A stretch of DNA of 64,000 nt from Sinorhizobium fredii (GTDB taxonomy: Bacteria > Pseudomonadota > Alphaproteobacteria > Rhizobiales > Rhizobiaceae): contig NZ_CP024310.1 of the NCBI RefSeq assembly GCF_002944405.1, positions 1,488,001 through 1,552,000 of the forward strand. The letters run 5' to 3'. This document shows, one piece after another, positions 1-64,000 of the stretch; the stretch's first letter is position 1; each line of letters begins with the position of its first letter. Position numbers and translations under genes: made by a program. Below the pieces are notes generated by a model. The model did no database searches and was not told the origin of the DNA. It saw nothing but the letters and a program-made list of their open reading frames with translations.

Positions 1-459
1 CGGGATGTAATCGACGCAATAGAGGATCGGCTCGTCCTTCTGCAGCCGCAGCCTTTCGAGGCGGATGACGCGCTCGCCCTCACCCAGCTTCAGTTGTTCG
101 GCGGTTAGCGCGTCGGGGATTTCTTCGGCAATCGAAAGCACCTTGTTGATGGTCTGGTAGCCGTAGTGCCGCGTCATGTCGGTGACGCTCTCGAACACCG
201 TGATCGGCCTGTCCACCTGGACGGCCGACATGGCCGAAACGAACCGGCCGCGCCCATGCTCCACATAGATGGCGCCATCCTGTTCGAGCAGTTTCAGGGC
301 CTCGCGCAGGGCCGGCCGCGAGATCTTGAAGCGCTGCGTCAGTTGCGCCTCGGTCGGCAGTTTGTCGCCGGGCTTCAGCCCCTCGTCGCGAATCAAATCG
401 GCGATGCGGTCGCGAAGCTGGATGACCAGTGTGCGCGTATCGCGAAGCGGCTCGTCCAA
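1..459 (-). CDS. GntR-family (HutC/UTRA) transcriptional regulator, C-terminus cut by window edge
   Basis: Translation of the minus strand gives an N-terminal winged helix (about residues 8-72, with KLPTEAQLTQRF and SRPALREALKLLEQDG), then the start of a UTRA ligand domain (YQTINKVLSIAEEIP, VIRLERLRLQKDEPILY) that runs off the left edge. The start is a TTG at 457-459 behind a GGAGAGAG ribosome site, and no better ATG or GTG is available. UTRA domains bind small ligands such as sugar phosphates or amino acids. The gene is divergent from the SIS/PfkB operon. A perfect TTGTC-T-GACAA palindrome just upstream recurs in the two other promoters of the cluster, so I infer it is the local repressor, responding to a fructosamine or its phosphate. 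Family is sure; ligand is inference. Confidence 0.85.
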   Translation of the reverse strand, partial: MDEPLRDTRTLVIQLRDRIADLIRDEGLKPGDKLPTEAQLTQRFKISRPALREALKLLEQDGAIYVEHGRGRFVSAMSAVQVDRPITVFESVTDMTRHYGYQTINKVLSIAEEIPDALTAEQLKLGEGERVIRLERLRLQKDEPILYCVDYIP

Positions 460-494
460 TTCTCTCTCCAAAGCGCCCGTAGACTAAGTCTTTC

Positions 495-505
495 TTGTCT
501 GACAA
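495..505. promoter_or_regulatory. putative GntR operator, site 1 (regulator promoter)
   Basis: TTGTCTGACAA is a perfect 5-1-5 palindrome about 36 bp upstream of the regulator's TTG start. Near-identical copies lie at 618-628 and 5831-5841. HutC-type regulators commonly bind TTGT..ACAA palindromes, which fits autoregulation. Confidence 0.55.
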
Positions 506-617
506 ATCCGCCGTGGTCAAGGCCAGGCAATTTCAGCCGGAAGACACGAACCCGAGCAGGGACGATCTACTTTTCTCCGTCACGGCGGCCCTTGACACAA
601 GCTCTCATTGTTGTCAG

Positions 618-628
618 TTGTCTTACAA
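618..628. promoter_or_regulatory. putative GntR operator, site 2 (SIS/PfkB promoter)
   Basis: TTGTCTTACAA differs from site 1 at one base. It lies 44 bp upstream of the SIS gene and about 20 bp downstream of a TTGACA box (592-597) that could be the -35 element, so bound repressor would block initiation. The clear -10 is not obvious. Confidence 0.55.
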
Positions 629-672
629 CATCGCCGCTGCGATGATCGTGGGTGCTTTATCGAGAGAGAACC

Positions 673-1686
673 ATGTTGAATTTCGACGAACAGAGATTTC
701 TTCGCATCCAGTCCGGCGCCGCCGCCCTCGGGCCGCGCCTCGACGCGGTCATCGGGTCCTGCCTCAACAAGGGCGCCGAGAATATCTTCTTTCTGGGTAC
801 CGGCGGCGCAGCCATCTTGATGCAGCCGGCGGTGCAATTGCTGCAGCGAAAATCGCGCTTCCCGGTCTTCAGCGATCTTGCCGCAGAGTTGGTGGTCACC
901 GGCTCGGCCAACCTGACGAAAAAATCGATCGTCGTGATCCCCTCCCTCTCCGGCACGACCAAGGAAAGCGTGGCGCTGCTCGCCAAGGTGAAGGAGATCG
1001 GCGCCACGGTGTTGACGCTCGTCGGCCACGAGGAGACGCCGCTCGGCAAAGGCGGCGACCATGCCTTCGTCAATTTCGCCGAGGACGACACGTCCTGCGA
1101 ATCCTTCTATCTGCAATCGCTCTTCATTGCGCTTTCGATCCTGCGCCACCGCGGCGAGATCGACAATTACGATGAGATCGTCGCGGAACTGCAACAACTC
1201 CCGCAGTTGCTCCTCGGGGTGAAGCGCACCTACGAGGACATGGCGGAGGCCTTTGCCAGGATCCTCGCCGGCTCGGACTATCACATCGTCACCGGCGCGG
1301 GGAACGTCTGGCCCGAGGCCTTCTATTACGGCATGTGCATCCTCGAAGAGATGCAGTGGATCCGCACCCGTCCGGTGCATGCCTCGGACTTCTTCCATGG
1401 CACACTGGAACTCGTCGAAAAGGGCGTCAGCGTCATTCTCTTCAAAGGCGAGGACAGCCTGCGGCCGCTCGCCGACCGCGTCGAGAAATTCGCGCCGGGC
1501 TACACCGACAAGCTGACGGTACTCGATACGGCGCAATTCGACCTGCCCGGCATTTCGCCGGAGGTGCGCGGTCTCGTCTCGCCGATCGTCCTTGCCACGG
1601 TGCTCGAACGGATCAGCGCCCATCTCGAAGTCCTGCGCAACCATCCGCTGACCACGCGGCGCTACTACAAACGCGTTGCCTATTGA
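673..1686 (+). CDS. SIS-domain sugar isomerase, FrlB-like fructosamine-6-phosphate deglycase
   Basis: This 337-residue protein has two SIS modules. The first contains IFFLGTGGAA and the phosphate-binding PSLSGTTKES (about residues 38-105); the second contains YHIVTGAGNVWPEAFYYG and DFFHGTLELVEKGV. It ends in HPLTTRRYYKRVAY, resembling the NPDERRYY tail of FrlB-type deglycases, which are about 340 residues long. FrlB splits fructoselysine 6-phosphate into glucose 6-phosphate and the amino acid. The start is the ATG after GAGAGAGAACC. It is followed 73 bp later by a FrlD-like kinase and faces an amino-acid ABC importer, which supports use of a fructosyl-amino acid. A glucosamine-6-phosphate deaminase-like role is the alternative. 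Confidence 0.8.
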   Translation: MLNFDEQRFLRIQSGAAALGPRLDAVIGSCLNKGAENIFFLGTGGAAILMQPAVQLLQRKSRFPVFSDLAAELVVTGSANLTKKSIVVIPSLSGTTKESVALLAKVKEIGATVLTLVGHEETPLGKGGDHAFVNFAEDDTSCESFYLQSLFIALSILRHRGEIDNYDEIVAELQQLPQLLLGVKRTYEDMAEAFARILAGSDYHIVTGAGNVWPEAFYYGMCILEEMQWIRTRPVHASDFFHGTLELVEKGVSVILFKGEDSLRPLADRVEKFAPGYTDKLTVLDTAQFDLPGISPEVRGLVSPIVLATVLERISAHLEVLRNHPLTTRRYYKRVAY

Positions 1687-1759
1687 GCGGGCAAGCGGCA
1701 CGAGGGGTCGCGCCTGCAACAGCACTCGCACGCCCCTTGCGTGAATCTTAGGGACAGTC

Positions 1760-2572
1760 ATGACCTCCTTCCGCCTTGCCGCCATCGGCGACAACTGCAT
1801 CGATCGGTTTCGTCCGCCGCTGTCCCGGTCCTATGTCGGCGGCAATGCGGTCAATGTTGCCGTGCAGCTCGCGCGGCTCGGTCATCAGTCCTTCTATTTC
1901 GGCGCCGTCGGCCGTGATGGCGACGGCGCAAAGGTGCGCCGCCTGCTCGAGGAACATGCGGTAAGGCTGGATCACCTGCAGGAACGCGACGGCAACACCG
2001 CCTATACGGATATCGACGTGACGCCGGCCGGCGACCGGATCTTCGTTCACGAGGACTTCGGGGTCTGCGCCGGCTATCGGCCGGATCCGGCCGAGCTGGA
2101 AATCCTGAAGACCATGGATCATGTCCATATCGGCTGGCTTGACGATGGCGGCGCGCTGCGCCGCGCGCTCTCGGCGAGAGGTGTCAGCGTCTCGCAGGAC
2201 GTCTCCGTCAACGCCGCGGCCGCTGACCTCGGAGTCGCGGGGCTGTCGATCGCCTTCGGCTCGGCCGGCGAGAACGACGCCGCGGCCGAGCGCCTCGCCG
2301 CCGATTTCCTGGCACGCGGTGCCCGCCTCGCCGTGGTGACGCGCGGTAGTCGCGGCTCGCTTGCGAGCGACGGCAGGGAGCAAGCCACGGCCGGCATCCG
2401 TCCCGTCGAGGTCGTCGATACGACGGGCGCCGGCGACAGTTTCATCGCCGGCTTCATCGCGGCCCGGATGGAAGGCCGGTCGCTTGCGGAATGCCTGCAG
2501 GCCGGACGCGATCTCGCCTCCCTCACCTGCGCCCATATCGGCGGCTTCCCGCAGGCGCCGCAGCCGCTCTGA
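1760..2572 (+). CDS. PfkB-family sugar kinase, FrlD-like fructosamine 6-kinase
   Basis: This 270-residue kinase has the ribokinase-fold marks: the N-terminal IGDNCID strand, the substrate-binding GGNAVNVAVQLARLG motif (about residue 27), and the C-terminal DTTGAGDSFIAGF anion hole with catalytic Asp (about residues 222-234). The IGDNC start, the GGNAVNVAV motif and the length match fructoselysine 6-kinase FrlD (about 261 residues) better than ribokinases or fructokinases, which usually exceed 300. Role inferred: ATP-dependent 6-phosphorylation of an imported fructosyl-amino acid, whose product the upstream SIS enzyme would cleave. It is probably cotranscribed with that gene. The exact amino-acid partner of the sugar cannot be told. 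Confidence 0.8.
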   Translation: MTSFRLAAIGDNCIDRFRPPLSRSYVGGNAVNVAVQLARLGHQSFYFGAVGRDGDGAKVRRLLEEHAVRLDHLQERDGNTAYTDIDVTPAGDRIFVHEDFGVCAGYRPDPAELEILKTMDHVHIGWLDDGGALRRALSARGVSVSQDVSVNAAAADLGVAGLSIAFGSAGENDAAAERLAADFLARGARLAVVTRGSRGSLASDGREQATAGIRPVEVVDTTGAGDSFIAGFIAARMEGRSLAECLQAGRDLASLTCAHIGGFPQAPQPL

Positions 2573-2617
2573 GTTTCAAGCCTCGCCTAAACGCGTTTCG
2601 AGCGGCGCGCAGTCGCA

Positions 2618-3589
2618 TCAGCGAACATCGAAGCGGCCGAACCGGGCTTCGATGCGGGATTGGAAATATTCCAGGCAGACCGAGAGAAGCCAGTAGATCA
2701 TCGAGGCGGTGATCAGCATCTCGATATGACGGAACTCCGTCTGTCCCTGGGTGCGGGCAAGATACATCAGCTCCCAGACCCCGACGACCGATACGAGCGA
2801 GGAATCCTTCAGCATGGCGATGAATTGGTTGCCGGTCGGCGGGATGATGACGCGCATTGCCTGCGGCAGGATCACCAGCCCCATGGTCTGGGCGGGACTG
2901 AGCCCCAGCGCCGTCGCGCCCTCGGTCTGGCCGCGCGGGATGCTCTCGATGCCGGCCCGGAAAATCTCGGTCATATAGGCGCCGTAGCAGAGCGAAAGGG
3001 CGAGAATACCGGCAGGCACCGCACTGATGACGTAGCCGACCTGAGGCAGGCCGAGATAGATGATATAGATCTGCATTAACAGCGGCAGGCCGCGAAACAG
3101 CGAGGTATAGAAGGTCGCAAGACCGTAGATGACGCCATTCTTCGACAGTTTCGCTATCGCCCCGGCCAGCGCGATGACGGTGGCGACGGCGATCGAGATC
3201 ACCGATATGTAGAGCGTCGTGACGACGCCCTGCGAGACCAGGAAGCCGATCTTCTTGGCGATGAAGGCGAAGGACAGGTCGAAAGAATAGAAGAACAGCA
3301 TCAGCAGCGCGAAGAGCTCAAGCCAGACCCCAACCACCTGCCAGTGGCGCGGCAGCTGGCGCAGCGCCTTCCAGTTCACTGCCGCCGTGAGGGCAATCAT
3401 CGATGCGCTGAGGAATTGCCCGAGCGCGGGATGGGCGGCGAGCCAGTCGGAAGCGGCCGGCAGCAGATGCCCGATCCAGGTCGGACTGATGCCGAGGCCG
3501 TAGATGCCGAGCGTGACGAGCGCCAGCATCAGCAGAAGGCCGGTGCGCCGCGCCGCGTCCGGGTAAGTCAGTACCAAGCGACCAATCAT
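2618..3589 (-). CDS. polar amino-acid type ABC transporter permease (HisM/GlnP family) with N-terminal extension
   Basis: The C-terminal 220 residues are a standard HAAT permease: a QGVVTTLYISVIS entry helix, the GLPLLMQIYIIYLGLP segment, and the EAA loop GATALGLSPAQTMGLVILPQA that contacts the ATPase. About 100 extra residues precede this, with two or three more membrane segments (GLLLMLALVTLGIYGLGI, FLSASMIALTAAVNW). I placed the start at the ATG at 3589 because GAGAGGTTTCG precedes it; the frame stays open further upstream but there overlaps the oxidoreductase gene. It lies 17 bp after the FAD oxidoreductase gene in the operon binding protein - oxidoreductase - permease. No ATPase gene for this transporter is in the window. 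Confidence 0.88.
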   Translation of the reverse strand: MIGRLVLTYPDAARRTGLLLMLALVTLGIYGLGISPTWIGHLLPAASDWLAAHPALGQFLSASMIALTAAVNWKALRQLPRHWQVVGVWLELFALLMLFFYSFDLSFAFIAKKIGFLVSQGVVTTLYISVISIAVATVIALAGAIAKLSKNGVIYGLATFYTSLFRGLPLLMQIYIIYLGLPQVGYVISAVPAGILALSLCYGAYMTEIFRAGIESIPRGQTEGATALGLSPAQTMGLVILPQAMRVIIPPTGNQFIAMLKDSSLVSVVGVWELMYLARTQGQTEFRHIEMLITASMIYWLLSVCLEYFQSRIEARFGRFDVR

Positions 3590-3606
3590 CGAAACCTCTC
3601 CGGCGT

Positions 3607-4887
3607 TCAGGCAGCGCGCTCGCGCCACCAGTCCTGGGCCTGCAATTTCCAGTAGGTGAGCTGCGCCACGGCAAGGCCGGCATAGCCGCCGGCCCAGACG
3701 AGCCCGAAGGACTTGAAGAGCTTGTAACGGTCGGACTGGCCGAGGATCGCCTCCGCAACGAGCTTCCCGCCGATCGCCGTCGTGTTGAGTCCGTGGCCGC
3801 CGAAGGCGGTGCAGTGCCATACGCCCGGCTGCATCTCGCCGATCTGTGGCATCAGATGGCGGGCATAGGACATGAGGCCGGACCAGGCGAGCTCGGTCTT
3901 CAGTTCTTTCAGTTGCGGATAGGTTCCGACCATCTCGCATCGCAACTCCCGGGCGAGAGCCGCCGGCGAAGCCGCCCTTGTGGTGATCCGTCCGCCCCAC
4001 AACAGCCGCTTGCCGCCGTCGACCAGCCGGTAATAGTCGCCGGCCCGGCGGTTGTCGCCGACCGCGTCGTCGGTGGCGATCGCCGTGCGGATGAGCTCCG
4101 GCGCTTCCTCGCTCAGCATCACATAGGTGGCGATCGGCAGGAAGGCGCGTTTCAGCGGGCCATGCAGCCGGCCGCTATAGCCTCCGGTGGTGAAGACGAC
4201 CTGACGGGCCTTGACCTTGCCGCGAATCGTCTGGACGGTTTTCTCGGCCGCGCCGAGAGCCGTCGCTATTGCGGCCGACCGCTCGTAGATCCGCCCGCCG
4301 AGACGCTCGACCTCGTCCGCGATGCCGCGGAGATAGTTCAACGGGTGCATGTGAAAGGCGCGGCCGTCCCTGAGGCCGTGGAAGTAGCGCTTCGACTTCA
4401 GGACCGAACGCACCTGGTCGGTGTCGAGATAGTCGAGCGCGTAGCCATAGGCGCGCTTCATCTCGTCCGCATGCGCTTTCAGGCTCATGCCATCGTCATA
4501 GCGCAGCACGCTGACGAGGCCAGGCTGCGGACGGGCGCCGTCGATCTTCAGCTGCTCGATCGTCTCGCGGACGAAATCGACCCCCTCGATCGACAGGTGA
4601 TGCAGCTGCCGAGCCGCCTCGGCTCCTACGCGCCTGGCGATCTCCGCACTGCCGGTGGCAAAGCCCGGGCTGACGAAGCCGCCGTTGCGGCCCGAGGCGC
4701 CGAAGCCTATGCATTCGGCCTCCAGCACGATTACCGATTGGCCGGCGAGGGCAAGCTGCAGCGCTGTTGTCAGACCAGCAAGGCCGCCGCCGATGATGAC
4801 GGTGTCGCATTCGACCGCTTCGGACAGAACTGGTCTGACCTTCGTATCGGCCATTGTCTTTCGGTAATAGGTATCGGGATAGGACAT
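3607..4887 (-). CDS. FAD-dependent oxidoreductase of the DAO family (PuuB/OrdL-like)
   Basis: This 426-residue flavoprotein has the dinucleotide-binding motif VIIGGGLAGLTTALQLA (about residue 33), the FAD contact GFGASGRNGGFVSPG, and a C-terminal FGGHGLNTTAIGG flavin loop. The opening SYPDTYYRKT is typical of gamma-glutamylputrescine oxidase-like proteins. Such enzymes oxidise secondary or primary amines to imine plus H2O2. Between a binding protein and a permease and opposite the FrlB/FrlD pair, it may deglycate or oxidise an N-substituted amino acid as amadoriases do; that is inference. A GTG at 4908 would add seven residues; neither start has a strong ribosome site. Confidence 0.85.
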   Translation of the reverse strand: MSYPDTYYRKTMADTKVRPVLSEAVECDTVIIGGGLAGLTTALQLALAGQSVIVLEAECIGFGASGRNGGFVSPGFATGSAEIARRVGAEAARQLHHLSIEGVDFVRETIEQLKIDGARPQPGLVSVLRYDDGMSLKAHADEMKRAYGYALDYLDTDQVRSVLKSKRYFHGLRDGRAFHMHPLNYLRGIADEVERLGGRIYERSAAIATALGAAEKTVQTIRGKVKARQVVFTTGGYSGRLHGPLKRAFLPIATYVMLSEEAPELIRTAIATDDAVGDNRRAGDYYRLVDGGKRLLWGGRITTRAASPAALARELRCEMVGTYPQLKELKTELAWSGLMSYARHLMPQIGEMQPGVWHCTAFGGHGLNTTAIGGKLVAEAILGQSDRYKLFKSFGLVWAGGYAGLAVAQLTYWKLQAQDWWRERAA

Positions 4888-4918
4888 GGTCACCCGCGGA
4901 TCGCTCACATGGACAGGG

Positions 4919-4946
4919 CTGCGGGCGGTTTGGCCGCCGCCCGCAG
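4919..4946 (-). terminator. intercistronic hairpin after the binding-protein gene
   Basis: CTGCGGGCGG and CCGCCCGCAG form a perfect 10-bp stem with an 8-nt loop in the 66-bp gap between the binding-protein stop and the oxidoreductase start. There is no U-tract. Hairpins here commonly protect the upstream message, so that binding protein is made in excess of membrane subunits. Confidence 0.6.
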
Positions 4947-4953
4947 ATAAGGA

Positions 4954-5781
4954 TCAGTCGGCGCTATAATCCTTGCCGTACCATTTGGTGGTGAGCGTTG
5001 CGAGCGTGCCATCCTTCTTCATCTCGGCGAGGATCTCACCGATCTTCCTGGTCCAGTCCGGATCGACCTTCTCGGCAATCACCACCAGCGGTTCCCTGAA
5101 GGCGTATTCGCCATCGAGAACGCGAAGCGGATAGCCGTTCTTGATGGCGTTCATGGCGGTCTGTTCCGGCGCGATGACGGCGTCGAGCCGCACGCCGTTG
5201 CCGAGGCGCAGATCGTCGAAGGGCAGCATGGAATCCGCAAAGGTGCGGATCTCGCCGGGCTCGAGCTTGTACTCGACCGGCGGAAGACCGGGTGCGTCGA
5301 TCTCGAGCTGACGGCGAATGAAGTCCTCGGATGTCGTCGCGGTCTCGACGCCGATGATCTTGCCGTTCAGATCGGCGACGGACTTCGCCGGACTGTCCTT
5401 GTGGAGAACATAGACATAGGGGCTGTAGTAATAGATGCCGGCGAAGTCGATCACCTGGGCGCGCGCCTTGGTCGGGGTGACGGAACCGACGCCGAGATCG
5501 TAGCGACCCTGCCAGCGGCCGCCGGTCAGCGTTGCCCAGTCGGGCGTCTCGAAGCTGATTTCGACGCCGAGCCGCTTGGCGATCTCCTTCGAAACGTCGA
5601 TGTCGAAACCGACCATCTCGTTATTGTCGTCGAGATAGCTCTGGGGTGGCCAGCCGCTGTTGGTGGCAACGACCATGGCCTTCTTGTCCATGACCCGTTC
5701 GAGCGTTTCGCCCGCCTCGGCGGTGGTCACGAAGGCCCATGCGGCAGCGCCGATGGCGAGCTTGGCAAACAGTTTTCTCAC
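4954..5781 (-). CDS. amino-acid ABC transporter substrate-binding protein (SBP_bac_3)
   Basis: This 275-residue periplasmic protein starts at a GTG with a textbook AGGAGG seven bases ahead, giving a Sec signal peptide (KLFAKLAIGAAAWAFVTTAEA). The mature part has the family 3 features MVVATNSGWPPQSYLDDNNEMVGFDIDV, the ligand-clamp region WATLTGGRWQGRYDLGVGSVT and a second lobe with GKIIGVETATTSEDF. It is the first gene of the operon and carries a putative GntR operator about 50 bp upstream. It probably delivers a fructosyl-amino acid or another modified amino acid. Confidence 0.9.
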   Translation of the reverse strand: MRKLFAKLAIGAAAWAFVTTAEAGETLERVMDKKAMVVATNSGWPPQSYLDDNNEMVGFDIDVSKEIAKRLGVEISFETPDWATLTGGRWQGRYDLGVGSVTPTKARAQVIDFAGIYYYSPYVYVLHKDSPAKSVADLNGKIIGVETATTSEDFIRRQLEIDAPGLPPVEYKLEPGEIRTFADSMLPFDDLRLGNGVRLDAVIAPEQTAMNAIKNGYPLRVLDGEYAFREPLVVIAEKVDPDWTRKIGEILAEMKKDGTLATLTTKWYGKDYSAD

Positions 5782-5830
5782 GCAATCCTCCTGTTCAAAT
5801 CGATCAGTCGAAAGTTCCCGTTTATGTAAG

Positions 5831-5841
5831 ATGTCTGACAA
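5831..5841. promoter_or_regulatory. putative GntR operator, site 3 (importer promoter)
   Basis: ATGTCTGACAA matches the palindrome at 495-505 in 10 of 11 bases, lies 49 bp upstream of the binding-protein start and is followed by CTG as site 2 is preceded by CAG. It would place the importer operon under the same regulator as the SIS/PfkB operon. Confidence 0.5.
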
Positions 5842-5978
5842 CTGAATTTGCAGGAGCCAGAGATCGGCTGTCAAGACCGAAGGGCTGCCTCTACTCATGA
5901 AACGAAGTGATGAGACCATGCGTATTGGTGATGGCAGGGCGGGGATGCGCGGCAGACGCCTGTGCCTGAAAGTGGCCC

Positions 5979-7316
5979 TTACGACGCTGGCCGCCCGTCC
6001 CGGATCATCGCGAAATAGTCGTCCAGGCCCACCTGGCCGCCTTTCAGCGCCACCTCAATGTCGTCGATCGACAGGTCGCCGCTGTGGGCGGTGCAGAGCG
6101 GCGAACCGGGCGACTGCGGGAGCGGCAGGCGCAAGGTCAGCGCGTCCACCGAAAGCTGCCCCAGCGCGTGGCTCGAGGTGTCGCCGCCGGCGATGACGGC
6201 GCGGCGAAGGCCCGCCCGTTTCACCAGTTCCTTGAGGAGCAGGCCGAGCCGCTCGCTGATCCGGTGGCGCGAGCCGTCCTCCAGGCCGATGGCATTGCCG
6301 CGATCACTCGAAGGCCCGAGCGCCGTGTAGAATATAACACTCCGCCCCTCCTGCAGAACCCTCAGGCCGCGCGCTATCGCCTCCTCGAGCGCAGCGCCGC
6401 TGTCGGCCGCGGCCAGCACGAGCGGATCGACGCCGATGCCGTCAAACCCGTTCTGAAGAGCATGGCGGATCTGGCGCTCGGTGGTCGGCGAGACGCTGCC
6501 GGAGACCACGGCAATCCGGTCGACGGGACCGGGAGCCGTGAAGACCGGCGCTTCGCCGATGAGCCCCAGCCTCTGCCACTCGCGGACGAGCGCATATTCC
6601 ACACCCGAGGAGCCGCAGGCGAACTGGCCGCCGGCACAGCGCTTGCGCCAGAGCTGCCGCCCGACGGCGGCCTGGCTCTCGGCGCCCGCGACATCGAGGA
6701 GGACGATGTCCTTCCCCTCGGAGAAGGCGAAATCGGTGACCGCGTCGGCGTCTGCCGATGCGAGCTGGGCGATGTCCACCAGCCCCGTCCTCAGCGACGT
6801 CTGCCGCGACAGATGCAGGCGAATGTCTGCCTCATCCATGGGCGTTACCGGATGCCGGCTCATCACCGGATGACGGTCGATGCGGTAGGTCTCGCCGCGA
6901 AAGGCGGCGAAGAGATTGCCGAAGCTCGTGTAGCGGCGGATCTCAGGAGCGCCGAGCACCAGCGGCACCGGCGCCTTGCCGAAAATTTCGCGGCCGATCT
7001 CGATCGCCTTGCCGATATTGCCGACCGCCGGGCTGGAATCGAAGGTTGAGCAGACCTTGTAATGGGCGATCAGCGCCTGAAGCGACTTCAGCCAGGCGAA
7101 GGCCGAGGGGAGATGCTCTGCCATCCAATCCGGTGTCTGGCTGCGGCTGGTGCCGGCAAGGCCGAAAGCACGGCAATGGGCGAAACGTTCGAGCAGCGCC
7201 GCCTCCGGGATCTTGAGGAACAGGGCCGTTTCGACGCCATGCGAGGAGAGCGCCTCCATGACGTCGGTGGAGCCGGTCAGGTCGTCGCCGTAGTAGCTCA
7301 GCAATGGTGTCTGCAT
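5979..7316 (-). CDS. oiaK: four-carbon acid sugar kinase family (DUF1537), 3-oxo-isoapionate kinase
   Basis: This 445-residue protein opens with LLSYYGDDLTGSTDVMEAL, the substrate-binding N-terminus of the DUF1537 kinases, and has the C-terminal nucleotide-binding domain with AVVSGSVSPTTERQI, VIFYTALGPSSDRGNAIG and RAVIAGGDTSSHALGQL. In the described D-apiose pathway OiaK phosphorylates 3-oxo-isoapionate, and the product goes to the RuBisCO-like OiaX. The oiaX-like gene lies just 28 bp upstream on the same strand, and the other pathway enzymes follow within 10 kb. The start is the ATG at 7316, giving the usual family length; the frame is open for 31 more codons upstream but these lie in the intergenic gap and the end of oiaX. 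Confidence 0.88.
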   Translation of the reverse strand: MQTPLLSYYGDDLTGSTDVMEALSSHGVETALFLKIPEAALLERFAHCRAFGLAGTSRSQTPDWMAEHLPSAFAWLKSLQALIAHYKVCSTFDSSPAVGNIGKAIEIGREIFGKAPVPLVLGAPEIRRYTSFGNLFAAFRGETYRIDRHPVMSRHPVTPMDEADIRLHLSRQTSLRTGLVDIAQLASADADAVTDFAFSEGKDIVLLDVAGAESQAAVGRQLWRKRCAGGQFACGSSGVEYALVREWQRLGLIGEAPVFTAPGPVDRIAVVSGSVSPTTERQIRHALQNGFDGIGVDPLVLAAADSGAALEEAIARGLRVLQEGRSVIFYTALGPSSDRGNAIGLEDGSRHRISERLGLLLKELVKRAGLRRAVIAGGDTSSHALGQLSVDALTLRLPLPQSPGSPLCTAHSGDLSIDDIEVALKGGQVGLDDYFAMIRDGRPAS

Positions 7317-7344
7317 GCGCGCCCTCCGTGGATCATCGATGTGT

Positions 7345-8601
7345 TCAGGCGCCCTTGCCGCCGGAAAATTTTTCGAGGGACTGCGCGAGTTCCGGATGGT
7401 CTTTGGCATAGTCGGCTAGCGGGATACCGGCGACCGCCGCCTCCCAGGCCTGGCGCACCGCCCTGACGCCGGCGCCGGCGCCGCCCGGATGGCTGACGAT
7501 GCCGCCGCCGCAGAGATAAAGCAGATCGGTCGAGCCGCCGGTACGGGCATAGGTCTCAGGCGCCTGGCCGCCCCACTGGCCGGAGCCGACGACCGGCAAC
7601 GGGCAATCCCGCCCGGAAAAGAGCGGCGTGCTGACCGCCTTGAACGATTTGACGAAGCTCTCGTCCGGCTCCCAATACTTGACGCGGATGCCGTTGATCT
7701 GGAACTGGTCGACGCCGATCAATCGCCAGAATTGCTGCCAGACCGAAAATTCCATCCCAAGGCCGCCGTGGCGGGTGTGGATATCCCAGCCGTTCCGATG
7801 CGCATGAAGAACGATCCCGGAGCGCTTGCGCAGGAAGGCAACGCCGCCCATGCCGATCGAATTGATGTTTACGACGCCGGCGTTGCCGCCCGCCTGAACG
7901 ACGAGGTCATGGTTGCGCATCATCTCGTCGGGATCGGTGTGCGAAATGCCGAAGGCGTACATGACCTTCTTGCCGGTCTTCTGCTCGTGGTCGAGGATGC
8001 GCGGCATGATCGCGGCGACCCGCTCCTTCAGCGGCGAATAGGCCGGGCTCATCAGCTTCTCGTCGTCCTTGACGAAATCGACGCCGGAGGACACGAGGTC
8101 GCCCACCAGCTCCGCCGTCTCCTCCGGCCTGAGACCCAAGGCGGGCTTGACGATGGTGCCGATGATCGGGCGCTTGTCAACGCCGGTCAGCCGGCGGCTG
8201 CCGGCGACGCCGAACTGCGGCCCGGGATGGGCGGCAGCAAATTCCGGCGGCAGTTTCAGGTCGACGACGCGGATGCCGGTCATCCCCTTGATCGAATAGA
8301 CGCCGCCGATCGCGATTGTCATGAGCGCGGCGAGATCCGTGCCGATCGCATCGAGCGGAAAGGCGATCTCCGCCTCGGCCCGGTTGAAACGCTGTGCCCC
8401 GCCGCCCTCCTCCGGCCAGGCGGGCCGGTCGGCCGGCTCCAGATGCCTGATGGCGACGACCCGAGCCGCGACGCGCGCCTTCAGCTCCTCGGTTTCGCCC
8501 GGCACCGGCACGAAGGTTCCGGTCGACTGATCGCTGGCAATCTTTGCCGCCATCGCCTCGACGTCGCCGGGTGTCTCGATGCGGTAGGTGATGCGGATCA
8601 C
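7345..8601 (-). CDS. oiaX: RuBisCO-like protein, 3-oxo-isoapionate-4-phosphate transcarboxylase/hydrolase
   Basis: This 418-residue form III/IV RuBisCO large-subunit homologue keeps the proton-abstracting Lys in GTIVKPALGL, the carbamate/metal-binding motif DFVKDDE (about residues 175-181) and the HAHR histidine region. The loop-6 lysine of true RuBisCO is missing; the equivalent segment reads GSGQWGGQ. That pattern excludes CO2 fixation and fits the decarboxylating/hydrolysing RLPs of apiose breakdown, where OiaX gives 3-phosphoglycerate and glycolate. The start is GTG after GAGGGG; an ATG 17 bases earlier is out of frame. The candidate operator lies 43 bp upstream. The gene leads an oiaX-oiaK operon, divergent from the FadR-type regulator. 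Confidence 0.9.
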   Translation of the reverse strand: MIRITYRIETPGDVEAMAAKIASDQSTGTFVPVPGETEELKARVAARVVAIRHLEPADRPAWPEEGGGAQRFNRAEAEIAFPLDAIGTDLAALMTIAIGGVYSIKGMTGIRVVDLKLPPEFAAAHPGPQFGVAGSRRLTGVDKRPIIGTIVKPALGLRPEETAELVGDLVSSGVDFVKDDEKLMSPAYSPLKERVAAIMPRILDHEQKTGKKVMYAFGISHTDPDEMMRNHDLVVQAGGNAGVVNINSIGMGGVAFLRKRSGIVLHAHRNGWDIHTRHGGLGMEFSVWQQFWRLIGVDQFQINGIRVKYWEPDESFVKSFKAVSTPLFSGRDCPLPVVGSGQWGGQAPETYARTGGSTDLLYLCGGGIVSHPGGAGAGVRAVRQAWEAAVAGIPLADYAKDHPELAQSLEKFSGGKGA

Positions 8602-8644
8602 GGCGGTTTGCCCCTCATGAAAATCAGTGGCCTCGTTCCCTCAA

Positions 8645-8658
8645 CTGGTATAATGAGT
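8645..8658. promoter_or_regulatory. putative FadR-type operator upstream of oiaX
   Basis: On the minus strand this reads ACTCATTATACCAG. The same sequence with one change, ACTCATCATACCAG, is at 17665-17678 ahead of apnO. Both end about 40 bp before the start codon (43 and 39 nt), so they probably mark a shared promoter/operator used by the adjacent FCD regulator. Confidence 0.55.
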
Positions 8659-8767
8659 ATCTGAGCTGCGCAAGCGAAATCGCGTGAGCCGGCCGGTGAG
8701 GGCGAGATTTCCTCGCCACGGAAAACGTGCATATAGAGGGACGAGCGAGAATAGCGGTGGAGTTCAC

Positions 8768-9481
8768 ATGGCGATTCAATCAGAACCTATCGTCCGCAGG
8801 AAGCTTTCCGACGAGGTCTTCGCCCGGCTGAAGGCGCTGATCGAAACCGGCGAATTGCAGCCCGGCGACGAGATGCCGTCGGAGCGGATGCTGATGGAGC
8901 GTTTTCAGGTCGGCCGCCCGGCCATTCGCGAAGCCATGCAGACGCTTGCCAATATGGGGCTGATTGAGATTTCGCATGGCGAGCGCGCCAGGGTGCTGCA
9001 GCCGACGGCGCAATCGCTCCTGAGGCAGGTGGACGTCGCCGCCAAGATCATGCTTTCGGCGTCCTCGGACTCGCTCGAGCACCTGAAGAACGCGCGAATC
9101 TTCTTCGAGCGCGGCATGGTGCGCGAGGCCGCAAGCCGCGCTACGACGGCTGATGTCGCCGCGCTCGAGGAGATCTTGAAGCGCCAGCGCGCCGCGCTTG
9201 GCAATTCCGACTCCTTCATCGCCGCCGACATGGCCTTCCACGGCCGCATCGCTGAGATCTCCGGCAATCCGATCTTCAGTGCCGTGAGCGAAGCGATGCT
9301 CGGCTGGCTCAAGGAATATCATACGGAAATGCTGATCTGGACCGGCAGGGAGAACGTGACGCTCTCCGAGCATGCGGAGATCATCGACTGCATCCAGCGC
9401 GGCAAGCCTGATGAGGCCGAGCAGTCGATGATCAAGCATCTCGAGCGTTCGCGGGCGCTTTATGCGCCGAAGGGCAAATAG
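8768..9481 (+). CDS. FadR/GntR-family regulator (FCD domain), likely regulator of apiose genes
   Basis: This 237-residue protein has a winged-helix N-terminus (KLSDEVFARLKALIETGELQPGDEMPSERMLMERF, then a helix with GRPAIREAMQTL) and an all-helical FCD domain with metal/ligand histidines in the segments DMAFHGRIAEISGN and LSEHAEIIDCI. The chosen ATG follows GTGGAG; the frame extends upstream to a GTG at 8684 but without a ribosome site. It is transcribed divergently from oiaX-oiaK and converges on apnL. Its position between the two apiose operons and the shared 14-mer suggest it controls both. Confidence 0.88.
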   Translation: MAIQSEPIVRRKLSDEVFARLKALIETGELQPGDEMPSERMLMERFQVGRPAIREAMQTLANMGLIEISHGERARVLQPTAQSLLRQVDVAAKIMLSASSDSLEHLKNARIFFERGMVREAASRATTADVAALEEILKRQRAALGNSDSFIAADMAFHGRIAEISGNPIFSAVSEAMLGWLKEYHTEMLIWTGRENVTLSEHAEIIDCIQRGKPDEAEQSMIKHLERSRALYAPKGK

Positions 9482-9533
9482 ATTACGCTTGGGAGCGCTC
9501 TACCCCCTGTGGCCTGCCGCAGTGGCAAACCGA

Positions 9534-11450
9534 TTAGAGAATTTCGATCCGGGCGACCGCATAGGCCGGGAGCACAACGTCAGCACTTTCATGCGGCCTC
9601 GCCTCAGGCTCTCTTGCGCCGTTGCGGAGCCAGCCTTCGTCCAAGAGGAGGAGGCTCCGCCTCCCCGGCTCGGCGAGCGTCACCGTCTGCGGATTGGGGG
9701 TGAGATTGGCAAGCAGCAAGGTGATCGTACCATCGAGTTCGGCGCCGAGCCCTAGAACCCGATCCGCCACGCAGGTCTCGATGGCGATGCCCTCGCCCCC
9801 AGAAAGCTCGGCAAGCCAGCGCAACACATAGAACAGCGGCCTCGGGGAGCCCTCCTTGACCGGCTCGCCCGGCCCGGCCACCAGCCCAAACGGACCGGCA
9901 AGCGTCGAAAGCGTCAGCACCTCGACTTCCGCCTCCGCCACGGTCGCCGCATAGGCGAGCGTCCAGGCGGCGCCGAAGAGCGCATTGTGACGCGGATCGC
10001 GGTTGGCCATGGCGATACGCTTGCCGGACGGATTGTCCTTTGTCTGGCTGCCATAAGGGTTCTGGCGCATGGCGATGGTGGAAGGGCCGATGCGGTAGGG
10101 CTTGTCGCCATAGATCACCCGCACCGAGCGCGTCACGTCGCGGAGCGCTTCGAAGGTCTGCATGACGCTGAGATCATCGGCAGCGTGGACGATCGGATTG
10201 GTGCAATGTGTCACATAGGCGAGCCGATTGGCCGGCGCGCGCTTGCGGTTGAGCTCGGTGAAATAGCTGAACATGCCGCCCCCGAGCGGCACGCCGGGAA
10301 AAGCTCTTTGCGCAGCCTGATAGACATCTTCGAGCGGCGGGCATTCCGGCCAGGCGCTGCCCGGCGGCGTCGATTGGCGGTCGACCGATGGCGACACGGC
10401 AAGGCTTGCGAGCCTCAGTCCACTGTCACGCACCATCCGGGCGATCTCGCCCAGCTCGTCATCCAACGGGCGTCGGCAAGGAACGAAGCATTCTAGCGTC
10501 ACCGCTGCGCCGGATGTATCGGCCATCTGCCGGAAGTGCCTCAGCGCCGCGGCGCCATGGCCGGCACCCGGATCGAAATGGCAGATCAGATGCCGCGCAC
10601 CCAGCACGCGGATCAGTCCGGCTTCGAGAAGCTCATCGCCCGCCTCGTCGGGTCGAAGCCCGATACCGATTGCCGGCAACTTGCCTTGATCGCGCCTCAG
10701 CGAAATTTCGATCGGGACCGGCTTTGTAGCGACCACCGCAACGGCATCGAGCTGGCGGATCGATAACCGAACGGCCTGGTGAACCGTCTCCCCGGCTTTC
10801 AGCACATAGGGCCAGGGAAGCGCCAGCGGCCGCACATAGATTTTGTAGGAGCCGTCGGTCCAGTTGCGCTGGTCCTCCATTTCGAAGACGTCGCCGATCA
10901 TGCGGCACTCGGCCTCGATGCCGGGCATCACCTCATAGGTAATCGCGGCGATATCCTTGAACGGCTGCCAGGGCTCGATCAGATCGGGGAAGACCGAACG
11001 CTCGACGGAACCATCGCCATGCTCGACCGTGACTGCCCGGCCGGCGACGCCGACGATCGGATGCAGGATCGCAAAGCCGGCGCGCGCCGTTTCGAAATTG
11101 CGATCCGGCGTGTAACGCGCATCGAAGATGAGCGCGTCGGGGAAGACTTCGATGGTCGACCGACAGTCAAGCACCGCGCCGTTGGGAGCCTGGAACCGGG
11201 CGTCGTAACGGACGATGGTCGCCGCCTCTTCCTCTTCGACGGTCAGGCCGGTGATCGCGGCCTCACATGTCCCCCAGTCGCGGTCGCGCACGAGAAAGGA
11301 TATCGCCCGCAGCACCTCCTTGCCGGAAAAACGGATCATGCGCAGATTGCCGCCGACGAGCTCGGCGCTGAGCCGGCCTGCTTCGAGGCGCCGCGGCACC
11401 GGCTCCGGCTCTTCCGTCCCGAAGAGGAGAAAGATGCGGGAAGCCGTCAT
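9534..11450 (-). CDS. apnL: D-apionate lactonase-like protein
   Basis: This 638-residue protein has no common textbook motif, but its start (IFLLFGTEEPEPVPRRLEAG), size and context agree with ApnL, which opens D-apionolactone to D-apionate. The N-terminal half looks like a beta-sandwich (WGTCEAAITGLTVEEEEA, VEHGDGSVERSVFPDLIEPW), the central part like a TIM barrel (LLEAGLIRVLGARHLICHFDPG, LGGGMFSYFTELNRKRAP), and it ends in a glycosidase-like small beta domain. The ATG at 11450 overlaps the apsD stop by 4 bp, so translation is likely coupled. It is the last gene of the seven-gene minus-strand operon that starts at 17625. Identification rests on remembered family sequence and synteny. Confidence 0.8.
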   Translation of the reverse strand: MTASRIFLLFGTEEPEPVPRRLEAGRLSAELVGGNLRMIRFSGKEVLRAISFLVRDRDWGTCEAAITGLTVEEEEAATIVRYDARFQAPNGAVLDCRSTIEVFPDALIFDARYTPDRNFETARAGFAILHPIVGVAGRAVTVEHGDGSVERSVFPDLIEPWQPFKDIAAITYEVMPGIEAECRMIGDVFEMEDQRNWTDGSYKIYVRPLALPWPYVLKAGETVHQAVRLSIRQLDAVAVVATKPVPIEISLRRDQGKLPAIGIGLRPDEAGDELLEAGLIRVLGARHLICHFDPGAGHGAAALRHFRQMADTSGAAVTLECFVPCRRPLDDELGEIARMVRDSGLRLASLAVSPSVDRQSTPPGSAWPECPPLEDVYQAAQRAFPGVPLGGGMFSYFTELNRKRAPANRLAYVTHCTNPIVHAADDLSVMQTFEALRDVTRSVRVIYGDKPYRIGPSTIAMRQNPYGSQTKDNPSGKRIAMANRDPRHNALFGAAWTLAYAATVAEAEVEVLTLSTLAGPFGLVAGPGEPVKEGSPRPLFYVLRWLAELSGGEGIAIETCVADRVLGLGAELDGTITLLLANLTPNPQTVTLAEPGRRSLLLLDEGWLRNGAREPEARPHESADVVLPAYAVARIEIL

Positions 11451-12481
11451 CCGAGGAAATCCTCGACCGGCACGGTCTTGCCCTTGGCGGCGCTGCGATA
11501 AGATGCCTCGACCAACGCAAAGGTCTTGAGATTGTCCCTTCCTGAGGTCTCCGGTTCGCGGCCGGCGCGCAGGCAGTCGACGAAGTGCTGCTGGATCAGG
11601 CTGACGCTCTCCTGGATATTGTGCCAGGGCGCCGAGGCCCAGGGGAGAAGGCGCGGCTCGACATCCGTCACCTTCGTCCCCTCGCGCGAATGAACAGAAA
11701 GACGGTAGCCCTGCGAGAGCCGCAGCGTCCCCTTGCTGCCGTCGACTTCCAGCATGGTTTCGGGAAAAGGCTCGACCGGCAGCCTGGTGGCGTAGCTGCA
11801 ATCGACGATCGACGTGACGCCGCCGCGATGGTCGAGCATCATCGTCGCGACGTCCTCGCCGACGATCTTCGGATTGACGCGGCGTGTGCGGGCGGTCACC
11901 GACGCCGCATCGCCAAAGAGGTAGCGCGCGATGTCGAGCGCGTGGATGCCGAGGTCCTCGATGATGAAGCGCTTGCCGGTCGCGAGATATGGCTGGCCGG
12001 AATAGACGTCATAAGCCGACCGGAAGCTCACCCGACCCCAGAACACCTCGCCGATTACGCCGCTGTCGATTGCGGCCCTGGCGGCCCGGATCGGCGACTG
12101 CCAGCGGAAATTCTCGTGCACCATCATAGGCACGCCCGTCGCGGCACAGGCGGCGACCATCGCCTTGGCGTCTTCCATCGTCGGCGCGATCGGCTTTTGG
12201 CAGATCGTCGGAATGCCGTTCAGCGCTGCAATCTCGACCAGCGGCCGGTGGCTTCTGACGGTCGTCGCAATATCGACGAAATCAAAGCCGCCATCGGCAA
12301 ACAGATCCTCGGCCGAAGTATAGCGCCGCGTGACGCCGAACTCTTCGCCGACCGCCCTAAGCCGTGCCGGATCGCGGTCGCAGATGGCGACGATCCGCGC
12401 CCCCTCGGTGTCGCGCCAGCCATGCATCTGGTTGACCGCGAAAAACCCGCAGCCGATCAGGGCGCCCTTCAGAATTGCCAT
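11447..12481 (-). CDS. apsD: Gfo/Idh/MocA oxidoreductase, D-apiose dehydrogenase
   Basis: This 344-residue enzyme has the N-terminal Rossmann motif GALIGCGFFAVNQMHGWRDTEG with the CDRDPARL cofactor strand, the Gfo/Idh CQKPIAPTMEDA motif with catalytic Lys (about residue 98), and a C-terminal substrate sheet (VDGSKGTLRLSQGY). GCGFFA..N...W is characteristic of D-apiose dehydrogenases, which make D-apionolactone with NAD. It directly precedes apnL with a 4-bp overlap, giving consecutive pathway steps in one operon, and lies only 4 bp after the permease gene. Myo-inositol-dehydrogenase-like activity would be the alternative without this context. Confidence 0.87.
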   Translation of the reverse strand: MAILKGALIGCGFFAVNQMHGWRDTEGARIVAICDRDPARLRAVGEEFGVTRRYTSAEDLFADGGFDFVDIATTVRSHRPLVEIAALNGIPTICQKPIAPTMEDAKAMVAACAATGVPMMVHENFRWQSPIRAARAAIDSGVIGEVFWGRVSFRSAYDVYSGQPYLATGKRFIIEDLGIHALDIARYLFGDAASVTARTRRVNPKIVGEDVATMMLDHRGGVTSIVDCSYATRLPVEPFPETMLEVDGSKGTLRLSQGYRLSVHSREGTKVTDVEPRLLPWASAPWHNIQESVSLIQQHFVDCLRAGREPETSGRDNLKTFALVEASYRSAAKGKTVPVEDFLG

Positions 12482-12485
12482 TCAG

Positions 12486-13550
12486 TCAACCTTTCTTCGC
12501 AAGCTGCATCAGCGTCACCTGCTGCTGCAGCCGGCGTTGCGCCTGGTCCACCACGACCGCGACGATGATGACAATGCCCTTGATGACCATCTGCCAGAAG
12601 GACGAGATGCCCATCATGACGAGGCCATCGGACAGGATGCCGATGACGAAGGCACCGATGATGGTGCCGCCGATCGTGCCGCGGCCGCCGGACATGGAGG
12701 TGCCGCCAAGAACGGCTGCGGCGATGGCGTTGAGCTCGAAGGAATTGCCTGTCGCAGGATGCGAGGCCATCAGTTCCGAGGAAATAACCAGGCCGACGAT
12801 CGCCGCGCAGAAGCCGGAGAACATATAGACGAATATCTTCACGCGATCGACGCGGATGCCGGACATGCGGGCGGCCCGCTCGTTGCCGCCGACCGCGAAG
12901 ATGTGGCGGCCGATCGGCGTGTACTTGGCGACGTAAGCGGCGGCGAGCGCCACGACGATGAGGATCCAGATCGACACCGGCAGGCCGAGAAGCCGGCCGG
13001 AGCCCAAGAAGGCGAAGCCGGTCGTCGACAGTTCCGGCTTGCCGACGAGGTTCGGGAAGGTCTGGCCGTCGGAGGAAAGCAGCGCGAAACCGCGCGCCAC
13101 ATAAAGCGTGCCGAGCGTTGCGATGAACGGCGCGACGTTCAGCTTGGTGATCAGCAGGCCGTTGATCGCACCGATCAGGATGCCGACGGCGAGCGTGATC
13201 AGACACACCTCGAAGACATTGAAATAAATCGTGTAGCCGAACTGCAGGTCGATGCCGTTGAGGATCAGCCCGCCGGCCACCATGCCGCAGAGCCCGACGA
13301 TCGACCCGACGGAGAGGTCGATGCCGCCGGTGATGATCACGAAGGTCATGCCCATGGCGAGGAAGGCATTGAGCGCCACGTGCTTTGACATCAGGATAAG
13401 GTTGGCGGTCGACAGGAAGTTCGGCGCGAAGACCGAGAAGAAGGCGATCACCGCGAAGAGCGCGATGAACGTCCTGAGCTTCATTAGCGTCAGCAGCAGA
13501 GAGCCGTTCGGAGCTTCCGCAGCGTTGGTGGTGGTCGTTGCCGCTGTCAT
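12486..13550 (-). CDS. ribose/apiose-type ABC transporter permease (RbsC family)
   Basis: This 354-residue BPD_transp_2 permease has about ten hydrophobic helices, starting with LMKLRTFIALFAVIAFFSVFAPNFLS, and carries the family signatures FVIITGGIDLSVGSIVGLCGM and GRHIFAVGGNERAARMSGI. A Gly-rich segment near the end reads AVLGGTSMSGGRGTIGGTIIG. The start codon overlaps the ATPase stop by one base (TGATG type), showing coupling. It imports a monosaccharide; with the surrounding catabolic genes D-apiose or apionate is the likely cargo. Confidence 0.9.
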   Translation of the reverse strand: MTAATTTTNAAEAPNGSLLLTLMKLRTFIALFAVIAFFSVFAPNFLSTANLILMSKHVALNAFLAMGMTFVIITGGIDLSVGSIVGLCGMVAGGLILNGIDLQFGYTIYFNVFEVCLITLAVGILIGAINGLLITKLNVAPFIATLGTLYVARGFALLSSDGQTFPNLVGKPELSTTGFAFLGSGRLLGLPVSIWILIVVALAAAYVAKYTPIGRHIFAVGGNERAARMSGIRVDRVKIFVYMFSGFCAAIVGLVISSELMASHPATGNSFELNAIAAAVLGGTSMSGGRGTIGGTIIGAFVIGILSDGLVMMGISSFWQMVIKGIVIIVAVVVDQAQRRLQQQVTLMQLAKKG

Positions 13551-15100
13551 CAGGCGTGTTCCCTTGTCGTCTTGTGGCCTTCGGCCGAAGCCTTCACGAT
13601 CAACTCTTCCGTCGCCTCGGCGCGGTCGATGACAGTGACGAGCCGTCCATTGCTCATGACGGCGATGCGGTCGGAGAGCGCCATCACCTCTTCGAGGTCG
13701 GAGGTGGAAAACAGGATCGCCAGACCCTCGCCTGCCAGCCGCCGCATGGTGCGGAAGACGTCCGCCTTGGCCCCGACGTCGATGCCGCGGCTCGGCTCGT
13801 CCATCATAAGCACCTTCGGCCGGGTCATCAGCGCCTTTCCGATGACCACCTTCTGCTGGTTGCCGCCCGACATCGACGTGACCTCGAAATCGGGATTGGG
13901 CGCCTTGATGGAAAGATCGCCGATGGCCGCCTTGATCGCCGCCCGCTCCTTGTCGCCGACGATATGGAAGCCGAAGCGCAGGAAGCGCTCAAGGCTCGCC
14001 AGTGTCAGATTGCTGGCGATCGACAGCGCCTGCACCAGCCCTTCGCGCTGGCGGTCCTCCGGGATTAACGCCAGGCCGCGCCGGATCCGGTCGGAAGTAT
14101 CGCATGTGGAAACATCGGCGCCGCCGACATGGACGCGTCCGGTCGAATGCGGATGCTGGCCGATGACGCATTCGAAGAATTCGCTTCGGCCGGCACCCAT
14201 CAGCCCGTAGATGCCGAGCACTTCACCGGCCCGCACCGAGATCGACATATGGTCGACGGCAAGGCCGCCGGTGCGGCGCGGCAGGCAGATGTCCTCGGCG
14301 CGGAAAACGTCTTCACCGAGGCGGTGATCGACCGACTTGGCGAAATCCTTCGCGTCCGAACCGATCATCGAGCGGACGATCCACTTCGTGTCGATGTCCC
14401 TGACCATGGCATGACCGGTGATCTGGCCATCGCGCAAGACCGTGATGTAATCGCCGATCCGCATCAGCTCTTCGAGGCGGTGGGAGATATAGACGATCGC
14501 CACCCCTTGCGCCTTCAATTCGCGGATGACCTTGAAGAGCACATCGACCTCGGCCGCCGAAAGCGCCGAGGTCGGCTCGTCAAGAATGAGGATACGGGTA
14601 TCGAGCGAGATCGCCTTGGCGATTTCCACCAGCTGCTGCTGACCGATCGGCAGGTCTTCGACGAACGTCTCGGCATCGATGCCCGCATCGAGCCGATCGA
14701 GGAACTCGGTGGCTTTCGCGACCTGGGCACGATGATCGATGCCACGCAGGCCGCGCCTGATTTCGCGCGTAGCGAAGATGTTTTCGGCGACCGAGAGATT
14801 GCCGAAGAGATTAAGTTCCTGGAACACCATGCCGATGCCGTGGCGCTGGGCATCGCCGGGCGAGTGGAATTCGACCTCCTCGCCGTCGAGCAGGATGCGG
14901 CCGAGCGACGGCTTTTCGACGCCGGCGATGATGCGCATCAGCGTCGACTTGCCGGCGCCGTTCTCGCCGACGAGCACGTTCACCGCCCCGCGCCTGAGCG
15001 CCAGGTTGGCGTGGCGCACGGCGACGATACCGGAATAGACCTTGGTGACGTCCTCGAGGCGCAGAACGCAATCGTCGTTCTCGGGCGGGTGCAAGCTCAT
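13550..15100 (-). CDS. ribose/apiose-type ABC transporter ATP-binding protein (two NBDs)
   Basis: This 516-residue RbsA-type protein has two nucleotide-binding domains in tandem. The first has Walker A GENGAGKST, signature LPIGQQQLVEIAKAI and Walker B ILDEPTSAL. The second has GLMGAGRSEF, MSGGNQQKVVIGKAL and MMDEPSRGID. The degenerate second Walker A is normal for sugar importers of this class. The ATG at 15100 overlaps the DUF2291 gene by 4 bp; upstream codons in the same frame belong to the neighbour's antisense-free overlap and give no family residues. Confidence 0.92.
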   Translation of the reverse strand: MSLHPPENDDCVLRLEDVTKVYSGIVAVRHANLALRRGAVNVLVGENGAGKSTLMRIIAGVEKPSLGRILLDGEEVEFHSPGDAQRHGIGMVFQELNLFGNLSVAENIFATREIRRGLRGIDHRAQVAKATEFLDRLDAGIDAETFVEDLPIGQQQLVEIAKAISLDTRILILDEPTSALSAAEVDVLFKVIRELKAQGVAIVYISHRLEELMRIGDYITVLRDGQITGHAMVRDIDTKWIVRSMIGSDAKDFAKSVDHRLGEDVFRAEDICLPRRTGGLAVDHMSISVRAGEVLGIYGLMGAGRSEFFECVIGQHPHSTGRVHVGGADVSTCDTSDRIRRGLALIPEDRQREGLVQALSIASNLTLASLERFLRFGFHIVGDKERAAIKAAIGDLSIKAPNPDFEVTSMSGGNQQKVVIGKALMTRPKVLMMDEPSRGIDVGAKADVFRTMRRLAGEGLAILFSTSDLEEVMALSDRIAVMSNGRLVTVIDRAEATEELIVKASAEGHKTTREHA

Positions 15101-15741
15101 CCACTCACCGTCAGCTGCGCCGGCACGAACGACGGCAGCTGCCCCTTGGCGGGCTGCGGATAGGCGCCGATCGCCTCGAGCTTCCTGCCGACGAGCTGAT
15201 CGCGCGTGAGCTTTTCGAGCACAAGGCCGTTCACATGTGTGTTGAAGGCCTTGCCGTACTGGGCCCACTCGATCTGGTTCTTGAATTCGTTGAAGTTGAC
15301 GAAGTCGAGGCTGTCGCGGATCGCCGTGCCGCGGATCGCCGGGCCGATCTGGACACGCGCATCCGCCTTGCCGTCGCCATCGGCGTCAACCTCCACATAG
15401 GCCGAGCGCGATTTCGTCTCCGCCTTGATGATGGTGCCCGAAAGCCGCGCGGCGAAGGTCCAGGGGCTGCTTCCCTGCTTCTCCTTATGTCCGTATTTGG
15501 CGCCGGCCGCATCTGCGTCGCTTGCCGCGAGCGAGGCGACCTCCGAGAACGGCCCCGCTTTCCTGTCGAGATAGGGCACGACCTTGCTGTCCCATATCTC
15601 AGCGACCATCCGATCCGGATCGAAGCCGCCGGAAGCGGATTGCGCCGTCTCTTCGGCCGTCGGCGTCCTGATGATCTTGCAGCCCGCGAGAGCCATCATC
15701 ACCGCAAGGAATATGACGGACGCGCCCCTTGTACTTGGCAT
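15097..15741 (-). CDS. DUF2291 lipoprotein of a sugar ABC transporter locus
   Basis: This 214-residue protein has a lipoprotein signal with lipobox LAGC (FLAVMMALAGCKII), followed by GFDPDRMVAEIWDSKVVPYL and the GSSPWTFAARLSGTI motif of DUF2291. These lipoproteins occur almost only in ribose-type transporter operons, between the binding-protein and ATPase genes as here. Biochemical role unknown; an accessory in periplasmic substrate capture is plausible. It lies 60 bp downstream of the binding-protein stop, after a strong hairpin. Confidence 0.85.
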   Translation of the reverse strand: MPSTRGASVIFLAVMMALAGCKIIRTPTAEETAQSASGGFDPDRMVAEIWDSKVVPYLDRKAGPFSEVASLAASDADAAGAKYGHKEKQGSSPWTFAARLSGTIIKAETKSRSAYVEVDADGDGKADARVQIGPAIRGTAIRDSLDFVNFNEFKNQIEWAQYGKAFNTHVNGLVLEKLTRDQLVGRKLEAIGAYPQPAKGQLPSFVPAQLTVSG

Positions 15742-15760
15742 CGAAAGCTACTCCATAGCC

Positions 15761-15789
15761 CCTGCGACGCGGCTGGACCGCGTCGCAGG
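15761..15789 (-). terminator. strong intercistronic hairpin after the sugar-binding protein gene
   Basis: CCTGCGACGCGG pairs perfectly with CCGCGTCGCAGG (12 bp, 5-nt loop) 12 bp after the binding-protein stop. There is no U-tract. It is likely a 3' mRNA stabiliser or partial terminator that raises binding-protein yield over the downstream transporter genes. Confidence 0.7.
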
Positions 15790-15801
15790 TCAGGAAGAGG
15801 G

Positions 15802-16797
<996 letters not shown>

Positions 16798-17625
16798 TCA
16801 GGTGATGCGACGGATGCTGTCGGCGATTTCCTGCGGCTCGAAGACGCGCTTCCAGTCATCGCGCATCAGCATCGGCTTGCCGAACTCGATCGCCTTGTTG
16901 CAGGCATCGGAGAACACGCCCTCGACCTCTTCGAAGATCACGGCGCCGAGCACGTTCATGTGGCCGAGCAAGAAGTCGCGCGCCGCCTCTTTCGGCACGC
17001 CGCGGGCGACGCATTCGTCCATCGCCTCGCGCATGACGACGAGCAGCGAGGCACAGACCGTTTCCGACAGGCCGGGCTCGAGCAGCGCCATCTGCTCGAC
17101 GGTGACGCGATGCGAGCGCATCACCGGCGCCCAGATGATCCTGGCGATCTCCTCGCCCTTGGCGTAATCCGCCTCCGGTCCCTGCATCAGCGCCGAGACG
17201 ATGTGCTGCTTGGCGGCAATGCCGCCGAAATGATCCTTGCGTGCCGCAAGCTCGGTCTCGTCGTTGAAGATCGGCGGATGGCAGGGGTGAGTGACAAAAT
17301 AGGTGAGGTCATCGCGCCGCGGCAGATGACCGGCAAAGGGTGCGGCCGCGTCGAGGACGACGAGCATCGTACCTGGCTTTAGCCTCTCGGCGATGCCGGC
17401 CGCCACCTTGCCGATCGCCGTGTCCGGCACCGCAAGGATTATGACTTCCGCACCGTCGAGAGCAGTATCGAGAGAGACCGTCTCGAGCCCCACCTCCCTT
17501 GCCAGCCGCGCTTTGCCGATCTCGCTCACCTCGACGTGACGCACGTCGAAGCGCGATCCCTTCAGGTTCTTGGCCAGTCGGCAGCCCATCTTGCCGCCGG
17601 CACCCAACAAGGCAATCGAAGTCAT
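16798..17625 (-). CDS. apnO: D-apionate oxidoisomerase
   Basis: This 275-residue NAD-dependent enzyme has the N-terminal motif IALLGAGGKMGCRLAKNL, a second Rossmann segment with VIILAVPDTAIGKVA, and a helical C-terminal domain related to 6-phosphogluconate dehydrogenases (ARKDHFGGIAAKQHIVSALMQGP, FLLGHMNVLGAVIFEE). ApnO oxidises and isomerises D-apionate to 3-oxo-isoapionate, the substrate of OiaK. It is first in the minus-strand operon, with the putative operator ACTCATCATACCAG 39 nt upstream. GGGAGATATAG precedes the ATG. Family membership is clear; the specific role rests on the complete pathway being adjacent. Confidence 0.83.
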   Translation of the reverse strand: MTSIALLGAGGKMGCRLAKNLKGSRFDVRHVEVSEIGKARLAREVGLETVSLDTALDGAEVIILAVPDTAIGKVAAGIAERLKPGTMLVVLDAAAPFAGHLPRRDDLTYFVTHPCHPPIFNDETELAARKDHFGGIAAKQHIVSALMQGPEADYAKGEEIARIIWAPVMRSHRVTVEQMALLEPGLSETVCASLLVVMREAMDECVARGVPKEAARDFLLGHMNVLGAVIFEEVEGVFSDACNKAIEFGKPMLMRDDWKRVFEPQEIADSIRRIT

Positions 17626-17664
17626 CTATATCTCCCGCATCATGTTGCCGAAGCGATAACGCAG

Positions 17665-17678
17665 CTGGTATGATGAGT
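17665..17678. promoter_or_regulatory. putative FadR-type operator upstream of apnO
   Basis: This matches the site at 8645-8658 in 13 of 14 bases and is at nearly the same distance from its start codon. Nothing else in the 176-bp gap between apnO and the AraC gene is as conserved. Confidence 0.55.
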
Positions 17679-17801
17679 CAATGAGCATATCAGCGGAAAT
17701 ATTTACCTGCCCTTGCAATTCTTGCCTAATCCTGCAGGACTCAAATGAATGTGATAACGAAATGATTTGACATCCGCCGCAAGAGAGGCGACAGACCGCC
17801 C

Positions 17802-18761
17802 ATGAAAGAGGCCATCAGTCAGCGACAGCGCCTACGCGAGGAAACCGCGCCGCTTCGTCGGCGCATCCTCGACGAGCTGGCGCAGCTCCCCTGGGATGGT
17901 CTGCGCTACAGCCACACAATCCCCGGGCTTTCGCTTTATCGGGTCGTCGAGCCAGCCGGGCCCTTCTCCGCCGTCTATGAGCCTAGCCTTTCGCTGATCA
18001 TCCAGGGAAGCAAGCGCGTTCATGTCGGCAACCAGACCCTCCTTTACGACGAGTCCTGCTTTTTCCTGACGGCTCTGGGGCTTCCGGCGACCGGGCAGAT
18101 CTGCGAGGCGAGCCTTGACGAGCCCTATGTTGCGGCGTCGCTCCGGCTCGACCTCGAGAAGCTTCGCCGGATCATCACCGATCACGACCTGCACCCGGTG
18201 GGGCCACCGGAACGCGACCTTGTCGGCGTCGCCGTCGGCGCCGCGACGCCGGAGCTGTTTGACGCCTTTCTGAGGCTGATTTCGCTTGCGAAGGCTGCGG
18301 TGGACATCCCATTCCTGTCCAATCACATCCATAACGAAATCCTCTACCGGCTGCTCACCGGCGAGCAAGGCGCGCGGCTCAGGCGCTTTGCCCTTGCCGG
18401 CACCAACAGCAACCGCGTCGCCCGGGCGATCGCCTGGCTCAAGGAGAACTACGCCCGACCGCTGCGCGTCGAAGATCTAGCGGAGGTCGCCAATATGGGC
18501 GTATCGACGCTGCACCACCATTTTCGCGCCATGACCGCCATGAGCCCGCTGCAGTTCCAGAAGCATCTGCGCCTGCACCATGCGCGGGAACTGATGCTGT
18601 CGCAATCGCTCGACGCGGCAACCGCCGCGCTCAGGGTTGGATATGAGAGCCCGACCCAGTTCAGCCGTGAATATCGGCGCGCCTTCGGCCACCCGCCGCT
18701 GCGCGATATCAAGGCAATCCTGAACTCCAACGACGCTGCCAGCCGAGATTCGATCGGCTAG
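17802..18761 (+). CDS. AraC-family regulator (AraC_N/PF06719 type)
   Basis: This 319-residue protein has an N-terminal cupin-like domain (GLSLYRVVEPAGPFSAVYEPSLSLIIQGSK, FFLTALGLPATGQI), typical of the AraC_N group, and two C-terminal helix-turn-helix motifs (RVEDLAEVANMGVSTLHHHFRAMT and AALRVGYESPTQFSREYRRAFGHPP). It is divergent from apnO and upstream of the molybdenum hydroxylase genes in the same direction. Regulators of this subgroup often sit beside oxidoreductase genes they control, so the hydroxylase is the more likely target, not the apiose genes. Confidence 0.88.
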   Translation: MKEAISQRQRLREETAPLRRRILDELAQLPWDGLRYSHTIPGLSLYRVVEPAGPFSAVYEPSLSLIIQGSKRVHVGNQTLLYDESCFFLTALGLPATGQICEASLDEPYVAASLRLDLEKLRRIITDHDLHPVGPPERDLVGVAVGAATPELFDAFLRLISLAKAAVDIPFLSNHIHNEILYRLLTGEQGARLRRFALAGTNSNRVARAIAWLKENYARPLRVEDLAEVANMGVSTLHHHFRAMTAMSPLQFQKHLRLHHARELMLSQSLDAATAALRVGYESPTQFSREYRRAFGHPPLRDIKAILNSNDAASRDSIG

Positions 18762-18961
18762 CGCCGCAGAGGCGCAGACGGCCGATGATCACGATCTCGT
18801 CACCGCGACAGGAATAGGCAATAATCCGACAGGATCGAATCTACCGGGCGAAAGGCCGGTCTTCTAAGGTGCGGCCGCAGTCTGGCGAATGGCTGCGGCG
18901 CGCGGGCAGGCATATCTGCACCTATTTTGAGGCCCCCGCGCCTCAACGCGAGGAGAACACC

Positions 18962-19420
18962 ATGGCAATTGTGACTATCAACGGCGTCGAGCACTCGGTC
19001 GACGCCGCGGCGGATATGCCGCTTCTTTGGGTGATCCGTGATCTGGTCGGGCTGACGGGCACGAAATTCGGCTGCGGCATGGCTCAATGCGGTGCTTGCA
19101 CCGTCTATGTCGATGGTTCGCCGGTCCGCTCCTGTCAGACATTCATCGGCGACATCGAAGGGGCTAAGGTCACCACCATCGAGGGCCTGAAGGGCAAGGT
19201 CGCCGAAACGGTCCAGTCCGTCTGGGCCGATCTCGACGTTCCGCAATGCGGCTACTGTCAGTCCGGCCAGATCATGTCGGCAACGGACCTGTTGGCCAAC
19301 AACCCGAAGCCAAGCGACGAAGACATCGACGCCGCCATGTCGGGCAATCTCTGTCGTTGTGCCACCTACCATCGAATCCGTGCCGGCATTCACGAAGCCG
19401 CAAAGCGCCTGGAGGCCTGA
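18962..19420 (+). CDS. (2Fe-2S) small subunit of an isoquinoline 1-oxidoreductase-type hydroxylase
   Basis: This 152-residue protein has the N-terminal plant-type ferredoxin fold with the first cluster [13 protein letters not shown] and CQTF, then the helical domain with the second cluster CGYCQSG and NLCRCATY. It is the electron-transfer subunit (IorA type) of two-subunit molybdopterin hydroxylases that lack a separate FAD subunit. The start follows GAGGAGAACACC; in-frame codons upstream from 18869 have no ribosome site. The stop is 3 bp before the large-subunit gene. Confidence 0.92.
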
Positions 19421-19423
19421 GAC

Positions 19424-21640
19424 ATGATCCCCAAACTGATGCAATCGATCACCCTCCCTGCCGGACGGGTCGAGGCGTCCCGGCGGCAGTTCCTCATCGG
19501 TGCATTCGCAGCCGGCACCGGCATCGCCGTCGGCTTTCATCTCCTGCGCGCAACCCCGGCGACAGCGGGCGAGACGCCATCGGCAGAAGGCGCGCATTCC
19601 TTTTCGCCCTACCTGACCATCGACGGCGACGGAAAGGTGACCGTCCTCTCCTCCCAGTTCGAAATGGGACAAGGCTCCTATAACGGCATCGCCACACTGG
19701 TGGCGGAAGAACTCGACGCCGACTGGTCGACCATCGACGTGAGGGGAGCTTCCGGCGATGTCAAGGCTTACGGCAATGTCGCCTTTGGTGGCACGATGCA
19801 GGGCACCGGAGGCTCGACCTCCATGGTAACCTCATGGGAGCGCTACCGTAAGGCCGGTGCCGCGGCCCGGGCGATGCTCGTCGCCGCCGCGGCGTCCGAG
19901 TGGGGCGTCGAGGCGGCGGAGATCACCGTCGAGAAGGGCGTTCTCTCCCATCCCTCCGGTAAGAGCGGCGGCTTCGGCACCTTCGCCGCCAAGGCGGCGA
20001 CGCTGCCGGTTCCCACCGACGTCAAACTCAAGCAGCCGGGCGACTGGAAGTTGATCGGCAATTCCGAGTTGAAGCGTTTCGACAGCGCCCGCAAAGCGAA
20101 CGGCACGGAGCAGTACACGATCGACGTCAAGCTTCCCGGGCTGCTGACCGCGGTGATGATCCATCCGCCGCTGTTCGGCGCCAAGGCGAAGTCCTTCGAT
20201 GCGTCGGCCGCACGCGCCGTCAACGGCGTGGTCGATGTCGTCGAAACACCGCGTGGCGTCGCAGTGGTCGGCGAAAACATGTGGGCGGCGATCAAGGGGC
20301 GCGAGGCAGTCACCGTCGCCTGGGACGAGACGGCGGCGGAAAAGCGCGGTACCCAGCAGATTATGTCTGCCTACCGCGATCTGGCAAAGAAGGGCCCGGT
20401 AGCGCTCGCGCGCGAGGACGGCGACGCCGAAGCTGAATTCGCCAAGGCCGCCAAGGTCCTCGAGGCGAACTTCGAATTTCCCTACCTGGCGCATGCGGCG
20501 ATGGAACCGCTGAACGCGGTCGCACGCATGAACGAAGACGGCACGCTGGAGATCTGGGGCGGGCATCAGTTCACCGATGTCTACCAGAAGCTCGCCGGCG
20601 ACGCGGCCGGGATCGCTCCCGAGAAGGTACGCCTGCACGTCATGAAGACCGGCGGTAGCTTTGGCCGGCGGGCCGTATTCGACGGCGATGTCATCGTCGA
20701 AGCCGTGCACGTCGCCAAAGCCATCGGTTTCCGTGCGCCGGTCAAGATGCAGTGGACGCGTGAGGACGACATGCGGGCGGGCCGCTATCGGCCCGCCTAT
20801 GTGCACAGCCTCAAGGCCGGTATCGACGACAGCGGGAAACTCGTGGCCTGGAACAATCACATCGTCGGTCAATCCATAGTGGCAAAGACGGCGTTCGAGG
20901 GCATGGTCAAAAACGGCGTCGACCCGACCTCCGTCGAGGGAGCAAGCAATCTTCCCTACGTCATTCCCAACCAGACGGTCGGCCTGACGAGCACGGAGGT
21001 TGGCGTTCCGGTTCTATGGTGGCGCTCCGTCGGCTCGACGCACACGGCGTTCGCGGCCGAAACCTTCCTCGACGAAGTTGCCGAGGCGGCGGGACGCGAT
21101 CCCGTAGAATTCCGTCTGTCGATGCTTGAGCCCGACTCGCGTCACGCAACTGTGCTCAAGCTGGCGGCGGAAAAGGCCGAGTGGGAGAAGCCCTTGCCTC
21201 AGGGCCGCTTTCGGGGCGTCGCGCTTGCCGAAAGCTTCGGCTCGGTGGTCGCTCAGATCGCGGAGGTCTCGACCGACGGCAATGGCCAGATCAAGGTCGA
21301 ACGCGTGGTCGCCGCCGTCGACTGCGGTCTGGCGGTCAACCCGGACCAGGTCCGCGCCCAGGTGGAGGGCGGCATCGGCTTCGGCCTTGGCGCCATATTG
21401 GGCGAGGAAGTCACGCTGACGGACGGCCAGGTCGATCAGGGCAACTTCGATATGTATACGCCGCTGAGGATCGATGCGATGCCGAAGGTCGAGGTCCACA
21501 TCGTCGCCTCCGCCAACCCGCCGTCGGGCATCGGCGAGCCTGGCGTGCCGCCGATCGGCCCTGCCGTCGCCAATGCCGCCTATAAGGCGCTCGGCAAACG
21601 GCTGCGCGTCATGCCGTTCTCGAAATCGCTGAACGCGTGA
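19424..21640 (+). CDS. molybdopterin-binding large subunit, isoquinoline 1-oxidoreductase (IorB) type
   Basis: This 738-residue protein begins with a Tat signal ([20 protein letters not shown]), so the enzyme is exported or membrane-associated with its folded cofactor. Motifs: [19 protein letters not shown] (cofactor contact), [51 protein letters not shown], and near the end [17 protein letters not shown] with the catalytic Glu of the xanthine oxidase family. IorB enzymes hydroxylate N-heterocycles or oxidise aldehydes and pass electrons to a c-type cytochrome. No cytochrome gene follows here. The substrate is unknown. Confidence 0.92.
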
Positions 21641-21646
21641 ACTTGG

Positions 21647-21676
21647 TTGCCCGGTCGGCTCTGGCCGGCCGGGCAA
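21647..21676 (+). terminator. terminator-like hairpin after the molybdenum hydroxylase operon
   Basis: TTGCCCGGTCGGC and GCCGGCCGGGCAA make a 13-bp stem with one G-U pair and a 4-nt loop, 6 bp after the stop. There is no long U-run on either side. It separates two convergent genes and may serve both. Confidence 0.6.
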
Positions 21677-21713
21677 GAGGCAATCGCATCCCGCCGGACG
21701 TACGGCGCTGCAG

Positions 21714-22529
21714 CTAGTTCACCGCGACGACCTTGCCGGCCGAATCGAGCCGGCACCGGATTCGCGCCTGGCGGACCTGGATGCTGTTCTCACCCGCATA
21801 GTCTATGCTGACAACGAGCGGGGCCGTGAGCGCCCCGCTGCGATGCCGGAGCAGGGAACCGGCGCTTGCCGCACGCACACGCACGCCGCCGAGGGGCGAG
21901 GCAGCCGACGCTATTGCCTTTTGGCAGGCTCGAACGACGCTTTTGGGGGTCCCCGGAACCGCTGCGATCGTCAACGGCAGGCGTATGGGATAACCCCATT
22001 CGCCGCGCTCATGGGCGGACTTCTTCTTCAGCGGCCAAAGGATGCGTGGCAGAACGATGGATGTTCGCGCGTTCTTTGTCGGCGCAATGGAGATGATCCT
22101 GCCACCACCGCTGCTGGCCCCTGCGGTCAAGCCTCCGCTGGACGTCCGGGTCCCGGATCCGGGACCAGACGCAGACCCGGAACCGGGACCCGCGGCCGAA
22201 CCGCCTGAAACCGCGCCGGAAGCGGGAGCTGTTCCCGCACCGCTCGACGAGCCGGCATTCGAGCCGGCACCCACCGACAGACCGCCACTTTTGTTGCCGA
22301 GATTGCCGCCAACCCCAAGGCTGGCGCCTCCGCTTCTGTTGAGCGAGGTTCCGGCCTTTGCTCCACCTACCCCTTTGACGCCGGCGCCGACCCCTGCCGA
22401 GACGCCGTTCTTATCGACCCCCACCTCGGCGCCGACGCCGACCGGGCCGACTGTTGCGTTAAGGCCTAAGGCATGAGCAGGGCCGATCGCGATTGCGATC
22501 AGGACTGTGGCAGCTAGGTACTTGCGCAT
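21714..22529 (-). CDS. glycine/serine-rich secreted protein, unknown function
   Basis: I do not recognise a characterised family. The 271-residue product has a signal peptide (KYLAATVLIAIAIGPAHA), then about 120 residues made of Gly/Ala/Ser/Val repeats (GVGAEVGVDKNGVSAGVGAG, GSGSASGPGSGTRTSSGG), then a compact C-terminal domain of mixed charge (RILWPLKKKSAHERGEWGYP, SIDYAGENSIQVRQARIRCR). The start at 22529 is chosen because GAGG lies 9 bases before it; an ATG five codons upstream has none. It follows the coiled-coil gene by 56 bp on the same strand and may be cotranscribed. Surface or periplasmic location is likely. Confidence 0.65.
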   Translation of the reverse strand: MRKYLAATVLIAIAIGPAHALGLNATVGPVGVGAEVGVDKNGVSAGVGAGVKGVGGAKAGTSLNRSGGASLGVGGNLGNKSGGLSVGAGSNAGSSSGAGTAPASGAVSGGSAAGPGSGSASGPGSGTRTSSGGLTAGASSGGGRIISIAPTKNARTSIVLPRILWPLKKKSAHERGEWGYPIRLPLTIAAVPGTPKSVVRACQKAIASAASPLGGVRVRAASAGSLLRHRSGALTAPLVVSIDYAGENSIQVRQARIRCRLDSAGKVVAVN

Positions 22530-22585
22530 AATCCGGTTCCTCATTTTGGGGCGGGTAGCCCTTGAATAGCTCGCCACCTCTTCTA

Positions 22586-24799
22586 TCAGCGGCCACGGAC
22601 CTGCGGCCGCGTGGGGAGCAGTTCCTCGGGAAGCGCAAGCGTCACCGATTGAACCGATCGCGTTGGCTTGCCGAGTTCCACCTTGCGGACTTCCACCGAG
22701 CCACCGCGCTTGCGCGCGACGGGCTTGACACGTGGATTGGCGCGATCGCCGGCGCCTGCCTTCCGTCTCTGTTCCACGCTTGCCGCGGGGCGTTGAGCTT
22801 CCCGCTTCGGAAGCTCGAGCTCGCTACGCTCCACCGCCGCCAAGCTCAGCGCCAATTGCTTCCTTGCCGCGTCGCGTTCCTGGCGCGCGGTTTCGAGATC
22901 GCGCGCCAGCGATCTCGCCTTCTCGCGCTCCAGGCCAAGCGCCTCGCCAGCCCGGCTTGCCGTAGCCTCGGCGACCCTTCCGGCTTGTCCGGCTTGCAAT
23001 GCGGCCTCTTTTGCGGCCTGCAGCTCGGCACGAGCTTGCAATGTGGATTGGCGAAGAAGGGCGAGTTCCCGTTCCTGGGCGGCAAGCTTGCGCCCCTTCT
23101 CGTCGAGGACCCGACTGGCATCGCTCAGCGCTGCCTCCGCGGCATCGCGCGCCCTGAGCGCTGCAGCCTTCGACCGGATCGCGCCGGCTGTCTTGGTCTG
23201 CAGACGCTCAACCTCGCGCTGCGCCATCGCCCGGTCGCGGGCGAGCCCCTCGGCACTCCGGCGCTCGTTCTCGAGAGCTCGTTCCTGGTCGGCCGCCATC
23301 GCGGCAGCCTTGCGCGCCTGTGCGCCTGCCTCGTCGGCGGCACGCCGCATCGCGTCGAGGTCGCCTCTCGCCGCCGCCAAATCGCGACGGAGACTGTCCT
23401 CGCGCTGACGACCTGCGAGCAGCGCGCCCCTTTTGATCGCGTCGATCTCCTTGTGCGCCGCGAGAAGCTTCTCCTCCAGGGCCGCGCGTTCGCGCGCGGC
23501 CACTTCAGCGGCCTGCTTTGCGGCTTGCAGCTCGGCACGCGCCTGCAAGGCCGATTGGCGTAGGAGGGCGAGTTCCCGTTCCTGGGCGGCAAGCTTGCGC
23601 CGCTCGTCGTCGAGGACCCCCCGGGCATTGGTCAGCGATGTCTCCGCGGCATCGCGCGCCCTCAGCGCGGCAGCCTTTGATCGGATTTCTCCGGCCGTCT
23701 TGATCTGCAGACGCTCGATCTCCCGCTGCGCCAGCTCCCGCTCGCGCGCGAGCCCTTCGCCCCTCCGGCGCTGGTTCTCAAGAGCTCGTTCCTGAGCGGC
23801 CGCCATGGCGGCAGCCTCGCGCGCCTGCGTTCCGGCGTCGTCGGCGGCATGCCGCATTGCGTCAAGGCCGCCTCTCAGCGCCGCCAGCTCGTGGCGGAGA
23901 CTGGCCTCGCGCTGACGCCCGGCCAGCAGCGCACCGCTCTTGATCGCGTCGATTTCCTTGCGCGCCGCGAGAAGCTTTGCCTTCAGGGCGGCGCGTTCGG
24001 CGCGTTCGCGCGCCGCCACTTCCCGAGCCTCGTTGGCGTCTGCCACCGCGGCTTCCCAATCTCGCGCCGCCTTCGCCTGTTGCTGCAGTTGAATCTTCAA
24101 TGCCCCGACATCGGCCCGGGCGGCGTGGAGTTCCTGTGCCAGGGTGGCAGCCCGTCGACGCTCTGTAACGAGGCGGCGATAGTGCCGCATGGCGGCGTCA
24201 CGCGCAGCCTGACGTGCCGCGCGCGCTTCTCTGCGAGCCTCTTGGAGATCCATGCGAAGAGCCGCCAGTTCACCAAGCACCGTTTCACCCCTGGACCGTT
24301 CCGGTTGTTGCGATTGCGCCGACTGAGCTGCGCGTTGCCACCCTGCAGGCGGAACCGCCGCGACATTGGTCGTCGCCAGCGATGGCGGCATTTCGGGCGC
24401 CGACATCCGTCGCTGGACCTTCGTGACCGGACGCTGATCGCTGCCGCTTCGGACCTGCAGGCGATCGGTTATCAGCTTGGCCAGTTCATTCTCGGAGAGA
24501 CCTGCCGCGGGCAGGCGTCCGATGCCCGGAAGTTCGAGCGTTCCGCCTGTCCCGATCGTGAACGTGTCGTTCAGCAACGTACCCTCGGCTACCCCGCCAA
24601 GCAAGGCATGCCATCCGGAAACGCTGATCTCGACCGTGTCTTGCGGAGCAAGCCTGGCGTCGGGCGCCGTCTCGCCTTTTGCGGGAACTCCAAGGAGCAG
24701 GAAGAGGCAGAACGGAACTATTCGGAGTGTGGCCCTAAGTGATGCCCGGCGGGGTACAGCGCTCTCGCACGGCGCCTGCGACCTGTTTACGCGATCCAT
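22586..24799 (-). CDS. polysaccharide-export-like N-terminus fused to a long duplicated coiled coil
   Basis: This 737-residue protein has a hydrophobic export segment (RIVPFCLFLLLGVPAKG), then a Poly_export-like module (LAPQDTVEISVSGWHALLGG, TIGTGGTLELPGIGRLPAAGLSENELAKLITDRL) as in Wza/ExoF proteins. From about residue 195 to 690 it is nearly pure Ala/Glu/Arg coiled coil, with few breaks. Two copies of a 169-residue unit follow each other (KEIDAIK.GALLAGRQRE ... RKLAAQERELALLRQS). The tail is basic (RKAGAGDRANPRVKPVARKR). The SLBB and outer-membrane parts of true export proteins are absent. A periplasmic scaffold or length gauge for polysaccharide secretion is a guess. ATG at 24799 chosen as the one closest before the export segment. 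Confidence 0.7.
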   Translation of the reverse strand: MDRVNRSQAPCESAVPRRASLRATLRIVPFCLFLLLGVPAKGETAPDARLAPQDTVEISVSGWHALLGGVAEGTLLNDTFTIGTGGTLELPGIGRLPAAGLSENELAKLITDRLQVRSGSDQRPVTKVQRRMSAPEMPPSLATTNVAAVPPAGWQRAAQSAQSQQPERSRGETVLGELAALRMDLQEARREARAARQAARDAAMRHYRRLVTERRRAATLAQELHAARADVGALKIQLQQQAKAARDWEAAVADANEAREVAARERAERAALKAKLLAARKEIDAIKSGALLAGRQREASLRHELAALRGGLDAMRHAADDAGTQAREAAAMAAAQERALENQRRRGEGLARERELAQREIERLQIKTAGEIRSKAAALRARDAAETSLTNARGVLDDERRKLAAQERELALLRQSALQARAELQAAKQAAEVAARERAALEEKLLAAHKEIDAIKRGALLAGRQREDSLRRDLAAARGDLDAMRRAADEAGAQARKAAAMAADQERALENERRSAEGLARDRAMAQREVERLQTKTAGAIRSKAAALRARDAAEAALSDASRVLDEKGRKLAAQERELALLRQSTLQARAELQAAKEAALQAGQAGRVAEATASRAGEALGLEREKARSLARDLETARQERDAARKQLALSLAAVERSELELPKREAQRPAASVEQRRKAGAGDRANPRVKPVARKRGGSVEVRKVELGKPTRSVQSVTLALPEELLPTRPQVRGR
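23001..24014 (-). repeat. two tandem 507-bp coding repeats
   Basis: Matching landmarks recur exactly 507 bp apart, for example GCGAGTTCCC at 23061 and 23568, GATCGCGTCGAT at 23435 and 23942, and a GCAGCTCGGCA segment at 23020 and 23527. 507 bp is 169 codons, so the duplication is in frame. The copies have diverged at many third positions, so the event is not very recent. Confidence 0.8.
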
Positions 24800-25052
24800 G
24801 ACTGACCCTTCCGGACATGCGCGCCTGGCAAGCCAGTCATGGCGCACAGCGCTTATGATCTGCAAACATAACGTTCAGGGTAACAAAGCTGTTTCGCGGC
24901 GGTGAGGTTGAAATTGGGTTAGCGGCATCCGCCAATATCCTTAGCCCGTGCTCACAACCTGACCGGGCTACTCCGTTTGGATGTACAGGGCTTCCACCTT
25001 CGCCGTGAGAGTGAAGCGGTCAGAGCAAGGGGACCCGGGCAGGCGTGCCCGA

Positions 25053-26075
25053 TCAGGACGAAGACGGTCGGTTTCGCTCGCGCCAGGAAGCCGGGCTGAG
25101 GCAGGTCACGCGTCGGAATTCCCGGTTGAAGTTCGACTTCGTCTGGAACCCGGACTCGAGCATCGCGGCGGTGACTGACATGTCGGTCTCCCGCAGCATC
25201 CGGCAGGCTTCGGCAATCCGGAAATCGTTGATGTATTGGGAGACGTTCTTCTGCGCCAGGCGATTGACTGCTCCGGATATCTGCCGGGCCGGCACGCCAG
25301 CGCGCCGCGCCAGCCGCGACAAGGTCAGGTTTTCGTCCCGAGACAATCGCTGCTCGGTAAGCAAATGATCGACCCGATCCAGGACCTCGCGATCCTTAGC
25401 CGCCAGCGATGCGGTATTATCACTTTTTGCCGGCAATGCGGGGAGCGGCCGCGCACGCGCTGCGACATCTGCGGTAAAGCCGAGGAAAAGCAGTTCGAGA
25501 AGACTTGCGTTGCTGACGATCAGAGCGGCATTGGCGCCTTTTGCCCACTGGAAGTCGAGGAAGATCGCGAGGTCGAACAGGGCCGAAACACAGAGCGCCG
25601 CGGCGGCGACCAGGAGGGCGCGATGTGCCTGTTGGGCGCCGTCGAGACGCGCTTCGTCCAAGGCGTCGGGGCCTGTGCGGCCGAGGTTCAGCAGCGCCAG
25701 AGCGTAGCCGACGAATAGGACGATCAACGCACCGTCGACCAGAGCCGGCGCAAGCAACATCAGCGCAATCATCCCAAGTGGCGGCGCGGCGTGAAGCCAA
25801 CGGGCACCCCTTGCCCCGGCCTCCTCCCCGTGGATCAGGCAGCGGAAGCTCGCCAGCACCAGCGGCGGCAGGCAACTCGCCAGCAAGGGCAGCACGTAGC
25901 GTAGAGCCGTGATGTCATAACCCCACCGCAGGCCGACGATGATCGATTGCACGGAGCACAGGCAGAGCAGCACCAGGAACGGCCGAAGGCCTTTGTGCGG
26001 CTCGTTGCGCAGCATCGCCACAAGAAGGATCAGGAGCAGCAGGGCGACGACGAACGGCAGCGGGAGGAAAATCAA
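25053..26075 (-). CDS. membrane-anchored AraC-family regulator
   Basis: This 340-residue protein has six or seven hydrophobic helices in the first 220 residues (FVVALLLLILLVAMLRN, FLVLLCLCSVQSIIVGL, ALIVLFVGYALALLNLG) and a C-terminal AraC DNA-binding domain (LTLSRLARRAGVPARQISGAVNRL and VTAAMLESGFQTKSNFNREFRRVT). Membrane-embedded AraC proteins of this layout sense signals in or outside the membrane. The start is TTG at 26075, with GAAGGACAGAAC in front and no ATG near the first helix. It is divergent from a secreted hydrolase gene 142 bp away, its likely target. Confidence 0.85.
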   Translation of the reverse strand: MIFLPLPFVVALLLLILLVAMLRNEPHKGLRPFLVLLCLCSVQSIIVGLRWGYDITALRYVLPLLASCLPPLVLASFRCLIHGEEAGARGARWLHAAPPLGMIALMLLAPALVDGALIVLFVGYALALLNLGRTGPDALDEARLDGAQQAHRALLVAAAALCVSALFDLAIFLDFQWAKGANAALIVSNASLLELLFLGFTADVAARARPLPALPAKSDNTASLAAKDREVLDRVDHLLTEQRLSRDENLTLSRLARRAGVPARQISGAVNRLAQKNVSQYINDFRIAEACRMLRETDMSVTAAMLESGFQTKSNFNREFRRVTCLSPASWRERNRPSSS

Positions 26076-26217
26076 GTTCTGTCCTTCGAGGATGGCTATC
26101 GACGGTCGAATGTTGACCCAGATCGCGATTCGGGACGACCTGAATCATGATCGAGGAAGCGGAGAAGCCGGGCACGCGCAATCATTCGCAGGTCCCTTGA
26201 ACCTAGCGAGATTTCCC

Positions 26218-27285
26218 ATGATTTTTTCCCGCATCCTGGCAGCCCTTTTCTTCTGCGCGCTTTTTGCCGTACCCTGCCATGCAATCGAAACCGGCGTGCG
26301 CGAATTAAGCCTTGCCTCTCCCGAGGGCGGGCGTCGTCTTCAGGTCACCGTCTGGTATCCCGCCGAACCTGGCGGCAAAGCCGTTCTGGTGGGCGACAAC
26401 CAGGTCTTCAAGGGCGCGCCGGCGCTGTCGGAAGCGCCGCTCCTCGAGGGCCGCTACCCGCTGGTCGTGATGTCGCACGGTTCCGGCGGCCGCATCCAGG
26501 GCATGAGCTGGCTCGCCGCGCAACTGGCCAGGGCCGGATTTGTCGTCGCCGGTCCCAATCATCCCGGTACGACCAGCGGCAACTCAACCCCCGCCGACAC
26601 GCCGAAGCTGTGGGAGCGCACGCATGATTTATCCTTTGTGATCGACAGGCTGACGACCGATCCGCTCTGGAGCGGCGCTATAGACAAGGGCCGCATCGGC
26701 GTTATCGGCTTCTCGCTCGGAGGCGCGGCCGCCATGGAGATCGCCGGTGCCCGGGCAAACCTCGAAGCCTATGCGCGCTACTGCGATACCTACCAGACGT
26801 GGGATTGCGCCTGGTATGCAGGCGGTCAAGGCTACGTCGACGACAAAGCGATCACGGTCGACAAGGTCGACCTGCGCAAGATCGACCGGGCGCGCTTCGA
26901 ACGATCGAACCTCGACCGGCGCATCAAGTCCGCCGTCCTGATCGACCCGGGCCTCGCGCAGGCCTATGACGCACAAAGCCTGAAGGAGATCGCCATCCCG
27001 ATGAATTTCATCAATCTCGGCAGCGCCGGAACCATTCCCGCAGCGGTGATCGCCTCCGGGCTGGCGGCGCTGTCTCCGCATGGCTCCTACGCCACGGTCG
27101 CGCAGGCCGACCATTTCAGTTTCCTGCCCGAGTGCAAGGAGGGTGGGGCCGAGCTCTTGAAGTCGTTTGGAGAGGTCGAACCAATTTGTGACGACGGCAG
27201 CGGACGGTCCCGGGCGGATATTCATTCCGAGTTGATCATTCTCGTACGGGAAGCTTTGCTGCGGACCCTCAAAGAGCGTTCGTGA
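26218..27285 (+). CDS. secreted alpha/beta hydrolase (PAF-acetylhydrolase/dienelactone hydrolase-like)
   Basis: This 355-residue protein has a signal peptide (IFSRILAALFFCALFAVPCHA), a substrate-pocket strand VTVWYPAEPGGK, the oxyanion segment PLVVMSHGSGGRIQGM, and the nucleophile elbow GVIGFSLGGAAAME (GFSLG, about residue 166). Late residues ADHFSFLPEC supply the likely catalytic His. This layout matches the predicted dienelactone hydrolase/PAF-acetylhydrolase-like group whose substrates are mostly unknown. Its stop is 2 bp from the convergent SMP-30 stop. The chosen ATG gives a clean signal peptide; the open frame upstream overlaps the divergent regulator. Confidence 0.85.
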   Translation: MIFSRILAALFFCALFAVPCHAIETGVRELSLASPEGGRRLQVTVWYPAEPGGKAVLVGDNQVFKGAPALSEAPLLEGRYPLVVMSHGSGGRIQGMSWLAAQLARAGFVVAGPNHPGTTSGNSTPADTPKLWERTHDLSFVIDRLTTDPLWSGAIDKGRIGVIGFSLGGAAAMEIAGARANLEAYARYCDTYQTWDCAWYAGGQGYVDDKAITVDKVDLRKIDRARFERSNLDRRIKSAVLIDPGLAQAYDAQSLKEIAIPMNFINLGSAGTIPAAVIASGLAALSPHGSYATVAQADHFSFLPECKEGGAELLKSFGEVEPICDDGSGRSRADIHSELIILVREALLRTLKERS

Positions 27286-27287
27286 GG

Positions 27288-28175
27288 TCAGAGCCGCCGG
27301 TCATCGAAGCGATGGACGGCGGCTCCTGCTAGTGGGCTGCGGGCGGCGAAGATGCTGCCGGCGGGGCTCTCCTTGGCGGTATCGGTCGGGCGCAAGGAGG
27401 TGACGAAGAGCGTCCGCCGATCCGGGCCGGCGAAGCAGGGCATGGTGGGCGCGGGTACAGGAAACAGATGCGCCTTGATCAGCCGGCCTTCCGGGGAAAA
27501 GCAATTGATGACGCCGGCCGAGACGCCGGCGCTCCAGTAGTTGCCGTCGGCATCGGTCGCCGCGCCGTCCGGCCGTCCGCGTCCCTCGTCGAGATCCGCC
27601 AGCCGCTTGCGGCCGGAGAGTTCGCCGGTCGCCGGATCGAACCGCCAGCGGTCGATCCAGGGCCCGCGCGAATCGGAGTGGAACAGGACGGTGCCATCAG
27701 CGCTCCAGGCAAGCCCGTTCGAGCAGATGATATTTTCTACCTTGCACTCGACGGCGCCTGCGGGCGTCACGCGATAAAGCGAGGCGATCGGCCGCCGGTC
27801 GACAGCGACCTCGTGCATGGTGCCGACCCAGAAGGCGCCGTCCGGCCCCACCTTGCCGTCGTTCAGGCGCGTATGTGGCCTCTCTGGCTCGATCTCGGCA
27901 ATTTTGCGGACGATCGCGCCGCTTCCCGGATCGAACAGCACGACCCGGTCGCGCTGCGCCAGGACGAGACGGCCGGACCGTGCGAGCCCGAGGCTGCAGG
28001 CGCCGCCTTCCAAAGACCACTCGGTGTGATCGGCCCCGGAAAGATCGGCTCGGTGAAGGGTGCCGTGACCGACGTCGACGAAGAACAGGCAGTTCCGGCG
28101 CTCGTCATAGACGGGGCTCTCGGCCACGGCGCAACGCAGGTCCAGCACGCATTCAAATGTTAGGTCGAAAGACAT
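27288..28175 (-). CDS. SMP-30/gluconolactonase-family lactonase
   Basis: This 295-residue six-bladed propeller has the family metal ligands: Glu in CAVAESPVYDE (about residue 16), Asn in RLNDGKVGPDGAFWVGTMH, Asn in CSNGLAWSADG and Asp in GRPDGAATDADGNYWSA. Members hydrolyse sugar lactones with Ca or Zn. It is divergent from the DapA-family gene and belongs with the uronate dehydrogenase 4 kb away, where it would open the aldarolactone that enzyme makes. The start gives the usual 290-residue length. Confidence 0.88.
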   Translation of the reverse strand: MSFDLTFECVLDLRCAVAESPVYDERRNCLFFVDVGHGTLHRADLSGADHTEWSLEGGACSLGLARSGRLVLAQRDRVVLFDPGSGAIVRKIAEIEPERPHTRLNDGKVGPDGAFWVGTMHEVAVDRRPIASLYRVTPAGAVECKVENIICSNGLAWSADGTVLFHSDSRGPWIDRWRFDPATGELSGRKRLADLDEGRGRPDGAATDADGNYWSAGVSAGVINCFSPEGRLIKAHLFPVPAPTMPCFAGPDRRTLFVTSLRPTDTAKESPAGSIFAARSPLAGAAVHRFDDRRL

Positions 28176-28337
28176 GTTCGCACCACGCTCTGACGCCCGG
28201 CATTTTTCGGAACGCCGTGCGAACCGACTATCTAGAGGAATTCATGAGATCTACCTCTCCCGCTTTTCTTTAACATTGCTCTTGCCCCGCCTCAACTTGT
28301 AAATTAAAAATACAGGAAATCGGCCAGGGAGATTTCC

Positions 28338-29288
28338 ATGAAAACGACGCCCGTCACTGTCGCCGACCTCGGCGCTTCCGTCCTCTCGGTGCCGCCTCTG
28401 GCGCGTGACGCGCAGGGCGTGCCGAGCAAGGCGGAAAATCGCCGGCAGGTGGACTGGCTGCGCTCGGGCGGCGTGACGACTTATCTCTATGGCGGCAACG
28501 CCAATCTCTACAATTTCGGCGTCATGGATTTCGGCCGGCTGCTCGACATGCTCGAGGAGATCGCGCCGGCCGACGGCTGGATGATCCCGTCGATCGGCGC
28601 CGATTTCGGCAAGGCGGCCGACCAGGCGGCCATCCTGCGAGACCGCGCCTTTCCGACGGCCATGGTCCTGCCGCTCTCCTTTCCGGCAACGCCGACAGGG
28701 CTGGCCTCCGGCTTCGCAAAGCTTGCCGACATCGGCGGCCGGCCGCTGATCGCCTATATCAAGAATGACGGCTTCATGCAGGCTTCCGACGTCGCCCGCC
28801 TGTTTCGCGACGGCGCCATCACTGCTTTGAAATATGCGGTCGTGCGTCCGGAGCCGAAGAACGACCCTTATCTCGCCGATATCCTCGACGCCGTAGGCTC
28901 CGGCGAGCGCATCGTCAGCGGCATCGGCGAGCGGCCGGCGATCGACCACATGGAAATGGGCCTGGCGGCCTTCACATCCGGCTCGGTCTGCGTCGCCCCG
29001 CATCTGTCGACAGCGATCCTGAAGGCGGGCCGCGAGGGTCGGTTCGCCGAGGCAAGGGCCCTTCGCGAAAGCTTCCTACCGCTCGAGGATCTCCGCGACG
29101 CCCACTCGCCGATCCGCGTTCTGCACGAGGCGGTGCGGCTCGCCGGCATCTGCGAAGCGGGACCGATCGGCGACTTCCTCACCAATCTCGACGGCGCCGA
29201 ACAGCTCGAGGCGATCGGCAAGGCAGCGCGCGAGCTGAGAGCCAGGAGCGAGGCGGCGGCCGCGCCACGGCTGTCGGCGAGCGCCTGA
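28338..29288 (+). CDS. DapA/DHDPS-family lyase (sugar-acid dehydratase or aldolase)
   Basis: This 316-residue TIM-barrel protein has the DapA-family layout: SGGVTTYLYGGNANLYNF near the N-terminus in place of the usual GTTGE motif, PLIAYIKNDGFM with the catalytic Tyr region, and ITALKYAVVRPEP carrying the Schiff-base Lys (about residue 164). The altered GGNANL loop shows it is not a dihydrodipicolinate synthase. In this cluster it would convert a 2-keto-3-deoxy sugar acid made by the IlvD-type dehydratase. GGGAGATTTCC precedes the ATG. Confidence 0.85.
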   Translation: MKTTPVTVADLGASVLSVPPLARDAQGVPSKAENRRQVDWLRSGGVTTYLYGGNANLYNFGVMDFGRLLDMLEEIAPADGWMIPSIGADFGKAADQAAILRDRAFPTAMVLPLSFPATPTGLASGFAKLADIGGRPLIAYIKNDGFMQASDVARLFRDGAITALKYAVVRPEPKNDPYLADILDAVGSGERIVSGIGERPAIDHMEMGLAAFTSGSVCVAPHLSTAILKAGREGRFAEARALRESFLPLEDLRDAHSPIRVLHEAVRLAGICEAGPIGDFLTNLDGAEQLEAIGKAARELRARSEAAAAPRLSASA

Positions 29289-29315
29289 CGAACAATCGGC
29301 AATGGCCCTTGCCCC

Positions 29316-29496
29316 ACCCCCCTCTGGCCTGCCGGACATCTTCCCCATAAGGCGGGAGATCGACTCGTGGCAAGGCCACCGCTTCAACAGAACGGCTTCG
29401 GCCATGCAGCGCCTCTTTATGGGTGCATCGGTCGTGCCCCACGCGCGCTCCCCCCTTGCGGGGGAAATGGCCGGCAGGCCAGAGGGGGTCAGACCG
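29316..29496. repeat. palindromic intergenic repeat (RIME-like)
   Basis: Left arm 29316-29346 and right arm 29467-29496 are near-perfect inverted copies with the core CCTCTGGCCTGCCGG, each next to a smaller C-rich/G-rich hairpin (near 29338-29360 and 29455-29471). Elements built from such palindromes are common between rhizobial genes. It fills the 235-bp gap between the DapA-family gene and the convergent regulator, and holds no gene. Confidence 0.75.
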
Positions 29497-29523
29497 TCCG
29501 CGACGGACAACGCGGAACTTCGA

Positions 29524-30267
29524 CTACAGGTCGCCGTAGGAGCCGGTGACGCGGGCGCGCGATTCGGTCAGGTGATAGCGCATGTGGAGGCGCGCGAGGT
29601 CGGCGTTCTGGCTGGAGATCGCCAGGAAGATCTTGCGGTGCTCCTCGAGCACCCGGCGCCGCCTATCGTCCGAGCCTTGCCGCGTGAGGCCGAGCGCCAT
29701 GCGCATCGAGCCGCTCATGATGTCGCGCAGGTCCTGCAGCAGCCGCGGGAAAAGCTCGTTTCCCGCGGCTGCGGCGACGGTGAGGTGAAAGGCGAAATCC
29801 TCCTCCCAGCCCGTCTCGCCACGCTGGAAGGCCATTTCGAGCGCTTGAAGCGCCTCGCCGATCTGGTTGAGCTGCGCCTTGGTGCGCCGCATCGCGGCCA
29901 GCCCGGCGCATTCGGTCTCGAGCGCCAGGCGCGGCTCGAATGCCCTCAGATAGCTGGCGATCTCCGCCGAGGCGGCAAAGTCGGTCAGCTTGTTGGAAGG
30001 CCGCGACTTGACGAAAGTGCCTATCCCCTGACGCGACACCACCAGCCCGTCCGCCTGCAGCCGCATCAGCGCCTCGCGGACGACTGGCCGGGAGACCTGG
30101 AAGTCGCTGCAGATGCGCGCCTCGGAGGGCAGCTTCGCGCCCTCGACCAGTTGGCCGCTGGTGATCTGCTCGAGGATCTGGCCGTAAAGCACGTCGGCGA
30201 GGCGTTCGCGCCGCGCCGGTTTCAGTTTCAACGATACGTCGTTCAATAGCTTGGTCTCGCCTGTCAT
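29524..30267 (-). CDS. FadR/GntR-family regulator (FCD domain)
   Basis: This 247-residue protein has a winged helix (RLADVLYGQILEQITSGQLVEGAKLPSE, QVSRPVVREALMRLQADGL) and an FCD domain with DFAFHLTVAAAAGNELF and the late histidines of LEEHRKIFLAI and LHMRYHL. It sits inside the sugar-acid cluster, divergent from the dehydratase gene with only 56 bp between starts, so it very probably represses that operon in response to a sugar acid. Confidence 0.9.
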   Translation of the reverse strand: MTGETKLLNDVSLKLKPARRERLADVLYGQILEQITSGQLVEGAKLPSEARICSDFQVSRPVVREALMRLQADGLVVSRQGIGTFVKSRPSNKLTDFAASAEIASYLRAFEPRLALETECAGLAAMRRTKAQLNQIGEALQALEMAFQRGETGWEEDFAFHLTVAAAAGNELFPRLLQDLRDIMSGSMRMALGLTRQGSDDRRRRVLEEHRKIFLAISSQNADLARLHMRYHLTESRARVTGSYGDL

Positions 30268-30323
30268 CTTTCTGAACAGGTCTAATTTAGCCGAGCCGAT
30301 GGGGAATGCAAAGGAGGCCGCCG

Positions 30324-32048
30324 ATGACCAAACGCAAGCACCCGGAAGATCTTAGGAGCTTCCGCTGGTTTGGCGCCAAGGACCTGCGATCCTTCGGGCA
30401 CCGCTCGCGGCTCTACCAGATGGGCTATGACCAGCAGGAAATCGCCGCCAAGCCTGTTATCGCGATTATCAACACCTGGAGCGACATCAACCCCTGCCAC
30501 GCGCATCTGCGCGCCCGCGCCGACGAGGTCAGGCGCGGCGTCTGGCAGGCCGGCGGCTTCCCGGTCGAGCTGCCGGCCATGTCGCTCGCCGAGACCTATG
30601 TGAAGCCGACGACGATGCTCTACCGCAACTTCCTCGCCATGGAAGTGGAGGAGCTCATCCGTTCGCATCCGGTCGACGGCGTCGTCCTGCTCGCCGGCTG
30701 CGACAAGACCACGCCGGCGACGATCATGGGGGCGATCCAGGTCGACCTGCCGACGATCTTCGTGCCGGCCGGGCCGATGCTGCGCGGCAATTATCGCGGC
30801 CAGGCGCTCGGATCCGGCTCGGATGTCTGGAAATACTGGGCCGAGAAGGAGGCCGGCCAGATCACCGAGCTGCAATGGAACGAGATGGAGCGCGGCATCG
30901 CCCGTTCCTACGGCACCTGCATGACGATGGGCACCGCCTCGACGATGACGGCGCTCGCCGATACGCTCGGCCTCTGTCTTCCCGGCGCCTCCGCCATTCC
31001 CGCCTCGGATGCCGGCCATTCGCGTATGGCGGCGCTTTCCGGGGCCCGCATCGTCGAGATGGTCTTCGAGGATCTGAAGCCCTCCGACATCCTGACCGCC
31101 AACGCCTTCGAGAATGCGCTGGCGGTGCATATGGCGATGGCCGGCTCGACCAACGCGATGATCCATCTGATCGCCATGGCGCGGCGGTGCGGCGTCCAGC
31201 TGAGCTTGGAAGATTTCGACCGCATGTCGGAAAAGGTGCCGGTGCTCTGCAACATCCGCCCGACCGGCGCATTCCTGATGGAGGATTTCTATTACGCGGG
31301 GGGTTTGCTGGCGCTCTGGAAACGGCTGGAGCCGCTGCTCAACCTCAAAGAACGCAACGTCGTCGGCACGCTTGGCAGCGCGATCGAGCGTGCCGAGGTT
31401 CACCTGCCCGAGGTGATCCGGCCGCTCGACAACCCGGTCGCCGGCCGCGGCGGCACGGCGATCCTCAAGGGCAATCTCGCGCCCGACGGCTGCGTGATGA
31501 AACCGGCCGCCGCCGACCCCGCGCTGCTCAAGCATCGCGGCCCGGCGCTCGTTTTCGATGATTACGACACCATGATGCGGGCGGTGAACGACGAGGATCT
31601 CGACGTCACCGCCGAGTCGGTGATGATCCTGCGCAATGCCGGCCCGGTCGGCGGGCCGGGCATGCCCGAATGGGGCATGCTGCCGATCCCGAAGAAACTC
31701 TTGAAACAGGGCGTGCGCGACATGGTGAGGATTTCCGATGCGCGGATGAGCGGCACCAGCTATGGCGCCTGCATCCTGCATGTGGCGCCGGAATCCTATG
31801 TCGGCGGGCCGCTGGCGGCGGTCCGCAACGGCGACATGATCGCCCTCGACGTCGCCGGGCGGACGCTGACCCTCGAGGTCGAGGCGGCCGAGATCGAACG
31901 CCGGCTTTCGGAATGGCGGCCGCCGGAGCGCGACTATTCGCGCGGCTATCTGAAGATGCATGCCGAACACATCCAGCAGGCGCCGGAGGGCTGCGACTTC
32001 ACCTTCCTGCAGTCGCCCCACAAGCTGCCCGAGCCGGAGATTCATTGA
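30324..32048 (+). CDS. IlvD/Edd-family dehydratase (aldonate/aldarate dehydratase)
   Basis: This 574-residue protein has the cluster-binding cysteines of the IlvD/Edd family (DINPCHAHL, LLAGCDKTTPA, RSYGTCMTMGTAS) and the active-site region DARMSGTSYGACILHVAPES near the C-terminus. The length and NTWSDINPCHAHL motif fit sugar-acid dehydratases such as L-arabonate and D-xylonate dehydratases, not branched-chain synthesis. The ATG at 30324 follows AAGGAGG; an ATG at 30306 lies before that site. It is 10 bp from the uronate dehydrogenase gene. The substrate is inferred from that partner. Confidence 0.9.
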   Translation: MTKRKHPEDLRSFRWFGAKDLRSFGHRSRLYQMGYDQQEIAAKPVIAIINTWSDINPCHAHLRARADEVRRGVWQAGGFPVELPAMSLAETYVKPTTMLYRNFLAMEVEELIRSHPVDGVVLLAGCDKTTPATIMGAIQVDLPTIFVPAGPMLRGNYRGQALGSGSDVWKYWAEKEAGQITELQWNEMERGIARSYGTCMTMGTASTMTALADTLGLCLPGASAIPASDAGHSRMAALSGARIVEMVFEDLKPSDILTANAFENALAVHMAMAGSTNAMIHLIAMARRCGVQLSLEDFDRMSEKVPVLCNIRPTGAFLMEDFYYAGGLLALWKRLEPLLNLKERNVVGTLGSAIERAEVHLPEVIRPLDNPVAGRGGTAILKGNLAPDGCVMKPAAADPALLKHRGPALVFDDYDTMMRAVNDEDLDVTAESVMILRNAGPVGGPGMPEWGMLPIPKKLLKQGVRDMVRISDARMSGTSYGACILHVAPESYVGGPLAAVRNGDMIALDVAGRTLTLEVEAAEIERRLSEWRPPERDYSRGYLKMHAEHIQQAPEGCDFTFLQSPHKLPEPEIH

Positions 32049-32058
32049 GGCAATACCG

Positions 32059-32850
32059 ATGATCAAACGACTTCTGGTGACGGGCGCCGGCGGCCGCCTC
32101 GGGCATCTTCTGCGCGAGCCGCTGAAAGGATCGGCGGAGATCCTGCGCCTCTCCGACATCGTTGACATCTCTCCTTCCCGTCCGGGCGAGGAAGTGGTGC
32201 GATGCGACCTCGCCGATCGTGCGGCGGTCGATACACTGGCGCGCGACTGCGACATGATCCTGCATCTCGGAGCGATCTCGGGCGAAGCGAGCTTCGACGC
32301 GCTGATTCAGGCGAATTTCCTCGGCACCTACAATCTCTACGAGGCGGCTCGCAAGGCCGGCGTCCGGCGCATCCTCTTCGCGAGCACCAACCATGTGATC
32401 GGCTTCCACCCGGTCGGCGAAGGGCTCGACGACAGGTCGGAGCGACGGCCGGACAGCCTCTACGGCGTCAGCAAGTGTTTCGGCGAGGACCTTTCGCGGC
32501 TCTATTACGACAAGTTCGGCCTCGAAACGGCCTGCCTCCGGATCGGCAGTTGCTTCGAAGCACCGAAGGACCGCCGCACGCTCTCCACCTGGCTCAGCCC
32601 GCGCGATTTCCTTTCGCTCGTCCGAAAGCTCATCGGGGCCCCCGTGATCGGCCATCTGGTGCTCTACGGCGTCTCGGCAAACCGCGACGCCTGGTGGTCG
32701 AACGCCCATGCCGATTTCCTCGGCTGGGAGCCGCAGGACACGAGCGAGCCCTATCGCGAGAAGATCGAGCGGCGCGAAGGCCAGCCCGCCGGTGGCAGCC
32801 ACTACCAGGGCGGCCGGCTCGCGACCAAGGGGATAGTCGGTAAGCGGTGA
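32059..32850 (+). CDS. udh: NAD-dependent uronate dehydrogenase
   Basis: This 263-residue short extended SDR has the Rossmann motif LLVTGAGGRLGHLLREPL, the CDLADR cofactor contact, FASTNHVIGFHPVGE, the catalytic YGVSK (about residue 135) and GSCFEAPKDRRTLSTWLSP, all matching the Agrobacterium uronate dehydrogenase pattern closely (265 residues). It oxidises galacturonate or glucuronate to the aldarolactone. It is the second gene of the dehydratase operon, and the SMP-30 lactonase nearby would supply the next step. Confidence 0.85.
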   Translation: MIKRLLVTGAGGRLGHLLREPLKGSAEILRLSDIVDISPSRPGEEVVRCDLADRAAVDTLARDCDMILHLGAISGEASFDALIQANFLGTYNLYEAARKAGVRRILFASTNHVIGFHPVGEGLDDRSERRPDSLYGVSKCFGEDLSRLYYDKFGLETACLRIGSCFEAPKDRRTLSTWLSPRDFLSLVRKLIGAPVIGHLVLYGVSANRDAWWSNAHADFLGWEPQDTSEPYREKIERREGQPAGGSHYQGGRLATKGIVGKR

Positions 32851-32901
32851 AACACGTTTGACACTGGGGCCTAAGTACCGGTTTGGTCGTCGTCGACAGA
32901 G

Positions 32902-33282
32902 TCAGTACACCAGCGTGGCCAAGATCAATCCCGCATAGGTAAGTTGGTGCATCAATTGATCCGCACCATGCATAGCCCAGTAGGCGCGGGTCGAAGCGTC
33001 AGCGCTACTGCGCAGTGACAAGAACGCCTTCGCGTAATCGATGAGGTAATGAACGATGAATTCGGCAAGGACGAGAACGACAACCCGTCCCAAGTCGGCG
33101 CCGACCAGAAGCAGCGCCGGAACGGTTCCGAGCGCATGGGTCCCCGCATGGACATAGCCGCCGATCATCCGCAAATCGCCTTTGCCACGCAGAACCCAGT
33201 CCGGCTGCAGCACGTAATCAGCAACGAAATGCTTGAGCTGTAAGCAAGCAATCATCATCGCCGTGATAAGTGCCATTTCCAT
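32902..33282 (-). CDS. DUF3307 integral membrane protein
   Basis: This 126-residue protein has three to four membrane helices and the family motifs LKHFVADYVLQPDWV near the N-terminus and HYLIDYAKAFLS (about residue 81). GGGAGGAGACA sits directly before the ATG at 33282; an ATG two codons later also exists. Its first 65 bp overlap the end of the cyclase gene, so it is the last gene of the bufferin-type operon. DUF3307 has no established activity, but members are often found with nucleotide cyclase genes. Confidence 0.8.
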   Translation of the reverse strand: MEMALITAMMIACLQLKHFVADYVLQPDWVLRGKGDLRMIGGYVHAGTHALGTVPALLLVGADLGRVVVLVLAEFIVHYLIDYAKAFLSLRSSADASTRAYWAMHGADQLMHQLTYAGLILATLVY

Positions 33283-35140
33283 TGTCTCCTCCCTGAAACG
33301 CGACATCCGGCGGGTCTATCGTGTACACGGCCACTGGTTCGGCCTTGCCGCGGACCGTAGCTAGGCCGAGAGACGTCGTGTGCGCAAATGCATCGGACGC
33401 CTGCACCGTCGCATCGCTGAGGACGATCTCGACGCCATGCTCCTTGGCAACGCCCACGAGCCTGCTCGCCAGATTGACCGTGTCGCCGATGGCGGTGTAG
33501 CTCAGCCGCTCAGCCGAGCCGATATTGCCGATCAGCGCCGTCCCGCTGTTGATGCCGATGCGCACGCGGACCTCGCCATGCCCGACCGAGACGGGCGGCT
33601 CTGTGTGCATCGCATCCCGGATTGCCGTTGCGGCGCGGCAGGCCCGAGCGGCGTGATCCGCCTGCCTTCCGGGTGCATTCCAGATGGCCATAACGGCATC
33701 GCCGATGAACTTGTCGACCGTACCGCCCTCCGCATGGATGGCGGCGACCGCGGTCGTCAGGAAGCGCGTCAGGTGCGGCTCGACGGCCGGTCCGAGCCTC
33801 TCGGTCAGTTCCGTGAACCCGGGCAGGTCGGCGAACATCACCGTAATGTCGCAAAGCTCACCGCCCGGCTTCGGCTCGATGCTACCTTCGACGAGCGGCC
33901 GCACGACGTCGAGCGGCATGTAGCGAGCAAAGGCCGAAAGCCCGATCGACATACGCTTCAAGGCGTCGGAGAAGTCGTTGAGCTCGGCCAGAAAGGTCGG
34001 GTGATGCCGGACGCTCTCAAACGAGAAGTGCTCGACCGCACGCAGCTGTACCGCCAGCCGCGCGAGCGGCCGAGCAAAGAGCAAATTGGCGAAGACGACG
34101 GCCGTGGTTGCCGCGAGACCCGCAATTGCCAACACTGCAATCGGAATGCGCCGGATATTCTCGTCGATGCCGCTTGCGAAGGTCGACCGAGGCGTGGCGG
34201 TGATGAGCCGCCATCGCTCAAACGGAAGGCGCGACGACGACACAAAGACGGGTCCGAGTGCGGCGCTTTGCGTGACGGCACGAAACGCAGCTCCTCCGTT
34301 GAGAGCCACCGCCTCTGCCGCGGCCGCCGCGACGGCATCAGACTCCGGGAAATCGGAAAAGTGCGCCGCCATCACACCGTCGGAAGGCTGCGAGTTGGCC
34401 AGTACGCGGCCATGCTCATCGAGAACGAAGGCCTTGCTGCCGACTGGCATGTTGACCGCCTTGAGCGCTTGCGACAGGCGTCTGAGACTAACCGCCACCA
34501 TCACCACGCCGGCAAACTTCCCGAACATGTCGACGCGCGTCGAGAGAACGATGGATGGCTCGAACCCGTTCGGCAGAACATTGGTGACCGTCCAGACAGG
34601 GTCACCTCCGTCCCTTCCCAGACGATACCAGGGCGCGCCGAGCGCCACATAGGCGCTTTCCGCCTTGATGCGCTGCTCGAAAAAGATGTCTCCGGGGATC
34701 GGCCGATAGCGGTCACGCCTGAGTTGACGCAATTCTCCCGGCTCGGCGACGCCGATTTCGACCATTTCGATCCGCCCGTCGGCAGTCGCATGCGAACCGA
34801 AGAAGCGCCCATCCGGAAAGCCGAAGCCGATCCAGGTGATCGCCGACTGTTCGCGTAACAGGGAAAGGAACAGGAACTCGCGTTTCACCTCGTCGCCGGC
34901 GCTGATGGCACCCTGGAAAAGGATGGATCGGACGATCTCAGCCGTGCTCGAAACGAGGGCGAGCGTCGAGGTGAGATCATTGCGGACGGACCCGGCCGTC
35001 TGCGTATCGAGACTGGCTACGACCTCGTCGATGTTCTCGCTGGCGGCACGCTGCCAGATAAGATGGATGAGCGCGGCAGTCGACAGGACCGCGAGCAAGA
35101 GCAGAAGCACGACGACTTGGGCGAGCTTCGGGCGATACAT
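33218..35140 (-). CDS. adenylate/guanylate cyclase with extracytoplasmic Cache-like sensor
   Basis: This 640-residue protein has a first membrane helix (VVVLLLLLAVLSTAALIHLIW), a periplasmic sensor of about 300 residues with Cache-like strands (LSTRVDMFGKFAGVVMVAVSL, KAFVLDEHGRVLANSQPSDG), a second helix (IPIAVLAIAGLAATTAVVFA), a HAMP-like linker and a class III catalytic domain. The metal-binding Asp pair is in VMFADLPGF and FIGDAVMAIWNAP, with RIGINSGTALIGNIG later. It should make cAMP in response to a periplasmic ligand or state. The gene starts 2 bp after the stop of the NDH-2-like gene, in the same run as the bufferin genes. Confidence 0.88.
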   Translation of the reverse strand: MYRPKLAQVVVLLLLLAVLSTAALIHLIWQRAASENIDEVVASLDTQTAGSVRNDLTSTLALVSSTAEIVRSILFQGAISAGDEVKREFLFLSLLREQSAITWIGFGFPDGRFFGSHATADGRIEMVEIGVAEPGELRQLRRDRYRPIPGDIFFEQRIKAESAYVALGAPWYRLGRDGGDPVWTVTNVLPNGFEPSIVLSTRVDMFGKFAGVVMVAVSLRRLSQALKAVNMPVGSKAFVLDEHGRVLANSQPSDGVMAAHFSDFPESDAVAAAAAEAVALNGGAAFRAVTQSAALGPVFVSSSRLPFERWRLITATPRSTFASGIDENIRRIPIAVLAIAGLAATTAVVFANLLFARPLARLAVQLRAVEHFSFESVRHHPTFLAELNDFSDALKRMSIGLSAFARYMPLDVVRPLVEGSIEPKPGGELCDITVMFADLPGFTELTERLGPAVEPHLTRFLTTAVAAIHAEGGTVDKFIGDAVMAIWNAPGRQADHAARACRAATAIRDAMHTEPPVSVGHGEVRVRIGINSGTALIGNIGSAERLSYTAIGDTVNLASRLVGVAKEHGVEIVLSDATVQASDAFAHTTSLGLATVRGKAEPVAVYTIDPPDVAFQGGDNGNGTYHGDDDCLLTAQAFRC

Positions 35141-35142
35141 CG

Positions 35143-36459
35143 CTAGCCCTCGTTTCTGCCGGTGATCAAACGGGCGGCCCGATCGTTGCGGACATAAGCA
35201 TGGGCCCAGTCGAGAAAGACCACGAGGCGATTACGGAAGCCGACGAGGAACCAGAGGTGGGCGAAGTTCCAGACGAGCCATGCGGCATAGCCGGAGAGCC
35301 TGGCATTGCCGAAATCCGCAACTGCTGCCTTGCGGCCGATGGTCGCGAGATTGCCGTAGTCACGGTAACGGAATGGCGTCGACTGCCGTCCCGCCACGTC
35401 GTCGAGAATGGCGCGCGCCGCGTAGCGACCCATCTGCTTGGCCGCCGGTGCCACGCCCGGTACAGGGCACCCGTCCACACCAGCGACTGAAGCAGTGTCA
35501 CCGATGACGAATATTTCGCCGTGCCCCGGCGGATTGAGGCGCCCGTCGACCAGGACCCGTCCGGCACGGTCGGCCGGCGCGGCGATCCACTTGGCGGCGC
35601 GAGAAGCCATGACGCCTGCGGCCCAGAGAATGCAGGCGGAGCCGATTTCAGTTCCGTCCGCCAGCCGCACGCCGCTGTCGTCGCAGTCGGCGACGGCATT
35701 GCCGAGCAGGACCTCGACGCCAAGCCTTTCGAGTTGTCTCTGGGCTTTCCTCGAAAGGCAGGGCGGCATCGCTGGCAGTATCCGCTCACCCGCCTCGACG
35801 AGCACGACCCGGGCGGAGGACGAATCGATGCGCCGAAAATCACGAACGATCGTCCTTCGCGAGAGCTCGGCGATGGCGCCGGCCAGTTCGACACCGGTCG
35901 GCCCGCCGCCGACGACAACAAAGGTCAACAGCGTCTGACGCAAGCGGGGGTCATCGGTCACCTCCGCCCGTTCGAAGGCGGAGAGGATGCGCGCCCGGAT
36001 CGCCGTCGCATCCGTGATCGTCTTCAGGCCCGGGGCGTGGTCCGCCCAAGTATGGTTGCCGAAATAAGTGTGGCGGGCGCCGGTCGCGACGATCAGGTAG
36101 TCATAGGGGATGCGCCGGCTACCGGTCACTACGCATCGCGCGCCGGTATCGACCGCCTCGATCTTGTCCATCAGAACCGTGGCATTCGACTGCCGTGAAA
36201 GAATGCGGCGGATGGGCATGGCAATCTGCGCCGGCGAGAGTCCCGCGGTCGCCACCTGATAAAGGAGAGGCTGGAACAGGTGATAGTTTCGCCGGTCGAT
36301 GACGGTGACTTCGACCGGCGCGCGGCGAAGCGTCAACGCTGCATTCAGGCCGCCGAAGCCCGCACCGAGAATGACCACGCGCGGCCGGTGCATTGTCGGC
36401 TCCACGCCGGCCGCGATCTTGCCCGGCGCGGAGCCGCTCTGAACAGGCGTCACCGACAT
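35143..36459 (-). CDS. type II NADH dehydrogenase-like FAD flavoprotein
   Basis: This 438-residue protein has two Rossmann motifs (VVILGAGFGGLNAALTL for FAD, TFVVVGGGPTGVELAGAIAEL for NADH), the quinone-site segment NYHLFQPLLYQVATAGLSPAQIA typical of NDH-2, and EIFVIGDTA. The hydrophobic C-terminal stretch (AAWLVWNFAHLWFLVGF) is the membrane anchor. It passes electrons from NADH to quinone without pumping protons. It follows DoxX by 3 bp, so it is cotranscribed with the bufferin core and may help restore reducing balance under metal stress. Confidence 0.9.
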   Translation of the reverse strand: MSVTPVQSGSAPGKIAAGVEPTMHRPRVVILGAGFGGLNAALTLRRAPVEVTVIDRRNYHLFQPLLYQVATAGLSPAQIAMPIRRILSRQSNATVLMDKIEAVDTGARCVVTGSRRIPYDYLIVATGARHTYFGNHTWADHAPGLKTITDATAIRARILSAFERAEVTDDPRLRQTLLTFVVVGGGPTGVELAGAIAELSRRTIVRDFRRIDSSSARVVLVEAGERILPAMPPCLSRKAQRQLERLGVEVLLGNAVADCDDSGVRLADGTEIGSACILWAAGVMASRAAKWIAAPADRAGRVLVDGRLNPPGHGEIFVIGDTASVAGVDGCPVPGVAPAAKQMGRYAARAILDDVAGRQSTPFRYRDYGNLATIGRKAAVADFGNARLSGYAAWLVWNFAHLWFLVGFRNRLVVFLDWAHAYVRNDRAARLITGRNEG

Positions 36460-36462
36460 CGC

Positions 36463-36936
36463 TCAGCCTCCGGCACGGATGCGTCGGGCGACCAGATGAT
36501 CGACGGAAATGACGCCGGCGCCGCGCGATAGGATGAGCAGGAGCAAGCTCGTCCACATCAGATGCTCGACCCAATGATCCGGGTAGACGAAGATCTGGAT
36601 GGTGGCGACGACGCCGAGCAGCATCAGCGACGCGAGCCGCGCGAGCAGTCCCAGGGCGAGCATCGCCGCGCCACTGAGTTCCGCCGCTGTTGCCATAAGG
36701 GCGGCCAATCCGGGATCGAGCAGCGGCACGCGATATTCGAAGGCGAATAGCTGGAGCGTTATCGGCCAGGATGCAAGCTTCGTCTGAGCGGATTGCCAGA
36801 AAATCTCTGCGATCGCCGCGCGGGATGCGAGTTGCACGATCGATAGCGGCAGGGCGGTCGCCAACGCCACGACAGTGTCGTGAAGCCTGTATATCGTTTT
36901 GGAAATACTGACGGGTGTTGCGCGCATTGTGGTCAT
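36463..36936 (-). CDS. DoxX-family membrane protein
   Basis: This 157-residue protein has four hydrophobic helices and the DoxX features RAAIAEIFWQSAQTKLASW and PDHWVEHLMWTSLLLLILSRGAG. It overlaps the DUF2063 gene by 4 bp (ATGA). A DoxX protein is the usual fourth member of bufferin operons, where it is thought to help at the inner membrane in handling the peptide or electrons. Confidence 0.88.
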   Translation of the reverse strand: MTTMRATPVSISKTIYRLHDTVVALATALPLSIVQLASRAAIAEIFWQSAQTKLASWPITLQLFAFEYRVPLLDPGLAALMATAAELSGAAMLALGLLARLASLMLLGVVATIQIFVYPDHWVEHLMWTSLLLLILSRGAGVISVDHLVARRIRAGG

Positions 36937-37733
36937 GACACTCTCTCCTGTTGGTTGGAAGACCGCTTCATGCGATGGATGCCGATGACGAGTTCGCTGA
37001 CGAAAAGGCCCGTCAGCGCGCGGGCAATATCGAACTCAGGCGAATGGCGGCAGGCGCGAGCGACCGCAGCCTCGATTCCGCTGCCCCGCATCAACATGTG
37101 CCAGAACGCAAACTCCGCGGCGTCGAGGCGCAGGAAGCGAACGGTGTCGGCACGTCTCCACAGCGCAATGCGTTCCGGCTCCCGTTTGAGATGGGCGAGT
37201 TTGTCGGGATTGCCTCCCTGCTGGTGCGCCGCCCATATGCTGAGGGCGGGCCAGCGGCAGAGAACAAGTCGCAGCGAAGGTTGTAGGAAAAGCGCGAAGG
37301 ACCCGCTCGAAAGCCCTTCGTAGAGCTCGATGAGTGTGCTTGGCCGCTCCAACGGAGCGTCGAGCGCTTCGGCGATCTTCCACTCCAAACGCGCCACCTC
37401 GGAAACGAACGGCATATCGGCGGTTCCCTCGAAGCGCGCGAGGAATGGCGCAAATCCTGCGCCGTAACGCGAAAGGCGCGGCTCTTGTGGCGGGCTGTTC
37501 CGGATGAAGCAGCCGGCTAGGTAAGTGAAGTAGCGCTCGTCGAGCAGCCGCACCGTCACGGGAAACACGGCCTTCAACGTCGTCGTGAGCGAGACCAACG
37601 TATTGTTGCGGTAGATATTGAGCCGCCTTGCGGGATCGAAACGACCCCGCTCGAGGAGCGGCAGGATATCGGCGGGACCGGTCGTCAGAACCGCACGCGC
37701 GACGACGCTCTGCAAGGCTTCAATGGAGGACAT
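36933..37733 (-). CDS. bufC: DUF2063 (BufC/HvfC-like) partner of the MNIO enzyme
   Basis: This 266-residue protein begins with the DUF2063 signature (LQSVVARAVLTTGPADILPLLE, RLNIYRNNTLVSLTTTLKAVFPVTVRLLDERYF). Such proteins bind the DUF692 enzyme and recognise the precursor leader in related RiPP systems. The gene overlaps the DUF692 gene by 14 bp. The C-terminal half (FALFLQPSLRLVLCRWP) is less conserved. Confidence 0.87.
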   Translation of the reverse strand: MSSIEALQSVVARAVLTTGPADILPLLERGRFDPARRLNIYRNNTLVSLTTTLKAVFPVTVRLLDERYFTYLAGCFIRNSPPQEPRLSRYGAGFAPFLARFEGTADMPFVSEVARLEWKIAEALDAPLERPSTLIELYEGLSSGSFALFLQPSLRLVLCRWPALSIWAAHQQGGNPDKLAHLKREPERIALWRRADTVRFLRLDAAEFAFWHMLMRGSGIEAAVARACRHSPEFDIARALTGLFVSELVIGIHRMKRSSNQQERVS

Positions 37734-38751
37734 GGCCGTCCCTCCTGCAATGGTCCGTTGGGCACTTGCCGCAAGCGGCTCTAACTGCTGCTATGGCAGC
37801 GAGCGCCGGGAAACGGATGCCACTGGCGTTGTCGCGGCGGGGTAGCGTCATTGTCTCGAAACGGCTGTCCGGCACGGCGACCGGCAGCTCCTCCGGGCGC
37901 CCGCCGAAAGCGATACTGCGGGCGAGCATGTCTGCCCACATGGCTTCGCCCAATAGGACCTCGAGCGGCGGCACATCCGTGTCCCATTCGATCAGTGTCG
38001 GTCGCGGGCCGATCCTGCGGAGAGCGTGGGCATAGAGCGACCAGACGGCCGGCGGCACGCGCGACCCATGGTCGTCGATGAGAATGACGTCGCCGTCGAC
38101 CTCGTTGACGGCGTGGCCGGCAAGGTGAATTTCACCGATCGCTTCGGCAGGCAGGGCGTCGATAAACTCCAATGCATCGAAATCGAGGTTGCTTGCGGAG
38201 ACATGCACGTTGTTGACGTCCAGCAGCAAGCCGCAACCCGTCCGGTTGACGAGCTCGCTCAGGAACTCGGCCTCGGTCATGCTCGATTCTGCAAAGGCCA
38301 GGTAGGCCGAAAGGTTTTCGATGAACACCTGACGCTTGAGCGTGTCCTGCAGCCGGCCGATGTTCCCGGAAACGATGGCGAGCGCCTCGTCATCGTAACG
38401 GAGCGGCAGGAGGTCGTTGAGGTAGGCGCCGTCGGCGACGCTCCAAGCAAGGTGCTCCGAGACGATCGCCGGCTGGAAGCGCTCACAGACGAGACGCAGC
38501 CGCTCCAGATGAGCTCGGTCGAGACCCGAGGCGCTGCCGAGCGACAGTCCGACGCCGTGCACCGAAAGCGGATAAACCTCGCGCAGCTTCTCGAGCGCAT
38601 CCACGGCCGCTGATTGGCCCATGTAGTTTTCGGCATGGACTTCCAGCCAACCCGCAGCAGGCCTGCGGGAAAGCACCTCGGCAATGTGTATCGAACGGAG
38701 GCCGATGCCCGCAGCGCACGGCACCGGGTGGGTTGGAAACGTCTTGGGCAT
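37720..38751 (-). CDS. bufB: DUF692 multinuclear non-heme iron oxidative enzyme (MNIO; BufB/HvfB-like)
   Basis: This 343-residue TIM-barrel enzyme keeps all the metal-ligand motifs of the MNIO family in order: WLEVHAENYMG, SVHGVGLSLG, SEHLAWS, FIENLSAYL, LLLDVNNVHVSA, EIHLAGHAV, DDHGSRV and LIEWDTDVPP. In bufferin systems this enzyme turns precursor cysteines into thio-oxazoles that bind copper. The precursor gene lies 36 bp upstream and the DUF2063 partner overlaps its end. It starts at the ATG giving the motif GIGLRSIHIAEVL at residue 15. Confidence 0.92.
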   Translation of the reverse strand: MPKTFPTHPVPCAAGIGLRSIHIAEVLSRRPAAGWLEVHAENYMGQSAAVDALEKLREVYPLSVHGVGLSLGSASGLDRAHLERLRLVCERFQPAIVSEHLAWSVADGAYLNDLLPLRYDDEALAIVSGNIGRLQDTLKRQVFIENLSAYLAFAESSMTEAEFLSELVNRTGCGLLLDVNNVHVSASNLDFDALEFIDALPAEAIGEIHLAGHAVNEVDGDVILIDDHGSRVPPAVWSLYAHALRRIGPRPTLIEWDTDVPPLEVLLGEAMWADMLARSIAFGGRPEELPVAVPDSRFETMTLPRRDNASGIRFPALAAIAAVRAACGKCPTDHCRRDGHVLH

Positions 38752-38787
38752 CGGTCTACTCCCTTTTTGCTTGTTTTCCGGAGGCCG

Positions 38788-39057
38788 TCAGGCCTTGGGG
38801 GCGTTGCTGCCGCCGGCGATCTTTCCGCAGGTGCCGGCAGGCACGTAGATCCAGGCATCCGCCTGGTCGTCCATCGTCGAGGTGCCCGCGCAGGAATGCG
38901 TGGCTGTCTGGCAGTCGTTCTGCCCGGCCTTGACGATCCCGTAGCATTTCTCGAACGAGAACTCCGGCTGGGCGGCCGGTCCTGCCGATGCGGTCGACGC
39001 CGAGACGGAGGCGATCGCGGCAAGCGCGGAACTGATGAGCGTACGAGTGTTGATCAT
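38788..39057 (-). CDS. bufA: DUF2282 bufferin-type RiPP precursor
   Basis: This 89-residue peptide has a Sec signal-like leader ([22 protein letters not shown]) and a core with exactly four cysteines: [21 protein letters not shown], with the last in PAGTCGKI. That spacing and the [11 protein letters not shown] ending are the DUF2282 pattern of type 1 bufferins. The peptide is modified in the cytoplasm on cysteines, then exported to bind copper in the periplasm. I set the start at the ATG at 39057, giving the leader; the frame stays open for 73 codons upstream but these have no family residues. Confidence 0.9.
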
Positions 39058-39090
39058 TGAACATCTCCTGGATTTGACGTTGTTCAAACC

Positions 39091-39109
39091 GGGTATCGGC
39101 CTGATACCG
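39091..39109. promoter_or_regulatory. inverted repeat upstream of the bufferin operon
   Basis: GGTATC-GGCCT-GATACC (39092-39108, extended by one pair on each side) lies 34 bp upstream of the precursor start. It is the only clear dyad in this 276-bp gap on the operon side and could be a regulator site. No match to a named operator is claimed. Confidence 0.4.
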
Positions 39110-39205
39110 ACAAGCTTCGCAGACCGCTCGAGCTCTTTGAAATGCTGTTCAGGCATGGTTTCGATAGGCCGAAAATATCCGCCGGTGACGGGCGCACCTG
39201 AGACG

Positions 39206-39230
39206 AAAAAAGCCCCCCGGATCGGGCCTA
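39206..39230 (-). terminator. probable Rho-independent terminator of the patatin operon
   Basis: Read on the minus strand, a GC-rich hairpin (GGCCCGATCCGGGGGGC) is followed directly by six T. It lies about 105 bp after the patatin stop and before the bufferin promoter, so it insulates the two minus-strand operons. Confidence 0.6.
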
Positions 39231-39333
39231 TCGGGCCGTATCGGGAGGCAGGACTGCCGCGGGAGGGAGATGGCAAGGGAGGTGCGCTCGACCGGTGGCG
39301 ACGCGCCTGATTGGTCGGGAAGCGTCGAACCGC

Positions 39334-40416
39334 CTAGAGGTAACGCGTACTGATATCGACGCTCGAACGCTTCCCTATCGCGTCATAGTTCGCCATCAGC
39401 CAGTCCTCCGCGCATTGTCGACCGCGGTCACGGAGGTCCACGAGGGCTCCCCACTCGGCATTCAGCTTGCTTGAGACGCTGAGGTTTCTCATTGTCTCGT
39501 CGTCGGAGATGCCGTGCACGAATATCCGTTTGAGCCCGAGGGAATTACCCGTCTCGGAATCGATCAGTTGCGTCACGAAAGCGATTGCTCGCATCTCCCT
39601 GAGCAGCGACGAATTGAAGCTGATTTCGTTGATCCTGTTCAGGATTTCAGCCGCAGTCCGCGGCAGTTCCGTTCGCTCGAGGGGATTGATGTGCACCACC
39701 AGCACATCCGGAGTATCGCAGCCGTAGATCAAAGGGAAAATTGCCGGGTTCCCCATGTAGCCGCCATCCCAATAGCCCTCGCCATCGATCTCGACGGCCT
39801 GGAAGAGGAACGGCAGACAGGCGGATGCCATCACCGCATCGATCGAGATCTCGTCATTGGAAAAAACCTTCACCTTGCCGGAGCGCACGTTGGTGGCGCA
39901 AATGTTCAGCTTCACGGGACAACGGGACATGCGGATCGCATCGAGATCGATCGACTGTTCCAGAACCTGGCGCAGCGGATTGTAGTTCAATGGGTTGAAC
40001 TGGTAGGGCGATAGCAGCCGCGTCACCATGTCGAACACGACGAAGGCGGGCGAATACTCCAAGGATTTCGCCCCGGTCAGGCGGTCGAGCAAACTCGGCT
40101 GCAGAGGACTGAAGGCTGCCGCATGGCTGATGCGACGCCAGAAATTGGCGAGAGCCCTTTGCGCGCCGCTGCGTCCACCCTCCGCAAGCCCATAGGCCAG
40201 GACGGCGGCGTTCATCGCGCCGGCACTGGTCGCAACGATGCCTTCGAAGGAAAGGTTCGCCTCGTCGAGCAGCCGGTCGAGCACGCCCCAGGTGAATGCG
40301 CCATGCGCACCGCCGCCCTGAAGCGCCAAGTTTATCGTTCGTGGTGGACGGACGTCCACGGACGCCCTTTCATGGTCGTGAGACGCCGGCAACTTCACGT
40401 TGGCGTGCTTGTTCAT
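39334..40416 (-). CDS. patatin-like phospholipase/esterase
   Basis: This 360-residue protein has the patatin oxyanion motif LALQGGGAHGAFTWGVLD (about residue 30), the nucleophile strand GIVATSAGAMNAAV and the catalytic Asp in YWDGGYMGNPAIF. The nucleophile elbow reads ATSAG where GTSAG is standard, a first-Gly change seen in part of the family. AAGGAGGAGAGCC precedes the ATG at 40416. It follows the 3-hydroxybutyrate dehydrogenase gene by 28 bp; such pairs occur in polyhydroxybutyrate metabolism, suggesting an oligomer or depolymerase-like esterase role. Confidence 0.87.
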   Translation of the reverse strand: MNKHANVKLPASHDHERASVDVRPPRTINLALQGGGAHGAFTWGVLDRLLDEANLSFEGIVATSAGAMNAAVLAYGLAEGGRSGAQRALANFWRRISHAAAFSPLQPSLLDRLTGAKSLEYSPAFVVFDMVTRLLSPYQFNPLNYNPLRQVLEQSIDLDAIRMSRCPVKLNICATNVRSGKVKVFSNDEISIDAVMASACLPFLFQAVEIDGEGYWDGGYMGNPAIFPLIYGCDTPDVLVVHINPLERTELPRTAAEILNRINEISFNSSLLREMRAIAFVTQLIDSETGNSLGLKRIFVHGISDDETMRNLSVSSKLNAEWGALVDLRDRGRQCAEDWLMANYDAIGKRSSVDISTRYL

Positions 40417-40444
40417 GGCTCTCCTCCTTTTTTGCCACGGGCAA

Positions 40445-41275
40445 TCAATGCGCTGTCCATCCGCCATCGACGGGGATCGCCGCCCCGGTTATGGAGGCTG
40501 CGGCACTGGTGCACAGAAAGACGCTCAGCGCCCCCATCTCCTCGACGGTCGCGAAGCGCTTGGTCGGCTGGTTCTTCAGGAACACATCGCGGATGACGGC
40601 ATCGCGCGCGATGCCGTGGGACTTTGCCTGGTCGTCAATCTGCTGTTCAACGAGCGGCGTCCACACATAGCCAGGGCAGATCGCATTCGCCGTTATGCCG
40701 AACTCGGCGCCCTCCAGAGCCAAGACCTTCGTCAGACCGACGAGGCCGTGCTTGGCCGCCACGTAAGCCGATTTGAACGGAGATGCGACGAGCCCATGAG
40801 CCGAGGCGACGTTGATGATGCGTCCATACCCGCGGGACTGCATTTGGCCATAGGTCGCCTGAACGAGATGGAACGCGGCGGAGAGGTTGACCGCCATGAT
40901 CGCGTCCCACTTGGCGGCCGGAAATTCGGCAATCGGTGCGACATGCTGGATGCCGGCATTGTTGACGACGATGTCGACCTGGCCGAAGCGCGCGACGGCG
41001 CGCGCCACCATCATCCGGATCGCCTCGGGGCTCGACATGTCCGCGCTGTCGAACGCGACGTCGACGTCGTTTTCGTCCGCCATCGCAGCTCGTTGTCCCT
41101 CGATCTCGGCCGGGTTGCCGAAACCGTTGAGCATCACCGCGGCACCCGCCCTTGCCATTGCCTGTGCGATGCCGAGACCGATACCACTTGTTGAACCGGT
41201 CACGATGGCACTGCGGCCCTCGAGCGTCCTGCGCCCGAACATTGAATCGATCTCTGCGTCAGTTGCCTTGAGCAT
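40445..41275 (-). CDS. SDR, 3-hydroxybutyrate dehydrogenase family
   Basis: This 276-residue SDR has the cofactor motif VTGSTSGIGLGIAQAMA, NNAGIQHVAPIAEFP, the catalytic Ser/Tyr/Lys set (NVASAHGLVASPFKSAYVAAKHG) and NAICPGYVWTPLVEQQI, which binds the hydroxyacid. The GIQHVAPIE-type and PLVEQQI segments mark bacterial 3-hydroxybutyrate dehydrogenases. About 18 N-terminal residues exceed the usual 258. GAGGAGA before the ATG at 41275 supports this start. It leads the operon with the patatin gene, divergent from a LysR regulator. Confidence 0.88.
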   Translation of the reverse strand: MLKATDAEIDSMFGRRTLEGRSAIVTGSTSGIGLGIAQAMARAGAAVMLNGFGNPAEIEGQRAAMADENDVDVAFDSADMSSPEAIRMMVARAVARFGQVDIVVNNAGIQHVAPIAEFPAAKWDAIMAVNLSAAFHLVQATYGQMQSRGYGRIINVASAHGLVASPFKSAYVAAKHGLVGLTKVLALEGAEFGITANAICPGYVWTPLVEQQIDDQAKSHGIARDAVIRDVFLKNQPTKRFATVEEMGALSVFLCTSAAASITGAAIPVDGGWTAH

Positions 41276-41445
41276 GTAACGTCTCCTCACGTCTCGGCCG
41301 AAGAGCCTTTTCGAGTAGAGGATGCCGCCATATTCATTCCAACTGAAATGCTACTGTGCTATGAAATCGATAGGTGAATTGCATTGGTACAGGCGCCACG
41401 CGCGTAGGAAGTTGGCCGCCTCGACAAAACCTTGCGGGGGCGGGC

Positions 41446-42381
41446 ATGGATATTCACCACGTGCGGTATTTCCTAGCAGTCTGCGAGACGCGGAACTTCA
41501 CGCGGGCGGCAGAAAAGTCCAACGTGACCCAGCCAGCACTCAGCCGGGCAATTCAACAGCTCGAAGACGAGGTCGGTGGGCTCTTGTTTCGGCGGGAACG
41601 GAACCTGACCCACCTTACGGATCTCGGAAACCTACTTCGACCACGATTCCAATCAATTCTCGACGAACTATCCGGCGTTAGGCAGGAGGCGTCGCGCTTC
41701 CTGTGCCTTGAGGATGCGCATGTGAAGGTCGGCATCATGTGCACAATCGGGCCGCGTCGGTTCACCGGTCTCCTGACCGACTTCAACATGCGCCACCGAG
41801 GCATCCAGCTTCAGCTCGTCGAAGGCGTGCCGTCCAGGCTTTCAGAGCTGCTTGAAGAGGGAGAGATCGATGTCGCTGTCATGGCGAGCAGCGACCGCTT
41901 TCCCGAACGCTTCGACGTGACGCCGCTGTTTCGTGAAAGATTCATGCTTGCCTTTCCCGCCGGTCACCGTCTCTGCCAATACGAGGCCGTTCCCATCACC
42001 GCGATAGATGGTGAAATTTACCTAAGGCGCGTGAACTGCGAATATTGGGATTATTTGACGGACCTATGCGAGTCCTCTGGCGTGAAGACGCGCATCTCCT
42101 ATTCGAGCGAGCGGGAGGACTGGATTCAGAACATGGTGGCCGGTGGCCTCGGAATCTGCTTCATTCCCGAGTACAGTGCCGTCATTCCTGGCCTCCAGGT
42201 CCGCCCCGTAACCGAGCCGGAGGTTAGTCGGGAGGTCTGCCTCGTTACCGTCGCGGGTCGTCGGTTCTCGCCGGCCGTTGCCACCTTCGTCGCAGCCGTC
42301 AAATCTTACGGCTGGGCCACACCGCATTCCGGCATAGACATGCGCCGGTCGGCCGCCGATACCTCACCTCTTGCGCAATAG
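41446..42381 (+). CDS. LysR-family transcriptional regulator
   Basis: This 311-residue protein has the N-terminal LysR helix-turn-helix (FLAVCETRNFTRAAEKSNVTQPALSRAIQQLEDEVGGLLFRRER) and a two-lobe effector domain (VGIMCTIGPRRFTGLL, IDVAVMASSDRFPERFDV, GGLGICFIPEYSAVIPGL). It starts 170 bp from the divergent dehydrogenase gene and is followed by the cupin gene in the same direction, so either may be its target. Confidence 0.9.
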   Translation: MDIHHVRYFLAVCETRNFTRAAEKSNVTQPALSRAIQQLEDEVGGLLFRRERNLTHLTDLGNLLRPRFQSILDELSGVRQEASRFLCLEDAHVKVGIMCTIGPRRFTGLLTDFNMRHRGIQLQLVEGVPSRLSELLEEGEIDVAVMASSDRFPERFDVTPLFRERFMLAFPAGHRLCQYEAVPITAIDGEIYLRRVNCEYWDYLTDLCESSGVKTRISYSSEREDWIQNMVAGGLGICFIPEYSAVIPGLQVRPVTEPEVSREVCLVTVAGRRFSPAVATFVAAVKSYGWATPHSGIDMRRSAADTSPLAQ

Positions 42382-42492
42382 CTCTGAGCTATGGAATTCA
42401 AAAGCAGGCGGCATTTCTTTGTCGCCTGAATGTCCCGCAATCTCCTCATGCCGGCGGAATGTCTCCGGCCGGACCATAAAGGAGAAACGGAC

Positions 42493-42987
42493 ATGACCCA
42501 GAAATCCATTGCAGGTCGCCCCTCGTTGGTCGTCGCCGTGGCGCTCGGCCTCTTTGCAAGCGCACTCGCGTCGCCGTCGGCCATGGCGGGCGAATGCCCT
42601 AAGGATCAAGTAGCGGCGGATGCGATGGCGCCGGGCGCGACTACGCCGGAAGGTGTTACCGACGAAGTCCTCGCCTCCATCGATCTTTCGTCGAAGGGCG
42701 GCGACTGGAAAGGCAATGCGCTCAGGCTGCGAAAACTGGTTGTGCAGCCGGGTGGCGTCGTTCCGTGGCATGCGCATGATGCGCGCCCTGCCAATATCCT
42801 GATCCTTGAAGGCACCATCACCGAATACCGCAGCAGCTGCAAGGTGCCGATCGAGCACAAGGCGGGCGAGGTTACCGCAGAGTTCGGCGATCTTGCCCAT
42901 TGGTGGAAGAACAACGGCAAAGAGCCGGCCGTGCTCTACTCCGCCGATATCCTGCCGCCGATGGCAGACAACGCCGACACCATGTGA
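42493..42987 (+). CDS. secreted cupin-domain protein
   Basis: This 164-residue protein has a signal peptide (SLVVAVALGLFASALASPSAMA) and one cupin barrel with metal-ligand motif PGGVVPWHAHDARPANILILEGTITEY and a second motif around AEFGDLAHWWKNNGKEP. Its function is not known; a small-molecule sensor or isomerase is possible. AAAGGAGAAACGG precedes the ATG. It is 80 bp upstream of the MFS gene. Confidence 0.85.
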   Translation: MTQKSIAGRPSLVVAVALGLFASALASPSAMAGECPKDQVAADAMAPGATTPEGVTDEVLASIDLSSKGGDWKGNALRLRKLVVQPGGVVPWHAHDARPANILILEGTITEYRSSCKVPIEHKAGEVTAEFGDLAHWWKNNGKEPAVLYSADILPPMADNADTM

Positions 42988-43067
42988 ACACGGCGACAGC
43001 ACAACTTCCCTAACTCGGACGTTTCCGGCCACCGGCGGGAAACGTCTCCGCTCCAGGAGAAAAGGCG

Positions 43068-44339
43068 ATGACGAATCTCGATCGCGCCGCGCTTGCGCCC
43101 GTCTCCATTCGGACGACCCCGGCGGCAGAACGCTTGCACTTCGGCATCATTTCACTCATCGCATTTCTGACGCTCGTCGATCTTTTCGCTGCCCAGGCGA
43201 TTTTGCCGTCGCTACAGAGACAGTTCGCGGTCAGCCGTGCCACGATGGGCCTCGCGGCCAACGCCAGCACCTTGGGCATGGCGGTCGCTGGCCTGGCGGT
43301 CGGCATATTCGGACGCTCGCTCGACCGGCGCAACGGGATTTCGATCAGCCTGACCTTGCTTGCCGTGCCGACGGCGCTGCTCGCTGTTACCCAAGACATA
43401 ATGCTTTTCGCCGGCCTCCGCGTGGCGCAGGGCCTGTGCATGGCCACAGCATTCACACTCAGCATGGCTTATCTCGCGGAACACTATCCGGCCGACCGAG
43501 CAACGGGTGCGCTCGCCGCCTATATCACCGGCAACGTCGCAAGCAATCTCTTCGGCCGCACCCTGTCGGCTTGGGTGGCTGATACCGGCGGTCTGTCGAT
43601 CAACTTCCTGACCTTCGCCGTCCTCAATCTGGCGGGTGCGGCGTTGGTCTGGACCACATTGAAGCGCACGGAACACATAATGCCGAACCGACAGATGCGC
43701 AGCATCAACGGGAGCTGGCGCTGCGTGCTTGGCAACCGGGGGCTGCAGAGCATGCTTGCTGTCGGCTTTCTGATCCTCTTCGTGTTCATTGGGACCTACA
43801 CCTACGTGAATTTCCGGCTCGTTGAGCTGGGTCTCTCGTCCATGCAGCTCGGGCTCGTCTATTTCGTCTTCCTGCCGTCACTGTTTACGACGCCACTGGG
43901 CGGGGTGATTTCGCGCCGCCTTGGAGCCGCACCGGCGATCACGCTCACCCTCTTTGTCGCGATCCTCGGTCTCATCGCCTTGTTGAGCAGCGGCCTTGCC
44001 GTGGTGCTCTCCGGTCTCGCGCTAATCGCCGTCGGCACTTTTCTCGCCCAGGCTCTGGTCACAGGCCAGGTGGGCCACATCGCCGACATCGAAAAGGCGG
44101 CCGCGAGCGGAGCCTATCTCGCCTCCTACTATACGGGAGGCCTGTTCGGCAGCCTGGTTGTCGGCCAGATCTACGATCATCTTGGATGGAGCTTTTGCGT
44201 GCTGGCGTTGGTGTTGACACTCGTGATCGCCATCCTGATGACGCTTCCTCTGCGAACCGAGCCACAAACCATAAAATCCGATTATCGAAACGGACACGAG
44301 ACGGCATTACCAAAATCCAGCGGCCGCACGCATCCTTGA
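43068..44339 (+). CDS. MFS transporter (YnfM-like)
   Basis: This 423-residue transporter has twelve predicted helices. The MFS motif A-like loop is GIFGRSLDRRNGISISL (about residue 80), and helix five carries SMAYLAEHYPADRATGALAAYI. It resembles the YnfM/arabinose efflux group. The exported compound is unknown. CCAGGAGAAAAGGCG precedes the start. The gene is followed after 31 bp by the DUF302 gene. Confidence 0.87.
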   Translation: MTNLDRAALAPVSIRTTPAAERLHFGIISLIAFLTLVDLFAAQAILPSLQRQFAVSRATMGLAANASTLGMAVAGLAVGIFGRSLDRRNGISISLTLLAVPTALLAVTQDIMLFAGLRVAQGLCMATAFTLSMAYLAEHYPADRATGALAAYITGNVASNLFGRTLSAWVADTGGLSINFLTFAVLNLAGAALVWTTLKRTEHIMPNRQMRSINGSWRCVLGNRGLQSMLAVGFLILFVFIGTYTYVNFRLVELGLSSMQLGLVYFVFLPSLFTTPLGGVISRRLGAAPAITLTLFVAILGLIALLSSGLAVVLSGLALIAVGTFLAQALVTGQVGHIADIEKAAASGAYLASYYTGGLFGSLVVGQIYDHLGWSFCVLALVLTLVIAILMTLPLRTEPQTIKSDYRNGHETALPKSSGRTHP

Positions 44340-44370
44340 CATGCCGCTTGGCAACACAGAGGAGTTTCAG

Positions 44371-44853
44371 ATGATCACGATCAGCAATGGAATACGGTCG
44401 GCCGCCCTGATTGTCACGGCGGTCGCGGCGTCGGCTCAAACGTCGACAGCACAGGCAGGGAACAGCGACGGGGTTGTCACCGTCAAAAGCCGCTATTCGG
44501 TCGGCGAAACGGTAGACCGGATCAAACATAGCGTCGAGGAAAAGGGCATCACGCTGTTCAGCGTCATCGATCAGGCGAAGCTCGGCAACGCCGCCGGCAA
44601 CAAGGTACTTCCGTCGCGCCTGGTGACATTCGGCAATCCAGCGCTTGGCACAACATTCATCACCGCCAACCCTCTCGCGGGTCTCGATTGGCCCGTTCGC
44701 GTTCTTGTCTACGAAGCAGAGGATGGATCCGTCTACGCTGCCTATACCGACTTCGAATGGATCGCCAAGCGCCATCGTATTGCAAACAGAAAACACGAAT
44801 TCGTCATGGCGTCGGAGGTGATCAGGGCCGTTACCGATGACGTGAAGAAATAG
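44371..44853 (+). CDS. secreted DUF302 protein
   Basis: This 160-residue protein has a signal peptide (SAALIVTAVAASAQTSTAQA) followed by a DUF302 domain (VTVKSRYSVGETVDRIKHSVEEKGITLFSVIDQ, LVTFGNPALGTTFI, VLVYEAEDGSVYAAYTDFEWI). The fold is known but its ligand is not. AGAGGAG before the ATG at 44371 decides the start over the ATG at 44341. Probably the last gene of the cupin-MFS group. Confidence 0.87.
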   Translation: MITISNGIRSAALIVTAVAASAQTSTAQAGNSDGVVTVKSRYSVGETVDRIKHSVEEKGITLFSVIDQAKLGNAAGNKVLPSRLVTFGNPALGTTFITANPLAGLDWPVRVLVYEAEDGSVYAAYTDFEWIAKRHRIANRKHEFVMASEVIRAVTDDVKK

Positions 44854-44864
44854 TAACCCTTTAA

Positions 44865-44902
44865 GCGCTCGCCTAAGCTCTCTGAAATGAGTTGGCGAGC
44901 GC
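44865..44902 (+). terminator. hairpin after the DUF302 gene
   Basis: GCGCTCGCC and GGCGAGCGC form a perfect 9-bp stem with a 20-nt loop, 11 bp after the stop. No U-tract follows. It is a possible factor-dependent terminator; the next 160 bp up to the IS element hold nothing I can identify. Confidence 0.45.
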
Positions 44903-45064
44903 ATGATCCGCATTGGTCCGCACTGAGCTTGCGATCTGAGCGTCGATTCGCGCTTGCCGAAATGCGTCGCTGGAAAGTGTTCCCGTCAAGCATATGGGAT
45001 CTTTCTAGCCCGAACGTGAACATCCGCGCGGCGTGCAAATGGCTAGTGAAGAACGGCTCTCGAC

Positions 45065-46711
45065 CCTGGCTGTGTAAAAACGCTGATGCCATGGCCAATT
45101 GTGGGATATGAGCGTTGCTCAAGCGTCATGGTAGGCGGTTTTTGCCTTCGAGCGCCCTCCAGATGCCGAATTGGCCTCTATGCCGGCGTTTGACGGGAGC
45201 GTTTCATCCAATCGTGATGGGCGTGGCTATTACCCCTGTATTGCCGCCACCAGTGCCTTGGAGCCGATGATGTTCATGACCCGGGTCCATGTTATAGGCG
45301 AGTACGTGCAGCGCCATTTCCGCGCGCTCGTTCGGCAGCCGCTTGGTGAGGAAGTGCGTGGCTCCCATCCATGATTTGATCGTCCCGAAGGGGTGCTCGG
45401 CGGTCACGCGGCGTTGCCGCATCTTATCAGGATCAGCATCAAGCCTTGCCTGCATCGCCTCAAGGTGATGCTCCTGCTCCCAACGCTGAATGCGCCGATA
45501 CTTGCTGGTCGTGCACTTGGACCGCATGGCGCAGCTTGGACAATTGCTCGACCAGTAGCGCCGGATCATCAGGTCCGCCTCTTCTCGCGTGTACCGATAG
45601 ATCAACCGTTCGCCGGCCGGGCAGAGATAGACATCCTCGTCCTTGAGATACCGGAAGTCCTGCTTGACGAAGAGCCCCTTGATCCGATTGGCCGACGTCA
45701 TGGGCTTGGGCATGGTCACCGTGATCTTCTGCTCGACGCAGGCGAGGACCTCTTCGCTGTTAAAGTAACCGCGGTCAGCCACGACCTCGAGATGGTCTGC
45801 CTCAAAGGCTTGCTTGCTGGCCTTGGCCATGTTGGCAAGTTGCGCCCGGTTGCCGACATTGGTCACCTCATGGGCAACGATAAGGTGATGTTCGGTGTCG
45901 ACTGCGGTCTGAGTGTTGTAGCCGACCATGCCCGAGCCTCGGCCGCTGGTCGCCATTGACCGGCTATCGGGATCGGTGAACGATACCTGCTGGTCGGGCG
46001 TTTCCAGCATCTCCTTTTCGATCTCCTTGAGCCGAACCACCTCCTGTCGAAGCCTTCAACCTTCTCCTGCAGGCGCTCGATCTTGGCGGAATGAATGTCG
46101 TCGCGCTCCTGCCGGTCGGCGCCGTCCATCTGGTGGAGATAGCGGGCAACGCTCTCTTCGATCTGCGCCATGCTTGCCCTTGGTGAAGTTCCGGTCTCGG
46201 TTGTTGACCGCCTTGAACTTGCTGCCGTCGATCGCAACACTCGGCTTGGCGAGAAGCCCTATCTCGCGGCACAGCCGCACAAAGCCGGTACAGACCTTCT
46301 TGATGGCACCACCGTTATCGCGTCGAAAATCGGCGATGGTCTTATGGTCAGGCACAAGACGCCCAACCAGCCACATCACCTCAATGTTGCGTCCAGCTTC
46401 GCGTTCGAGACGTCGGCTCGACTGGATTCGGTTCAGATAGCCGTAGATGTAGAGCTTGAGCAGGATCGAGGGATGATAACCGGGGCGCCCGGTATTGCTT
46501 GGCTCACAGCGTACAAAACCGAGATCGGCCAGATTGAGCTCATCAACGAAGACGTCCACCACCCGAACCGGGCTATCCTCATGCACCCAGTCATCCAACT
46601 GCTCGGGAAGCAGTGTACTCTGGCTCCTGTCGACACCCTCGATATACCGCTTCATGAATCCCCTCGACTCATGTCAAAGGCTATCAGGTTCGGCGTTTTC
46701 ACACAGCCTGG
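45065..46711 (-). mobile_element. IS1182-family insertion sequence, about 1.65 kb
   Basis: Imperfect terminal inverted repeats GGCTGTGTRAAAACGCYGAW (45068-45087 and 46689-46708, extendable by CCW) enclose one transposase gene read on the minus strand. The element length fits the family. No clear target-site duplication is visible in the four to six bases outside the repeats. Confidence 0.8.
45204..46655 (-). pseudogene. IS1182-family transposase, double frameshift
   Basis: The N-terminal part (KRYIEGVDRSQSTLLPEQLDDWV, KLYIYGYLNRIQSSRRLEREAGRN, DGSKFKAVNNRDRNFTKGK) runs to about 46172. There an extra base shifts the reading to the frame with MAQIEESVARYLHQMDGADRQ. A missing base near 46052 returns it to the first frame (VVRLKEIEKEMLETPDQQ, GYNTQTAVDTEHHLIVAHEV, then VVADRGYFNSEE and the C-terminal zinc-like CPSCAMRSKC). 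About 120 bp are thus out of frame and a stop near 46056 ends the first frame, so no full transposase is made unless the indels are sequencing errors. Confidence 0.82.
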
Positions 46712-46931
46712 ACCCGTAGCGGTCGCCGGTGATGGGCAAAGAGAACGTCGCAACTCCACCGCAAAGCGGATCTCGCAACCATCCTTTGTTCGGCGTTCCG
46801 TGACCATGCTAAAATGCTAATTTACGGAGCTTCGCGAGCGACAAGCCGGCGTTGTCTTGAGAGCGCGAGCTTGCTCGCTTCCAGACGTCGGGAAAAATGC
46901 AAATGTCGCCTCAACCTGAAAGGACAGGCAG

Positions 46932-49900
46932 GTGGACGTTGTCAGTTGGTTGCGCTCACTAGGGCTCGAGCAGTACGTCGGTTCGTTTCACGACAACGCA
47001 ATCGATGGCGATGTCCTGCGCGACTTGACAGACCAGGACTTGCGCAACCTGGGCGTTTCTGCGCTCGGGCACCGAAAGAAGCTTCTTGACGCAATCAGGA
47101 GATTGAAAGCGTCTGGCGACGACGGGTGGCCCGCCCCGGCAGTGCATAGCCCCGCGAGCGAGCGTCGGCAGGTAACGGTCCTCTTTGCAGATATAGCCGG
47201 ATTTACGGCCCTCAGTCGCGAACTCGATGCCGAAGAGCTGCACAAGGTTGTGGGCGGTTTCTTCGAGCGTGTGGATCCGATCGTCGTGGCTCACGGCGGC
47301 TACCTGAACAAGCACATCGGTGACTGCGTGATGGGCGTCTTCGGCGCACCCATATCCTATGGCAACGACGCCGTTCGTGCAGTCCATGCAGCCTTGGAGA
47401 TACGCGATGCTGTTTCAGAACTTGCCGACGTCCATGGTCGGAGGCTCCAGATTCATGCTGGAGTCGCCGGAGGTCAGGTCGTCGCAAGCACGACTGGCAG
47501 TGTCAGCCACCACGAATACACTGTGACAGGCGAATCCGTAAATCTCGCCTCCCGACTCGCGGCCGCGGCGCCGCCCGGAGACATCCTTATCTCCGATGCC
47601 GTGATGAGGATGACACGCGGCAAGATAGACTGCGTGGACGGGGGCTGGCTGAACGTGAAGGGCTTCGCAGAACCTGTACGGGCGTGGCAAGTAGTGCGAT
47701 GCAGAACGGAGGCTTCCACTGACGCAGGCCCTCTCGTTGGCCGCCAGGCAGAGCTTCAGATATTCGGGGCGGCAGTGGCATCGTGCCGAGCGTCAGGCAG
47801 AGGTCAGGTGTTTTACGTTCGCGGCGAAGCCGGAATCGGCAAGACCCGCCTAGTCGAGGAGTTCCAACGCGTCGCCCGCGACGGCGGGTTTGATTGCCAC
47901 GCCGCCCTCGTGCTCGACTTTGGGGGCGGCGCTGGCCGTGATGCTATCGGCGCCCTGGTGCGCAGTCTTCTGAACATCTCCTTGACCGATGGACCTGCAG
48001 CAAGCCAAGCCGGGCTCGATTCAGCCTTGGCCGCAGGACTGGTGAACCAAGACGAGCTCGTTTTCCTGGACGATCTCCTTGACCTACCGCAGCCGCCCGA
48101 CCTTCGAGTACTTGTGGATGCTATGGACAACGAGGCTCGGCGAGCTGGCAGGATAAGGGTTCCCGCCAGTCTGGTGCAGCGTGCGAGCCGCGCCCGGCCG
48201 ATTCTCATTATCGTCGAGGATGTTCATTGGGCCGATGAGACAACGCTGGCACAGCTCTCGGAGATCGCACTCGCGACTGCCCGCAGCAGATCCATTCTCG
48301 CGATGACGTCGCGCGTCGAGGGAGACCCTTCTGGTTCCGGGTGGCGTGAGGAGGTTGCCGAAGCCTCCCTCGTCACGCTCGACCTTGGACCTCTGCAACT
48401 CGAAGACGCGCGTGCACTCGCGAGCGGACTGCTGGCCGCCAGTAGCAGCTTCGTGGAACGCTGCGTCGCGCGTGCAGCAGGCAATCCGCTGTTTCTGGAG
48501 CAGCTCCTGGCCGAGACGCAGCAGAGTCTTGGCGCACAAGAAGTTCCCGGTTCGGTGCAGAGCTTGATGCAGGCTCGCGTCGACCGTGTTGACCCTGCAG
48601 ACAGGACCGCGCTCCAGGCTGCTTCCATCTTGGGCCTCAGGGTCGAGCTTGGGGCCCTGCGGTATCTCATAGGTAAGCCACATTACCAGCCGAACCAGCT
48701 GATCGAGCACCGTCTTCTCAGATACCATGGCGAGGCGATCATGTTCAGCCATGCGCTAATCCGGGATGCGGTATACGAGACGTTGCTTCGGAATCGGCGC
48801 CGTGGTCTCCATCTTGCGGCTGCCGAATGGTTTGCAGCCAGTGACGATCCAGTTTTGCGGGCGGAACATCTCGATCGCGCCGAAGACACCAGGGCAGCCG
48901 CCGCCTACCTGTCGGCAGTGCAGCTGCTGGTCGGGAGCTATCGGTACGAAAACGCGCTCCGCCTCTCAGACCGGGGCCTCGAGATTGCCGCCCTCCCTGT
49001 CGTTCGGTACGAGCTAGCCCAATCAAGGGCCGAAATCCTGGAGCAACTGGGCAGGGTCCGGGACGCGGTGGCGGCCTACGACCTCGCACTGACGGCAGCG
49101 ATCGACGATCGGGCCCGTTGCAGCGTACTGATCGGCCGTGCAGGAGCGAGGCGCACCATTGATGACATGGACGGAGCCTTCGCTGACCTGGAGCAGGCAG
49201 AGAACACCGCTTCGCAGCTTGGATTCACGGCGGAACTGGCCCGCATTCACTTTCTGCGCGGCAATCTCTATTTCCCGAGCGGCAACGCCGAAGCCTGCAG
49301 TCACGAGCACGAGCAGGCTCTGGAGTTGGCGAAGAGGGCTGGCTCGGTCGAGCTCGAAGCCATGGCGCTAGGCGGCCTCGCCGACGCGCAGTTCATACGC
49401 GTCAGAATGGTGTCTGCTTACGAGCTGTTTGAGCGCTGTGTGAGCCTCGCCCAAGAGCATGGGTTCGCCAGGATTGCTGCGGCGAACCGCCCGATGGCGG
49501 CCATGGCGCAATTCTACTCAGGAAGCGCGGCGGCGGCTTTGGAGATCGCCTTGCTGGCTATAGCCGAGACAGCAAAGATTGGCCACAAAAGGGGGGAGAT
49601 ACTTGCCCAAAACGCCGCCGCCCTCTGTTATCGCGAGCTGCAACAACATGGCAAAGCGCTCGATCACACGCAGGCAGCCTTGAAACTGGCGATCTCGGTC
49701 GGTGCAAGGCGATTCGAAGCTCTCAGCTTATATATACACGCCAGCCTGTTGCGCCTTTCGGGCGACAGTGATGGCGCGCTTGATCATGTGAAACACGCGC
49801 TCGCAATCGCACGCGAGACAGGAATAGGTTTCGCGGGGCCGCGCGTTTTGGGCGAGCTGGCGTTGATCACCGACGATCCGGAAGTCCGGGCATCGTCGCT

Positions 49901-50153
49901 CGGCGAGGCAGAGGGACTACTTGCGAGAGGAGCGGCCGTGCTTAACCAGCTGGAGTTCAGGAGGTCTGCCATCGAGGCCTGCATCAAGGGCGGCGATTGG
50001 GACGCGGCGGAGCACCATGCCAAAGTGCTTGAGGATTATACCCGTGCAGAACCCCTTGCCTGGGCAGAGCGAGTGATCGCACGAGCGCGTGAGAGCGTCG
50101 CGGACCATCGCTTCCGAGCCATGTCCACACCTGGCAAAGGGGAGCAGTCCTAA
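46932..50153 (+). CDS. SAM-domain class III cyclase / AAA ATPase / TPR protein
   Basis: This 1073-residue multidomain protein has, in order, a SAM domain (VVSWLRSLGLEQYVGSFHDN, about 1-62), a class III adenylate/guanylate cyclase domain with both metal Asp (VLFADIAGFTALSRELD and HIGDCVMGVFG, about 78-250), an AAA_16 ATPase with Walker A GEAGIGKTRLVEEF and Walker B ILIIVEDVHWADE, and TPR repeats to the end. This is the layout of large STAND-type cyclases that gate cAMP production by ATP and partner binding. The start is GTG at 46932 after AAAGGACAGGCAG. It is intact among pseudogenes, next to an IS element. Confidence 0.9.
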   Translation: MDVVSWLRSLGLEQYVGSFHDNAIDGDVLRDLTDQDLRNLGVSALGHRKKLLDAIRRLKASGDDGWPAPAVHSPASERRQVTVLFADIAGFTALSRELDAEELHKVVGGFFERVDPIVVAHGGYLNKHIGDCVMGVFGAPISYGNDAVRAVHAALEIRDAVSELADVHGRRLQIHAGVAGGQVVASTTGSVSHHEYTVTGESVNLASRLAAAAPPGDILISDAVMRMTRGKIDCVDGGWLNVKGFAEPVRAWQVVRCRTEASTDAGPLVGRQAELQIFGAAVASCRASGRGQVFYVRGEAGIGKTRLVEEFQRVARDGGFDCHAALVLDFGGGAGRDAIGALVRSLLNISLTDGPAASQAGLDSALAAGLVNQDELVFLDDLLDLPQPPDLRVLVDAMDNEARRAGRIRVPASLVQRASRARPILIIVEDVHWADETTLAQLSEIALATARSRSILAMTSRVEGDPSGSGWREEVAEASLVTLDLGPLQLEDARALASGLLAASSSFVERCVARAAGNPLFLEQLLAETQQSLGAQEVPGSVQSLMQARVDRVDPADRTALQAASILGLRVELGALRYLIGKPHYQPNQLIEHRLLRYHGEAIMFSHALIRDAVYETLLRNRRRGLHLAAAEWFAASDDPVLRAEHLDRAEDTRAAAAYLSAVQLLVGSYRYENALRLSDRGLEIAALPVVRYELAQSRAEILEQLGRVRDAVAAYDLALTAAIDDRARCSVLIGRAGARRTIDDMDGAFADLEQAENTASQLGFTAELARIHFLRGNLYFPSGNAEACSHEHEQALELAKRAGSVELEAMALGGLADAQFIRVRMVSAYELFERCVSLAQEHGFARIAAANRPMAAMAQFYSGSAAAALEIALLAIAETAKIGHKRGEILAQNAAALCYRELQQHGKALDHTQAALKLAISVGARRFEALSLYIHASLLRLSGDSDGALDHVKHALAIARETGIGFAGPRVLGELALITDDPEVRASSLGEAEGLLARGAAVLNQLEFRRSAIEACIKGGDWDAAEHHAKVLEDYTRAEPLAWAERVIARARESVADHRFRAMSTPGKGEQS

Positions 50154-50496
50154 GCAATCAAATGCTGGGTTGAATAAGCCAGTAAGCCGTACTGTCGGCT
50201 TCATGCGCGTTTTTCTTAATGGAGCCAGAGCCTTTCCCGGCAAACTCCTTGGAACTCATTGCGGAGGCCGCGTCGTGCCGCGGCAAGTTACCCACAGACA
50301 ACACTTGAACGTCGATTTCGTCCGCTACCAAGCCGTTCGGTAGAACCGCCCCGAACGGCGATTTTCCACCCTGTTGCGAATTTGGGAGAACGGGGAAAGC
50401 GACCCCATCGCGGACCTCTCATGTGCAACTGTAGCCTTGCCAGAAGCCGAGGGACACGATGATATAGACCTATAGTTTGGCAGGGGGCGCGGGCGC
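50154..50496. other. intergenic stretch without supported gene
   Basis: These 343 bp between the large cyclase and the broken monooxygenase have only short open frames with no family residues or ribosome sites. A short AGCCG/CGGCT stem followed by GCGCGTTTTT lies near 50186-50215 and might end the cyclase transcript. Confidence 0.4.
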
Positions 50497-51735
50497 ATGA
50501 GCGAGGTACTCGATGCCATTGTGGTTGGCGCCGGCTCGGCGGGTCTCGGCGTCAGCTATTTTCTAAAACGGCTGGGCTGCAATCATCAGGTGCTCGATCG
50601 AGGCCGGATCGGCGAGACCTGGCGAACGCAGCGATGGGACTCGTTTCGACTGAACTCGCCGACAATCCGCTCCATCTTACCCGATGACTCATACGGGGGA
50701 CCCGATCCAGGGGCGCAATAACCCACCACGAGTTCGCGGCATATCTCGAAGGCTATGCCGAGCGACACTGCTTGCCGGTAAGCACCCAAACCCCAGTGAA
50801 GGAGCTGACGAAAGACAATGGGGTCTTTCGCGTCACAACGGCGGGCGGCGCGCTTCTGGCCCGCAATGTGGTGATCGCCACCGGCGATCAAAATCAACAG
50901 GTCCGGCCACCAGGGTCAGCGGATTTGCCAATCACCATTCACCAGGTAGATTCTTCGGCGTATGGCAGCGTAGCCGATCTAGAGAATGGCGCGGTGCTGG
51001 TGGTCGGCAGCGGACGATCGGGCGGCCAGATCGCCGAGGATCTGGCACTAGCTGGGCGCGTGGTCTTCGACCAGTCGCAACGGCCGTTGGGTGCGGCACT
51101 ATCGCGGCGGCAACATACTTAATTGGCTGACGCTGGCCGCCTTTCTCGATGTCCCCCGCAAGGAACTCGTCCTCCCCTCCGGCAAGCTTCCAGCCCGCGC
51201 GCTGGTCGGTGCGACCCACACGATCAGCCTGCAATCGCTTGGCGCGCAAGGGGTGGTGTTGCTTGGCCGTTTCAGGGGCGTGGAGAATGGGCAGCCTCAT
51301 CTTCGGCGACGAGCTCGAAACCAACATGCGGTTTGCTGACGAAGTTTCCGCGAACGCGAAGCGGCTGATCGACGAATACATCAAGCGTGCCGGGCTCGAT
51401 GCGCCCCCAGCCAAGGACGATCCCGCCGAGACGGTTGAACCGCGTCTGCCCGATCCTCCGATCCGGTCCATCGACTGTACCGCCAACGGCATCAGATCGG
51501 TGGTCTGGTGCACGGGCTTCACCGGCGATTTCTCATGGGTCCGGCTCCCTCGCTCTCGACGCAGCCGGTCAGCCCGTACACGAGGATGGAGTCGCCACCA
51601 ATCCGGGGCTGTTTTTTGCCGGCCTCGATTTCGGATCGACGCGAAAATCAGGCACCATTCCCGCTATTGCAGAGGAGGCTGCTCGCCTGGTCGAGCGACT
51701 CGTCAGCAGTAACGCGGCCGACTTGCGGCAGAGGG
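50497..51735 (+). pseudogene. FAD-dependent monooxygenase (CzcO/FMO-like), multiply frameshifted
   Basis: Pieces of one flavoprotein follow in order but in different frames. They are AIVVGAGSAGLGVSYFLKRL with GETWRTQRWDSFRLNSP (frame from 50497, stop at about 50721), NNGVFRV-like to VLVVGSGRSGGQIAEDLALAG (frame of 50772), NWLTLAAFLDVPRKEL (frame of 51091), GDELETNMRFADEVSANAKRL to VVWCTGFTGDFSW (frame of 51149), and HEDGVATNPGLFFAGLDFGSTRKSGTI (frame of 51387). At least four indels break it. The intact family is about 410-430 residues. Confidence 0.85.
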
Positions 51736-52001
51736 GGCGCCTAACGGTTAGAATGCGGGATAATTGTGCTGAGAACAATTCAGACTTACGACCCGCTGGT
51801 CCACTGTTTCCACCCTACTGCGACGATGGGGAACGGGAATGATCGAAACGTCTCGCTTGAAAGTCAGTGCAGCGCTTCGACGCTCCCAAAAGGCGATCGC
51901 TGAGGACGCTGTTTCGGCACTCGTGCGTGTCAGCGCCTGCGCTGTCTGCGCGCCCTGGAAGTAGTAGGATAAAGCTGGCCATCGGGAGGGTGGGCAGAGA
52001 A

Positions 52002-53062
52002 ATGGAGAGGCGGCTCACGGCGATCCTTTCTGCCGATGTGGTCGGCTATAGCCGCCTCATGGGAGAGGATGAGGTCGGCACCCTTGAGCGGTTGAAGACC
52101 TGCCGCCGAGAGTTAATCGATCCCACGATCAATAGCTTCCACGGCCGCATCATCAAGCTGCTGGGCGATGGTGCGCTGGTTGAGTTCGCGAGTATCATAG
52201 ATGCGGTCCAATGTCCTTGCGGCTGCCAGCCGACCCGGGCGAAGGGCGATCATGCTGTCGCTGGTCGCAACGCTGCTCGTCGCGGTCACCGCGATTGTCT
52301 TCGGGTGGCAGCGGCAGTTCGCACCGCAGCATCCATCACTCGCGGTGCTTCCGTTCGCCAATTTGAGCGGCGACCAGGCCCAGGACTATTTCAGCGAGGG
52401 CATTACGGATAACCTGATCACCGATCTCGCCCGGCTCTCTAACCTCGACGTCATCGCCCCGCAATGCGGTGTTTGCCTACAAGGGCAAGCCCATCGATTT
52501 GGCCGAGATCGGACGCAATCTCGGGGTGCGCTATATCGTCGAAGGCAGCGTGCAGCGGACCGGCGAGCAAATCCGCCTCAATGCGCGATTGATCGAGGCG
52601 GCAAGCGGCGACCTTCTGTGGGCTAATCGATTTGTCCGCCGCGCGGCGGATTTGTTTGCCATTCAGGACGAGATAAGCCGCCAGATCGCCAAGGCGCTCG
52701 GTCTCGAGTTGACGCAGTACGAGACCGAGCGGATTGTCCGGCCGCCGACCGCGAACCTAGAAGCATACGACTACTATCTGCGGGCCGAGCAGGCGGCGAG
52801 GACCGGAACTCCTTCCCGGATGTTGGAGGCGCGGAGACGCTTGACCCCGGCTTTGCAGAGGCGTTCGCCGCCGACGCCCGAGCCACGGCTTACGTCTGGC
52901 GAAGCACCTTCGACGACGTTCTCCAAAGCGCGCTGGCGCGCAAAAGGGCCTACGACAAGGCGAGCCGCGCCTTGTCGCTCGACCCTGATCTGTCATCGCC
53001 GTATGCCGTTCTTGCCATCATCCAGGTCGTGGACCGCCGCTACGAGGAGGCGATCGCCTCGA
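52002..53062 (+). pseudogene. adenylate cyclase / TolB-like / TPR protein, deleted and frameshifted
   Basis: It starts with the typical class III opening MERRLTAILSADVVGYSRLMGEDE and breaks after KLLGDGALVEF, where most of the catalytic domain is missing. It continues with a membrane helix (LSLVATLLVAVTAIVFGW) and LAVLPFANLSGDQAQDYFSEGITDNLITDLARL, then in another frame GRNLGVRYIVEGSVQRTGEQIRLNARLIEA, then SLDPDLSSPYAVLAIIQ in a third. It ends abruptly near 53062, where the ankyrin remnant begins. Three or more frame changes plus an internal deletion. Confidence 0.85.
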
Positions 53063-53473
53063 AACTCGGCGAGTGTGACGTGGTTTTCCTCGCCGGCTAC
53101 CATCAGCGGCGTTGCGCCCGCTTTATTTGCCGCGTCGTCGAGCGTCGCGCCGCGGAAGATCAGCAGCCTGGTGATCGGCAAACTACCAGAATAGGCCGCG
53201 GCATGAAGCGGTGTAAAGCCGCCCGAATTGCGCGCCATGACGTCGGCTCCCTTATCGATCAGCAATTCCACTATCCGGGGCTGGTCTGCGAGTGCGGCGT
53301 TGATAAGAGCCGTTGCCCCCGTCGCGCGACCGGCTGTCGACATCGGCCCCTGCGGCAAGAGCCCGCTCGACCGCTGCTGCGTTTCCGCTTGCTACCGCGT
53401 CGAACAACGGGCTTCCCGCGGTGGCCGTCGTCACCGTGAGAATCAAAGCTAATGACGTCAGCACCGCGCGCAT
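53063..53473 (-). pseudogene. secreted ankyrin-repeat protein, frameshifted and 3'-truncated
   Basis: The start at 53473 gives a signal peptide (RAVLTSLALILTVTTATA) and SPLFDAVASGNAAAVERALAAGADVDSR. A frameshift near 53330 moves to the frame of TGATALINAALADQPRIVELLIDKGADVMARNSGGFTPLHAAAYSGS and GATPLMVAGEENHV, two to three ankyrin repeats. The C-terminus is lost at the junction with the cyclase remnant, where the frame turns into antisense of that gene. Confidence 0.75.
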
Positions 53474-53645
53474 TACAAAACCTTGGATCCTAGCATAACA
53501 CGCGTCAGAACTTTTCGGCACACCTCACTGGGTGAGCCCGCGCCGCTTCCACCCAGCGGACACACATTGTGATTTTGGAAGTTCGAGATTGAGCGTAGCG
53601 TAGTTGCTCAGAACTTCGGCGCCATCCGTTTCTGGAGACAAGCCC

Positions 53646-54602
53646 ATGGCCATCATCGATCGTGAAGAACTGTTGCATCTGCTCGACCGTCGTCGCTTCC
53701 TCATCGGTAGCGCAGCCCTGGCGTCGATATCGCTGATGCCGTGGAAGGCGCTCGCGCTTTCCGCCGCCCCCTACCGCTTCATGCAAGGCGATTTCGAAGT
53801 GATCGTGCTGAGCGACGGTTCTCTGAGGCTGCCACTCAACATCATGGCTACCGATGCCTCTCCGGAACAGCTTGCAGATATTGCCAAGCGCCTCGGCTGG
53901 TCGTCCGGCAAAGCCGAGCCGGCTGCCAACATCCCGTTGCTGAGAAAGGGCAGCGATCTCATCCTTATCGACAACGGTTCAGGCAACAAGTTCCAACCAA
54001 CGGCAGGCAAGCTTGCTGAAAACCTGAAAGCGGCGGGCATCGAGCCGGGCGCGGTGACCAAGGTGGTGTTTACACATGCGCATCCTGACCACATTTGGGG
54101 AACGCTTACGGAAGGCAACAAGTTGTTCCTTCCGAACGCTACCTATTTCGTCGGCAGCGCCGAATGGAACTTTTGGACCGACCCCGGGCTCCTATCAAAA
54201 ATGCCGGCCGAGATGGCAGATTTCGTGAAAGGCGCTCAGCGTGACCTCGGCGCGGTCAAGGGTCGCGTAACAATGGTAAAGGGCAGCGATGAGATCGTGC
54301 CCGGTCTGTCAGTGCTCGACACGCCGGGCCACACGCCCGGCCATATCTCACTCGAGGTCGCGGGTGGCGAGGGGCTCATCATAGCTGCCGATGCAATGAG
54401 CAACGAAATCATCTCGTTCGAGCATCCGGAGTGGAAGTTCGGCTTCGATGCCCAGCCGGATCTGGCGATCGAGAACCGCAAAAAACTGCTCGATCGCGCC
54501 GCTACCGACAAGGTTAAGATGCTGGGCTATCACTGGACCTATCCCGGGGTGGGTTTTGCCGAGAGAAGAGGCCCCGCCTACGTTTTCGCAAGGACGAGCT
54601 AG
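53646..54602 (+). CDS. exported MBL-fold metallohydrolase
   Basis: This 318-residue protein has a Tat-like signal (DRRRFLIGSAALASISLMPWKALA) and a metallo-beta-lactamase fold with the zinc motif FTHAHPDHIWG (about residue 143), GHTPGHISLEV, AADAMSNEI and the late GYHWTYPGVG histidine. It resembles lactonase- or arylsulfatase-like MBL hydrolases; the substrate is unknown. The ATG at 53646 lies after GGAGACAAGCCC. It is intact although its left side is full of pseudogenes. Confidence 0.87.
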   Translation: MAIIDREELLHLLDRRRFLIGSAALASISLMPWKALALSAAPYRFMQGDFEVIVLSDGSLRLPLNIMATDASPEQLADIAKRLGWSSGKAEPAANIPLLRKGSDLILIDNGSGNKFQPTAGKLAENLKAAGIEPGAVTKVVFTHAHPDHIWGTLTEGNKLFLPNATYFVGSAEWNFWTDPGLLSKMPAEMADFVKGAQRDLGAVKGRVTMVKGSDEIVPGLSVLDTPGHTPGHISLEVAGGEGLIIAADAMSNEIISFEHPEWKFGFDAQPDLAIENRKKLLDRAATDKVKMLGYHWTYPGVGFAERRGPAYVFARTS

Positions 54603-54867
54603 TTTCGGCACGTTTTCAGTTCCTGCGGCCTGATGTGCGCTCGCAGGAAGGCGTTCGATGGGTCGGACGCAACCGTCGCGCCAAAGGCGGCTCATCGGTG
54701 CGAACAGACCGGAATGACTAGGCGACCGAACTGCGGAGCCGACCCTTCCAAGACGGATCTGAACGGGAAAAATCGACCCGTTCAGGACCCTGACGACCGA
54801 GATGGGGTTGTCCTTCGTCAAACCCAAGCGGCTTTGCTAAGTTACCAGCTGCTCGGGGCGGGCGGAT

Positions 54868-55080
54868 TTATGAAGCCGGTTCATCATCGCCGCGCCGTTG
54901 TTCATACATGTCCCACGTAACATCCACCAAAGAAAGCAGTACGTCTTCCTCACACCATCCGGCTGCCACCGCAGATTGGACAATCGCCTGGATAACAGGC
55001 TGCAGCTGGCGCCCGCATGCGGTTAATAGATCGACGGCGCCTTCCTCCGCAGGAGGACCTGCAAACACAAACCCTGTCAT
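54868..55080 (-). CDS. small hypothetical acidic protein
   Basis: This 70-residue frame encodes TGFVFAGPPAEEGAVDLLTACGRQL and AIVQSAVAAGWCEEDVLLSLVDVTWDMYEQR, an evenly amphipathic helical pattern that looks coding, not random. I do not recognise its family. The ribosome site is weak (GGGGGT), and a start 19 codons upstream is possible. It stands alone, with 265 bp of featureless sequence before it. Confidence 0.5.
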   Translation of the reverse strand: MTGFVFAGPPAEEGAVDLLTACGRQLQPVIQAIVQSAVAAGWCEEDVLLSLVDVTWDMYEQRRGDDEPAS

Positions 55081-55640
55081 TGGACCCCCAACTCGAGCTT
55101 GTTCTGTTCCCGGCGTTGATGCCTGTCCCAGATACAAGCCCGTCCCCCTCTCCGTCCATTCGGGACTCCTAATTTATGGGTTTCCGATAGACAACTGGAT
55201 CGCCATAGAAGGACCCGCAAGCGGTTTCAATCACCATTTGTGGGGAGATAGAAGAGGAAGGCCACAGGGCAAGAGAGTGAGCTCGGTTCGGGCGGCGACA
55301 GATCGCAGCCGTTGCTGGCCCGGATGCGTGCACGCAATAACCCGAGGCACTGCTTCAATGGCTCGTGAGCATTAGCTTTCTTGGGTGTCGCACGATCGAC
55401 ATTCGGCTAGCGCTGAACGGGGCGCAGCCGCCTATAACCGGCTCTCGCTGCTTTTGCACTCCCGCGTATAACTCCACCACACAAATGCAGTTGGGGCTAG
55501 ACCATCGAGTGTTGGTTGCCCTCATACGCGCCGCCTCTTGCCCTTAGGTAAGCGGGTTGCTGCCTTGTCGCGTTAAGCGGCAAAGCGACAGAGGGGAAAA
55601 CGTCCCGTGGCTCGTTCCCTCGCTGCATTGACGTCCAGAG
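55081..55640. other. intergenic stretch without supported gene
   Basis: About 560 bp with only low-quality open frames on both strands (none with a ribosome site plus family residues). No repeat, tRNA or terminator of note was seen. Confidence 0.4.
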
Positions 55641-56111
55641 TTACGTGCAGACCCATTCGCGGATTCCGCACTGGTTCTCCTGACCGCCACAGAGGCTCAA
55701 GGCCTTTCGTTCCGCTTCGCGACGGGTCGTCGCCGAAGCGGAACCCCAGGACGGGGTTCCAGCACGGGAGGTCTCACCTAGCGACAGAGCTGCACAATGC
55801 TCATACGGAAAACCCGTGCCGTCGTCGTCATCCCAATGGCGGTGGTTGCGAAACACTTCGACCACCTTACAAGCCGCGCCGTCCGCATTCTTGCAATGTT
55901 CGAGCGCGGCATCTTCCGCTTCGGTCCTCTTGTCGGCGCCCCAGAAGAAGCCATGCCGGCCATCCACGGGCGAGAATGCGATCGCGCCCCAGATGCCCTT
56001 CTCCTCGTGCCCGGGCTCAGGCTGCTGCGTCACCAGATCGGCAGCATTGCTGGACGAAATGCCAATGATGGCGGCAATCAGTATGGGCCAAAAGCGACGG
56101 CTGAACGGCAT
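55641..56111 (-). CDS. secreted DUF4189 protein
   Basis: This 156-residue protein has a signal peptide (FWPILIAAIIGISSSNA) and the DUF4189 pattern: WGAIAFSPVDGRHGFFWG, TEAEDAALEHCKNADGAACKVVEVF with paired cysteines, and a C-terminal second copy-like part (REAERKALSLCGGQENQCGI). Function not known; the domain is common in secreted proteins of Alphaproteobacteria. It is the last gene of the envelope cluster, 52 bp after the anchored protein. Confidence 0.85.
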   Translation of the reverse strand: MPFSRRFWPILIAAIIGISSSNAADLVTQQPEPGHEEKGIWGAIAFSPVDGRHGFFWGADKRTEAEDAALEHCKNADGAACKVVEVFRNHRHWDDDDGTGFPYEHCAALSLGETSRAGTPSWGSASATTRREAERKALSLCGGQENQCGIREWVCT

Positions 56112-56163
56112 GTTTGTGCTCCCGAGCTGAGTTGATCAGGCATTAATTCCCAAGCGCCGACCG

Positions 56164-56904
56164 TCACCCCGCCATTCTCGCGACGGAAACGACCACGCAG
56201 GCATTTCCGGTGGGAACCAGAAGAGCCTGACCGCCATCGTTGCCGAGATTGAAAAGCATCGTGTTCGAAAGGTTGTCCGCCAGGACGCTGCCCTTCGGGA
56301 GGGTCTGCACGATTTCCTGGCATGTCCTCTGGAATGGCGCCACCCGTACGAAGCTTCCCTCGCAACCCTCACCGATGGGCGAAGCGAACACGACACCCGC
56401 CGCCTGTGCCTTGTAATCGGGAAGGTCATAGGTCATCCCGGCAATGGCCTGCACTGGATGGGTATCGGGGGACGACGTGTTCCATTGCGTTTGCTCGGTA
56501 TATATCGTGCCCAAGGTCAGGGCCTGCCCGAGCGCGGCGAAGACCTTGGCGCAAGTGCGGACGCCTGCCTGGTTCGCATGCTTTTCAAACGGCGTTTCAG
56601 AGGCTGCCGTGCTTCCTGCCGCCGGCTTATTCTCTGCGGGTTTATTTTCTGCCGCCTTGCTTTCGGCCGGCGCTTGCGACTGAGCCGAGGCGGTCTCCGC
56701 GATAAATCTTCCGAGGGGCGGATAGAAATAGAACGAGAGAACCACAGCCGCAGCGACCACGACGGCGAACATGCCGGCCAGCGCGGCGTTTCGCAACACC
56801 CGCCACACCGACCGACGTGCCGATGGTGGACTTGCCGGCGGCTCGGGGGGTGCAAGCGTCTGAGTGCCGGTCAAAATTCTGTCCTGGATGGATTGGCGGG
56901 TCAT
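56164..56904 (-). CDS. single-pass membrane protein with periplasmic domain, unknown
   Basis: This 246-residue protein has a proline-rich cytoplasmic start, one membrane helix (AALAGMFAVVVAAAVVLSFYF, about residues 38-58), an Ala/Lys/Glu linker (SKAAENKPAENKPAAGS) and a folded part with four cysteines (VRTCAKVFAALGQALTLG, GEGCEGSFVRVAPFQRTCQEI, NACVVVSVA). No family is recognised. It begins 11 bp after the IalB-family stop and probably works with it. Confidence 0.75.
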   Translation of the reverse strand: MTRQSIQDRILTGTQTLAPPEPPASPPSARRSVWRVLRNAALAGMFAVVVAAAVVLSFYFYPPLGRFIAETASAQSQAPAESKAAENKPAENKPAAGSTAASETPFEKHANQAGVRTCAKVFAALGQALTLGTIYTEQTQWNTSSPDTHPVQAIAGMTYDLPDYKAQAAGVVFASPIGEGCEGSFVRVAPFQRTCQEIVQTLPKGSVLADNLSNTMLFNLGNDGGQALLVPTGNACVVVSVARMAG

Positions 56905-56915
56905 GTCGTCTCTCG

Positions 56916-57500
56916 TTAGTTGATGGCTGACAGTGCAGAGTTAACCCCCTTGAAAGGGGCATCGAGGCTGACCGCCGGTCCTGAAGGTGGGATATAGGAA
57001 ACGTTGATGGTGGCCTCTTTGCCGATTTGCTGCCGAAGAATCGGGCCGACGGGCACGTAGCCGACGCAAACCTTGCTGTCGCAGGCGCTCAGTTGTACGT
57101 CGACGGGCTTTTCCCGTCCTGCGATCCCGAGCGAAATCTTGCTCCCCTTACCGAGCTCAGCGGGCGCTCGCAGGATCATGAAGGGCTTGCCTTTCTCATC
57201 GGCGGCCAGAGACCAGCTGAAAATAACTGCCTGATTGTGGTCAATGAAGGATTGGCTGATGTTGCACACCTTGTGCTTGGCCTTGAGGTTCTCATCGCAG
57301 ACGAGATCCCAATTCTCGAAAGGTTGGATGATCCGGCGATAGCTGCCCAAGGGAACGCCTTGCGGCGGCACCACCTCCGACGGTTTTATCCGGTAGGGTG
57401 CAGTTTCCTGGCCAGCGACGGGCGAGCCGGCAGCCAGGAGCAGGCAACCCGCTGCGAGGAGGACGAGCCGCCCTGCACCAGCTTGGTGTCGCATGCGCAT
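56916..57500 (-). CDS. invasion-associated locus B (IalB) family protein
   Basis: This roughly 194-residue protein has a signal peptide (LVLLAAGCLLLAAGSPVAG) and the IalB fold: FENWDLVCDE, KVCNISQSFIDHNQAVIFSWSL, SKISLGIAGREKPVDVQLSACDSKVCVGYVPVG. IalB of Bartonella is needed for entry into erythrocytes; homologues in plant and soil bacteria are periplasmic proteins of unclear role. Three starts within 30 bp are possible (57524 as part of a longer frame, 57500, 57494). It lies 165 bp after the adhesin stop. Confidence 0.85.
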   Translation of the reverse strand: MRMRHQAGAGRLVLLAAGCLLLAAGSPVAGQETAPYRIKPSEVVPPQGVPLGSYRRIIQPFENWDLVCDENLKAKHKVCNISQSFIDHNQAVIFSWSLAADEKGKPFMILRAPAELGKGSKISLGIAGREKPVDVQLSACDSKVCVGYVPVGPILRQQIGKEATINVSYIPPSGPAVSLDAPFKGVNSALSAIN

Positions 57501-57665
57501 GGGCTCAGCAGGTGAACGGAACATTGACGAAAAAGAACTTCATGACGGGATCCGCAGGGTTTGGAGACCGCGACGAACACCCGTCGCGACCGCGCAGTGG
57601 AAGGCAATCAACGTCCATGCGACGGAACTTCCATGGGATTGTCGTTTGCCATCTCCTCGTGATCC

Positions 57666-60600
57666 TCAATTCAGGGTTACGCTGAGGCCTGCCCCGACGC
57701 CCCACGCACCGCCCGCGGTCGTGCCGGAAAGATTGGCGCGAACACGCCCGTCCTCGCTGGTGTAGCCGGCTCCGAATGCAAAAGCTCCCTCGTTGCGCCA
57801 ATAGCCGCCGCCTGCCGCGACGCTGAGCTTACCGGGCCTATCGTCATAGCGCAGCGAAGCCGCCGCCAGACCGATCGCCGCCGCCTGCCGAGCCTCGCTC
57901 CGGATGTCGCCTATGTCGGTATTGAGCTGGCTGAGCCTGGAGTCCGTGTAGGCGTTGGCCGAGCTAAGAGTCGTTTCCGCCACCTCGTCGGTATAGTCGC
58001 GTGCCTGGCCGACCGCCCAGGTCGCCCGTTCGTCCGAATAGGACTTCGATTCGGTCAAGATGGTTTTCATCTGCCCCACGTTCACCGCATCCGTGTCGGC
58101 CACGCCGGCCCCGACATTGCGGATGATGACAGGCGCGCTCGGATCGCCGCCCACCAGTGTCAACGAGTTCGCTCTCGTGCCGTCCGGGTTTTGGTCATAT
58201 TTGACCGCGGTCTCCTCAAGATCGCCAATTCCCGACTGCAGGGATTCGACCGCCTGATTGGTCGCATAAAGCTGGCTGCCGTTGATGGCGTCGGTGGATG
58301 TGGCGCTGATTCGTCCTGCAGCCACATTGGTGATTGTGCGTTCGCTGCCGACGCCGCCAACGCTCACCGTGCTCGTCGGGCTCGTGCCCGCGAAGGTGTA
58401 GGCGACGCCGTTGATAGTGGTGCCGGTGGTTGCCACTGCGGCCGCGGTTGTCGAGCCTGCGCCGAGTGCGACGCTGCCCGGTTCATTGGCGGTAGCGCCG
58501 GCGCCGAGCGCCATCGCCTGGATGCCGTTCGCAGTCGAATTTGTGCCGAGCGCGACGCCGTCGGCCAAGTTGACAGTCGAGTTTTGGCCGATGGCGATGC
58601 CGCCCGGCGCCGTCATCTGGACCACGGCGCCGTTGCCCATGCCGATGCCGTTGTCGCCGTTGACGGTCGTGCGCGGCCCGATCGCAACGGAATCTAGGCC
58701 GACCGCAAGTGAATCCGAGGCCGTCGAATTGGCGTGGAAGTATTGGGTGCCCGACACCGCGAACGAGGCCAGGGCCCCCTTGAGCTGGCGTATGGTGACT
58801 GCATCCTGGTCCTCCGTGCCGTCGGCGACGTTGGTGATCTGCCGATAGGACGTCGAGTTGCCCACCGAGACCGCGCCGAGCAGGGTCTTGTCCGTTGTGT
58901 TGTACGGAATGATGTCGGTGCCGGAGATGATGCTGCCGGACGCCGGCGCAATCGCCCGGTCGGCGACTGAGCCCGAGCCGAGCGCCACGGCGCCGAGCAC
59001 CGTCGACTGGGAGTTCTGGCCGATGGCGAGCGAGGCGCCGGCGCTTGCCAGGGCGTTTGGACCCGCCGCGAAGCTGTTGTTGCCTGTGGCAACGCTCTGC
59101 GGGCCGATGGCGACCGAATCGGTTCCCACGGCGCTTGAATCTGCAAGCGTCGAATTGGCGTGGAAATATTTGATCCCGCCGCCGTTGATGGCGTCATCGA
59201 AGCCGGTCAGGCTGTTGTCGATGGCCGTCAAGGCGCCGCCCACCGTCGTGTAGGTGCTTCCCGCGATCGTGTAGGTCGGGCTGCTGACGGTGCCGTCCGG
59301 GTTGACGATGGCGCCGCCGCCGAGAATGTTGGCGATGCTCAGCGACGTGCCGTAGAGCTGCGAGCCATTGATCGCTTCGGTCGAGGTCGAGGAGACCGTC
59401 CCGTCCAGAAGCCCGCTGATGCCGGTGCCGTTCATGAAGAGGCCCGCGGCGTCGAACACTTGCCCGCTCGACAGCGTCAGGCTGTCGGCGGTGAGGGCCG
59501 GCGTCGTGGCGATCGTGATATCCGTGCCGCTGCGCGTGACGGAGATGTTCTGCCCGTTGAGGAACTGCACCGTCCCGCCCGGAGCGACATTCGTTGCGGC
59601 ACCCCCGTTGGCCTGCAGGTTCCAGCCGGCCGAGGCCGTGCTGTTCAGCGCTGACAGGGCGGACTGCACGCTGTTGTAGGTCGTGCCGCCAATCGCAAGT
59701 CCCGCCGTCACCTGGTTGGTGGTCGGATTGTAGGCAGAGGTGCCGCCGATCGCCGTCGACACGCTGGTCCCAAACGTGTCGAGATCGGTCCCGACTGTCG
59801 TGATCGCCTGGTTCGTCGCGAAGAGCTGCGAACCGTTGACCGCGTCGGTCGAAGTCGAGGAGATCCGGCCCGCCGCCACATTGGTGATGGTGCGCTCGGC
59901 GCCGGCAGCGCCGACGCTGACTGTCGAGGCCGGGGCCGTGCCGGCGAAGTTGTAGGTTGTTCCATTGATGGAGGTGTTCGGCGTGGCGACCGCAGCGGCC
60001 GTGACGCTGCCGGAACCGAGAGCCACGGCTCCGGCATTTGTGGCGGTTGCACCGGCGCCAAGCGCGATCGCGTTGGCGGCAGCGGCATTGGCCTGGCTGC
60101 CCATGGCGATGGCGCTTGCGCCATTGGCGATGTTGCGGTCGCCGATGGCCACGGCGCCCTGGCCGGTCACGGTGTTCTGATAACCGATGCCGACCGCACC
60201 CTGCGCCGCGACGCCCGGCGTACTTACCGCCTGTCCGCCGCCGCCGACCATGTTGGTATTGCCCATGGCCACCGAGCCGTTGCCGGTGGCGCTGTTGTCC
60301 ATGCCCTGCGCCACGGCGCCGTCGCCGGTGGCGGTGTTGGGGTCGCCGATCGCCACCGCGCCGTTGCCGTTGGCGACGTTGCCCGAGCCGATGGAGACTG
60401 CCTTGCCGCCGGTGGCGGTCGAGCCATTGCCGATAGCCACGGCATCTTCGCTATCGGCGACGGCGCTGGTGCCCATCGCGACGGCGTTCGCCGCCGAGGC
60501 ATTGGCGTTGTTGCCGATAGCCGTGGCGGTGAGGCCCGCGGATTGCGCACCAGAACCGGCCGCGATCGAGCTGATTCCGCTGGCTGTGGCCGCATTGCCC

Positions 60601-61943
60601 AGCGCCAGTGCGAAGTTGGCCGACGCGGCGGCATTCGCTCCGAACGCTGCCGAGCTTGTCCCGGTGGCACTGGAACTCGTCCCGATCGCAGCAGCGAACT
60701 GGCCAGCCGCCACGCTTTGGCGTCCGATCGCGGTGGCGTCGGCCACGTTTGCCGTCACGTCCGTGCCGATGGCGATCGCGCTCTGAGCGAGAGCACCCGT
60801 TCCGGCGCCGGTGCGCCCGCCCAGATAGATGGCGTTCACTCCGGTGGCGGTTGCTCCAAAGCCAATGGCAGTGCCGTTGGTCTGGCTGGCTTTGGCATTG
60901 TGGCCGATCGATGTCGTCCCGTTGGCGGCGACGCCAATGCCGGCATTGGTTCCGATCGCGACATTGTCGCTGCCCGTAACCAGGCTGCCTGCGGAGGCCG
61001 ACAGGCTAGCATCGTAGGCAACGGTGCCATCGCCGGTTCCCATGGCGACGTTGCGCGCGCCCGTCACGCCGGAACCGGCGCCTCGCATCACGCTGGCGAT
61101 GCCACCGCCCATGGCTGTATTCTGCGCGCCTTGAACGAGCGTGCCGGCAGCAATGCCAACCGCAACGGAGCTGGCATTGCCCGTGGTAGATCCGGCGCCG
61201 GCACCCTGGCCCACAGCAACGGTGCTTGCACCAATGGCCAAGGCCTGCGCACCGAGTGCGGTCGCGCTGTTCCCCGTCGCCTGGGCGCGGTTGCCAACGG
61301 CGGTGGCGGCACTGTCTGACGCTATGCTGAGGCGGCCCAGTGCTACAGCGCCCGGCCCTGAGGCTGCGCTCTGAAGCCCGATCGCGATGGCCCATGAGTC
61401 GCTTGCTTCTACGTCCGTGCCGATTGCGATAGCTCCGCCGCCCGTGGCGCCCGTGCCGGGCACCGTGCGCGCGCCGAGATAGATCGAGTTGACCTCCGAT
61501 GCGATCGCCCCGACGCCGATCCCGATGGCGTTGGTGGCGCTGGCATTGGCGTTGACGCCCTCGGCAATCGAGCCTGATCCGGATGCCGACGCGTTGCCGA
61601 TGGCGATGGAGTTGGGAGCCGTCGCCGAACCGCCGCCAGCGGCATATTGTGCATGCGCGGGAACGGCGTGAAGCGCCGATAGGATTAGCAGCGCCACACC
61701 CGCGCACTTGCCCGCCGGAGCAACGGGCGTTCCTGACGATCCTGCGGCACAAGATGCGTTTCCAAACCCGAGCGCACCAAGGCCGATCCGATTACGCTTC
61801 ACGCCAAGCGCGAGATGTGCCATGCGCAGGACGGCCATGAGGCGACGGCGAAGCGAACGGTCGCTCTTTTCCGCACCAAGAATCCAATTTCCTGCAAAGC
61901 AGGTGAGATCGCGCCGGGCAGCAGTTCCTCGCATGGCTATCAT
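57666..61943 (-). CDS. trimeric autotransporter adhesin (YadA/Hia type)
   Basis: This 1425-residue protein has a long N-terminal region with an extended signal peptide (GVALLILSALHAVPAHAQYA), a head of more than 40 degenerate AIGxxAxAxGxx left-handed beta-roll repeats, neck motifs (STDAVNGSQLFATNQAI, STEAINGSQLYGTSLSI, STDAINGSQLYATNQAV), stalk segments with YFHANST blocks, and a C-terminal coiled coil plus YadA anchor (GYTSEDGRVRANLSGTTAGG, ending SVTLN). It would be displayed as a homotrimer on the outer membrane and mediate attachment. The ATG at 61943 overlaps the upstream gene's stop by 4 bp; a second ATG at 61838 is a possible alternative. Confidence 0.93.
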   Translation of the reverse strand: MIAMRGTAARRDLTCFAGNWILGAEKSDRSLRRRLMAVLRMAHLALGVKRNRIGLGALGFGNASCAAGSSGTPVAPAGKCAGVALLILSALHAVPAHAQYAAGGGSATAPNSIAIGNASASGSGSIAEGVNANASATNAIGIGVGAIASEVNSIYLGARTVPGTGATGGGAIAIGTDVEASDSWAIAIGLQSAASGPGAVALGRLSIASDSAATAVGNRAQATGNSATALGAQALAIGASTVAVGQGAGAGSTTGNASSVAVGIAAGTLVQGAQNTAMGGGIASVMRGAGSGVTGARNVAMGTGDGTVAYDASLSASAGSLVTGSDNVAIGTNAGIGVAANGTTSIGHNAKASQTNGTAIGFGATATGVNAIYLGGRTGAGTGALAQSAIAIGTDVTANVADATAIGRQSVAAGQFAAAIGTSSSATGTSSAAFGANAAASANFALALGNAATASGISSIAAGSGAQSAGLTATAIGNNANASAANAVAMGTSAVADSEDAVAIGNGSTATGGKAVSIGSGNVANGNGAVAIGDPNTATGDGAVAQGMDNSATGNGSVAMGNTNMVGGGGQAVSTPGVAAQGAVGIGYQNTVTGQGAVAIGDRNIANGASAIAMGSQANAAAANAIALGAGATATNAGAVALGSGSVTAAAVATPNTSINGTTYNFAGTAPASTVSVGAAGAERTITNVAAGRISSTSTDAVNGSQLFATNQAITTVGTDLDTFGTSVSTAIGGTSAYNPTTNQVTAGLAIGGTTYNSVQSALSALNSTASAGWNLQANGGAATNVAPGGTVQFLNGQNISVTRSGTDITIATTPALTADSLTLSSGQVFDAAGLFMNGTGISGLLDGTVSSTSTEAINGSQLYGTSLSIANILGGGAIVNPDGTVSSPTYTIAGSTYTTVGGALTAIDNSLTGFDDAINGGGIKYFHANSTLADSSAVGTDSVAIGPQSVATGNNSFAAGPNALASAGASLAIGQNSQSTVLGAVALGSGSVADRAIAPASGSIISGTDIIPYNTTDKTLLGAVSVGNSTSYRQITNVADGTEDQDAVTIRQLKGALASFAVSGTQYFHANSTASDSLAVGLDSVAIGPRTTVNGDNGIGMGNGAVVQMTAPGGIAIGQNSTVNLADGVALGTNSTANGIQAMALGAGATANEPGSVALGAGSTTAAAVATTGTTINGVAYTFAGTSPTSTVSVGGVGSERTITNVAAGRISATSTDAINGSQLYATNQAVESLQSGIGDLEETAVKYDQNPDGTRANSLTLVGGDPSAPVIIRNVGAGVADTDAVNVGQMKTILTESKSYSDERATWAVGQARDYTDEVAETTLSSANAYTDSRLSQLNTDIGDIRSEARQAAAIGLAAASLRYDDRPGKLSVAAGGGYWRNEGAFAFGAGYTSEDGRVRANLSGTTAGGAWGVGAGLSVTLN

Positions 61944-62407
61944 CGGGTGAGTATCTCCTCTACCGCTCTGCTCTCGATCGCGGCAGGCTCCGCCGGCCCC
62001 GCCACCGATGTGTTTCTGTTCAAGAATGGTTTGAGGTGGCTGGCAGCGGCACCATGCGCTAGAAGCGCATGACCATGCTTGCCACCGATTGCTTCGATGC
62101 TATCCAGCGTACTCGTCAGCCAAGCATCGCCCTCCTCCGGCACCGCTTGCAGAGCCCTCGCGGCTCGCTCAGCCGGGATTACTTCTTTGAGATGGGATTG
62201 GATCGCCTCGAGTTGTCGGGCACCAGCCTCGCCCGCAAGGAGCACTGCTGCAAGACCGTAGACGTAATGGGCAAGCAGCAGGTCCCGTTTGGCTTCGGAT
62301 AGCGCGCTTCCGTAACGCTCTTCGAGCGTCTGCAGTGCTCGCCGCACCGATTGGTCAACGGCTTCGGCAAGTGTTTGCCACATGTTGGGGGCCGCTTCGC
62401 CGCTCAT
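61940..62407 (-). CDS. helical protein coupled to the adhesin gene, unknown
   Basis: This 155-residue protein has no signal peptide or membrane helix. It looks all-helical (AEAVDQSVRRALQTLEERYG, LLAHYVYGLAAVLLAGEAGARQLEAI). No family is recognised. A strong AGGAGG precedes the ATG, and its stop overlaps the adhesin start (ATGA), so the two are translationally coupled. A cytoplasmic role in making or controlling the adhesin is inferred from that alone. Confidence 0.72.
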   Translation of the reverse strand: MSGEAAPNMWQTLAEAVDQSVRRALQTLEERYGSALSEAKRDLLLAHYVYGLAAVLLAGEAGARQLEAIQSHLKEVIPAERAARALQAVPEEGDAWLTSTLDSIEAIGGKHGHALLAHGAAASHLKPFLNRNTSVAGPAEPAAIESRAVEEILTR

Positions 62408-62802
62408 CCCCGAAGCCTCCTAGCCAGGACGTCGAATGCCGCCCTGCGGCTGAAGACCCGCGTCCAGCCTCGCGGTATCGTTCCCCATCCCCCGGCACTC
62501 CAGTTCTCCATCGTCATCCAGCCCCACCCGGACGCAAGCCTCGCGAAATAACCTCTGCTGCCATGTGGCACCCCTCACGCAGCACCGTCTGTCGTTGCAT
62601 CCAGCCGCTCAAACATCGACAGTTCGGCGCTTCATGCGTGTCACACGCCGGGCCGGCGGTATTTCAGGAAATTGCTCCGCATATCAGAAGATTGCTGGAA
62701 AGACGCCTTCAATGAAAACTCGTCACCTTTTTATCACACTGATTTTATGGGGGATTTTCTTTAGAAGTTGCTTTATCAGTAATGTTTTGGTCGTAGCAGG
62801 AG
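62408..62802. other. intergenic stretch, includes an AT-rich segment
   Basis: No supported gene. The part at about 62700-62810 is clearly more AT-rich than the surroundings. A 40-codon frame (62712-62834, hydrophobic: HLFITLILWGIFFRSCF) lies there and overlaps the end of the convergent AraC gene; there is no good ribosome site, so I do not call it. Confidence 0.4.
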
Positions 62803-63690
62803 CTAGAGTCTCATCCGTATTTCCGTCGGGGTAATGTCCCGGTGTTTCCGCATAACGGCAGTAAGGTGGCTTTGGCTCGAGAAGCCGCTGAGATAGGCGA
62901 CTTCGGCGATCGTCAAATTGTTGTCGCCCAGCAATTTTTCCGCAAACGACAGCCGTAGCGCCAGCACATATTGGTGCGGCGGCTGCCCGAATGTCTTGGT
63001 GAAGGCTCGAATGAAATAGTATGGCGACAGCCCGGCTATCGCAGCAAGCTCCGCCACTGTCATTTTACGGGTGAAGTTCTCATGCAGGAATTCCCGGATT
63101 CTGCGAGCGCCTGCAGCGGAAAGACCGCCCTTCACGTCCGCAGGTTGCTTGCGCGCCGCCGAGTAGCCTCTCAGCAGATGAATGCCGAAGAGGGTGACGA
63201 GCGAGTCCACATAGATTTCGCTTGGCGGCTCCTGCTGTATCAGTTCCATTTTCAACAGTTCGGCAAACCGCAGAGCTTTCAAGTCGACGGTCCCGAATGC
63301 CGGCGGCTGAAGTGCTACCTCGCCAAGCTCCAGTTCACGCATGGCGAGATCAAGAAGGCTTTCCGACCTGAAGGCAACAATCAGCTCTTCTCGCGTGCTC
63401 GTCCATTCCGCCCTCACCTCAACATGCGGCGGCTGGATGACGATAGCACCCACGGGAGCGTCGTATTCCTGCATCCGGTCGCTGCCAAGAGCGGCTCGGA
63501 TCCGTTGCGCCGGCGCGAGCATCACGGCGGCAAAGTGATTCTCGGCTACCAGCGTCTGCGATCCGGGAGGCCGGATAGCATGGATCGCCCCGCCTCTGGC
63601 CGTTGCCAGTCGCGGCCCAGCCGACGCCGGAATGACGTTGAGGATCTCAGAGTCCCCGCTTGCGTGAACGATCGTTTCGCTTTGCTGCAC
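62803..63690 (-). CDS. AraC-family transcriptional regulator
   Basis: This roughly 295-residue protein has an N-terminal ligand domain (GGAIHAIRPPGSQTLVAENHF, GAIVIQPPHVEVRAEW) and two C-terminal helix-turn-helix motifs (MTVAELAAIAGLSPYYFIRAFTKTFG, IAEVAYLSGFSSQSHLTAVMRKH). The frame reaches back to a TTG at 63798, but the first 36 codons look non-coding; the GTG at 63690 is the likelier start. It could control the adhesin operon behind it or the gene starting at 63879. Confidence 0.82.
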   Translation of the reverse strand: MQQSETIVHASGDSEILNVIPASAGPRLATARGGAIHAIRPPGSQTLVAENHFAAVMLAPAQRIRAALGSDRMQEYDAPVGAIVIQPPHVEVRAEWTSTREELIVAFRSESLLDLAMRELELGEVALQPPAFGTVDLKALRFAELLKMELIQQEPPSEIYVDSLVTLFGIHLLRGYSAARKQPADVKGGLSAAGARRIREFLHENFTRKMTVAELAAIAGLSPYYFIRAFTKTFGQPPHQYVLALRLSFAEKLLGDNNLTIAEVAYLSGFSSQSHLTAVMRKHRDITPTEIRMRL

Positions 63691-63878
63691 GTCTGTATCT
63701 TCTATCGTTGAGTCGGATATTTGCGGTGCAGTCCTCAATTGTAACGCGATAAGGTTGCGATGAGCGACCGAAGAGCAATTCGACGTTAGCCGGGTCAATC
63801 ATAGCGATCGATCTTGACCGAGGAGTCTTTGGTTGAGTACGCAACGACCAGCAGAGTCGGCTCCCATATAGAACAAGC

Positions 63879-64000
63879 ATGACAGAAGCTTCAAAATCCG
63901 TTACGGACCATGCTTTCGGCTGTACATGTTGCGAGGATCTTATCCGCAAGACGCAGAAATCGGACGGGCGCCCAGCACGTGGCGTCTGGCAGAGGCGCCC
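63879..64000 (+). CDS. start of an unidentified gene, cut by window edge
   Basis: An ATG frame stays open to the window end (about 40 codons): TEASKSVTDHAFGCTCCEDL, then a basic stretch. The CTCC cysteine cluster is unusual. There is no strong ribosome site and the family cannot be named from this piece. It is divergent from the AraC regulator. Confidence 0.35.
   Translation, partial: MTEASKSVTDHAFGCTCCEDLIRKTQKSDGRPARGVWQRR

Follow-up and report, generated by a model that had tools for sequence, protein, structure and literature searches.

A bufferin unit of Sinorhizobium fredii shares a DNA box with a 3-hydroxybutyrate dehydrogenase gene and is the 3' portion of a conserved block

Why is a bufferin cluster continued by a flavoprotein, a sensor cyclase and a DUF3307 protein, and is the result a copper operon with additions or part of something larger? 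Seven minus-strand genes of Sinorhizobium fredii raise this question. They lie in a window of 64,000 nucleotides on contig NZ_CP024310.1, to which all coordinates refer. From 5' to 3', they encode the precursor BufA (DUF2282; 38788..39057; PF10048, 89 bits), the MNIO bufferin maturase BufB (37720..38751; PF05114, 334 bits; NF050167, 363 bits against a cut-off of 310), a DUF2063 partner protein of the BufC type (36933..37733; PF09836, 67 bits), a DoxX family membrane protein (36463..36936; PF07681, 44 bits), an NDH-2-like flavoprotein (35143..36459; PF07992 or Pyr_redox_2, 164 bits; PF22366 or NDH2_C, 39.8 bits), a dCache sensor joined to a class III adenylate cyclase (33218..35140; 640 aa; cyclase domain, 70 bits) and a DUF3307 membrane protein (32902..33282; PF11750, 44.8 bits). 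All seven reading frames are present where the original prediction placed them, and the domains it named exceed their Pfam cut-offs, except dCache_1. Its reading of the first four genes as a bufferin core also stands, all four family matches being above cut-off.

The gaps between the genes are 36 bp (MNIO/BufA), 3 bp (DoxX/NDH-2) and 2 bp (NDH-2/cyclase), as first described, and the other junctions overlap. The 3-bp gap leaves no space for a terminator between DoxX and the NDH-2-like gene, and the seven genes may form one transcript. DUF3307 does overlap the cyclase, but by 65 bp from ATG 33282 and not by 89 bp; a Shine-Dalgarno-like sequence makes this ATG a better start than that of the longest reading frame, at 33306. 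DUF3307 has one copy in this genome, and among the loci compared only the Rhizobiaceae version of the gene set carries it.

Real as it is, the seven-gene unit makes up the 3' portion of a larger block. Upstream on the minus strand lie a gene for a patatin-like hydrolase of the PatD type (39334..40416; PF01734, 92 bits), which is conserved beside bdhA, and bdhA itself, encoding 3-hydroxybutyrate dehydrogenase (40445..41275; TIGR01963, 355 bits, cut-off 307). PatD of Legionella is presumably a patatin. Divergent from bdhA, on the plus strand, are a LysR-type regulator gene (41374..42381; PF00126, PF03466) and a pair encoding a cupin protein (42493..42987; assigned by PF07883, 33 bits, and by position), whose N-terminus resembles a signal peptide by eye, and an MFS transporter (43068..44339; PF07690, 132 bits). 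The order LysR / bdhA-patatin-BufA-MNIO-DUF2063-DoxX-NDH2-cyclase-DUF3307, nine co-directional genes and a divergent LysR gene, is complete in all ten close loci, which include Sinorhizobium and Rhizobium plasmids; the other nine share 46–98% protein identity with the window. As these loci were chosen by similarity of the cyclase, of NDH-2 or of the whole block, they show conservation of order and not frequency. Such conservation is far beyond chance, and the predicted extension of the core by NDH-2, cyclase and DUF3307 is borne out.

Genes of the block also have a DNA box in common. This 29-bp sequence, TATCGA-N3-CAT-N9-GCATTTCA, occurs upstream of bufA and bdhA, and these are its only two exact copies in the 6.56-Mb genome. 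As 34-bp matrix sites, the copies lie at 39137..39170 (minus strand), ending 79 bp from the bufA ATG, and at 41343..41376 (minus strand), ending 67 bp from the bdhA ATG; both are putative LysR operators. A third, weaker box (24.6 bits; 42386..42419, plus strand) precedes the cupin gene by 73 bp from its ATG. Both bdhA and bufA are preceded by the box in 10 of 10 close loci, and a box of 17.0–25.8 bits stands just beyond LysR in all nine other close loci, three of which (L104, L105 and L107) have a cupin annotated at this position. On its own, the palindrome ATGC-N7-GCAT does not qualify as a motif, its two matches in the window being at chance level (1.69 expected).

A matrix built from the Rhizobiaceae sites was also run, with a threshold of 10 bits, on 21 distant alphaproteobacterial loci carrying genes of this module. 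It returned 21 sites, against a mean of 0.32 and a maximum of 3 for 200 column-permuted matrices. Seventeen lie within 300 bp upstream of a same-strand module gene, a condition that 5.2% of positions satisfy; of the remaining four, two stand before cupin-MFS pairs (L058, L068). A site stands before BufA in all six distant loci with a clear MNIO gene and before bdhA in five of the nine that have bdhA (none in L055, L057, L076 and L102); at this threshold, ten of the 21 loci have no site (L054, L055, L057, L060, L070, L076, L088, L089, L096 and L097). At 14 bits or more, 19 module loci (278 kb) have 16 sites, and matched controls are nearly empty: 33 other Rhizobiaceae loci (504 kb) have none, 25 NDH-2 loci lacking the module (421 kb) have one and 16 cyclase loci lacking bdhA (323 kb) have two. 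A strict version of the box, formulated after its matches had been seen, has three of them in 367 genomes, each upstream of bdhA or of DoxX-DoxX-NDH2 in a module locus. Of 26 matches to the box pattern in 151 genomes, 14 lie away from module genes.

The LysR protein is the candidate ligand of this box. Its gene is divergent from bdhA and adjoins the bdhA box in 10 of 10 close loci, and the box has a T-N11-A arrangement, the rule for LysR sites. The start of the protein is likely ATG 41446, judging from the best family models, which begin at residue 25 of the reading frame. A hairpin with a T-run, resembling a terminator, lies between patatin and bufA (39210..39229, minus strand); it is weak evidence when taken alone, because terminator-like sites, nine in a 10-kb stretch with 7.5 expected, are overall no commoner than in shuffled sequence. 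Several of the other rows aligned with this region likewise show a T-run behind a GC-rich stretch. A scan of positions 32400–42500 for generic sigma-70 promoters found none. On this sequence evidence, the seven genes probably constitute one transcription unit of a LysR regulon that also includes bdhA-patatin and cupin-MFS.

As regards the neighbourhood searches that the original prediction had called for, six of the eight family-level places of the cyclase subfamily have an MNIO gene no more than 10 kb away. An MNIO gene is near this cyclase in 11 of the 19 loci named first and in none of 61 others, 20 of which are shorter than 12 kb. From the bufferin side, 31 of 33 other MNIO or bufferin places examined in Rhizobiaceae are without NDH-2, cyclase, patatin, bdhA and DUF3307, which implies that bufferins in general manage without these genes. 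The second bufferin locus of the same genome (L003) is likewise without NDH-2, cyclase, patatin and bdhA and has no box of at least 10 bits. Distant alphaproteobacteria also combine NDH-2, DoxX, cyclase and LysR with bdhA-patatin in stretches free of bufferin genes. As clear bufferin genes occur in just six of the 21 distant loci over the stretch examined, with one weak MNIO match in L070, the bufferin is an optional member of the module.

These findings bear on the first alternative, an operon for copper stress, with NDH-2 and the cyclase working for the buffering and sensing of copper and bdhA-patatin a mere neighbour. Bufferins are described as sequestering periplasmic copper (PMC12452194). 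Moreover, four Bradyrhizobium loci and L012 have the cyclase subfamily divergent from bufA-MNIO-DUF2063-DoxX, with no bdhA. In genome G086, LysR and BufA-MNIO stand directly face to face, separated by two boxes, with bdhA-patatin absent there, an arrangement that also speaks for a LysR regulon. Against this, L055 and L057 combine NDH-2, LysR and cyclase with bdhA-patatin and have no MNIO gene in the stretch, the MNIO genes of both genomes being on other contigs. No copper regulator was found among the block genes tested, and the alignments of the sensor, a modelled dCache fold, show no conspicuous conserved Cys or His. Because module genes occur without bufferin and bufA and bdhA share a box, the copper-operon framing is not supported, and we regard it as unlikely. 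The original proposal of a transcript linking copper buffering, quinone reduction and cAMP is partly supported. Its extension by NDH-2, cyclase and DUF3307 is conserved, and the checks it set for its own refutation do not overturn it, but the unit does not look like simply a copper operon with add-ons, since the box ties bufA to bdhA.

Most likely, the bufferin belongs to a LysR regulon together with 3-hydroxybutyrate oxidation, NDH-2/DoxX electron flow, metal or thiol buffering and a dCache adenylate cyclase. The NDH-2-like protein has the two-dinucleotide fold and the NDH2_C domain (PF07992 and PF22366, both above cut-off), and its best solved relative is the NADH:ubiquinone reductase 9mqy (E = 1e-108). 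The quinone motif of NDH-2 is AQxAxQ, represented in 9mqy by AQGAIQ; here APAAKQ replaces it, which is why the protein is called NDH-2-like. As a means of separating module NDH-2s, the motif failed, APAAKQ-type motifs being general among the NDH-2 relatives listed. In the cyclase, the catalytic set is complete: at the positions which we take to be catalytic in class III cyclases, D/K/D are invariant and T/N/R nearly so in ten rows, one of them truncated. The Cache-like sensor of the original prediction scores 39 bits with dCache_1, below the cut-off of 45, and its predicted structure matches dCache structures, indicating a tandem Cache fold. The genome carries another, better-scoring BdhA on C1, so the block copy, a second one, may have a different substrate. 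The patatin-like protein is possibly a hydrolase of PHB or 3-hydroxybutyrate oligomers.

From this, we infer the following course of events. LysR would bind the boxes before bdhA-patatin, bufA-to-DUF3307 and cupin-MFS and switch all three units jointly. Patatin and BdhA would release 3-hydroxybutyrate, from PHB or from outside, and oxidise it to acetoacetate and NADH, whose electrons the NDH-2-like protein would pass to quinone, with DoxX active beside it in the membrane. MNIO and DUF2063 may oxidise the two central cysteines of BufA. In the periplasm, the exported peptide may bind copper or buffer thiol-reactive metal stress; it is there that copper and oxidants would be most harmful when the quinone pool is over-reduced. 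The dCache cyclase may read a periplasmic small molecule and make cAMP. Given a defined box together with a candidate regulator and an enzyme of fuel use, the bufferin-inducing signal becomes directly testable, as does a link between peptide buffering and 3-hydroxybutyrate respiration, and the sensor cyclase gains a candidate pathway in rhizobia.

The same regulator could instead sense an oxidant or a toxic organic compound. DoxX, NDH-2, bufferin, cupin and MFS, and elsewhere AhpC/TSA peroxiredoxins, would then detoxify, while BdhA and patatin supply reducing power. AhpC/TSA genes indeed adjoin NDH-2 or DoxX in L065, L071 and L083, peroxiredoxin-like and DUF302 genes are close to the block in Rhizobium TAL182, and OxyR is among the LysR model matches. 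However, CidR gives the best of these matches and none reaches its cut-off, so they point to no particular effector, and the window genes tested include no peroxiredoxin; a stress regulon of this kind is rather improbable, a little more so than the copper operon. An accessory island of functionally unrelated, co-inherited genes would suit the plasmid location of the block in Rhizobium and S. meliloti GR4 and the presence of the cyclase subfamily in only six of 151 Rhizobiaceae genomes, but it is very improbable, since descent of a single island does not explain the same genes and box in different orders and strands in distant families.

The proposed regulon with 3-hydroxybutyrate oxidation has partial counterparts in the literature. 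The Legionella pneumophila H4 cluster (lpg0671-0676) contains bufferin (GIG) homologues, a DoxX-domain NADH dehydrogenase, an acetoacetate decarboxylase and an adenylate cyclase (PMC5413113), and this similar set weakens the earlier statement that no such unit had been described. The likeness, bufferin genes with a DoxX-NADH dehydrogenase and an adenylate cyclase, is one of described gene content; the H4 genes are on both strands, and the accessible part of that report names neither bdhA-patatin nor a shared box. A Fluoribacter cyclase match (L142) was considered as a possible H4-type cluster, but nothing in its stretch matches bufferin, NDH-2 or DoxX significantly. For the Legionella bdhA-patD operon, which likewise joins a 3-hydroxybutyrate dehydrogenase gene to patD, the mutant is cited as defective in PHB breakdown (Aurass et al. 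2009, via PMC4549902), and the citing passages mention no bufferin link. Among freely accessible main texts, we found no report joining bufferins with adenylate cyclase or polyhydroxybutyrate and no relevant one joining DUF3307 with cyclase or DUF2282 with 3-hydroxybutyrate dehydrogenase; for DUF2282 with LysR, only a different cluster type was found there.

The closest described bufferin type is the Buf1 cluster (Antoine et al. 2025, PMC12452194), which shares the four core genes, the four-Cys precursor and a maturase above the NCBIfam bufferin cut-off. Further marks of the Buf1 type are a thiooxazole on the central Cys, copper binding and protection from copper. According to the main text of that paper, further conserved genes occur only in extremely low proportions, and sigma/NrsF genes are found in Buf1 clusters. 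The window unit, in contrast, continues a single gene run with NDH-2, cyclase and DUF3307, has a box in common with bdhA and shows no sigma gene among the block genes tested; its MNIO and BufA also form a subgroup of their own. The MNIO falls into a supported group of module MNIOs (98/85). The NCBIfam BufA2 model, made for another subfamily, scores below cut-off on BufA, as do the HvfC and HvfX models on the DUF2063 partner and DoxX. BufA has an N-terminus that looks like a signal peptide by eye, the signature NDCQTA..SC and four Cys that all 16 aligned rows share. Tentatively, and with somewhat less confidence than in the transcription unit, we suggest a dedicated bufferin subclass, marked by its own MNIO group and this signature, that is made together with ketone-body oxidation, NDH-2/DoxX and cAMP in an alphaproteobacterial LysR regulon and may serve respiratory and redox homeostasis on stored carbon rather than simple copper excess. 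The C-x6-C spacing was rejected as an exclusive mark of the module, as second precursors in L026 and L027 also have it. The spacing is C-x8-C in L081 and C-x7-C in L109, the MNIO of the latter being of the ordinary and not the module type.

The original prediction described seven minus-strand genes at 32902-39057, encoding BufA (DUF2282), MNIO (DUF692), DUF2063, DoxX, an NDH-2-like protein, a sensor cyclase and DUF3307. Their coordinates, named domains and gaps were all confirmed by ORFs and domain profiles; the probable start of DUF3307 is 33282. Further upstream, the minus strand also carries a patatin-like gene (39334-40416) and bdhA (40445-41275; TIGR01963, 355 bits vs. a cut-off of 307). 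Beyond bdhA, the plus strand carries a LysR gene divergent from it, followed by cupin and MFS genes. The window belongs to a Sinorhizobium replicon, since DNA comparison gives 32700-41300 99.4% identity to a plasmid of Sinorhizobium sp. CCBAU 05631. A second BdhA in the same genome (G000:C1:2739772-2740539) scores 408 bits, above the window copy. Elsewhere in the window, a transposase-like ORF (45204-46040) lies near a large plus-strand protein (46932-50153), which by eye has an N-terminal class III cyclase-like stretch and then a long ATPase/repeat-like region.

The seven-gene order is kept in relatives: all ten close loci examined read LysR / bdhA-patatin-BufA-MNIO-DUF2063-DoxX-NDH2-cyclase-DUF3307. 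MNIO matches occur in 78 of 151 Rhizobiaceae genomes (89 places), and 38 of these places were fetched. Five hold the full block (L004, which is the window's own locus, L005, L007, L009 and L011). The other five close loci, four Rhizobium plasmid loci (L104-L107) and S. meliloti GR4 (L108), were selected from plasmid matches to the block rather than from the MNIO survey; in DNA comparison, seven plasmid records each match at least 80% of the block. Patatin, bdhA and DUF3307 were absent within the stretch at the other 33 MNIO or bufferin places fetched, some contigs being short; one place (L012) has a cyclase divergent from the bufferin genes, and one (L008) an NDH-2 gene about 4.5 kb from DoxX. 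The genome's own second bufferin locus (L003; G000:C4:1471183-1471974), about 16-17 kb beyond the window's left edge, is an ordinary one, with BufA-MNIO-DUF2063 only, no box of the kind described below, and aquaporin and LMW phosphatase-like neighbours.

A cyclase of the window kind (E <= 1e-60) occurs in just six of the 151 genomes, at eight places, six of which have an MNIO less than 10 kb away. L010 also has a second cyclase (8453-10126; G083:C217), which is partial, contains one in-frame TGA and stands ahead of DUF3307; it has no bufferin genes in its stretch and looks like a decayed duplicate. Scanning named genomes with a cyclase alignment gave at least 80 loci, which were split by choice where identity drops. 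Of the first 19 listed (L109-L127), 11 have an MNIO no more than 10 kb away, these 11 being mostly Bradyrhizobium and thus non-independent, and some of the 19, including the negatives L122, L123 and L124, being short or ending near the cyclase. Among the matches listed, none of the remaining 61 loci, 20 of them under 12 kb, has an MNIO so close. The cyclase is divergent from BufA-MNIO-DUF2063-DoxX in four Bradyrhizobium loci (L110, L111, L112 and L126). In another Bradyrhizobium group (L114, L115, L116, L125 and L127), the cyclase is some 2-7 kb away from an MNIO of a different type, and no BufA is recognised there; this may be another peptide system.

Among 385 alphaproteobacterial genomes, MNIO was found in 149, a close NDH-2 relative (E <= 1e-110) in 45 (49 places) and the cyclase (E <= 1e-70) in 10. 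The 44 NDH-2 places examined for neighbours have a DoxX match in the stretch in 15 cases, patatin or bdhA in eight (leaving out a 126-bit SDR in L074); six have a clear MNIO (L004, L058, L064, L068, L081 and L083); L070 has a further MNIO match of 31% identity. Gene order and strand vary among the distant modules. L058 contains LysR, cyclase, bdhA, patatin, BufA, DoxX, NDH-2, MNIO and DUF2063; L057 has DoxX-DoxX-NDH2-bdhA-patatin, LysR and cyclase, with MNIO absent from the stretch. AhpC/TSA peroxiredoxin genes adjoin NDH-2 or DoxX in L065 and L071 (NDH-2, bdhA-patatin, AhpC/TSA) and in L083 (BufA-MNIO-DUF2063-DoxX-AhpC/TSA-DoxX-NDH2-LysR), a hint that the regulon also has a part in oxidative stress.

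The copper-centred interpretation originally attached to these genes is supported in part. The stronger finding is a shared box that, judged from sequence, would join bufferin synthesis with 3-hydroxybutyrate oxidation. Alignment of the ten loci revealed invariant islands before bufA, which recur with identical spacing before bdhA: TATCGA-N3-CAT-N9-GCATTTCA. Measured from its end, the 34-bp matrix site is 79 bp upstream of bufA and 67 bp upstream of bdhA; a weaker one is 73 bp upstream of the cupin gene. The exact box has two copies in the genome, the bufA and bdhA sites only; with up to three mismatches, it has 23 matches vs. six for the reversed pattern. A slightly degenerate exact pattern gave 26 matches in 18 of the 151 Rhizobiaceae genomes, with none for the reversed control among the matches listed. 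Ten of these matches correspond to the bdhA and bufA sites in the five module genomes, and two lie between LysR and BufA-MNIO in G086 (C633; L199, L209), a natural variant in which LysR directly faces BufA-MNIO and bdhA-patatin is absent. The other 14 lie away from module genes, two of them near just a weak SDR or LysR match, and may be chance.

Applied to loci outside its training set of 20 Rhizobiaceae sites, a weight matrix found 21 sites of at least 10 bits in 21 distant module loci, 10 of these loci having none; 200 column-permuted matrices gave a mean of 0.32 and a maximum of 3 on the same loci. For 17 of the 21 sites, a module gene on the same strand follows within 300 bp (by background, 5.2% of positions would qualify): bdhA (L058, L065, L068, L071, L109), BufA (L058, L064, L068, L081, L083, L109), DoxX (L074, L082, L102, L109), NDH-2 (L109) and LysR (L058). 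BufA thus has a site in all six distant loci with a clear MNIO, and bdhA in five of nine having that gene. Two of the remaining four precede cupin-MFS pairs (L058, L068), another (L065:8518) is some 100 bp upstream of the longest ORF containing NDH-2, and L068:6445 is unexplained. At 14 bits or more, 19 module loci (278 kb) have 16 sites (21 at 10 bits); 33 other Rhizobiaceae loci (504 kb), made up of L014 and 32 that hold MNIO or bufferin genes, have none (two at 10 bits); 25 NDH-2 loci that lack the module (421 kb) have one (one at 10 bits); and 16 cyclase loci that lack bdhA (323 kb) have two (two at 10 bits). The strict box has three matches in 367 genomes, all within module loci, a count that gauges specificity rather than discovery because the box was composed after those loci were known.

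By all sequence features tested, the bufferin core belongs to Buf1; the combination of genes is a variant. The 2025 landscape paper on bufferins describes additional conserved genes in extremely low proportions, and its main text names no NADH, pyridine or DUF3307, with cyclase in a reference title only (PMC12452194). The nearest published set, as far as the available text describes it, is the Legionella H4 cluster, where bufferin genes accompany an adenylate cyclase, an NADH dehydrogenase with a DoxX domain and an acetoacetate decarboxylase (PMC5413113), the last being, like BdhA, a ketone-body enzyme. Such similar company in a gammaproteobacterium supports a real functional link.

The module has its own bufferin lineage, as ten close and five distant module MNIOs form one group (support 98/85) in a 57-row tree, separate from the ordinary bufferin MNIOs in that tree. 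The MNIOs of L109 and of the Bradyrhizobium cyclase loci are of the ordinary kind; for L109, this suggests that another bufferin lineage was recruited into the module. Precursor signatures agree with a separate lineage: of 17 module precursors, 14 carry NDCQTA and have their central cysteines spaced as C-x6-C, the exceptions being two from L081 and one from L109; of 35 precursors at other loci, 33 have C-x7-C and none has NDCQTA. A cyclase tree of 40 rows places the cyclases of the full block and Ensifer L124 in one clade (100/100); the 11 MNIO-near rows all fall to the same side of a branch (92/98), three no-group rows being among them. Tandem BufA precursors beside one MNIO have x6 and x7 central-cysteine spacings in L026 and L027, and two x8 spacings in L081.
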